Shown: positions 1 through 30,039 of the stretch, piece by piece
Position numbering within the stretch: position 1 is the stretch's first letter
Layout: each line of letters begins with the position of its first letter
Source: a virus
Virus record (IMG/VR): IMGVR_UViG_3300025736_003641
Coordinates: 1-30,039 of that record
Direction: 5' to 3' (one strand)
DNA length: 30,039 nucleotides
Notes under the pieces: model-generated
What the model was told of the DNA's origin: nothing
The model's input: the letters and a program-made list of their open reading frames with translations, nothing else
Database searches by the model: none
Position numbers and translations under genes: made by a program

Positions 1-594
1 ATTGAACAATTCAAAGTTAAATTGTCTCTTGATGAAGGAATTCTTGACGATGAAATAAAATCATTGCTTAAAGAATCCAAAGAAGAAATTCTTAATTTAA
101 GAGAAAGTGTTAATGGTCTTACAAAAAAAGAAATTGATTTACAGGAAGATGCTAAGAAAATGGCAACTCATATTTATTTAAGAACTAAATGTGATGGTCT
201 TACAGAATCTAATAGACAAAAAGTTATTTCTCTTTTAGAAGATGTAGAAGATAAAAAAGAAATTGATAAGAAATTTGACTATATTGTTGAAACTATTTTA
301 TCTGAAAAGAAAAAAGTAGATGATGATGATAAAGATGGTGAAGAAGAAGAATCATTTTCTTATGAATGTCCTAAATGTGGGGAAAAATTTGAACTTACAG
401 AAAAAAAAGAAGAAGTCAAATGCCCTGAATGTGGTGAAACTTTTAAAGTAAAAGTTTCAGAAGAAGATGATAAAAAAGATGAAGGTAAGGGAAAAATAGA
501 TGTCAATAATAAAACTAAGATTGACGAAGATAAAAGTCCATTTAAAACACAACAAAATGAATGGGTGAAAATTTTACAAGAAGGTAAATTCTAG
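1..594 (+). CDS. Prohead core scaffold protein, gp22-like, 5'-partial, with C-terminal zinc ribbon
   Basis: The frame is open from base 1, so the TTG at 22 is not the start and the N-terminus lies outside the window. The visible 197 residues are mostly charged and helical. The stretch around IYLRTKCDGLTESNRQKV followed by a KKEIDKKFD segment resembles T4-like capsid assembly scaffold proteins, and the position just before the capsid gene matches T4 order (22 then 23). After an acidic DDDDKDGEEEE linker comes a four-cysteine zinc ribbon (CPKC and CPEC, 15 residues between the pairs), then a second acidic stretch and the tail NEWVKILQEGKF. Gp22-type proteins form the prohead core and are degraded by the head protease. 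The zinc ribbon is not something I know from T4 gp22. The stop is TAG. Family assignment is by similarity I recognise plus context. Confidence 0.75.
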   Translation: MEQFKVKLSLDEGILDDEIKSLLKESKEEILNLRESVNGLTKKEIDLQEDAKKMATHIYLRTKCDGLTESNRQKVISLLEDVEDKKEIDKKFDYIVETILSEKKKVDDDDKDGEEEESFSYECPKCGEKFELTEKKEEVKCPECGETFKVKVSEEDDKKDEGKGKIDVNNKTKIDEDKSPFKTQQNEWVKILQEGKF

Positions 595-622
595 ACTGAA
601 TTTATAGGAGGATAAAAATCAA

Positions 623-1798
623 ATGGATTTAAAAGAATTAGTTAAAAAATGGGAAGGCGTTCTTAATGAAGGCGATGTTAAAATTAAGGACAAAAAAAGA
701 TTGAAATCAACTGCTTTGATGCTTGAAAATGAATATAAATATCTTAACGAATCTGGTAATTATTCACAACCAGGTTTAAATAGAGATGCTGGATATGCAA
801 CATCAGGTGATTTTCAACAAATAGCTATTCCAATGGTTAGACGTACATTTCCAGAACTTATTGCTCATGACGTGGTTGGTGTCCAACCACTTACGGGACC
901 TGTTGGTCTTGCATTTGCATTAAGATTTAGAGCTGGTCAAACTTATGATAGTGCAGCAAATACTGAGTTAGGTTACAATACTATTGATAGTGATTATTCC
1001 GGTTCTAGTGTAACATCTGCTGGTGAATTACTTGGTTCTAATGCTACAGGTGATATAGGACTTGGTGTTGGTAGTGGTACAGCTATTAAAGAAGTAAATA
1101 TGACAATCGAAAAAGCACAAGTTGAAGCTTCTACTAGAAAGCTTAGAAGTAGATGGTCATTAGAAGTCGCACAAGATATTAAAGCGATGCATGGTCTTGA
1201 TCTTGAAGAAGAAATGCTTGATATTCTATCATATGAAATCACAGCAGAAATTGATAGAGAAATTATAGACCAAATTAATTCAGTTGCTGTATCAAGTGGT
1301 TGGGATTATAACAATCCTTCAGATGCTGATGGTAGATGGCAGTCTGAAAAGTACAGAACACTATATAATATGGTGATCAGAAAATCTAATCAAATAGCTG
1401 TTAATACAAGACGTGGTGCTGGTAACTTTATCATAGCTTCACCAATTGTATGTGCTGCTCTTGAATCACTTTCAGCCTTTACAGTTTGGCCTGTTGGTAC
1501 TAATATTAATAGTAACATTACAGGTGTAGCTAAGGTTGGTACTCTTGATGGTCGTGTAACAGTTTATAGAGATACATTCGCATCAGAGGATTATTGTACA
1601 GTAGGATATAAGGGACCAAGTGAATATGATTGTGGTATAATTTATCTACCATATATTCAGTTGCTAGTAAGTAAAGCAACATTTGAGGATAGTTTCAATC
1701 CAACTATCGGACTTATGAGTAGATATGCAATTCATAATCAAATCTTTGGGGCTAATTTGTATTACCAAAGAATTAGAACATTTAACTTACCTCAGTAA
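623..1798 (+). CDS. Major capsid protein, gp23-like (HK97 fold)
   Basis: This 391-residue protein has gp23-type features: an N-terminal charged prohead segment, then IPMVRRTFPELIAHDVVGVQ (about 68-87) and PLTGPVGLAFALRF (about 89-102), and the C-terminal HNQIFGANLYYQRIRTFNLP tail. It is shorter than T4 gp23 (521 residues). T4-like head proteases cut after [IL]-x-E. The best candidate here is YLNE followed by SGNY, cutting after E43 just before the conserved body; LNE at 14-16 is a second match. An AGGAGG ribosome binding site lies 11 bases before the ATG. The gene follows the scaffold by 28 bases and is closed by a strong hairpin, so this is the end of a plus-strand late head operon that meets the minus-strand genes head-on. 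Confidence 0.95.
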   Translation: MDLKELVKKWEGVLNEGDVKIKDKKRLKSTALMLENEYKYLNESGNYSQPGLNRDAGYATSGDFQQIAIPMVRRTFPELIAHDVVGVQPLTGPVGLAFALRFRAGQTYDSAANTELGYNTIDSDYSGSSVTSAGELLGSNATGDIGLGVGSGTAIKEVNMTIEKAQVEASTRKLRSRWSLEVAQDIKAMHGLDLEEEMLDILSYEITAEIDREIIDQINSVAVSSGWDYNNPSDADGRWQSEKYRTLYNMVIRKSNQIAVNTRRGAGNFIIASPIVCAALESLSAFTVWPVGTNINSNITGVAKVGTLDGRVTVYRDTFASEDYCTVGYKGPSEYDCGIIYLPYIQLLVSKATFEDSFNPTIGLMSRYAIHNQIFGANLYYQRIRTFNLPQ

Positions 1799-1816
1799 GT
1801 TAAATTAAACAAAACA

Positions 1817-1847
1817 AAAACCGTATAGATTAATCTATACGGTTTTT
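1817..1847. terminator. Bidirectional rho-independent terminator between convergent operons
   Basis: Bases 1821-1842 form a perfect 22-base palindrome (CCGTATAGATT and its complement), flanked by an A-run on the left and a T-run on the right. It can therefore terminate both the capsid mRNA and the opposing minus-strand transcript whose last gene stops at 1862. Confidence 0.9.
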
Positions 1848-1861
1848 TATTGCTCTATATA

Positions 1862-2605
1862 TTATAGTTCTTCTATTGGGTGGTATTCAATTTCAGGATA
1901 TAGCATAGTATTGGTATAACCGACATATATGTTAGATCCTTTTGGCTTTAACATTTGATCTCTGAATGCTATAATAAAGGACTTTAGATGTGATGTATTA
2001 TGAGGTGATCCTTGCTTCTTTCCTTCATGATCTTTATTATGATGGCAATGTGTTTTACCATATTCAAGATGGTCTGACCAAAAATACAGGCTATCCTTCA
2101 TATCACATCCTAATAACACAATTTTTTTATAACCTATACGATACCATAGCTCAAATAGCATTGTCATAGATACACCGCAGACACATGTTAATATATTCTT
2201 ATTATTGCTAAATTGATAATTAATAGATGTTCTTTCAATTCTTTGTTCATCAAGTTTCAACATATCATAAAGATAAATATATTTTTGATCACCAACAACT
2301 TGTATTGCTTCAGCAATATGCATTCGTTTTCTATTTACTATAAACACAACATCTTTATATAAATCATTTTTTTCTTTCTTTCGCTCTTTAAAGATATCAT
2401 AACTTATTGGTTTTAATTCTAAATGATAAAATGTTGGTACAAAAGTTGGATGATAAATCCAATTATTTATGGCCCATGTATCATGCTTAGATATAATATC
2501 CCATTGGTCTTTAATTATATTGTTAATACTAGAACCAGACCCTAAAAATATTGCTGTATCTGATTTTTTATGTTTATCTATTTCACTTATGTTATAATAA
2601 GACAT
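1862..2605 (-). CDS. Rossmann-like sugar-transfer protein (DUF115 / GT42-like)
   Basis: The 247-residue protein opens with a strand-loop motif, AIFLGSGSSINNI (about 19-31), then WDIISKHDTWAINNWIYHP. This pattern (a glycine/serine-rich loop followed by a description of a 'named' residue environment) is like the DUF115/MptE-like Rossmann family and the Campylobacter-type GT42 sialyltransferases, whose loop reads GNGPSL. A later segment, KKIVLLGCDMKDSLYFWSDH, fits the second half of that fold. A GT42-like role would match the CMP-sugar synthetase gene at 4378, but this is inference. It is the last gene of the minus-strand operon, and its start overlaps the preceding stop (TAATG). Other nucleotide-binding functions remain possible. 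Confidence 0.5.
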   Translation of the reverse strand: MSYYNISEIDKHKKSDTAIFLGSGSSINNIIKDQWDIISKHDTWAINNWIYHPTFVPTFYHLELKPISYDIFKERKKEKNDLYKDVVFIVNRKRMHIAEAIQVVGDQKYIYLYDMLKLDEQRIERTSINYQFSNNKNILTCVCGVSMTMLFELWYRIGYKKIVLLGCDMKDSLYFWSDHLEYGKTHCHHNKDHEGKKQGSPHNTSHLKSFIIAFRDQMLKPKGSNIYVGYTNTMLYPEIEYHPIEEL

Positions 2606-3483
2606 TATCCTTTACTATTCCCAAAACAATTATTACATATATAAGAATATCTACCTTTACCTTTAACACTTAATCGTAATTCATTAATATAATCACCATT
2701 CCAACATCCTGTAGTCAGTAATTCACTTGGTGGTAATACTCTACGGCATCCAGTAAATAAATTGTTACCATTAACACCTATAGTAGCAGTAGGAGATGAG
2801 CAATTATGATTTGGTATCTTTTTGATAAGTATAGGCCATTTTCTTATAATACCAGCACCGGGGAGTTTTTTATATTCATTTAATTGTTTAATGATATCAA
2901 GATCATCTTCTTTTATAATATCTGGTATACTTCCTTTATTATAAGGTAAAGAATTCACTATAGTACAGTAACTTACACCTAAACTATTAGCCAATTTTAT
3001 AAATTCTGGAATTTCTGATATAGCTTTCTTAAATGCTATAAAACTCAATACAATAGGCCATCTTTTTTGTGATACCAGCCATTTAATACCTGATATAACA
3101 TCATCAAAAGTATCAGTTTGTGTAATTTTTTTATGCTTTTCTTTACTAACAGTATTAAGTGATACAGCAATATATTGAAAATTAAGATCTTTAAATTCAT
3201 CTTTCCTTTTAGTTATAAGACTACCATTAGTTATAAGTGAACATCCAACATTTTTACTACTAAGAAATTTTATTATATCAAATACATTTCTACTACATAA
3301 AGGTTCACCAAAACCAGCAATACACGCATTTTTAATAGTAGGAAACATAGTTATCACATTATTAATAACAGTAGATGTTACATCTACAGCTTTTAGTATG
3401 TTATTATCAGTCTGTCTTAAACAATGACTGCATTTATAATTACATGTTGTTGTTTGATAAATATTTACATCATTTGGATTCAT
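2605..3483 (-). CDS. Radical SAM enzyme with C-terminal cysteine-rich extension
   Basis: The 292-residue protein has the radical SAM cluster motif C14-x3-C18-x2-C21 (TTTCNYKCSHCLR) and the SAM-binding GFGEP at 57-61, so it should hold a 4Fe-4S cluster and make a 5'-deoxyadenosyl radical. The C-terminus has further cysteines (NHNC...FTGCRR...TTGCW...YICNNCFG), typical of a SPASM-like auxiliary cluster domain. Substrate is unknown. Lying among glycosyltransferases, methyltransferases and a CMP-sugar synthetase, it may modify a sugar or a peptide of a surface structure. It starts inside the end of the upstream methyltransferase gene (14-base overlap) and hands over to the next gene by a TAATG overlap, indicating translational coupling. 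Confidence 0.85.
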   Translation of the reverse strand: MNPNDVNIYQTTTCNYKCSHCLRQTDNNILKAVDVTSTVINNVITMFPTIKNACIAGFGEPLCSRNVFDIIKFLSSKNVGCSLITNGSLITKRKDEFKDLNFQYIAVSLNTVSKEKHKKITQTDTFDDVISGIKWLVSQKRWPIVLSFIAFKKAISEIPEFIKLANSLGVSYCTIVNSLPYNKGSIPDIIKEDDLDIIKQLNEYKKLPGAGIIRKWPILIKKIPNHNCSSPTATIGVNGNNLFTGCRRVLPPSELLTTGCWNGDYINELRLSVKGKGRYSYICNNCFGNSKG

Positions 3484-4150
3484 TTTGTTCTTTCCTTTTT
3501 AAATTTTTTTGTACATCTCTTTCATATCTTGTTAATTTTGATGCCGATACAACCATTCTTTTATACATCCATTCTTTAAGATTTTCATCAACAATACAAG
3601 CTCTTTCATGTTCTGTTGGTTCTATTGTATATTGAAATCTATTAATATAAAGATTGTGTTTTTCTAACAATTGCATTAAAGTATATTTATCAAACCACAT
3701 CATATGCTCTTTATTAAGTGAATATACATGATCTTTTTTAATCATTTGATTATACCATTTTATAGCAAATACATTCGGTGTAGTTATTATAAACATACCA
3801 TCATCAGTTAATAAATTTTTAACATTTTCTAATGCTAGGCCTGGATTAGTAAGATGTTCAATAACTTCTATCATCATAACAATCTCGAATTTACCTAATT
3901 TATTAATTAAATTATTGATATATTTTTTGTTAGATATATCAACATGGTATATATTTTTAATACCATTTTTTAAAGCTGTAGTGACATATTTTTTATTAAT
4001 ATCAATACTATATACTTCTTTAGCATTTTTAATATATTCTGTATGAGCTAAACCAATTTTATTTTCTATATTTCCAAGAGAACCTATATCAAATACCTTT
4101 TTATTTTTAGTTGCTCTTTGTATGAATTGTATTAAATTTTTACATATCAT
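3470..4150 (-). CDS. Class I SAM-dependent methyltransferase
   Basis: Motif I is recognisable near the N-terminus (KVFDIGSLGNIEN, about 18-30), followed by an acidic residue at the end of strand 2 (YSIDINKKY) and a post-motif segment, IVMMIEVIEHLTNPG, with a later MFIITTPNVFA. This is the Methyltransf_11/23-type fold. The substrate is not evident. Small-molecule or sugar O-/N-methylation is usual for such genes in glycan clusters. The 3' end overlaps the radical SAM gene and the start overlaps the 72-residue gene by 4 bases (ATGA), so these genes form one translation unit. Confidence 0.8.
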   Translation of the reverse strand: MICKNLIQFIQRATKNKKVFDIGSLGNIENKIGLAHTEYIKNAKEVYSIDINKKYVTTALKNGIKNIYHVDISNKKYINNLINKLGKFEIVMMIEVIEHLTNPGLALENVKNLLTDDGMFIITTPNVFAIKWYNQMIKKDHVYSLNKEHMMWFDKYTLMQLLEKHNLYINRFQYTIEPTEHERACIVDENLKEWMYKRMVVSASKLTRYERDVQKNLKRKEQNESK

Positions 4151-4365
4151 AATTTAAAAGGATTAAATGAAATGTGATTTGAAGTTAATTCTAATATTTT
4201 ATGTGTTTCAATTATATTTTTATTTTTATTTTTTGATATTGTCATTGTTATCGGATTTACTTTATAAATAAATCCCGATAATTCTATATTAAATTCTTTT
4301 GATATATCAACCATATATAAATCACAACAACTAAAATATATACCACATGCTATTCGTTTATTCAT
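4147..4365 (-). CDS. Small protein of unknown function
   Basis: I do not recognise this 72-residue protein. It has no clear membrane segment. An AGGAGAG ribosome binding site sits just ahead of its ATG, right after the stop of the CMP-sugar synthetase gene, and its stop overlaps the methyltransferase start (ATGA). The signals and spacing support real translation. It may be a partner of the methyltransferase that follows. Confidence 0.6.
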   Translation of the reverse strand: MNKRIACGIYFSCCDLYMVDISKEFNIELSGFIYKVNPITMTISKNKNKNIIETHKILELTSNHISFNPFKL

Positions 4366-4377
4366 TAATCTCTCCTT

Positions 4378-5094
4378 TTATTTCATTAATTTCTCTATCA
4401 TTTTTAAATCTAGTAAACTATCTACCTGAAACATTGTCCAAAAAGGCACTTCAATAAACATTATATTACCACTAATTCTACAATTTGTTGATATTAATTG
4501 TTCTTTAGTTGTTATAAAGAAACCACCCGTCTCAATAAAATATGAACTTTTTCTATCTTGTCTTCTTCCTCTATTATTAGGGTCATAATTTAATGGTTTA
4601 CAGTTATTATAAGATGATATACCATTTGATCCAGAAGTACTACTTCTATTCCCAATATTCTCCCATAATAATATATCATCAGTATTAATTACAGTCATTG
4701 CTGAATTAAACATATGTGAATGACTTATAAATTGATTAATACCATCATCTAATTGTTGAGATGAAATTAAAGGAGATGTAAGTTGAATAAGTACTATGAT
4801 ATCAAAATCAATTTGTTCAGCAAAATGCATCATAGCTTCTTCTGTAGAAGAAGTATCAGAAGCAATCTCCGGTGGTCTATCTATTACCATTACACCCTTT
4901 GATAATGAAAAATCTTTAATGTCATGATCTTCAGTACTTACATATGTTTCATTTATTATAGAAGAATATTTTGAAGCATTTATAGCATATTCTATTAAGG
5001 GTTTACCACAAAGATTGTATAAATTTTTGTTAGGAAGCCCTTTTGATCCACCACGAGCTGGTATTAGCGAAACTATTTTTTTTGTTTTTTTCAT
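4378..5094 (-). CDS. CMP-sialic acid / acylneuraminate cytidylyltransferase-like enzyme
   Basis: The 238-residue protein carries the diagnostic nucleotide-binding motif IPARGGSKGLPNKN (11-24) and LIQLTSPL (103-110), hallmarks of the NeuA/PseF/KdsB-type cytidylyltransferases, and has the usual family length. Segments RPPEIASDTSSTEEAMMH (73-90) and the C-terminal VDSLLDLKMIEKLM also fit NeuA-like enzymes. They activate nonulosonic acids (sialic, legionaminic, pseudaminic) as CMP-sugars. Which sugar is used cannot be told. No NeuB or NeuC is visible, so the sugar would come from the host or from genes outside the window. It implies that the phage island builds or redirects an acidic glycan. Confidence 0.88.
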   Translation of the reverse strand: MKKTKKIVSLIPARGGSKGLPNKNLYNLCGKPLIEYAINASKYSSIINETYVSTEDHDIKDFSLSKGVMVIDRPPEIASDTSSTEEAMMHFAEQIDFDIIVLIQLTSPLISSQQLDDGINQFISHSHMFNSAMTVINTDDILLWENIGNRSSTSGSNGISSYNNCKPLNYDPNNRGRRQDRKSSYFIETGGFFITTKEQLISTNCRISGNIMFIEVPFWTMFQVDSLLDLKMIEKLMK

Positions 5095-5411
5095 ATTAAC
5101 CTCTCACGATATTTATTACTCATTATTATTGATTCTTTATCGGTAGCTAACCAATCTTTTTTACCCATACACCACCATTCCTTTTCACCATCATCATATT
5201 CTCTTGCTGGTCCATCAACACGATGCAACATACCCATACAAAACCATTCTTTAGTCCCATCTGCCCATTCTATTGCTGGTCCATCTATACGATGTAACTT
5301 ATCATTAATGTACCATTTTTTAGTACCATCAGACCATATACTAGCAGGACCATCTATACTATGTAACTGCCCTTTATTGTTATGATATTCTTTTAATATT
5401 ATTTTTTCCAT
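5091..5411 (-). CDS. HRxDGPA-repeat protein (MORN-like), copy 1
   Basis: This 106-residue protein consists of 23-residue repeats of the form LHRxDGPAxxxxDGxxxWYxxGK (for example LHRIDGPAIEWADGTKEW). They resemble MORN-type beta-hairpin repeats. Four further copies of the family lie at 25361-28358. I chose the ATG at 5411 over upstream TTG/GTG codons; it lies within the end of the methyltransferase gene (13-base overlap). The last about 20 residues (KKDWLATDKESIIMSNKY) differ from the other copies and lack their IPxEMW tail. Function is unknown; in other proteins such repeats serve as binding or structural surfaces. Confidence 0.8.
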   Translation of the reverse strand: MEKIILKEYHNNKGQLHSIDGPASIWSDGTKKWYINDKLHRIDGPAIEWADGTKEWFCMGMLHRVDGPAREYDDGEKEWWCMGKKDWLATDKESIIMSNKYRERLI

Positions 5412-5911
5412 ACCCACCAATCTGAATGATTATTAATAGAATCTAAACAAAAATCGGTCTCAACATTTTCTTTACCAAATTTTTCATTAACAGCTCTATC
5501 AACATCTTTCGTCTTACCTCTACCATAATCATGTCCACATATAAGACCACCCATTTTAACTTTAGAATAATAATTGTTAATATCTTCTTTTACTCCCTCA
5601 TATCTATGATCACCATCTATATAAACAAAATCAAGTTCATTATCTTTTATATATTCACACGCTTTTATTGAATCGACATGTAAAAAAATAATTTTATCTT
5701 CAAATTTTTTCAACCTTTTTATTGACATATTCTTATCAGACCCATTATGTGACCATATATCTATTAAATACAATTTTTTTATATCTAATTTTTCTAGCAT
5801 ATCAAATGAATTTTTTCCTTGTAAAACACCTACTTCAGCTCCAATTAAATCTTTTTTATCTATAAAGTTTTGTAATGAAGGTCTATTTAAATATATTTTT
5901 TGTGTTTTCAT
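5399..5911 (-). CDS. Class I SAM-dependent methyltransferase, Methyltransf_24 type
   Basis: The 170-residue protein has a glycine-rich motif I (IGAEVGVLQGKNSF), a strand ending in YLIDIW, and the family signature DFVYIDGDHRYEGVKEDI followed by GGLICGHDY. This matches the small methyltransferases common in glycan clusters and large phages, often thought to methylate sugars. I place the start at the ATG at 5911, which overlaps the stop of the 48-residue upstream gene (ATGA), rather than the GTG three codons earlier. The end overlaps the repeat protein gene. Confidence 0.85.
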   Translation of the reverse strand: MKTQKIYLNRPSLQNFIDKKDLIGAEVGVLQGKNSFDMLEKLDIKKLYLIDIWSHNGSDKNMSIKRLKKFEDKIIFLHVDSIKACEYIKDNELDFVYIDGDHRYEGVKEDINNYYSKVKMGGLICGHDYGRGKTKDVDRAVNEKFGKENVETDFCLDSINNHSDWWVWKK

Positions 5912-6054
5912 ATCGCCCACATCTCTTTAGGTATTAACATTGATTTGAATTTTTGATAATTATCAAAAATTTCTTTATCAATCATCATTGCCATTTTTGC
6001 TGCCATTTTATTAAAAATTTCATCTTCAATTGCTTTAATTGCTTCTATTTTCAT
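5909..6054 (-). CDS. 48-residue protein with the IPKEMW tail of the repeat proteins
   Basis: The ORF reads from an ATG at 6054, preceded by a GAGG ribosome binding site 6-7 bases upstream, to a TGA that overlaps the next start (ATGA). It is lysine- and methionine-rich and helical, and ends in FKSMLIPKEMWAI. This ending closely resembles the C-terminal tails of the HRxDGPA-repeat proteins (LIPPEMWVI, LIPPEMWEI, IIPKEMWEL, LIPSKMWII), although it has no repeat unit. It is either the remnant of a deleted repeat protein or an independent carrier of that tail. It overlaps the preceding glycosyltransferase gene by 20 bases. Confidence 0.65.
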
Positions 6055-6721
6055 ACATTTCCTCTAATTTCTTTTTATATTTTTTAATTCGTTCTTTTTT
6101 AATACCATATTCAGTCTTATGTGCTGACCATATCATAGAATCATCTTTTTCTAAATGGTCTAAATATTGTCTGCTTACATCAAGCCATTTTAGACCTTTT
6201 GCTATATACAATTCACAATATCTTGCTAATGATGGTTGATCTTTATTAAAATAATATACTTGATCATCAAGAAGATATTTAGACCATTTTCTTAATAAAT
6301 TCATACTCATGGCTGTAGGTCTTACTGCTAAAAATCCACCAGCTATTTTATTCTTATTAATTCTAATACCGGCCATATCAAAGTCTTTCATTTGACTTTT
6401 CAAAACATCTATAGGATTTATTAACATCATATCTGTATCAATCATAATATGTAAATCATCAGGAAAAAGTTTAATTGTTTCCATAAGATATTTTGCTTTA
6501 TTTTCTATAATTTGCCATGCCATCTGAACATTTATTATATCTTTTATATCATGCTCTATAACAAATGTATTACTATATTCTATTAATTTTTTGCTTTCCT
6601 CAAATTTTATATTAATACAATGAGCAGCAATAATAGCTGTAGGCTCTATTATATTAATGGATTTTATAAGAACATTTGCCCACTCCATATAATCTTTATT
6701 AAAATAAATTGTAAATGTCAT
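6035..6721 (-). CDS. Glycosyltransferase with DxD motif (GT8-like, GT-A fold)
   Basis: The 228-residue protein has a DxD metal/nucleotide-sugar site, HIMIDTDMMLINP (D95, D97), followed by an IAGGFLAVRPTAMS segment and a DQPSLARY stretch, as in GT8-like and related GT-A transferases that make a retained-configuration bond from a nucleotide sugar. The C-terminal tail is very lysine-rich. Donor and acceptor are unknown. It starts in a 4-base overlap with the upstream GT4 gene. Confidence 0.75.
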   Translation of the reverse strand: MTFTIYFNKDYMEWANVLIKSINIIEPTAIIAAHCINIKFEESKKLIEYSNTFVIEHDIKDIINVQMAWQIIENKAKYLMETIKLFPDDLHIMIDTDMMLINPIDVLKSQMKDFDMAGIRINKNKIAGGFLAVRPTAMSMNLLRKWSKYLLDDQVYYFNKDQPSLARYCELYIAKGLKWLDVSRQYLDHLEKDDSMIWSAHKTEYGIKKERIKKYKKKLEEMYENRSN

Positions 6722-7641
6722 AATAAATCCTTCATAAAATTAGTATATTGTGTAGCCATATACTTTATTGTTAATTGTTTAGGTATAATAACTCTTGGTC
6801 TATCTTTATAAACATCCGTTATAGCATTTAATATTAATTGTGATGTAGTATCGGATATTACATTATATTCATCTCTATAAGGATAACACGGCTGTATATT
6901 TTGCTCTTCACCACTACATGATATACACCCCTTTGTAATATTAACCATTTCTGTAGCCCCGCCACATGCATTAGTCGTTATAACAGGTACACCAGCTCCT
7001 ATAGCTTCAACTACTGTATTAGGACATGAATCTTTTTTTGATAAATGAATTGATAAATCACCAATTCTCCAAACGGGTTTCATTTCATTTTCATTAAGAT
7101 GACCATAATATATAATACTAGGATGGTCATATTTTTTATTTTGTATTGTATCACCTAATATATGAAGTCTGGCATCTTTATGTAATTTATGAAATATTAT
7201 AAATAAATCAATAATTTCTTTAAGTCTTTTATGTCGCCTCCATTTAGATGATACAATAATATTAAAGTTATTTGTATCAATATGCTTACCGCACCACATG
7301 TTATCTACACCATTATAAATAACAGATGTTTTTGCATTAAAATTTCTGGGTGATAAATACTTTTCACACATTTTTTTAGAAAAATTGCTCTGATATATTA
7401 CACCATTAGCAATATAATGTGATTTTGATATCAATAAATTTCTTTTATTATAATCAGTATCATTATCATAATATATACCATCAAGACGTAATACTTTAGG
7501 TACATTAGACTGTTGAATAAATTTAATAAAAGATAAATGAATATCACCTTTGATAGTTATTTGATGGCCATCAGATTTCCAATAAGGTAACATTCTTTTT
7601 ATTACCACATGCTCTTTACCATGATCTATAGATATATTCAC
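6718..7641 (-). CDS. GT4-family glycosyltransferase (GT-B fold)
   Basis: The 307-residue protein has the C-terminal half of a GT-B enzyme: VSSKWRRHKRLKEIIDLF, HILGD, YYGHLNENEMKPVWRIGDL and the donor-site motif SCPNTVVEAIGAGVPVITT, which carries the family EX7E element. GT4 enzymes transfer from UDP-, GDP- or ADP-sugars with retention. At 307 residues the N-terminal acceptor domain is reduced. The start is GTG at 7641, overlapping the stop (TGA) of the broken nuclease frame before it. No better ATG is present near the start. Confidence 0.85.
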   Translation of the reverse strand: MNISIDHGKEHVVIKRMLPYWKSDGHQITIKGDIHLSFIKFIQQSNVPKVLRLDGIYYDNDTDYNKRNLLISKSHYIANGVIYQSNFSKKMCEKYLSPRNFNAKTSVIYNGVDNMWCGKHIDTNNFNIIVSSKWRRHKRLKEIIDLFIIFHKLHKDARLHILGDTIQNKKYDHPSIIYYGHLNENEMKPVWRIGDLSIHLSKKDSCPNTVVEAIGAGVPVITTNACGGATEMVNITKGCISCSGEEQNIQPCYPYRDEYNVISDTTSQLILNAITDVYKDRPRVIIPKQLTIKYMATQYTNFMKDLL

Positions 7642-7869
7642 TTAATAAATTCCTTAATATTATTAATACATTTATTTTTAACATCTAACCAGTCTTGCTC
7701 TTCTATTACTAATAAATCTATTCCTTTATTTAAGCATTGTAAAATTTTCTGTTGATCTTTATATTTACTATATTTTGAACTATGCCACCACACCATTATA
7801 TTCAATTGCTTTATTAAGACTTGGCATCCAAAGATCTAATTCTAAATTCCATCCTGTTTTTGGATTCAT
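7638..7869 (-). pseudogene. Frameshifted fragment of a Vsr-like (EDxHD) homing endonuclease
   Basis: An ATG at 7869 overlaps the preceding stop (TAATG) and reads MNPKTGWNLELDLWMPSLNK then AIEYNG, before hitting TAG at 7780-7782. In the +1 neighbouring frame the same family continues immediately: VWWHSSKYSKYKDQQ, then LNKGIDLLVIEEQDW, to a TGA at 7638. Together they give the well-known phage pattern ELDxWxPxLxxxIEYNGxxWHS...GIxLxxIxExxW of Vsr-like nucleases. About two bases are missing near 7785-7793, within a GTGTGG-like run. The recovered 77 residues are only the C-terminal catalytic part of such enzymes. A decayed selfish gene is likeliest; programmed frameshifting cannot be ruled out. Confidence 0.75.
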
Positions 7870-9362
7870 TATTTTTTTCTTTTTAATATTTTATATCGTA
7901 CTTTATTTTTAATTAGCTTTTTACATTTTGATTGCTCTTCTGGCAATATTTTAGATAAATTATTTGGATTTTCACTGTTATAAATATACAACACATCTTT
8001 TATAAATCTTATTTTATTAGATGGGGTCATTTCTAAAATTGGGTACATCAAACATCTATCATAACTATATTTAATGAATTTTTTATCATCATCTTTAAAA
8101 TCCCTTTGATCAATATTCATATATAAAAAAGCTTTAAATGTTTGCAAATGTGTATAAATCCATTTAGATTTTCTAAATGATCTATTAATTATTTTAACAG
8201 CTTGTTTTGGATTTTTTGGTAAAAATTTAGGATTGTTTAATCTACTATATTTTAAACTACCATAAGTTACCCAGCATTTTTTCTTTTCATATATATCATT
8301 AAGTTTACTTAGTACTGTGTTATCAGCAAGCCAATCATCAAGATCTAAAACAACTATTATACTTTCATCATCAATAATATTAGGTAATAAATAATCAATA
8401 GAATTTGCTAACCATTTTCTATTTTTTGCTGATTTATATGATATAACTTTATCATCTTTATATGTCATTATTTTTTCATAAGTGTCATCAGTACTGTGAT
8501 CATCTACAATAATATGTGTATAATTTTTATAAGTTTGATTTTGCACACTTTCAATATTTTTAATAGCATAATCTTTACAATTATATCCAGAACTAAAAAT
8601 AATAAAATGATTACCTTTTACCTTTTCTTCATCTTTATATTTCAATATATCATATTTTTTTCTATTTTGATACCAACTACAATATTTTATTTGATCATTT
8701 CTATTAACAGTTTTATCATTTAACTCATGAATATTATATACATATGAAATATCTTTAATTTGACGAATTTTAACCGCTGGCGTCATTTGTAATATAGGAT
8801 AACCTATAGCATAATCATAACTTGTTGTTGGATATTCTTTGTCAGGTCCTAAAAGATCTTTTTTATCAATATTATCCCATATAAACGATTTAAATGTTCT
8901 TAATGCCCAAAATTTCCATCTATACGTTTCAAATTTCTTTTTTGTTAATTCTTCAGAATTATAACCATTAAAATTGTTTTTTCGTACTTCACCTGTACTT
9001 CTAACTAATGTACCATAAGTTACCCAGCATTTTTTCTTTTCATATATATCATTAAGCCCCGTAAAAACTTTTTTATGCACAAGCCAATCATCAAGATCTA
9101 TTATTGTAATAACATCATATGCGCTGTCAGTCTTAATATACTTTATAGCATTATATACCCAGCCTTTGTTATCTTTATTGTGATGTACTATAGTCTTATC
9201 ATCTTTATATTTCATTATTTCATCAAAAGTACCATCAGTACTGGCATCATCTACTATAATATGAATATAATTTTGATAAGTCTGTTTTTGTACACTTAAC
9301 ATATGTTTTTTTATATAATCTTTACAATTATATCCTGAACTAAAAATAACCAATTTTTGCAT
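7869..9362 (-). CDS. Tandem two-domain GT2 glycosyltransferase
   Basis: The 497-residue protein is two GT2-like domains in tandem, about residues 3-245 and 252-497. Each begins with a copy of the same unit (IFSSGYNCKDY), has the nucleotide-sugar motif (IIVDDASTDGT at 35-45; IIVDDHSTDDT in domain 2) and a DxD-type site (IDLDDWL near 88-94; LDLDDWL near 339-345). Both also share LNDIYEKKKCWVTYG. GT2 enzymes are inverting transferases. Two active sites on one chain could add alternating sugars, as in polymerising synthases, but that is inference. The next gene downstream in the window (9365) encodes a third, single-domain relative, so the locus grew by duplication. Confidence 0.87.
   Translation of the reverse strand: MQKLVIFSSGYNCKDYIKKHMLSVQKQTYQNYIHIIVDDASTDGTFDEIMKYKDDKTIVHHNKDNKGWVYNAIKYIKTDSAYDVITIIDLDDWLVHKKVFTGLNDIYEKKKCWVTYGTLVRSTGEVRKNNFNGYNSEELTKKKFETYRWKFWALRTFKSFIWDNIDKKDLLGPDKEYPTTSYDYAIGYPILQMTPAVKIRQIKDISYVYNIHELNDKTVNRNDQIKYCSWYQNRKKYDILKYKDEEKVKGNHFIIFSSGYNCKDYAIKNIESVQNQTYKNYTHIIVDDHSTDDTYEKIMTYKDDKVISYKSAKNRKWLANSIDYLLPNIIDDESIIVVLDLDDWLADNTVLSKLNDIYEKKKCWVTYGSLKYSRLNNPKFLPKNPKQAVKIINRSFRKSKWIYTHLQTFKAFLYMNIDQRDFKDDDKKFIKYSYDRCLMYPILEMTPSNKIRFIKDVLYIYNSENPNNLSKILPEEQSKCKKLIKNKVRYKILKRKK
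8258..8303 (-). repeat. 46-bp exact direct repeat, copy A (GT2 domain 2)
   Basis: These 46 bases are identical to 9011-9056 and encode the shared LNDIYEKKKCWVTYG segment in the second GT2 domain. The flanking domain sequence has diverged considerably. Confidence 0.9.
9011..9056 (-). repeat. 46-bp exact direct repeat, copy B (GT2 domain 1)
   Basis: Exact partner of 8258-8303, located in the first GT2 domain of the same gene, 753 bases away. Identity at the DNA level, including third codon positions, suggests recent gene conversion. Confidence 0.9.
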
Positions 9363-9364
9363 AA

Positions 9365-10135
9365 TTAACCTCTTATTAACGATTTATATTTATTTTTTGA
9401 ACGTATGATGTCTCTGTTTATCTCCTGTTCTTTTCTATTAATTTTTTCAACCTGTAATGGATTAGAATTATTATATACATATAATGCATTAGGAATAAAA
9501 CTTATATGATCTGGACTTGACATTTCAAGCATTGGTATTAAAATTGCTTGATCATAACATGACTTAAAATATTCTCCTTTATTATCTTTTAAATCATTGA
9601 TATTATTATCAAAAAGAATCATTTTAGCATTAAGTTCATTCCATAAAAAAGCTTTAAATGTTCTAAGATGCGTAAATGACCATACAGATTGTCTAAATAA
9701 TTTATTTTTGATAATATCATCTGTATATACTGGTATCCATGTAGATAGTCTTAATGACATAGTATCAATAAACCTACTATAAGTCATCCAACAATCTGTT
9801 TTATTATAACAATTATTAACGATTTCTAAAACTTTTTTATGTGGTAACCAATCATCAAGATCAACAATAACAATAATATCTTCTTCATTAATTATATGAT
9901 CATCTAAATATTTTAAAGCATTTCTTATCCATTTGATATTGTTATCATTTCTATATATTATAGTATTATCATCTATATATTTACAACCCTTTTCAAAAGT
10001 ACCATCAGTACTAGCATCATCTATTATTATATGTGTATAATTTTTGTAAGTCTGATTCTGTATACTTTTTATATGTTTTTCTATATAATCAAAGCAGTTA
10101 TAGCCAGCACTAAAAATAATAAATTTGTTATTCAT
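9365..10135 (-). CDS. Single-domain GT2 glycosyltransferase, paralog of the tandem enzyme
   Basis: The 256-residue protein is homologous along its length to each half of the tandem GT2 enzyme that follows: IFSAGYNCFDYIEKH, IIIDDASTDGT, VIVDLDDWLPHKKV, then FTHLRTFKAFLWNEL and a closing YVYNNSNPLQ. The DDASTDG and DLDDW motifs are intact, so it should be an active inverting GT-A enzyme. I chose the ATG at 10135 (MNNKFIIFSAGYN). Its alignment with the paralog's start supports this, and an upstream ATG at 10171 would add 12 residues that lie inside the preceding gene. It overlaps that gene by 8 bases. Confidence 0.85.
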   Translation of the reverse strand: MNNKFIIFSAGYNCFDYIEKHIKSIQNQTYKNYTHIIIDDASTDGTFEKGCKYIDDNTIIYRNDNNIKWIRNALKYLDDHIINEEDIIVIVDLDDWLPHKKVLEIVNNCYNKTDCWMTYSRFIDTMSLRLSTWIPVYTDDIIKNKLFRQSVWSFTHLRTFKAFLWNELNAKMILFDNNINDLKDNKGEYFKSCYDQAILIPMLEMSSPDHISFIPNALYVYNNSNPLQVEKINRKEQEINRDIIRSKNKYKSLIRG

Positions 10136-10796
10136 CTTCCATCCATGTATTCCAAATTTTTCTTCGTTCATCAGGTATTATTATTTTTGATGTTTTTAGT
10201 GGAATTATTGCTCCAGCATGAGTTCTTATATTATGTTGTGATTGTGTTGTTCCAGCACGAGTTCTTATATTAGGCTGTGGTGTAACTTGTCTAATATTAG
10301 GCTGTAGTGTATTATTTTTATTTTTAATAGCATCTAAATAAATATATTCATTTCTAATAATAGGAACAAATACCATATTACCGCCTATCATTTTAACAAG
10401 TTCTTTAATAACCATAAAAAAATCAGAAGTAGGTCTTAAATCTCTTAATGTTCTAAAATTCTTTTTATTAAAGCATATTATATCATCTTTTTGCATATTA
10501 GGTATTGTTGATTTTACAAATCCATCATTTATAGGATCATCATGTCTTCTAGCATACACAATATCTTTATCATATTCTTTTTTAAAATTATCTATAAAAC
10601 CATCATCAAGATCTTGTGATAAAGTATTAATAAGTATTATTTTATTAAATTTGGCTCCTCTTATAATACCATCTAAATTAGATATTGGATATTTTGGAAT
10701 GTTCTCAATTATAAGTTGATCATCTGAAGATACCTGTTCTTTAATTGTTCTTAAAAGTCCTTCATTTTGTTTAGTTGGTACTATTATTGTAAACAT
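10128..10796 (-). CDS. Possible divergent GT-A protein with a repetitive C-terminal linker
   Basis: The N-terminus MFTIIVPTKQNEGLLRTI followed by a DQLIIENI strand is reminiscent of a GT2-like nucleotide-sugar fold, but I see no convincing DxD site, so function is uncertain. Between about residues 165 and 195 there is a low-complexity repeat of the form QPNIR / HNIRTHAG, three to four irregular units. It is visible in the DNA as repeated CCAGCA(T/C)GAGTTCTTATATTA elements around 10212-10273. The last residues are acidic (WNTWMEDE). It sits in the glycan island directly before the GT2 paralogs. It may be a non-catalytic or decayed transferase. Confidence 0.5.
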   Translation of the reverse strand: MFTIIVPTKQNEGLLRTIKEQVSSDDQLIIENIPKYPISNLDGIIRGAKFNKIILINTLSQDLDDGFIDNFKKEYDKDIVYARRHDDPINDGFVKSTIPNMQKDDIICFNKKNFRTLRDLRPTSDFFMVIKELVKMIGGNMVFVPIIRNEYIYLDAIKNKNNTLQPNIRQVTPQPNIRTRAGTTQSQHNIRTHAGAIIPLKTSKIIIPDERRKIWNTWMEDE

Positions 10797-11045
10797 TTAT
10801 TCCTTATCCTCTTTTTTTTCTATTTTTCTATTATATTGTGAAGTACTATACCCCTCAGCACCCCAGCTTGATATATCTTTCTTATTATCATATACAAGTT
10901 TAAAATTCATAGATGTTATAGGAAACATTTTTTCCATTATAGCTTTACATTTAGGACATATATGTTCTTTATCCATTTCACTAATAAATTCAAGTTTTTC
11001 AATTACATAATCACATTTTGAACATTTATAATCATTTAACGGCAT
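10797..11045 (-). CDS. FmdB-type zinc-ribbon protein
   Basis: The 82-residue protein opens with MPLNDYKCSKCDYVIEKLE and has a second pair, CPKCKAIMEKMFP, the pattern of the FmdB putative regulatory family (MPxYxYxCxxCG...CPxCG). The four cysteines should bind zinc. The C-terminal tail is charged and unordered. FmdB proteins are often called regulators, but no clear biochemical role is established. The start overlaps the previous gene by 14 bases. Confidence 0.8.
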   Translation of the reverse strand: MPLNDYKCSKCDYVIEKLEFISEMDKEHICPKCKAIMEKMFPITSMNFKLVYDNKKDISSWGAEGYSTSQYNRKIEKKEDKE

Positions 11046-11853
11046 AATTTATCCTTTCATAAAAATATTTAAAACTATCAACTATCATATTAACATCATT
11101 AGTAGGAACTGTAAAACAATTATTATTAAAATTATATATACCATCATTAGCATATAATCCAACATTATTACCCCATGAAAATACAGGCTTTTGTTGTAAA
11201 TTGCATAAAAATGTCCAATGACTTATAGGACATATGACAGCATTAGCATTCATTATATATTTAACAATATACTTATAACCATTTTCAAAATAATCCACAT
11301 TTTTTAAAATCATATTTTCATCAGATAAATATGATTTCATGTCACCTATTACTTTAATATTAGAAAACTGTTTAATTAAATTATCATAAATATTTTTTAT
11401 TACATCCTCATTTGAACTCTCATCAGGAATAAAAACAATATAATCTTCTTCTTTAATATTAACATCTTGTGGTGTTTTAATAGGGCTAAATACTTTATTA
11501 TAGATAGGGCAATGATTCTTATTTTTTGAATACTTCAAAAAATGATTTTCTATTTTATCATGTATTACCGATTGTATATATTTTTTAAATTGTTTTACTA
11601 TAAGATTAAAATCTTTTGGTTTAAAGTCTTTATATATACAACCCTTTTGATTCAATTCATCTCTGGTGATATCTTTATATTCAGACCATATTTTATCATC
11701 ATCAATCCAATCATAAAGAAACGCTCTATTATCATGCGTTGATAAAAAAATATTATCACATTCTATAATCTCCGATACCCATTTAACATACGGCCTAAAA
11801 ACCATTATTTCATATTCCCAGTCTCCAATATAAGGACCTAGAGATAATACCAT
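11032..11853 (-). CDS. GT-B-like protein, possible glycosyltransferase
   Basis: The 273-residue protein has a C-terminal half that looks like the donor domain of GT9-type or related GT-B enzymes: IVFIPDESSNEDVIKNIYDN, IKVIGD, then YIMNANAVICPISHWTFLCN and QQKPVFSWGNNVG. This resembles the 'ADAVIxPxSGxMHLAxxxxKPVVxxFG' arrangement. The opening MVLSLGPYIGDWEYEIMVF could be the first Rossmann strand and loop. I cannot identify the sugar. Its place at the head of the glycosyltransferase run supports a glycan role. Confidence 0.55.
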   Translation of the reverse strand: MVLSLGPYIGDWEYEIMVFRPYVKWVSEIIECDNIFLSTHDNRAFLYDWIDDDKIWSEYKDITRDELNQKGCIYKDFKPKDFNLIVKQFKKYIQSVIHDKIENHFLKYSKNKNHCPIYNKVFSPIKTPQDVNIKEEDYIVFIPDESSNEDVIKNIYDNLIKQFSNIKVIGDMKSYLSDENMILKNVDYFENGYKYIVKYIMNANAVICPISHWTFLCNLQQKPVFSWGNNVGLYANDGIYNFNNNCFTVPTNDVNMIVDSFKYFYERINYAVK

Positions 11854-11864
11854 TTATATTTCAC

Positions 11865-12323
11865 CTATTGTATTATAACATTGCCATTCCATTTCTTAAA
11901 TATACTAGAATACATATTATAACATTCCTTTTCAATTTGAATTACTTCTATATTTTTTAACACATCTGACAAAGTATTTTTATTTAAAACAAATGACTTA
12001 TCATGTTCTGTTAAATTACAAACATTTAACAAGACTTTATTATTTCTTCTAAAAAAAGTTATAAGATTATCATATGAGGTATTTTCAACATAATACTTTT
12101 TAACTGTTCTTTTAAGTATATCATTATAAATTTTAATATTATTTGCTATAACAAATCTATTAGTTTTATTCCATAACACCATAACAGCTTCTACTTTTTC
12201 AATAGAAGGTTGTTTAAAATCAAATTTTATTAAATGTACTCTGTCAATTTTTAATAATTGTTCATCTTTAATATTTTCTTCATTAATAGTAATATAATCA
12301 GATCCTATCTTAGTAATCAGCAT
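11865..12323 (-). CDS. Conserved-looking protein of unknown function
   Basis: I do not recognise this 152-residue protein. I chose the ATG at 12323 because it has an AGGAGA site 7 bases upstream; the earlier TTG would place translation further into the primase gene. It begins MLITKIGSDYITINEENI and looks like a mixed alpha/beta soluble protein with no membrane segment or cysteine cluster. It lies between primase and the glycan island, so it could belong to either module. Confidence 0.65.
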   Translation of the reverse strand: MLITKIGSDYITINEENIKDEQLLKIDRVHLIKFDFKQPSIEKVEAVMVLWNKTNRFVIANNIKIYNDILKRTVKKYYVENTSYDNLITFFRRNNKVLLNVCNLTEHDKSFVLNKNTLSDVLKNIEVIQIEKECYNMYSSIFKKWNGNVIIQ

Positions 12324-12324
12324 T

Positions 12325-13326
12325 CTACAATCTCCTGTCAATTATATATTTTGTTTTCATTTCAAAACTATTATATGAATTTTTTGTTATAAAATTATAC
12401 ATATCTTTTATCTTAGATTTTATAGCTAATTCACATATATCCATTTTACTATATTTATCAGGATATACGAAAAATTTAAATTTATGACTATATTTGTTAT
12501 CAATTAATTTTTTTGATTGCTTAATACCACATTTATCATTATCAAGAGCTATAATAATACCTTTATCTGTATGTTTTAAAAGCAGTTTTATAAAATCATC
12601 CGTTATATTACATCCAAGTGCTGTGGTTCCTTGATTACCAACATGAACAGCATCTAGAATACCCTCAGATACTATAATATATTTTGTTCTATCAAATTTT
12701 TCTTCATTAAATACCACAAATCCCTTTTTTAATGTTGGATTTTTATATTTAGGTTCAAGTGTACCTGTAGCACGTCCTTGAAAATAAATGATATTATTTT
12801 TATTATATATTGGTATTATAATTCTTCCCTTATAATCACCTTTGTATGCAATGAAAATAGGGAAATCTGATAAAAGTTCTCTTTTCGTAACAAAATTATT
12901 AAGCTCTTTATAATAATTTTGTTGTAAAATACCATCAATTGTACTATTAAGATTTATACAATCATCTATAATATAATTATGATATGCATATTCAATTTCA
13001 TTTACTATTTTCTTTTTCTTTTTTGATGAAAGAATCTGGGTAAGATGTTGAGGATTGTATTTATAAAGTTCTTTTTTAGCTTCATTTATAGAAACACCAT
13101 TAAGTTCTGAATAAATTTGTAAAAAAGATCCTGATCTATTACAATTAAAGCAATGCCATATAGGATTGCCTTCATTATAATCTAAATGAAATCTTTTTTT
13201 TCTAGATGATTTCTTAGAATCACCGCAAAGAGGGCATCTGGAATGAAAATGCATCCCATTTTTTGATACAGCAATGTTTTCAAAATGCTCATATGCAAAA
13301 TCATTAATAATTTCAAGGTCTAACAT
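12325..13326 (-). CDS. DNA primase, T4 gp61-like (DnaG-type)
   Basis: The 333-residue protein has an N-terminal zinc-binding domain (C31PLC34 and C59FNC62) that recognises the priming site. The TOPRIM catalytic core follows, with E221 in VSEGILDAV and the metal-binding pair D262-N-D264 in IIALDND. The length is about that of T4 gp61 (342). In T4-like replication it makes short RNA primers for the lagging strand with the gp41-type helicase, which is not in this window. It follows the 53-residue cysteine-rich gene within 2 bases of its stop, and a GAG ribosome site lies in that junction. Confidence 0.93.
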   Translation of the reverse strand: MLDLEIINDFAYEHFENIAVSKNGMHFHSRCPLCGDSKKSSRKKRFHLDYNEGNPIWHCFNCNRSGSFLQIYSELNGVSINEAKKELYKYNPQHLTQILSSKKKKKIVNEIEYAYHNYIIDDCINLNSTIDGILQQNYYKELNNFVTKRELLSDFPIFIAYKGDYKGRIIIPIYNKNNIIYFQGRATGTLEPKYKNPTLKKGFVVFNEEKFDRTKYIIVSEGILDAVHVGNQGTTALGCNITDDFIKLLLKHTDKGIIIALDNDKCGIKQSKKLIDNKYSHKFKFFVYPDKYSKMDICELAIKSKIKDMYNFITKNSYNSFEMKTKYIIDRRL

Positions 13327-13328
13327 TT

Positions 13329-13490
13329 TTACTCCACATCATCTTCATAATCAACACATTCAAAATCAAAAGGAGTATAAAACTTTACGATCTTAATATT
13401 AGTTTCTTCAAAATAATTTAAATCACATTTTATATTACCATTTTTCTTCCTTTTACAATTGATACAGTTAATACAAAGGAATATTTTCAT
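13329..13490 (-). CDS. Small cysteine-cluster protein
   Basis: A 53-residue ORF starts at ATG 13490 inside the end of the preceding gene (23-base overlap) and stops 2 bases before the primase ATG. It opens with MKIFLCINCINCKRKKNG and has C6-x2-C9-x2-C12 plus C22, a possible metal site, then an acidic tail (CVDYEDDVE). It fills exactly the space between two genes in a genome with almost no spacers, which argues that it is real. The ribosome binding site is weak. No function is known to me. Confidence 0.6.
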   Translation of the reverse strand: MKIFLCINCINCKRKKNGNIKCDLNYFEETNIKIVKFYTPFDFECVDYEDDVE

Positions 13491-13842
13491 TTTTTCTTTT
13501 TGAATAATAATTTAAGGAATCTTCTTTAATTTCATCTCTTATTTTTTTAGGAAATAATCTAAAAAAAGAATCCACACCTCCTCTGAAGTCTAAATACTCT
13601 CCTATATTATTTGCATATAACATTTCAAGCATAAGAGATGCTACTTGAAATGAAGTCATTTCATCATTGCTTTTAAACAAATACTTATAAAATGACCCCA
13701 TTGCATTTTTAAGAGCATTAGATATATTTTGTCTTGTTGTTTTTATACCTGTCTGTTTTTCTATTTCTTTCACAATTTTTTCACCATTAAGAGGTGTACT
13801 ATTTACTTTAATATCAGCCCAACATATTCTATCACTTTTCAT
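13468..13842 (-). CDS. Helix-turn-helix-like protein of unknown function
   Basis: The 124-residue protein contains TGIKTTRQNISNALKNAMGS (about 31-50) and then FYKYLFK, which looks like a sigma-region-4-type helix-turn-helix ('xSRQxVSxxLKRAxxKxY'). It may thus bind DNA as a regulator. The rest, with a LDFRGGVDSFFRLFPKKIRDE stretch near the end in two segments, is not familiar. It is the second gene after the perfect sigma-70-type promoter at 14121-14149, in the same operon as primase. Function as a phage transcription factor is a guess. Confidence 0.6.
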   Translation of the reverse strand: MKSDRICWADIKVNSTPLNGEKIVKEIEKQTGIKTTRQNISNALKNAMGSFYKYLFKSNDEMTSFQVASLMLEMLYANNIGEYLDFRGGVDSFFRLFPKKIRDEIKEDSLNYYSKRKNENIPLY

Positions 13843-13859
13843 TTTGTAATTCCTTTACA

Positions 13860-14099
13860 TTAATGATTTTCACATAAATTAAGAGGATCAAATATATTTA
13901 ATTTACATTCTTTTAATTCAACAGAAAATTCTAACCCCTCAATGCCATGAAGTTCTTTACCAGCTAAAAGACCTAAATGATGAAAGAATGAATGAGCTGA
14001 CATTGAATTTTCTTTATTTTTATGATCTAAATCTGTTATTAAAAAATTTGTAGTCCAACTTCCAACATCAACTTTTTTAACTTTAAAATGTCTTTTCAT
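13860..14099 (-). CDS. Small protein of unknown function, first gene after a consensus promoter
   Basis: I do not recognise this 79-residue protein (starts MKRHFKVKKVDVGSWTTN; contains SAHSFFHHLGLLAGKELHG). It has an AAGGAT ribosome site and begins only about 15 bases after the expected transcript start from the promoter at 14121-14149. It should therefore be strongly made early, as with many small host-takeover proteins in this gene position. Confidence 0.65.
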   Translation of the reverse strand: MKRHFKVKKVDVGSWTTNFLITDLDHKNKENSMSAHSFFHHLGLLAGKELHGIEGLEFSVELKECKLNIFDPLNLCENH

Positions 14100-14120
14100 T
14101 ATATTATCCTTTTTGTAATG

Positions 14121-14149
14121 ATTATATATAACTTATTACATAATGTCAA
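14121..14149 (-). promoter_or_regulatory. Perfect sigma-70 consensus promoter
   Basis: On the minus strand TTGACA (14144-14149) and TATAAT (14121-14126) are separated by exactly 17 bases, a full match to the bacterial housekeeping consensus. It lies in one of the few real intergenic gaps, just after the RNR stop at 14153, and points at the 79-residue, HTH-like and primase genes. Confidence 0.88.
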
Positions 14150-14152
14150 TAA

Positions 14153-15921
14153 TTAATTACACTTACTTTCACCACAATTTTGACAAACCTTACAACCCTC
14201 TATTAATATTACAGAATATGTACCACATTTATTACACAGTTCTTTATTATTCGGTACATTATCAAATTCACAATTCAAATAATATCTTTGAAGCAATTTA
14301 GCTATACCATCTGGTATAGATAATATTTGTGTAGGTTTTTTATCAGTAACTTCAAATCTATGCCATGCTGTTCTATCAGAATTAATACCTATCAATGTAT
14401 CTACTAACGCCTGAACAGGTACATTATTTTGTAAAGATATAGACATTGATCTACCAAGAGATTCAGTAAACACATTAAATAATTGTCCTGATTTACCCAT
14501 ATTCATAAATATTTCAACAGGTTTACCATTATGAGTTGATATTGTAACATACAATTTCCCATTACCTGTTTCAAGTACATGAACATTAGCTGATAATTTA
14601 GATGGTCTATTAAAAAATGATATAGCTTCTTTCTTTTTAGAATCAAATGTTATCGGTTGAAATTTTTTAGAACCATCTCTATATACAGTAACACCTTTAA
14701 GACCTCTTTCATAAGCATATTTATATAAATCACTTATTTCTTCTATTGTTATATCTTTAGGAAGATTTATAGTACTTGATATAGCAGATGATACATATTT
14801 TTGTAATTCTGATTGCATATCAATTCTATCTTTATATTTAATATCATGTGCTGTAACAAATACATCTCTAACATCTTTTGGAATCCCTCGAATACCTTTA
14901 AGTGAACCATTATTTAATGCTATTTTTTCTAACAGTGTATCATTATACCATTCTTCATCAGAATATTTTGAAAAAATCTTATTAGTAATATTCATTGTAC
15001 CACCATCTATAAGGTTCTTTTGAAACACAAGTCCAAAGCAAGGCTCCATACCATATGAACAATCACAAGATAAAGCAGTTGTGCCAGTTGGTGCACAAGT
15101 TGTATGTTGTACATTACGAAGTCCATATTTTCTTACCTTTGACATTATATTTTCATCATTATCAGTAAGATCCTTAATAATTTCTATAACATCATCTTTA
15201 ACAATATCATAATCAGCAAAAGTACCGCGTTCATTAGCAAGGTCAGCACTGCATTCTATGCAAGCATTAGTTATTGTTTTCATTATACGACCTGAAAAAA
15301 CTTTACCATCAACACTATCATATCGTAAATCTAATTGATATAATACATCTGATAAACCCATCATACCAATACCTACAGGTCGATATTTTGTAACCATTTC
15401 TTTAAATCTATTATCTGGATGATCCATAACATCAATAATATTATCCATAAATCTCATAATTTTATAAGAGGTTTTATACAAACCATCAAAATCAAATTTA
15501 CCATTTTTATAAAACTTTGATACATTAATAGAACTTAAATTACATGAAGTGTATGGCCATAAAAATTGTTCCAGTTTGTTCTTTCTAAAAGTTTTTTATC
15601 TTTTAGTTCTATTGATTCGTTTTATCAATAGTTCGGCATATCTTTTCATTATTAAAATGTCCCGGCCTCTTGGTGATTTATATTCTCATATTGAGTTTCA
15701 ATCCACTATGCTCTGCCCCTGACTATTCTTTTATAAATAGCCTTCGGTTCGGATTCCCATCACAGGGTTCCCGCTTAATTCCGAGATGATTATACTGAGG
15801 CAAACTATTCACCACAGTTGTGTATTAATATATTATTAGCAAAAAAATTATGATTTTTAAATGTTGTTAAATCATAAACATCTTCGTTGTTTACATGTTT
15901 TTTACTTATTAATCTACCCAT
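14153..15921 (-). CDS. nrdJ: Class II ribonucleotide reductase, C-terminal part, fused to C-intein and interrupted by a group I intron
   Basis: Exon 1 (15811-15921) encodes a 35-residue C-intein and then Cys-Gly. Exon 2 (14153-15571) continues E-Q-F-L-W-P-Y-T-S-C-N-L and runs 472 residues to the stop, giving a 474-residue C-extein. A TTG at 15481 is not the real start. The body has class II reductase features: CAPTGTTALSCDCSYGMEP, YKYAYERGLKGVTVYRDGSK, a TSCPD-like domain and a C-terminal cysteine cluster (CNKCG...CKVCQNCGESKC) that would re-reduce the active site. The enzyme turns ribonucleotides into deoxynucleotides using adenosylcobalamin. With the 260-residue N-extein the joined enzyme would have 734 residues, normal for the family. 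An AGGAGA site lies 8 bases before ATG 15921. Confidence 0.92.
15572..15810 (-). mobile_element. Group I self-splicing intron (239 nt, no ORF) in the RNR gene
   Basis: Removing 15810 down to 15572 joins ...TGT GGT to GAA CAA TTT and restores the NCGEQFLWPY reading frame across an in-frame TAG. The exon ends in U and the intron in G, as group I introns require. P1 forms between exon CTGTGGT (15811-15817) and internal guide GCCTCAG (15795-15801), with the U-G pair at the splice site and one mismatch. GTTT just before the guide can pair with exon-2 GAAC as P10. Core elements are visible: AATTAAGCGGGAACC (P-like), AATCCG (Q-like), nested P4 (CGG/CCG) and P5 (CCC/GGG), P7 (GGCA/TGCC) with AAAGATATGCC (S-like), and a perfect 8-bp P9 hairpin at 15609-15631. 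I did not resolve P3 and P8. Confidence 0.9.
15817..15921 (-). mobile_element. Split intein, C-terminal fragment (35 residues)
   Basis: ATG 15921 opens MGRLISKKHVNNEDVYDL and the fragment ends NHNFFANNILIHN, followed by Cys +1 of the extein. This has intein block F (VYDLTTFKNHNFFANN) and block G (ILIHN, with the cyclising Asn and penultimate His). It has its own ATG and ribosome site and lies over 1 kb from the N-half, so the intein must act in trans. The sequence strongly resembles the C-half of the metagenomic split intein NrdJ-1, whose +1 residue is Ser at a different site. Confidence 0.93.
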
Positions 15922-16912
15922 TTAGTAATTCTCCTTTTAATTTTTTATATGTGCCAAATGTAGATCTTATGTCACACATAATACCATTATCTTTACAATA
16001 CTGTTTAAATTCTTTTCTATTTGGTATTCTTTTATATAACTTTTTAAATTTAATATAAAGTAATGATTGTTGTTTTCTTTTATTACTAACTAATTTTTTC
16101 ATTCTATATTTTATAGAACATGATATACTACAAAAATCCCCTTTTAATTTATTATTATGCTTAATAGAAGAATAACATATAAAATTACCATTTATTCTAT
16201 CATAAAGACCATATATATCAAATTTTTTATTACATTCTAAACAGGTATTTGTAATTAATTTTTTATTATATAATCTATTGATATCACTAAGCCACTCTCT
16301 AATTTTAGGATCTTTCATTCTATTTTTTTGAAAATCACTTAATACTTTTCTTCTATCATTTGTAAAAGACCTTTTAATAGCTTTTGAATGTATTTTTTTA
16401 AATTCAGGATCTTTCATTCGTTCAGATGTTTTAAATCCAATAAATTTTTTAGTTTTATTACTATGTTTAAAACCAAAATGGGGATTTTTACATCCTTTCA
16501 TATCATGTTGTATTAAAGAACTTTTATTAATCCATTCTTCAACATCATATTTTAAACAATATTTATTTATTAATTTATTAGTATGCCTCTTATATAATAC
16601 AATATATTTAATATTAATATTTTTAAAATAATTATAATATTTATTAATATATTCAAAGGCTTCTTTTTTACTGTATTTTACTTCTATAATATATTTTATA
16701 TTATAATTATTGTATATAAAAAAATCTGGTTTATATCCTTTTCCATTTATATTATATATAATAGATTCGGTTTTATAATTTTTATTTAATATATCCAACC
16801 ATTTAGCTACAATAAATTCTAATTTTGATCTTAAATATACTTTAACATTTTTATTATTTTTATACCACCCACAATAGCCTCTAGATGTTCTATCATTATT
16901 ATTTAATTTCAT
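15914..16912 (-). CDS. Free-standing PD-(D/E)XK homing endonuclease between the intein halves
   Basis: The 332-residue, very lysine- and asparagine-rich protein has an N-terminal nuclease domain with E32 (RSKLEF), D63 (YKPDFF) and E77-V-K79 (YIIEVKY), the PD-(D/E)XK catalytic pattern. The middle has MKDPE/MKDPK repeats typical of DNA-minor-groove NUMOD-like modules. A zinc finger follows (CLECNKKFD ... FCSISC), and the C-terminal RIPNRKEFKQY ... TFGTYKKLKG resembles the homing-endonuclease-associated repeat. It has its own GGAGAT ribosome site and ATG, and its stop overlaps the C-intein start by 8 bases. The likely job is cutting uninterrupted nrdJ alleles so that the locus is copied in. This is not the Vsr-like family usually reported in fractured genes. 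Confidence 0.85.
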   Translation of the reverse strand: MKLNNNDRTSRGYCGWYKNNKNVKVYLRSKLEFIVAKWLDILNKNYKTESIIYNINGKGYKPDFFIYNNYNIKYIIEVKYSKKEAFEYINKYYNYFKNINIKYIVLYKRHTNKLINKYCLKYDVEEWINKSSLIQHDMKGCKNPHFGFKHSNKTKKFIGFKTSERMKDPEFKKIHSKAIKRSFTNDRRKVLSDFQKNRMKDPKIREWLSDINRLYNKKLITNTCLECNKKFDIYGLYDRINGNFICYSSIKHNNKLKGDFCSISCSIKYRMKKLVSNKRKQQSLLYIKFKKLYKRIPNRKEFKQYCKDNGIMCDIRSTFGTYKKLKGELLNG

Positions 16913-16941
16913 ATAATATCTCCAATGTATTCTTTTAATTC

Positions 16942-16949
16942 TATTTATA
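16942..16949 (-). promoter_or_regulatory. T4-late-promoter-like TATAAATA upstream of the endonuclease gene
   Basis: TATAAATA on the minus strand lies 29 bases before the endonuclease ATG, in the 62-base spacer after the N-intein stop. T4 I-TevI is likewise expressed from a late promoter of this sequence. The motif also occurs by chance inside coding regions here (for example near 13060 and 14720), so confidence is limited. Confidence 0.4.
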
Positions 16950-16974
16950 AAAATACATCTATTTTTATTATTAT

Positions 16975-18057
16975 TTATGAAATGTAATTACACATAATAT
17001 TATCTTTATCTGTTAAATCTTTAGCTTCAATATATCCTCTGTTTTTAGTATAAATTTTATGGTCAGGTGTACATTTTAATGTAAAAATATTATTATTTTC
17101 TTCAATTTTTAATTCTATTATATCTACATTTTCTTTAGTTTTTCCTACAAATTCAATATTTTCAAATTCAACTATATCATTTTTAATATTATATGTTAAT
17201 ATTTCATCTTTAATATTAACATTCTTTATAGGAATATCGCCTCTATTAGTATTTACTATTGTATCTCCAACAATACATGGATTACTTGATTGAATAAGAC
17301 ATAACTTCTTTAAAACATTATATTTATTAACAGTATCAATAAATATAACACCAGGATCGGCAGATTTCCATGACATTTCAGATATTTTATCCCACACTTT
17401 TTTTGGATTTATCTCACCAACTTTTTTCATACCATAAGGTGATAAAAGATCATATGGTATGTTATCTTTTAAGCATTCCATGAATTTATCATCAATAACT
17501 ACTGATATATTCATATTTTTTAATCTACCATCAATTTCTTTACATGCTATAAATTCAAGAATATCAGGATGCCATATAGGCATAACACACATTATAGCTG
17601 CTCTCCTTGCTCTACCACCACTCTTTGTAGTCTCACCAACAGAATCAAATAATGACATAAAACTTATAGGGCCTGAACTTTTACCTTTAGGTACATTTTC
17701 TGAATCACCATCATATATAGAAGCATTATTTTCTCTTAAATTACCTACAGGTATACCAACACCTGCGCCATATTGAAAAATTTTTCTTGATGTATTAGCA
17801 ACATCATATATACTATCCATTGTATCTTCAAGTCCTAAAACAAAACAGGCTGAATATAATTTCTTTTTTGTTCCAGCATTAAAAAATACAGGAGTATTAC
17901 ATCTCCAAATATTTTGTTTTAACAGGTTATAAACTTCCTTTTTTTCTTCTTCATTTGTTGCAAATTCTTTAGATACTCTTTTAAAAGTACCATCTATAGT
18001 TTCATCACCCAATTTATATAATTTATCAAAAATCTTTACTGCATTATCACTCAACAT
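16975..18057 (-). CDS. nrdJ: Class II ribonucleotide reductase, N-terminal part, fused to N-intein
   Basis: Residues 1-260 are the N-extein: MLSDNAVKIFDKLYKLG start, NTPVFFNAG (54-62), active-site C71 in YSACFVLG, FQYGAGVGIPVGNLR, TTKSGGRARRAAIM and LIQSSNP (254-260). The next residue should be the radical cysteine of NPCGE, but here C261 starts an intein. Residues 261-360 are the N-intein, and the ORF stops there. The ATG has an AGAGG site just ahead. The gene follows a hairpin terminator at 18075-18112, so it may have its own expression, but I could not find a clear promoter in the short leader. The half-enzyme cannot work alone; it needs trans-splicing to the product of 14153-15921. Confidence 0.93.
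   Translation of the reverse strand: MLSDNAVKIFDKLYKLGDETIDGTFKRVSKEFATNEEEKKEVYNLLKQNIWRCNTPVFFNAGTKKKLYSACFVLGLEDTMDSIYDVANTSRKIFQYGAGVGIPVGNLRENNASIYDGDSENVPKGKSSGPISFMSLFDSVGETTKSGGRARRAAIMCVMPIWHPDILEFIACKEIDGRLKNMNISVVIDDKFMECLKDNIPYDLLSPYGMKKVGEINPKKVWDKISEMSWKSADPGVIFIDTVNKYNVLKKLCLIQSSNPCIVGDTIVNTNRGDIPIKNVNIKDEILTYNIKNDIVEFENIEFVGKTKENVDIIELKIEENNNIFTLKCTPDHKIYTKNRGYIEAKDLTDKDNIMCNYIS
16978..17277 (-). mobile_element. Split intein, N-terminal fragment (100 residues)
   Basis: It begins CIVGDTIVNTNRGDIPIKN (block A with catalytic Cys1) directly after SSNP. Block B is seen in FTLKCTPDHKIYTKNRG (TPDH), and the fragment ends IEAKDLTDKDNIMCNYIS. A length of about 100 residues is typical of natural N-inteins. 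CTPDHxxYTKNRGYxxAxxLTD is nearly the same as in NrdJ-1, which supports very fast-splicing split-intein ancestry. Confidence 0.93.
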
Positions 18058-18074
18058 ATATTAACCTCTTTATT

Positions 18075-18112
18075 AATAAAAATTGAATAGGGCATCATAT
18101 GATGCCCTATTC
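18075..18112 (-). terminator. Rho-independent terminator ahead of the RNR gene
   Basis: Bases 18085-18112 are a perfect 28-base palindrome (14-base arms with a GGGCATC core). On the minus strand it is followed by AATTTTTATT. It separates the 76-residue gene (stop 18130) from the RNR start (18057). Confidence 0.85.
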
Positions 18113-18129
18113 ATTATCATAACCAAATT

Positions 18130-18360
18130 TTATTGATATAGAAACTTACCTTCATATATAATTTCTATATTACCATTTTTATGTTCCTCAATAACATAAT
18201 TTATTACATTTATATCATCCATTTGCATATCTTTCATACAATCAATAGCTTCAATTAACGTATTAGATATCGGAACACCAGAATAACCGTAAGACATCTG
18301 ATTTACTTTTTCAAACTCAACTCTAATATCAGGATCTACAACAGCATACTTGACTAACAT
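18130..18360 (-). CDS. Small protein of unknown function
   Basis: This 76-residue acidic protein (MLVKYAVVDPDIRVEFEKVN; SYGYSGVPISNTLIEAIDCM) is not one I recognise. It starts directly after the membrane-protein gene with an AAGGAGAATAAA leader, a strong ribosome site. It is the last gene before a terminator, ending the RNase H transcription unit. Confidence 0.65.
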   Translation of the reverse strand: MLVKYAVVDPDIRVEFEKVNQMSYGYSGVPISNTLIEAIDCMKDMQMDDINVINYVIEEHKNGNIEIIYEGKFLYQ

Positions 18361-18361
18361 T

Positions 18362-18727
18362 TTATTCTCCTTTTTCTATAAATGTTTTATTAATTTGTAA
18401 ATATTTTCCTAATGTATTATTATAAATATTTTTATTTATTTTAAGATGAAATTTTGTTTTATCATTTGTATTATTATAAAAATATGCATCTGTTTTTATA
18501 TATAATTCTTTATCAATTATTAAAACAACTTGTGATTTAAATTTATGATATTCAAAATTTTGAATGTTTTTATATTCAACTTTATATATTATACCAAAGC
18601 TTATAAAAGTAAATGCAATAAATATTATAAATGATAATATAAAAAATTCAATATCATTTTTTACCATACCTAAAATAATAAAAATAATAAATAAACCAAT
18701 CAATATACCTAAAATATATTCTAACAT
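18362..18727 (-). CDS. Small membrane protein with two transmembrane segments
   Basis: I chose ATG 18727 (MLEYILGILIGLF), which has GGAGGG eight bases upstream; a GTG three codons earlier is also open. Residues about 1-20 and 28-48 are strongly hydrophobic and form a hairpin in the inner membrane. The remaining about 70 residues are polar and lysine/asparagine-rich and would face one side. Function is unknown. Holin-like or superinfection-exclusion roles are possible, but nothing in the sequence selects one. Confidence 0.65.
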   Translation of the reverse strand: MLEYILGILIGLFIIFIILGMVKNDIEFFILSFIIFIAFTFISFGIIYKVEYKNIQNFEYHKFKSQVVLIIDKELYIKTDAYFYNNTNDKTKFHLKINKNIYNNTLGKYLQINKTFIEKGE

Positions 18728-18741
18728 TTTATTCACCCTCC

Positions 18742-19617
18742 TTAATATAATTCTAACAGTTTATTTTCTACATTAGTAAAATCATCTAACATTGTTTGAA
18801 ATTTATTTTTCTTAAAATAAGCATATATATTATCTGGATTAGGTAACTCATATGAATCATATCGTTTTAAAATTTCATCTTTAACAGTATTGGGTATCTT
18901 ATTAAAATCTATCAATGTTTTATTAATCTCAAATCTTTTTTCTAAATCATTTTCTTTAAGCCATTCTTTATACCCTTTATTCATAACCTTTTCAGCAGAT
19001 TTCTTACCAAATCCTGGTTTTCTTTTACCAGAAGGCCAATCTATTGGTGTCTTAATATTAAATATATCATCCTTTGCTTGACCTGTCAAACATTTTTCTA
19101 TTAAAAATAATTCTGGATTTTCACATTCAGCAAATTTCTGTTTAGAAGGATTGTATATCTTAATCCTGTCAGAAATTAATTGTAAATAATCTTCATCATT
19201 TGATACTATAGTATATTGATTTTCTCTGAATTTTGAAATAATAGCAATAACATCGTCAGCTTCCGCATAACTTGATAATATTACTTTGAAAGGTAGGTGT
19301 TCTGTAATTTCATCTTTAAGATTATTCATTTCATGATGTAATCTATCCCAATCTACACCAGAAACATCTCTTTTTTTCTTTCTTGACTCTTTATATCTAT
19401 CCCAATAAAGCTTTCTCCATGAAATTCTATCATCTACAGCTAATATTATTTCATCAACATGATCTTTACTTAAAGACATATATATACTATTGATAATATA
19501 GTATTTCCATAATTGATAATTCGGAATACCATCATCAGACTTAGAATCAATTACATCTTTTGCAAAAAAGGTTCTAATAACCAAGTTATTAAAATCAAAT
19601 ATATTAACATTTTTCAT
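18742..19617 (-). CDS. rnh: RNase H / 5'-3' nuclease, T4 Rnh-like (FEN-1 family)
   Basis: I use ATG 19617 (MKNVNIFDFNNLVIRTFF), which has AGGAGA seven bases upstream, giving 291 residues (T4 Rnh has 305). Family motifs are visible: D8 near the start, LAVDDRISWRKLYWDRYK, SYAEADDVIAIIS, TIVSNDEDYLQL and PGFGKKSAEKVM (helix-hairpin-helix-like H3TH). The acidic residues bind two metals. In T4 this enzyme removes RNA primers and nearby DNA on the lagging strand with gp32. As in T4 it lies downstream of the gene 32 region. A sigma-70-like promoter lies at 19654-19682. Confidence 0.93.
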   Translation of the reverse strand: MKNVNIFDFNNLVIRTFFAKDVIDSKSDDGIPNYQLWKYYIINSIYMSLSKDHVDEIILAVDDRISWRKLYWDRYKESRKKKRDVSGVDWDRLHHEMNNLKDEITEHLPFKVILSSYAEADDVIAIISKFRENQYTIVSNDEDYLQLISDRIKIYNPSKQKFAECENPELFLIEKCLTGQAKDDIFNIKTPIDWPSGKRKPGFGKKSAEKVMNKGYKEWLKENDLEKRFEINKTLIDFNKIPNTVKDEILKRYDSYELPNPDNIYAYFKKNKFQTMLDDFTNVENKLLELY

Positions 19618-19653
19618 TCGTTTTCTCCTAACATTTTTATTAACTACTATATT

Positions 19654-19682
19654 AAGATACACTATTCATCTAATATTGTCAA
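19654..19682 (-). promoter_or_regulatory. Sigma-70-like promoter for RNase H
   Basis: TTGACA (19677-19682) and TATCTT (19654-19659) are separated by 17 bases on the minus strand, within a gene-free gap of about 165 bases (19618-19782). The -35 box is perfect and the -10 matches at four of six positions. The context (T/A-rich, ATTGACA) matches the promoter at 14121. Confidence 0.7.
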
Positions 19683-19782
19683 TAAATTATTATATCTTAT
19701 TTAGGTTCGATTATTTTACCATCTTTTATTAAATTTTCAGAAAACCATTTTATAGATCTTATCTCTATTGGTGTATAATCAA

Positions 19783-20145
19783 TTATTTAACCCTTCTAAC
19801 AAATTCTCCTTGATCATTTTTATAACGCAACCAAAATGGTCTTTTATACTTTGTTTGTTGCATATATTTTGAAACTGGTGTGCCTGCCTTAAATCTCATA
19901 CGTCTTCTGTTTGATGTCATATTAGAATAAAAATCCTTTTCTTCTACATCAAAGACAGGTAGATCATTTTTAGTACCATCAGCAAATATATCTTCAACAT
20001 CCGTTTCAACTTTACCAGCATCGGTAGTTGTTTGTGCTGCAGCTTTTATAGCATTTGATTCTGGTGATTCACCATCTCTAAAAGCTCCTGTATCTTTAAA
20101 CCCATCAGTTGATATTACATCCACATTTTTATCTTCTTCACCCAT
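19783..20145 (-). CDS. Protein of unknown function with acidic N-terminus and basic C-terminus
   Basis: The 120-residue protein has a disordered acidic first half (MGEEDKNVDVIST; TDAGKVETDVEDIF) and a compact basic end (SNRRRMRFKAGTPVSKYM; TKYKRPFWLRYKNDQGEF). It is unrecognised. The charge split would suit a protein that bridges nucleic acid and a basic partner. GGAGGA in the end of the preceding gene serves as its ribosome site. It sits between gp32 and rnh, where T4 has genes 33 and 59, but I see no convincing similarity to either. Confidence 0.65.
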   Translation of the reverse strand: MGEEDKNVDVISTDGFKDTGAFRDGESPESNAIKAAAQTTTDAGKVETDVEDIFADGTKNDLPVFDVEEKDFYSNMTSNRRRMRFKAGTPVSKYMQQTKYKRPFWLRYKNDQGEFVRRVK

Positions 20146-20147
20146 AA

Positions 20148-20492
20148 CTATCCTCCAATTAATATTTTAGCAATATATTTAATTTTACTCAATGCTCCTT
20201 TTTTCTGTTTCTCTGTTGTTTTTGTTTTATTTATTTCTATTAAAGCTGTTTTCATAGATTTATCATCTCTAAACACATCTTTAATTCTTTTATAATCAGT
20301 TCTTGTATTAGGATTCATATTAACATAATAACGCATTAATATAGATTTGAAGCCTTTTCTATTCAATATATCCATAAAAGCATTAAAATCATCATTACCA
20401 TATTTTAATACTTTATCATCATGTATTATATTATCTAATAGAAAACTTACTACAATGTCTGGAAATTCATTATCTGTTACTTTTATTTTCAT
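20148..20492 (-). CDS. Small protein of unknown function (gp33 position)
   Basis: The 114-residue protein (MKIKVTDNEFPDIVVSFLLD; YYVNMNPNTRTDYKRIKD) is helical and basic, ending with a hydrophobic KYIAKILIGG. T4 gp33, the late-transcription co-activator, has a similar length (112) and a hydrophobic clamp-binding C-terminus, and maps in this interval. That is positional inference only; I do not see sequence similarity. The ribosome site is weak. Confidence 0.6.
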   Translation of the reverse strand: MKIKVTDNEFPDIVVSFLLDNIIHDDKVLKYGNDDFNAFMDILNRKGFKSILMRYYVNMNPNTRTDYKRIKDVFRDDKSMKTALIEINKTKTTEKQKKGALSKIKYIAKILIGG

Positions 20493-20516
20493 ATTATTTT
20501 AATCTTATTTTAATAT

Positions 20517-20747
20517 TTATGCTGCTAATTCATCTGATGATTCAAAATCAATTTCAAATTTAGTACCAGATAATTTTTTCTTTAATAATTTTTCTGCTTC
20601 TTTTTCTGCTTCTTTTAGATTTTCAGAATATAAATCAAAATATACATTAAACTCCACACGACATTTTTTTTTATCTTTTTCATTTAAATATTTATCTATT
20701 TTATCTTTTTCATTTATTAAATATTTATCTATTGTATCTATTTTCAT
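20517..20747 (-). CDS. Small coiled protein with internal repeat
   Basis: This 76-residue, highly charged protein starts with a tandem unit, (I)DKYLINEKDK then IDKYLNEKDK, followed by VEFNVYFDLYSENLKEAEKE and a lysine/glutamate helix. The repeat is also visible in the DNA (20680-20735). The gene is spaced 1 base from the upstream nuclease gene. Function is unknown. Confidence 0.6.
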   Translation of the reverse strand: MKIDTIDKYLINEKDKIDKYLNEKDKKKCRVEFNVYFDLYSENLKEAEKEAEKLLKKKLSGTKFEIDFESSDELAA

Positions 20748-20748
20748 A

Positions 20749-21147
20749 TCACACCTCTTTATTTCTATCTTTTAATTTATTTACATCAACTATATCAAAA
20801 AATGTATTAGCGTCTATAACAACAACTGGTGTTTTAATTTCTTTTCGTTTTAAAATTAACATCCAATCAGTATTTTTCTTAGTATTTTGTTTTGATTGTT
20901 TAATTGCAGCGGGTAAAGACCATTGTTGACTTGATTTGCATTCAATAGAAAATGGAAATGATTTTAATGCTTCTCCTCTTAAAATAACATCTGTACCGTG
21001 TTGGCCCATAGGTCTGGAACTTATTAAAGCATCATCTTCTTCTTTAAATTCAAATCCTGTTAGATCAGCAATTTTTTGAGCCGCCCATTTTTGTAAATTT
21101 CGACCTTTAGCTTTAGCAGATGCTACACTAATCCGTTTCTTTTTCAT
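20749..21147 (-). CDS. PD-(D/E)XK nuclease-like protein
   Basis: The 132-residue protein has KAKGRNLQKWAAQKIADLTG (helix with the upstream conserved residue), then GQHGTDVILRGEA with the catalytic Asp, and FSIECKSSQQWS with the E-x-K pair. This gives the D-x(n)-ExK order of the PD-(D/E)XK fold. Phage homologs are usually annotated as putative endonucleases or Holliday junction resolvases. In a replication module a recombination or DNA-end-processing role is reasonable. The start overlaps the end of the broken zinc-ribbon frame. Confidence 0.75.
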   Translation of the reverse strand: MKKKRISVASAKAKGRNLQKWAAQKIADLTGFEFKEEDDALISSRPMGQHGTDVILRGEALKSFPFSIECKSSQQWSLPAAIKQSKQNTKKNTDWMLILKRKEIKTPVVVIDANTFFDIVDVNKLKDRNKEV

Positions 21148-21388
21148 TTATTTTAGATATACCCCAAGCTCCTAAACCATAATTATAACTATATATTTTA
21201 TTTCTTATAAGTTTACCTGTAAAAATATTTTCAAATCGTGTTAATTTTTTATGACCTAAACAATATGGGCAACCATATCCAGATATTAATGTACCCATAT
21301 ATCCTTTACCACCACATTTACAACATTTTACTTTAGTCTAATAATTACTGATTAATATTTTAATAATTATTTCTTTAATAAATTTCAT
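21128..21388 (-). pseudogene. Zinc-ribbon protein gene with an in-frame amber codon
   Basis: An ATG at 21388 overlaps the HNH stop (ATGA), as is usual in this operon, and reads MKFIKEIIIKILISNY, then TAG at 21338-21340. The same frame then continues for 69 codons: TKVKCCKCGGKGYMGT, SGYGCPYCLGHKKLTRFEN, and on to NEKETD and a stop. CKCGG...CPYC is a plausible zinc ribbon (pairs separated by 12-13 residues). After the amber codon there is no ATG, GTG or TTG before the first cysteines. Either the gene is inactivated, or the TAG is read through, or translation starts unconventionally. Confidence 0.6.
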
Positions 21389-21741
21389 TTATTAAGTTTT
21401 TCAAAATAAAATATACCATCAAAAGGTTTAATACTTACAATACCATAATCTATAGCTACTTTTGCAATATAATTTTTCTCAATCCTTTTATGTAATGTTT
21501 TCATCAGTCTTCTAAAATCTTCAGGTAAATAACTTCTTTTATAATGATTACATCGCCTACATGAAGGCATAAGATTTTTCATATCATTAACATCAACATT
21601 AAGATATGACTTAGCATACCAAGGATCTGATTTTGGATAATAATGATCTACCTGCATGTCCTTATAATCAATCTTTTTACCACAATAAGAACATCTTTGG
21701 TTAAATTTTTTATATACTTCTTCTCTTTTAGATTTTTTCAT
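21385..21741 (-). CDS. HNH endonuclease
   Basis: The 118-residue protein has a classic HNH/zinc module: CSYCGKKIDYKDMQVDHYYP (first CxxC and the DH pair) and NLMPSCRRCNHYKRS (Asn and second CxxC). The C-terminal RLMKTLHKRIEKNYIAK is helical and basic. Such small HNH genes in phages are either free-standing homing nucleases or packaging-linked nucleases. Here the position next to a broken gene and away from terminase favours the mobile type. The start overlaps the preceding stop (TAATG). Confidence 0.88.
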   Translation of the reverse strand: MKKSKREEVYKKFNQRCSYCGKKIDYKDMQVDHYYPKSDPWYAKSYLNVDVNDMKNLMPSCRRCNHYKRSYLPEDFRRLMKTLHKRIEKNYIAKVAIDYGIVSIKPFDGIFYFEKLNK

Positions 21742-22001
21742 TAAATATCAAGCCCTTGTATTGCTTCTTTCATACTAAGACCATACATTTCTTTAATTTC
21801 TCGTTCTACTTTACGAGTCCATATAACTCTTAATTTTTTAGTTGATGATTCGATTTTATTTTCTCTAATATAACTTGATAATGGATACCACATGTCATAA
21901 TCAATATTATGTTTTGTATTTATTTTTAATAATTTAAGAGGATTTATAATAAAAATTCCAATAATACTAAAAATATATTTAAAAAAATATCTTCTTTTCA
22001 C
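21741..22001 (-). CDS. Small membrane-anchored protein of unknown function
   Basis: The 86-residue protein begins with basic residues and a hydrophobic stretch, FFKYIFSIIGIFIINPL (about 5-21), likely an N-terminal membrane anchor or signal. A soluble part with VIWTRKVEREIKEMYGLSMK follows. It is unrecognised, with a GGAGAAA ribosome site and 12 bases of spacing to the upstream gene. Confidence 0.6.
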   Translation of the reverse strand: MKRRYFFKYIFSIIGIFIINPLKLLKINTKHNIDYDMWYPLSSYIRENKIESSTKKLRVIWTRKVEREIKEMYGLSMKEAIQGLDI

Positions 22002-22013
22002 AATATTTCTCCT

Positions 22014-22307
22014 TTATACATTTTGATGTTCTTTAGATGATTTACTAGCTTGCTTTTCTGTTTTACCTTTACCACGCCAAAACGTGCTACCAAAAACAAC
22101 ATCTTTTATAGAAGCGCAAAATCCTTCTGGATTATCTATATTACCACTCATTTTATTGACACATGCATCAAAAAATCCTTTTTTATCCCCACCCTTGATA
22201 CCTTTATCTTTTACTAGTGTTTTAGCAAATTTTATAACACTATTTTTATCCCATCCTTTAGGATATTCTTCAAATCCGGATTCCTGTAAATAATCTCTAA
22301 TCTTCAT
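22014..22307 (-). CDS. Putative packaged internal protein with capsid-targeting leader
   Basis: The 97-residue protein begins MKIRDYLQE then SGFEEYPKG. The first nine residues resemble T4 capsid-targeting sequences (T4 internal proteins start MKTYQEFIAE), with an L-x-E cleavage motif after which Ser follows, as in the neighbouring fusion protein. The body has GGDKKGFFDACVNKMSG and NIDNPEGFCASIKD, a pattern seen in small phage proteins of unknown function, and a basic, serine-rich tail that might bind DNA. It is coupled to the RimK-RimB gene by a TAATG overlap with a GAGGAG site. If packaged, it may be injected with the genome. Confidence 0.6.
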   Translation of the reverse strand: MKIRDYLQESGFEEYPKGWDKNSVIKFAKTLVKDKGIKGGDKKGFFDACVNKMSGNIDNPEGFCASIKDVVFGSTFWRGKGKTEKQASKSSKEHQNV

Positions 22308-23677
22308 TACTCCTCACTTAATATAAATTTTTTACCGGGATTTATAACCAATCCAGCCCTTCTTATAAATCTTCTGTTTAATAATATCATTGTTGTATTT
22401 AAATCCCTATCTGATAAAGTAAACTTAATATTATCAAATATTTTATCATTAAATACCATATCTAACATTACCACAGGTCTTTTCTCAAATCTACTTTTTA
22501 CTCCACCCATTTCTATATTTTTATAGTCTATTAAATCGCTTATAATTTTTTTACCATCATGATACCATACAACTTTTTTACCGTTTATTTTCCATTTATC
22601 AGCATGAATAACAGAATATGAACCATTACCAGTATCCATTTTAGCTTTAATATAATTTTTACCTAATTGCTCAATTTTAACATTTTCGATAAAACCACTT
22701 TCTTTAGTTGACATTATCCAGTTATCTTTATTAATAATAAAATCAATAACTTTCTTTACAACAGGTATATTAGTAGCTTTTTCAATACCAGTTGTACCAG
22801 GAGATGAATTGATTTCTAATACATATACAGTACCATCTTTACCTATCATCATATCAACACCACACCATATACCACCTACAACATCTGCAGCATTAATAGC
22901 TATATCTTCCTGCTCTTTTGATAATTTTACACTCTTAACTTTACCACCTAATGAAAAATTTGACCTAAAATCATTATCGACTTTATATCTTCTCATAGAT
23001 GCAATAACTTCACCATTCAATACATGTGTTCTTATATCATAATCAGCTTGTATATAAGATTGTAATAATATTTCTATTTCTGGATTTATCTTCCATACAG
23101 TCTGTAAAGTTGATTTTAATCCTTCCCATGTATCAGCTTTAAAAACACCTATACCTTTTGACCCTGTAATAGTTTTAAGAATAACTGGAAATTTACCACC
23201 TATATTTTCAAAAGCATTTTCAATCATACTTTCTTCTGATACAAGTGATGTTTTGGGGCATATTATAGAAGCGTCTGATAGAAGCAATACAGTTCTATAT
23301 TTATCAGAACATTCTTCCAAAGTTTCTCTTGAATTGATACAAAATATATTATTCTTTTCTAATTGTGATAATAAATTTAAGCTATATCTTAATGAAGCAA
23401 CACTTCCTCTAATAATAGCTACAGTATTATCACTATCTATCTTTATACCTTTATCATCATCTAAATTTTTAAGATAACTATCACCTGTGCTATCTTTATC
23501 TATATAAGCATTTTCAACAAATGCTATATAACAATTAATCTTTTTTTGTATACATATTTTTTTAATTTGACTAGCTGTTTTAAATAAACCATCCTTATCA
23601 TCTTTTCTAGATGTAAGAACTATGATATTGATATCCTTATTTTTATTACTTTCATTAATAAATTCTCGTAATCTCAT
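22307..23677 (-). CDS. RimK-like ATP-grasp ligase fused to RimB-like retropepsin
   Basis: Residues about 15-315 form an ATP-grasp amino-acid ligase like RimK: LKTITGSKGIGVFKA with K168, the YIQADYDIRTHVLNGEVIA segment, D274 and the E288-I-N290 metal/ATP site, then SSPGTTGIE. RimK adds glutamates to ribosomal protein S6 (RpsF). Residues about 335-456 match the RimB retropepsin family (Put_ATP-dep Zn protease, PF05618): KAKMDTGNGSYSVIHAD with D348-T-G350, RFEKRPVVMLDM, FTLSDRD and the final INPGKKFIL. The first nine residues, MRLREFINE, followed by Ser resemble a capsid-targeting leader. The protein may be injected to modify host targets by glutamylation and proteolysis, but substrate and timing are inference. 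An AAGGAT site precedes the ATG. Confidence 0.85.
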   Translation of the reverse strand: MRLREFINESNKNKDINIIVLTSRKDDKDGLFKTASQIKKICIQKKINCYIAFVENAYIDKDSTGDSYLKNLDDDKGIKIDSDNTVAIIRGSVASLRYSLNLLSQLEKNNIFCINSRETLEECSDKYRTVLLLSDASIICPKTSLVSEESMIENAFENIGGKFPVILKTITGSKGIGVFKADTWEGLKSTLQTVWKINPEIEILLQSYIQADYDIRTHVLNGEVIASMRRYKVDNDFRSNFSLGGKVKSVKLSKEQEDIAINAADVVGGIWCGVDMMIGKDGTVYVLEINSSPGTTGIEKATNIPVVKKVIDFIINKDNWIMSTKESGFIENVKIEQLGKNYIKAKMDTGNGSYSVIHADKWKINGKKVVWYHDGKKIISDLIDYKNIEMGGVKSRFEKRPVVMLDMVFNDKIFDNIKFTLSDRDLNTTMILLNRRFIRRAGLVINPGKKFILSEE

Positions 23678-23684
23678 TTTATCC

Positions 23685-24098
23685 TTAAAAAATATTTATT
23701 ATCTTTATCATAAATGTATCAACATCTTTAAATACATTTATAAATTCGTTGAATCCTTTACCAGCAACATTTCTTGATGTTAATACTGATGGCTCATTAT
23801 TTATTTTACCAAATTCTTCAGCTATCAATATACATCCTTTAGTGTCATCATCTCTATTACCCCAATGAAACAATATATGTGATCTATTAGCCACATTTGT
23901 TATCTCAAATGTATTACCAAATTTAGGTGAATTTACTCTTTTACAAAAATAAGTATCAGATGGTATACATGATATATTAGATTTGTTATTAAGCCAAGGA
24001 TTTTCAACGGTTACAGCAAATGGTGTGTTATTAATTAATAACACACCAAAAGTACCATATTCTGTCATTGCTATTCTTTTTAATATTAATGTTTTCAT
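23685..24098 (-). CDS. DUF5675 family protein
   Basis: The 137-residue protein shows the family pattern: TFGVLLINNTPFAVTVENPW, ISCIPSDTYFCKRVNSPKFG, and SHILFHWGNRDDDTKGCIL. DUF5675 proteins are frequent in phages and prophages. Conserved His, Asp and Cys residues (HWGN..DDTxGC) look like an active site related to L,D-transpeptidase-like or peptidase folds, but function is not established. There is no Shine-Dalgarno sequence before the ATG; the leader is TATAAATATAAATATG, so initiation may be weak or from another signal. Confidence 0.8.
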   Translation of the reverse strand: MKTLILKRIAMTEYGTFGVLLINNTPFAVTVENPWLNNKSNISCIPSDTYFCKRVNSPKFGNTFEITNVANRSHILFHWGNRDDDTKGCILIAEEFGKINNEPSVLTSRNVAGKGFNEFINVFKDVDTFMIKIINIF

Positions 24099-24121
24099 AT
24101 TTATATTTATATAAAAAACAG

Positions 24122-24151
24122 AAAAGTCCTCATAATATTATGAGGACTTTT
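24122..24151 (-). terminator. Rho-independent terminator after gp32
   Basis: A perfect 30-base palindrome (arms AAAAGTCCTCATAAT) lies just 3' of the gp32 stop. On the minus strand it is followed by CTGTTTTTT. It would end the abundant gene 32 transcript, as in T4. Confidence 0.88.
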
Positions 24152-24156
24152 ATAAC

Positions 24157-25179
24157 TTATGATATACTTTCTAATTCTCGTAAAATATCTTCATCTGTAA
24201 GCTCATCATCAGAAGATTTTTCTTTCTCATCTGGTATATCAGAACTCTTATCTATAGTTTCTTTGGATTTATCTTTTATAGAACTTTCCTCAAATTCTTT
24301 TGGAATATCTTCTTCTTTTTTATCTTTCTTTTCTTCTTCATCTTTCTTTTCTTCTTGCGGTTTATCATCTTCACCACCAATAAACTTTAACCATTCATCA
24401 CTAACAATATCCCATAACAATTCATTCTTAATAAGTTCTTTTGTTATATCCTGTGATGATCTCATACCCTGTAAATATTCATCCAAATCAAAAGTAGATG
24501 AAAGAATATTTTTAATTTCTTTATCAGTTCCTATAGATGATGAGGAATTTGAGAATTTTGAATCTGAATAATCAGGAAATACTCTTTTATTTTTATCAGG
24601 TCTGGTTGCTTTTACTTTAAGAATAAAATTAAGACCATCATCGCCTGGATCAAATACTCTTGCACCAGCTCCACGCTTTCTATCCATAATTTCACCATTA
24701 ATTTTTGATTCTACTTGAGTTGGGAATTCATATATTTTAACTTTACCGCCTGATTTTCTATTTTCATCATCAATTTCATTGTCTCTTGGATCATCTACTA
24801 CAAACCAATTACCAATATGTCTTACCTTTCTTTTAAAATTACTTGCTGCTTTTTTATCAGCAGATGTTCCCTGATACAATTTAGATACAGCAGAACACCA
24901 AGGACACCAATTTTCAAAATTAAATGTTTTTTCACAAAGTTGAAAAAACCATTTTCCTGCTGATTGATACATATGATAATAATATTTTTTAGTGAATTTA
25001 CCTTTAGGATCTGGCAAAAATCTACCTTCATAAATCTTTGGATTGTCTACTGTACCCCTTTCTGGTGTCTTCCATGCTATATCATTACGATTTGATGCTT
25101 TATCATTATTTTCTTTATCTTGTTCTTTTTGTTCAACATATGAATTAAACAAATTTTTATTGATCCATTTTGATGACAT
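24157..25179 (-). CDS. 32: Single-stranded DNA-binding protein, gp32-like
   Basis: The 340-residue protein has the zinc site H69-x12-C82-x9-C92-x2-C95, identical in spacing to T4 gp32 (H64, C77, C87, C90). Aromatic residues around it (KKYYYHMYQSAGKWFF) and a conserved ARVFDPGDDGLNFILKVK strand belong to the OB-fold core. The last about 75 residues are extremely acidic and serine-rich, like the gp32 A-domain that contacts replication partners. It coats ssDNA during replication, recombination and repair. The ATG has AAAGGAGAA upstream and its own promoter-like element (25213-25241), and a strong terminator follows, so it is expressed as a separate abundant mRNA. Confidence 0.95.
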   Translation of the reverse strand: MSSKWINKNLFNSYVEQKEQDKENNDKASNRNDIAWKTPERGTVDNPKIYEGRFLPDPKGKFTKKYYYHMYQSAGKWFFQLCEKTFNFENWCPWCSAVSKLYQGTSADKKAASNFKRKVRHIGNWFVVDDPRDNEIDDENRKSGGKVKIYEFPTQVESKINGEIMDRKRGAGARVFDPGDDGLNFILKVKATRPDKNKRVFPDYSDSKFSNSSSSIGTDKEIKNILSSTFDLDEYLQGMRSSQDITKELIKNELLWDIVSDEWLKFIGGEDDKPQEEKKDEEEKKDKKEEDIPKEFEESSIKDKSKETIDKSSDIPDEKEKSSDDELTDEDILRELESIS

Positions 25180-25212
25180 ATTATATTCTCCTTTATTATT
25201 AATTTTCTTTAT

Positions 25213-25241
25213 ATTTTATCATTCATTTAAATTTTTGTAAA
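25213..25241 (-). promoter_or_regulatory. Sigma-70-like promoter for gp32
   Basis: TTTACA (25236-25241) and TAAAAT (25213-25218), 17 bases apart on the minus strand, each match consensus at five of six positions. They overlap the end of the 46-residue gene, and the expected start lies about 27 bases before the gp32 ATG. Confidence 0.65.
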
Positions 25242-25359
25242 TGTACTCATTATTTTCTTTATCTTTTTCTTTTTTTGTTTTAGTTCCATATAACATATCA
25301 GCAGCTGATGTTGGAATAGATCCCGTTTTCCAAAGTTTTGTCCCCTTTATATTTTTCAT
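25219..25359 (-). CDS. 46-residue protein of unknown function
   Basis: A short ORF begins at ATG 25359, with GGAG seven bases upstream, one base after the stop of the repeat-protein gene, and ends in TGA at 25219. The sequence opens MKNIKGTKLWKTGSIPTSAA and has a lysine/glutamate-rich tail (KTKKEKDKENNEYIYKNL). The good ribosome site and the exact filling of the gap support a real gene. No function is recognised. Confidence 0.6.
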   Translation of the reverse strand: MKNIKGTKLWKTGSIPTSAADMLYGTKTKKEKDKENNEYIYKNLNE

Positions 25360-25360
25360 A

Positions 25361-25609
25361 TTAAAGCTCCCACATTTCTTTAGGTATTATAAACTTTCTT
25401 ATTTGTTTATTAAATTTATATTCTATATAATTTTCACCTTCAATCCACCATGATTTAGTGCCATTAAGCCCTATAAAAGCCGGACCATTAATTCTATGTC
25501 TTTTACCATCTTTATACCATTCTTTAATACCATTATCATATATTATAGCTGGTCCATCTGTACGATGATACTGTCCGTTTTTATTTTTATATATTTTTAT
25601 TGCTATCAT
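25361..25609 (-). CDS. HRxDGPA-repeat protein, copy 2
   Basis: The 82-residue protein has about two 23-residue units (YHRTDGPAIIYDNGIKEWYK; RHRINGPAFIGLNGTKSWW) followed by the family tail, YIEYKFNKQIRKFIIPKEMW-EL. This tail is shared with the other copies and with the 48-residue ORF at 5909. The start overlaps the upstream stop by 4 bases (ATGA). Unknown function; probably a small beta-hairpin repeat protein. Confidence 0.8.
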   Translation of the reverse strand: MIAIKIYKNKNGQYHRTDGPAIIYDNGIKEWYKDGKRHRINGPAFIGLNGTKSWWIEGENYIEYKFNKQIRKFIIPKEMWEL

Positions 25610-26226
25610 ATTTTATTTAATATTTTCCTTATAAAAATACTGTCAGATTTTATATCATCACAATATTTTCTATAATTTTCAATAACTAATGGTATTAACA
25701 TTCTATCATTATCATTAAGAGCTAAATGTTTTCTACTTATAAGAAAAGTTAAAAAATATTTATCTATATCATTTTTAATATAATGATATACAGGTGATCT
25801 TAAACCATCTAAAGTTAATAATGAATATTGTGTTAATAATGATATATCGGGTCTATATGACCGTTCTTTCATAAATTTTTTAATAAATATGATAGAATAT
25901 AACATAGATTTTTTCATAGATATAGTGGTTCTTTTTATATTTTTATCCCTTTCTTTATAGAAATTTATAACATGTCTATCAAAAAATTTAATGTATGAAA
26001 AATTTTTACCAAATAATTCAAAACCGCAATCAAAAAATTTAGCACAATCTATATTAGACCACTTGGTATTAAACCATTTAGTAATGATTTCAAGTGCTTC
26101 TTTATTTTTAGCAGCTAATCTTGTATTAAAAAATTTATCAAAATCTTTTGGTAATCTATAAGGTCTTGATATAAAACGAGATTGTGATTGTCTAAAATAT
26201 GTATATGTATCTTGTTCTGTTATCAT
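25606..26226 (-). CDS. Protein of unknown function within the repeat-protein cluster
   Basis: I chose ATG 26226 (MITEQDTYTYFRQSQS), which overlaps the stop of the preceding repeat protein (ATGA), over a GTG three codons earlier. The 206-residue protein is helical and basic, with many aromatic residues (FDCGFELFGKNFSYIKFFD) and no recognised motif or membrane segment. It is translationally coupled on both sides to HRxDGPA-repeat proteins, so a shared function or assembly is plausible. Confidence 0.65.
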   Translation of the reverse strand: MITEQDTYTYFRQSQSRFISRPYRLPKDFDKFFNTRLAAKNKEALEIITKWFNTKWSNIDCAKFFDCGFELFGKNFSYIKFFDRHVINFYKERDKNIKRTTISMKKSMLYSIIFIKKFMKERSYRPDISLLTQYSLLTLDGLRSPVYHYIKNDIDKYFLTFLISRKHLALNDNDRMLIPLVIENYRKYCDDIKSDSIFIRKILNKI

Positions 26227-26531
26227 ATGACCCACATTTCCGGTGGTATTAACTGTTGCTTTAATTTTTGGTCATTAAATTGATGTTCTGTATATTCTTT
26301 ATTATTTATATACCATGCTTTAGTACCATCACACCGTTCTACAGCCGGTCCATCTGTTCTATGCCTTTTACCCATATACCACCATGACTTAAAACCGCTA
26401 ACAAATTCAATAGCTGGACCGTCTTCACGATGCCTTTTACCACCAACAAACCATTCTTTATCTTTATTAGGATGTATTATAGCTGGGCCGGTTGTACAAT
26501 GTAATTGTTTTTTATCATTTCTATATATCAT
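26223..26531 (-). CDS. HRxDGPA-repeat protein, copy 3
   Basis: The start is ATG 26531 (MIYRNDKKQLHCTTGPA), overlapping the stop of copy 4 as TAATG; the upstream GTG is less likely. The 102-residue protein has three to four units (RHREDGPAIEFVSGFKSWWY; RHRTDGPAVERCDGTKAWY) and ends EHQFNDQKLKQQLIPPEMW-VI. The first unit is degenerate (HCTTGPA). It is closely related to copy 4, with near-identical DNA over the tail region, so the two arose by recent tandem duplication. Confidence 0.8.
   Translation of the reverse strand: MIYRNDKKQLHCTTGPAIIHPNKDKEWFVGGKRHREDGPAIEFVSGFKSWWYMGKRHRTDGPAVERCDGTKAWYINNKEYTEHQFNDQKLKQQLIPPEMWVI
26231..26296 (-). repeat. 66-bp near-identical direct repeat (tail of copy 3)
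   Basis: This segment matches 26539-26604 at 62 of 66 bases and encodes the shared tail YTEHQFNDQKLKQQLIPPEM. The offset is 308 bases, the length of one duplicated gene. Confidence 0.85.
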
Positions 26532-26923
26532 TATATCTCCCACATTTCTGGTGGTATCAACTGTTGCTTTAATTTTTGGTCATTAAATTCTTGTTCTGTA
26601 TATTGTTTACCTTCTATATACCATTCATTATGACCATTAAGACGTTCTATAGCTGGACCATCTATACGATGCAATATACCCTTAATGTACCAAAATTTAG
26701 TACCATCAGACCATTTCATAGTTGGACCATCTGTACGGTATAACATACCATTATGCCACCATTCCTTTTCACCATCAGCCCATTCTATTGCTGGACCATC
26801 TTCACGATGTAACTTACCGTTTCTATACCAATAATTAGAACCATCAAATCCTTCTAAAGCCGGACCATCTATTCTATGTAACTGTTCTTTTTCATTATAA
26901 TGTGCTATTCTATGTGCTTTCAT
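26531..26923 (-). CDS. HRxDGPA-repeat protein, copy 4 (longest)
   Basis: The 130-residue protein has four clean units, for example LHRIDGPALEGFDGSNYW, LHREDGPAIEWADGEKEWW, LYRTDGPTMKWSDGTKFWY and LHRIDGPAIERLNGHNEWY. Each is 23 residues including the closing xxGK/M. The tail YTEQEFNDQKLKQQLIPPEM-WEI follows. This copy best defines the consensus. The start overlaps the glycosyltransferase stop (ATGA). Confidence 0.85.
   Translation of the reverse strand: MKAHRIAHYNEKEQLHRIDGPALEGFDGSNYWYRNGKLHREDGPAIEWADGEKEWWHNGMLYRTDGPTMKWSDGTKFWYIKGILHRIDGPAIERLNGHNEWYIEGKQYTEQEFNDQKLKQQLIPPEMWEI
26539..26604 (-). repeat. 66-bp near-identical direct repeat (tail of copy 4)
   Basis: Partner of 26231-26296 (62/66 identical), encoding the tail of the longest repeat protein. 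Confidence 0.85.
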
Positions 26924-28020
26924 AATATTTTTTTCTTAAATAGTTTTAAATATGAATTAACATATTTTTTAAGGTTATCATTATCTTCCCAAAATAATTG
27001 TTCTTTAACAGTATTATAATCAGCTTCCCATATTTCTTTTCGTAAATCAATATTAAATGCTAATGATTCTATTCTGTCTATTATACAATCTTCAGTATCA
27101 CATGTAAATTTCATATTTTTATAAGGTTCAGCATTTGAATATACTGCAGGTATACCCAAAGTAGTGTACTCAAGACTTTTTATATTGCTTTTTGAGTCGT
27201 TAAATACATTTTTTTCAAGTATAGCCATTCCTATATCAGGATCTAAAGACTTTAAATAAGATGGATATTCCATTATCGGCTTAAATGGATGAAATTCTAT
27301 TTTGTCTTTAATATCCATAATCTCTAATGGTAATGCTCCAAAAAATACCCATTGATAAATATCAGTAGTTTTTCTTATAAAATTCAATAACTTACTACCA
27401 AAATCACCACCTTTCAAACCTTTTTTACTTAATTTTGGTGTACAAAAATGATTCTCACTACCAGCCCATATTATTCGTGGTTTTTTCTCTCTTGGTTGTC
27501 TATCATACTTAGGACAAACATCACCCCATATAAATTTAGGTAAATGATTAGGAATCACTTCTATATTATTATTAAATTGTTTGTAATGGTCTTTAAGAGC
27601 TTCTGTTGATACAGTAATACCATCAACTATACGCATCATTTCTTTTATACTATCACCATTATTATTATAATAATCGCTTGCATAATTCCAGGTGGGTATA
27701 TTCATTAATAAATCATCAATCTCATATATCAGGGGTGTTTTAGTTTGTTTTCGTATGTTATGACAAAAATGCTTAAATAATTTGAAATGCTCTTTTGTAC
27801 ATCCTCTCTGAAATTGAACAAGAGTAAAATGTTGATAAAATCTTATATCATTGATAAAATAAGAACTATAATAAGCATTAAATTTATATTTTGGATCTCT
27901 TGAATAATTAAGTAACAAGCTTGGATAGATTATTCTTATAGTACCACATCCCTGATGGTCTCCTATATAACTGAACATATTAATTGATGCTGGTGGTGGA
28001 ATAACATTTAATGTAGTCAT
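26920..28020 (-). CDS. GT-B-type glycosyltransferase
   Basis: The 366-residue protein has an N-terminal segment with GDHQGCGTIRIIYPSLLLNY, then the characteristic phage-type stretch LIYEIDDLLMNIPTWNYASD, a VDGITVSTEALKDHY segment and IEVIPNHLP. It continues into a donor domain (RIIWAGSENHF; FFGALPLEI; LDPDIGMAILEKNVFNDSKS; KSLEYTTLGIPAVYSN). These are GT4-like features; the final acidic residue sits in SLEYTTLG. Donor sugar unknown. It is flanked on both sides by HRxDGPA-repeat genes with coupled starts, so the repeat proteins could be its acceptors or partners (inference). Confidence 0.82.
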   Translation of the reverse strand: MTTLNVIPPPASINMFSYIGDHQGCGTIRIIYPSLLLNYSRDPKYKFNAYYSSYFINDIRFYQHFTLVQFQRGCTKEHFKLFKHFCHNIRKQTKTPLIYEIDDLLMNIPTWNYASDYYNNNGDSIKEMMRIVDGITVSTEALKDHYKQFNNNIEVIPNHLPKFIWGDVCPKYDRQPREKKPRIIWAGSENHFCTPKLSKKGLKGGDFGSKLLNFIRKTTDIYQWVFFGALPLEIMDIKDKIEFHPFKPIMEYPSYLKSLDPDIGMAILEKNVFNDSKSNIKSLEYTTLGIPAVYSNAEPYKNMKFTCDTEDCIIDRIESLAFNIDLRKEIWEADYNTVKEQLFWEDNDNLKKYVNSYLKLFKKKIL

Positions 28021-28031
28021 TATTTATTTCC

Positions 28032-28358
28032 TCATATAATCCACATTTTAGATGGAATTAATTTTAATTTTAATTTATAATCATTGAATTTTTGTTTTGT
28101 ATAGTATTTACCTTCTACATACCACCCTTTATAACCATTAACATATTTTATTGCTGGCCCATCTTTACGATGTAATACACCATTTTTATACCATACCGTG
28201 TCACCGTTAGGATATATTACAGCCGGTCCATCTATTCTATGTAACTTATTATCAATCCACCATTCTTTAGAACCGTTAGGATATATTACAGCCGGTCCAT
28301 CTGTACGATGATATTGTCCTTTATCATTACGATATTCTTTCATAATATTTTTTTTCAT
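28032..28358 (-). CDS. HRxDGPA-repeat protein, copy 5
   Basis: The 108-residue protein starts at ATG 28358, which overlaps the DUF4326 stop (ATGA), and has an AAAGG site upstream. It has three units (YHRTDGPAVIYPNGSKEWW; LHRIDGPAVIYPNGDTVWY; LHRKDGPAIKYVNGYKGWY) and the tail YYTKQKFNDYKLKLKLIPSK-MWII. Consecutive units share VIYPNG, also at DNA level, indicating recent internal duplication. Confidence 0.82.
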   Translation of the reverse strand: MKKNIMKEYRNDKGQYHRTDGPAVIYPNGSKEWWIDNKLHRIDGPAVIYPNGDTVWYKNGVLHRKDGPAIKYVNGYKGWYVEGKYYTKQKFNDYKLKLKLIPSKMWII

Positions 28359-28639
28359 TGAAATATACCTTTTAAAATTTCTTTTTTCTTTTTATCTTCA
28401 ATTAATTTAATAAGAATATCACCATGACAAGATAAAGGCTTACACCAACCACCAAGTATTTTACCATCCAATTCATGTAAAGAATCCATCAAATATTTTT
28501 GTTTTGGTGCCCATTCTAAATATTTTTCTATTACTTCTTTACGAGTACCATCCACACCAATAATAAAAGGATTCCCCCATTTTGATGGTCTTCCGATATA
28601 AACATCAAACGGTTCTTTTTTACAATGCACGACTTTCAT
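28355..28639 (-). CDS. DUF4326 protein
   Basis: The 94-residue protein contains the family signature VYIGRPSKWGNPF followed by GTRKEVIEKYLEW and GGWCKPLSCHGDILIKLI, with the conserved C/CHGD pair. DUF4326 (PF14216) is widespread in phages and its function is not established. The conserved Cys/His/Asp set suggests a small catalytic or metal-binding protein. It lies 5 bases after the DNA methyltransferase stop. Confidence 0.87.
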   Translation of the reverse strand: MKVVHCKKEPFDVYIGRPSKWGNPFIIGVDGTRKEVIEKYLEWAPKQKYLMDSLHELDGKILGGWCKPLSCHGDILIKLIEDKKKKEILKGIFQ

Positions 28640-28644
28640 AATAT

Positions 28645-29826
28645 TTAAAAAAATCTATTAATATTTTCTTTACTGGTTATGCCTTCATCTTGAAGTCTTT
28701 TATTAGTAATATCAATATAATCATCTTTAAGCTCTATTATTATTGACTTTCTATTAAGTTTAGATGATTCAATAGCTGTTGTGCCACTCCCACCAAAAGG
28801 ATCAATTACAATATCTTGCTCTCTTGAACCAGCAAGGATACATGGTTTAATAAGTTCTGGTGGGAATACAGCGAAATGAGCACCTTTAAAGGGCTTGGTA
28901 TTTACAGTCCAAATAGAGCGTTTGTTTTTACCTTTTGGGTGATTAAGTAATGATCCATCAGCTTTATAAATACCACTATGTCCTTTAAATCCAGAACCAC
29001 CACCACCATATTTTACTTTATCACGATATTTTTTAGCATTTCTTTCCATACCAGAGGGTCTTGGTTTTTTTTCAATACATATACAAGGTTCTCTTATTGC
29101 ATCAGTATCATAGTAATACTTTCTTGATTTACTCATTAAGAAAATATATTCATGTGATCTTGTTGGTCTATCTTTTACCGATTCAGGCATGCAATTAGGT
29201 TTATGCCATATTATATCACATCTTAAATACCATCCATCTGCTCTTAATGCAAATGCTAACATCCAAGGAATACCTATTAAATCTTTTGGTTTAAGTCCTT
29301 CTGGTACTATACCAGATAAGCCAAATCGTTCTTCATGTTTTGATATCTTACCGAATTCTTTATGCTTTTTTTGATATTCTTTATTATTACCAGCTTTACC
29401 ACTACCAGCATAACTATCACCAATATTAAGCCACAAAGTACCATCTTTTTTAAGCACTCTTTTTACTTCATGAAATATTTGTGTAAGATGTTGGATATAA
29501 AGTTCAGGGGTAGGCTCTGCTCCAAGACTACCAGACCATGCACCACATTTAGTACAAAATTGACCTTCTGGTGATCTTTTTGTTATATCAGCTAATGTTT
29601 TATGTTTAGGATCTGTATAACCTTCATTACCCAATTTAGTTTGTGGTCTACATGTTGTTATCCATTCATGATTACAATTTAAAACACCATCCCATATTAC
29701 AGGACGGGTTCCGTAGTTACGAAGTGCATAATATGGTGGTGAGGTAATACAACATTGAACAGATTCATCATCCATGTCTTTTAATACATCAAGACAATTT
29801 CCTTTTAATATTTTCACATTTTTCAT
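28645..29826 (-). CDS. Orphan DNA methyltransferase (beta-class, SPPY type)
   Basis: The 393-residue protein has catalytic motif IV TSPPYYALRNYG (S29-P30-P31-Y32) near its N-terminus and the SAM-binding motif DPFGGSGTTAIESS near its C-terminus, the beta order of N4-cytosine/N6-adenine methyltransferases. SPPY is more typical of N4-cytosine. A cysteine pair, CTKCGAW, and HIIWHKPNCMPES-type segments (CDIIWHKPNCMPES) are also standard. No restriction nuclease is adjacent, so it likely protects phage DNA from host restriction. The start lies within the end of the preceding gene (38-base overlap). Confidence 0.92.
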   Translation of the reverse strand: MKNVKILKGNCLDVLKDMDDESVQCCITSPPYYALRNYGTRPVIWDGVLNCNHEWITTCRPQTKLGNEGYTDPKHKTLADITKRSPEGQFCTKCGAWSGSLGAEPTPELYIQHLTQIFHEVKRVLKKDGTLWLNIGDSYAGSGKAGNNKEYQKKHKEFGKISKHEERFGLSGIVPEGLKPKDLIGIPWMLAFALRADGWYLRCDIIWHKPNCMPESVKDRPTRSHEYIFLMSKSRKYYYDTDAIREPCICIEKKPRPSGMERNAKKYRDKVKYGGGGSGFKGHSGIYKADGSLLNHPKGKNKRSIWTVNTKPFKGAHFAVFPPELIKPCILAGSREQDIVIDPFGGSGTTAIESSKLNRKSIIIELKDDYIDITNKRLQDEGITSKENINRFF

Positions 29827-30037
29827 AATTATTTTCAGAAGTTGCTCCTACAATTTTATTCCAATCTTTATTTTCACGAATTTTATCATTAATATTATTT
29901 GCTGTCTTACACATATCTGCATGCATATCAATACTTTCCGCCCATTTAATAAAAGCATTAACATCTTTTGGAAAACATTTTCCCCCATAACCTATATTAC
30001 CATCATGGCCTGGTATATCAGCATGTGAATTACCTAT
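29789..30037 (-). CDS. UDP-glucose/GDP-mannose dehydrogenase-like protein, 5'-partial, short C-terminus
   Basis: The frame is open to the window edge. Its 82 visible residues include NIGYGGKCFPKDVNAFIKW, the catalytic cysteine motif (GGxCxPKD) of nucleotide-sugar dehydrogenases, which oxidise UDP-glucose or GDP-mannose to the uronic acid. Only 61 residues follow the catalytic Cys. Full-length enzymes have well over 100, with a C-terminal substrate-binding domain, so this is a shortened version. It would feed an acidic sugar into the glycan pathways of this region. Its stop lies inside the DNA methyltransferase gene start. Confidence 0.82.
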   Translation of the reverse strand: MGNSHADIPGHDGNIGYGGKCFPKDVNAFIKWAESIDMHADMCKTANNINDKIRENKDWNKIVGATSENNYEKCENIKRKLS

Positions 30038-30039
30038 AC

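What the first reader, a model, noticed from the sequence alone, without database searches (positions are those of the whole stretch)
22014..23677. RimK-RimB fusion and its neighbour carry capsid-targeting leaders and may be injected
Seen: the two adjacent proteins start MRLREFINE-S and MKIRDYLQE-S, same length and pattern, although their bodies are unrelated. Known: T4 internal proteins and Alt carry about 10-residue N-terminal capsid-targeting sequences (for example MKTYQEFIAE) that the head protease removes after [IL]-x-E. The capsid protein in this window has the matching candidate YLNE-S. Inferred: all three are cut by the same phage protease, and the two minus-strand proteins are packed in the head and delivered with the DNA.
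Basis: partly seen in the sequence, partly recalled or inferred. Interest (0 to 1): 0.82.

Follow-up and report, generated by a model that had tools for sequence, protein, structure and literature searches.

The report
Phage head-packaged ribosome-modifying enzyme, probably injected
A T4-like virus from an environmental sample carries a protein-tagging enzyme (RimK fused to the RimB protease) whose front end is the same kind of short address label that phage T4 uses to pack proteins into its head and inject them into bacteria, and the label is kept in every readable relative, so these phages probably ship the enzyme into the host with their DNA.

Summary
Both minus-strand proteins begin with nine-residue leaders, MRLREFINE|S and MKIRDYLQE|S. 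These fit the four positions that T4 genetics assigns to the capsid-targeting sequence (two hydrophobic or aromatic targeting residues, then [IL]-x-E). The RimK-RimB fusion has hundreds of relatives in IMG/VR. All 77 whose leader was tallied, and two further phage isolates, carry such a leader: among 33 distinct leaders P1=Glu, P3=Ile/Leu, P4=Phe/Tyr and P7=Phe without exception, under synonymous codon drift. The neighbouring 97-aa protein has five homologues with five other leaders; all six end in [LI]-x-E|[SA]. The window's capsid protein has YLNE|S exactly where T4 gp23 is cut. The closest long relatives encode the gp21-type protease and carry many other leader-bearing proteins (9 against 0.9 expected; 7 against 0.8), including acetyltransferases and a methyltransferase; an amidoligase and a SAM lyase carry similar leaders. 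This is a new enzyme payload in the known T4 internal-protein system. Packaging, cleavage and injection are inferred, not shown. The host target, perhaps ribosomal protein S6, is unknown.

The parts
22307..23677 (-). RimK-RimB fusion protein, 456 aa: leader 1-9, RimK ATP-grasp about 124-314, RimB-type retropepsin domain about 328-454 (DTG at 348-350)
   Evidence: Pfam RimK 150 bits and Zn_protease 43 bits, both over cut-off; 28-way alignment with DTGN invariant; AlphaFold model, nearest solved fold E. coli RimK with RpsF
23651..23677 (-). Predicted capsid-targeting leader MRLREFINE, cut predicted between E9 and S10
   Evidence: Glu9 is the first invariant residue among 28 homologues; 33 distinct leaders in 77 relatives all have P1=E, P3=I/L, P4=F/Y, P7=F; residues 1-12 pLDDT below 50
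22014..22307 (-). 97-aa leader-bearing small helical protein of a new family (conserved C .. FCA-x-KD .. WRGKGK), function unknown
   Evidence: Five homologues (L005, L013, L028, L112, L114) with different leaders, each ending [LI]xE|[SA]; no Pfam match, a single weak PHROG match for one homologue
22281..22307 (-). Predicted capsid-targeting leader MKIRDYLQE, cut predicted between E9 and S10
   Evidence: Alignment A8: E9 invariant in six homologues
20517..20747 (-). 76-aa protein with a second-type leader MKIDTIDKYLINE|K, resembling leaders of core-type genes beside gp21 in relatives (MIENKIDKYLGE|A)
   Evidence: Sequence; relatives; weaker than the other two
623..1798 (+). Major capsid protein (gp23 family) with predicted maturation site YLNE43|S44
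   Evidence: PF07068 340 bits; site aligns with T4 FLTE65|A66 and with YLTE|G / YLTE|T in G005/G006
22..594 (+). Prohead scaffold protein (gp22-like), partial or start uncertain, with acidic tract and candidate ILQE|G near its C terminus
   Evidence: PF25623 T4_CASP 31 bits over cut-off 27; phrog_237 head scaffolding
24098..24120 (-). TATAAATA octamers (T4 late-promoter-like) just upstream of 23685-24098, the first gene of the run that contains both leader genes
   Evidence: Two sites; not above chance in this AT-rich window, enriched in relatives; weak

Best explanation
The RimK-RimB fusion and its 97-aa neighbour are internal head proteins of a T4-superfamily phage. A nine-residue N-terminal capsid-targeting sequence docks each of them into the prohead core. 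A gp21-type prohead protease then cuts after [IL]-x-E, at the same stage as it matures the capsid protein at YLNE43|S44. The trimmed proteins stay in the DNA-filled head and enter the host with the genome. There the RimK domain most likely ligates glutamate to a host protein (ribosomal protein S6 is the obvious candidate) and the RimB domain stimulates or trims this, so the enzyme acts before any phage gene is expressed, as T4 Alt does by ADP-ribosylation. Shown here: leader conservation, cleavage-site conservation, position outside the fold, intact catalytic motifs, gp21 in relatives. Inferred: packaging, cleavage, injection, target.
For: T4 CTS rules from the literature: 10-19 residues, targeting by residues 4 and 7, processing by 8 and 10, gp21 motif L/I-x-E (PMC9026906). 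Leaders of 77 environmental RimK-RimB relatives: 33 distinct, P7=F 33/33, P4=F/Y 33/33, P3=I/L 33/33, P1=E 33/33, P1'=A 27/33. 45 distinct nucleotide versions with synonymous codons at each fixed position, so selection acts on the peptide. Pelagibacter phage Mosig ..PFKNYLEE|A and Melnitz ..KFSQFITE|E also conform. RimK of S-RIM12, a RimK-only gene, has no leader. 97-aa family: six leaders, all ending [LI]xE|[SA]. In the marine loci, besides the RimK-RimB genes, only about 8 of the remaining roughly 470 ORFs match a broader motif, near the 5.1 expected over all 503 ORFs. G006 9 vs 0.90 expected (P=5e-7), G005 7 vs 0.82 (P=2.5e-5). gp21 protease PF03420 in G005, G006, G010. Capsid site aligned with T4 E65|A66. 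Leader disordered, first strand at residue 17. YerA41 homologue annotated 'structural protein' in a phage whose particles were analysed by LC-MS/MS.
Against: No virion proteomics exists for this phage. The window is a 30-kb fragment without gp21. In marine relatives the gene lies in the regA - DNA polymerase replication cluster, and a late-like promoter octamer precedes only 1 of 76, so late expression is not evident there. The YerA41 homologue lacks a canonical leader, its virion label comes from the record annotation, and that particle proteome also lists many replication enzymes, so contamination is possible. A short [IL]xE motif occurs by chance (for example RecA-like UvsX proteins). Glutamate ligation of S6 by a RimK-RimB hybrid has not been shown; the cellular hybrid tested showed protease but no RpsF glutamylation activity.
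Confidence: 0.74

Rival explanations
1. The proteins are packaged by the same leader but work inside the prohead: the RimB protease trims glutamate-rich scaffold or core proteins, and the RimK domain tags them, so this is a head-maturation enzyme rather than an injected effector.
For: RimB cleaves internal polyglutamate runs (PMC11957791), and the window scaffold has an EEEE tract. Leaders of similar type occur on genes beside gp21 and portal in G005 and G006.
Against: The gene is not in the head cluster, and only 27 phage records match it while 2509 match the capsid protein; RimK needs ATP; unrelated catalytic payloads share the leader, which fits cargo better than core machinery.
Confidence: 0.12
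2. The leader is a conserved N-terminal helix with another role (regulating the enzyme, binding a partner, stability), and the proteins act only in the infected cell after synthesis.
For: Location in the replication cluster and lack of late-like promoters in marine relatives; no virion data for any canonical-leader member.
Against: The same leader pattern sits on unrelated proteins; the fixed positions are exactly those known for T4 targeting and cutting; homologues of the 97-aa protein swap leaders but keep the cut motif. RimK-RimB genes fit the motif far above the near-background rate of other genes at the same loci.
Confidence: 0.11
3. Chance resemblance of two adjacent N termini.
For: In the window alone the excess is only 2 against 0.20 expected.
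Against: Conservation in 77 of 77 relatives of one protein and six of six of the other.
Confidence: 0.02

Closest known systems
T4 internal proteins IPI, IPII, IPIII (capsid-targeting sequence)
   Same: Short N-terminal leader with the targeting and cleavage positions of the T4 CTS, unrelated bodies behind it, hypervariable locus, T4-type capsid protein and, in relatives, gp21-type protease
   Different: T4 internal proteins are small inhibitors of GmrSD restriction enzymes (PMC12373910); here the payload is a two-domain enzyme. Virion presence not shown.
T4 Alt, injected ADP-ribosyltransferase
   Same: A catalytic protein-modifying enzyme carried in the head with a short cleaved leader (MELITELFDE)
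   Different: Unrelated fold and chemistry: predicted glutamate ligation and polyglutamate proteolysis rather than ADP-ribosylation
Cellular RimBK hybrid (Desulfotalea psychrophila DP2392) and Pseudomonas RimA-RimB-RimK
   Same: Same two enzyme domains in one protein (PMC11957791); DTG catalytic motif; nearest solved fold is RimK
   Different: Domain order is reversed (RimK first, RimB last here), plus the phage leader
Pelagibacter phage Mosig EXVC030M gene 5 (QOI68969)
   Same: Same fusion, 36-37% identical over 99%, with leader ..PFKNYLEE|A
   Different: Lies between regA and DNA polymerase; annotated only as putative glutathione synthetase
Yersinia phage YerA41 gene 66
   Same: Same fusion, annotated 'structural protein'
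   Different: No canonical leader; a phage with its own RNA polymerase subunits

Membership tests
T4-type CTS-bearing internal head protein | N-terminal leader of about 10-19 residues with hydrophobic/aromatic residues at the two targeting positions (P7, P4) | tested here: met
   L3/F6 and I3/Y6 in the window (leader nine residues, one short of the T4 range); P7=F and P4=F/Y in 33/33 distinct leaders of relatives
T4-type CTS-bearing internal head protein | gp21-type cleavage motif [LI]-x-E at the end of the leader | tested here: met
   INE|S and LQE|S; invariant in homologues
T4-type CTS-bearing internal head protein | Leader shared by unrelated bodies in the same phage group | tested here: met
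   RimK-RimB, 97-aa protein, acetyltransferases, methyltransferase, amidoligase, rubrerythrin
T4-type CTS-bearing internal head protein | Phage has a gp23-type capsid matured at the same motif | tested here: met
   PF07068; YLNE43|S44 aligned with T4 E65|A66
T4-type CTS-bearing internal head protein | Phage encodes the gp21 prohead protease | tested here: inconclusive
   Absent from the 30-kb fragment; present in relatives G005, G006, G010
T4-type CTS-bearing internal head protein | Protein is in the mature virion, cut at the leader | not testable with these tools
   Needs mass spectrometry
T4-type CTS-bearing internal head protein | Protein enters the host with the DNA | not testable with these tools
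   Needs a delivery assay
RimK ATP-grasp ligase | RimK ATP-grasp domain with conserved metal/ATP residues | tested here: met
   PF08443 150 bits; D275, E288, N290 invariant and aligned with solved RimK
RimK ATP-grasp ligase | Glutamate ligase activity on ribosomal S6 | not testable with these tools
   Assay needed
RimB / retropepsin-like protease (PF05618) | Domain over curated cut-off and catalytic DTG motif | tested here: met
   43.2 bits, cut-off 27; D348-T-G invariant; weak match to 9g59
Cellular RimBK hybrid | RimB domain N-terminal to RimK | tested here: not met
   Here RimK is N-terminal and RimB C-terminal

The most novel reading that the evidence does not exclude
T4-superfamily phages of aquatic bacteria routinely carry in their heads a bifunctional RimK-RimB enzyme that glutamylates the host ribosome (or another host protein) at the moment of infection. 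It is one item of a large, rapidly exchanged injected-enzyme arsenal in such phages (acetyltransferases, methyltransferase, amidoligases, a SAM lyase, a rubrerythrin), recognisable by one short address label.
Probability: 0.35. Interest if true: 0.86.

Novelty: new variant of a known kind. Interest (0 to 1): 0.73.

Why it matters
Injected phage proteins were found mainly in T4 and its close relatives, and most known ones are small restriction inhibitors. If the leader means what it means in T4, a simple sequence rule reads out the injected proteins of very abundant aquatic phages directly from metagenomes. It would add ribosome or protein glutamylation to the short list of virion-delivered enzyme activities. 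Two cultured phages (Mosig with the fusion, Melnitz with RimK alone) carry leader-bearing versions, so the claim can be tested now.

Tried and rejected
Close-relative searches with single window proteins found almost only near-identical contigs; pair alignments were needed. tblastn of the 97-aa protein against phages gave only a weak portal match. A broader motif ([FYLIM][LIV].E[ASGT]) was less specific, with UvsX false positives, and gave only marginal excess in the window (P=0.055). G001, the 97-kb contig that holds the L013 homologue, shows no general leader enrichment and is not a gp23 phage by our phmmer search. T4-type late promoter octamers are enriched upstream of genes in relatives but do not single out leader genes and are nearly absent before marine RimK-RimB genes. 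The structure model of the 97-aa protein is too poor to use (pLDDT 57). Recent duplication of the leader DNA was rejected (16/30 nucleotides alike). Apparent cellular RimK-RimB hits (L152, L153) look like T4-like phage contigs binned into MAGs: clamp-loader and regA-like genes lie just upstream, and in L153 the DNA polymerase lies downstream.

Full report
Setting. The window is a 30,039-base IMG/VR virus fragment. Its left end holds a scaffold protein (PF25623) and a gp23-type major capsid protein (PF07068, 340 bits). It is therefore from the T4 superfamily, distant from isolates (best capsid identity 37%, Pelagibacter phage HTVC008M).

Observation. The two adjacent minus-strand ORFs begin MRLREFINE|S and MKIRDYLQE|S. 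The first is a RimK ATP-grasp domain (124-314) followed by a RimB-type Zn_protease/retropepsin domain (328-454), both over Pfam cut-offs. The second, 97 aa, matches no Pfam or PHROG family. Start codons are supported by Shine-Dalgarno-like sequence and stop/start overlap. The leaders share 16 of 30 nucleotides, so the likeness is at the protein level.

What T4 says. T4 internal proteins carry 10-19-residue capsid-targeting sequences. In IPIII, residues 4 and 7 carry targeting, and 8 and 10 processing. gp21 cuts after L/I-x-E (PMC9026906). Counted back from the cut these are P7, P4, P3 and P1. The T4 leaders were re-read from the genome: IPIII MKTYQEFIAE|A, IPI ..TITE|A, gp24 MAKINELLRE|S, gp23 FLTE|A. 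The window leaders have L3-F6-I7-E9 and I3-Y6-L7-E9 at P7-P4-P3-P1.

RimK-RimB relatives. A pair alignment with Mosig reached at least 288 IMG/VR relatives, of which 80 loci were kept. All readable N termini show a leader. In 77 tallied there are 33 distinct leaders, with P1=E, P3=I/L, P4=F/Y and P7=F in all 33 and P1'=A in 27. They come in 45 nucleotide versions with synonymous codons at each fixed position, so selection is on the peptide. Over 28 aligned proteins Glu9 is the first invariant residue, while residues 12-14 just after the cut are among the most variable. Mosig (..PFKNYLEE|A) and the RimK-only protein of Melnitz (..KFSQFITE|E) conform; RimK of cyanophage S-RIM12 has no leader. 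In the same marine loci the other genes match a broader motif at roughly the chance rate (about 8 hits besides the RimK-RimB genes; 5.1 expected over 503 ORFs).

The 97-aa family. Homologues were found in L005, L013, L112, L114 and L028. Their leaders differ in length and sequence, yet all end in [LI]xE|[SA] directly before the body: LQE|S, LSE|A, IQE|A, LTE|S, IKE|A, INE|A. This junction pattern is hard to explain except as a cleavage site.

Genome-wide. With the T4-derived motif ([FYLIVM]xx[FY][IL]xE near the N terminus; residues shuffled for the null), the closest long relatives have 9 hits against 0.90 expected (G006, P=5e-7) and 7 against 0.82 (G005, P=2.5e-5); Mosig 4 against 0.68; T4 4 against 1.20, including IPII and IPIII; window 2 against 0.20 (P=0.017). 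The motif was fixed after seeing the RimK-RimB leaders, so these P values are indicative; its four positions come from the T4 literature. Leader-bearing proteins include a methyltransferase (MRLLNFINE|S, almost the window's RimK leader), acetyltransferases and, with a related leader, a SAM lyase (MNVEDKIDKILVE|A); also amidoligase_2 proteins and a rubrerythrin. L005, a syntenic contig, has a cluster of short genes with MKIR-type starts between its SSB gene and an endonuclease gene, where the window has its two. This resembles the variable internal-protein loci of T-even phages (PMC12373910).

Capsid and protease. Window YLNE43|S44 aligns with T4 FLTE65|A66; G005 and G006 have YLTE|G and YLTE|T there. 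The fragment lacks gp21, but G005, G006 and G010 encode it. Genes beside gp21 and portal in G005 and G006 carry similar leaders.

Enzyme. The model (pLDDT 81) leaves residues 1-12 at low confidence and starts the fold at residue 17. The best solved matches are RimK structures, including RimK with RpsF (5zk6). ATP-grasp residues D275, E288, N290 and the protease DTG are invariant. RimB is a retropepsin-like polyglutamate protease that also stimulates RimK; a cellular RimB-RimK hybrid exists with the opposite domain order, protease-active but without detected RpsF glutamylation (PMC11957791).

Mechanism and limits. Best reading: the leader docks the protein in the prohead core, a gp21-type protease cuts it, and the enzyme leaves with the DNA and modifies a host protein early. 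Packaging, cutting and injection are inferred. The nearest thing to direct evidence is the YerA41 homologue, labelled 'structural protein' in the record of a phage whose particles were analysed by LC-MS/MS; I could not check the supplementary list, it lacks a canonical leader, and that particle proteome contains many enzymes. Against late expression, marine copies sit in the regA-DNA polymerase cluster without late-like promoters; from my own knowledge, T4 internal proteins are also made early, so this is not decisive.

Novelty. No paper found links capsid targeting to RimK or to aquatic T4-like phages, within an open-access library only. It is a new enzyme payload and domain arrangement in a known delivery system.

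Noticed in passing
window 14153-18057 (-): The ribonucleotide reductase large-subunit gene is fractured: one ORF ends in an intein N-half (CIVGDTIVNTNRG..), a separate ORF lies between, an intein C-half (..NHNFFANNILIHNC|GE) follows, and a further interruption precedes the rest of the gene; no Rfam match.
   Followed up: partly
G005 107292-108965 (-), locus L150: The gp21-type prohead protease carries an in-frame intein-like insert directly after GELGHPE, next to the likely catalytic histidine.
   Followed up: partly
G005 17245-17823 (+), locus L145: A SAM-lyase family protein (PF23780) with a leader-like start MNVEDKIDKILVE|A, possibly an injected anti-restriction enzyme.
   Followed up: partly
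T4 NC_000866 18966-19130 (-): T4 gene 61.1 (54 aa, hypothetical) starts MKTFKEFIKE|D, which looks like a capsid-targeting sequence.
   Followed up: no
L028 11578-12196 (+): A rubrerythrin-like protein with leader MKFQDYINE|L sits directly next to a homologue of the window's 97-aa protein with leader MKFKDFLENKINE|A.
   Followed up: partly
L028 518-1630 (+) and G005 6692-8098 (+): Leader-bearing amidoligase_2-type proteins (MSRFKHYILNE|A over the Pfam cut-off; MSRLDNYLIE|K below it), a second kind of peptide-ligase payload in this phage group.
   Followed up: partly
window 5091-5420, 25361-25609, 26223-26543, 26531-26923, 28032-28358 (-): Five paralogous small proteins built of a repeated H-R-x-D-G-P-A .. 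W motif, scattered through the window.
   Followed up: no
L133 (G006) 1886-2245 and 3373-4215 (+): Two related proteins of phrog_12810 with leaders and an 'IYRG' motif reminiscent of ADP-ribosyltransferases; no Pfam match above cut-off.
   Followed up: no
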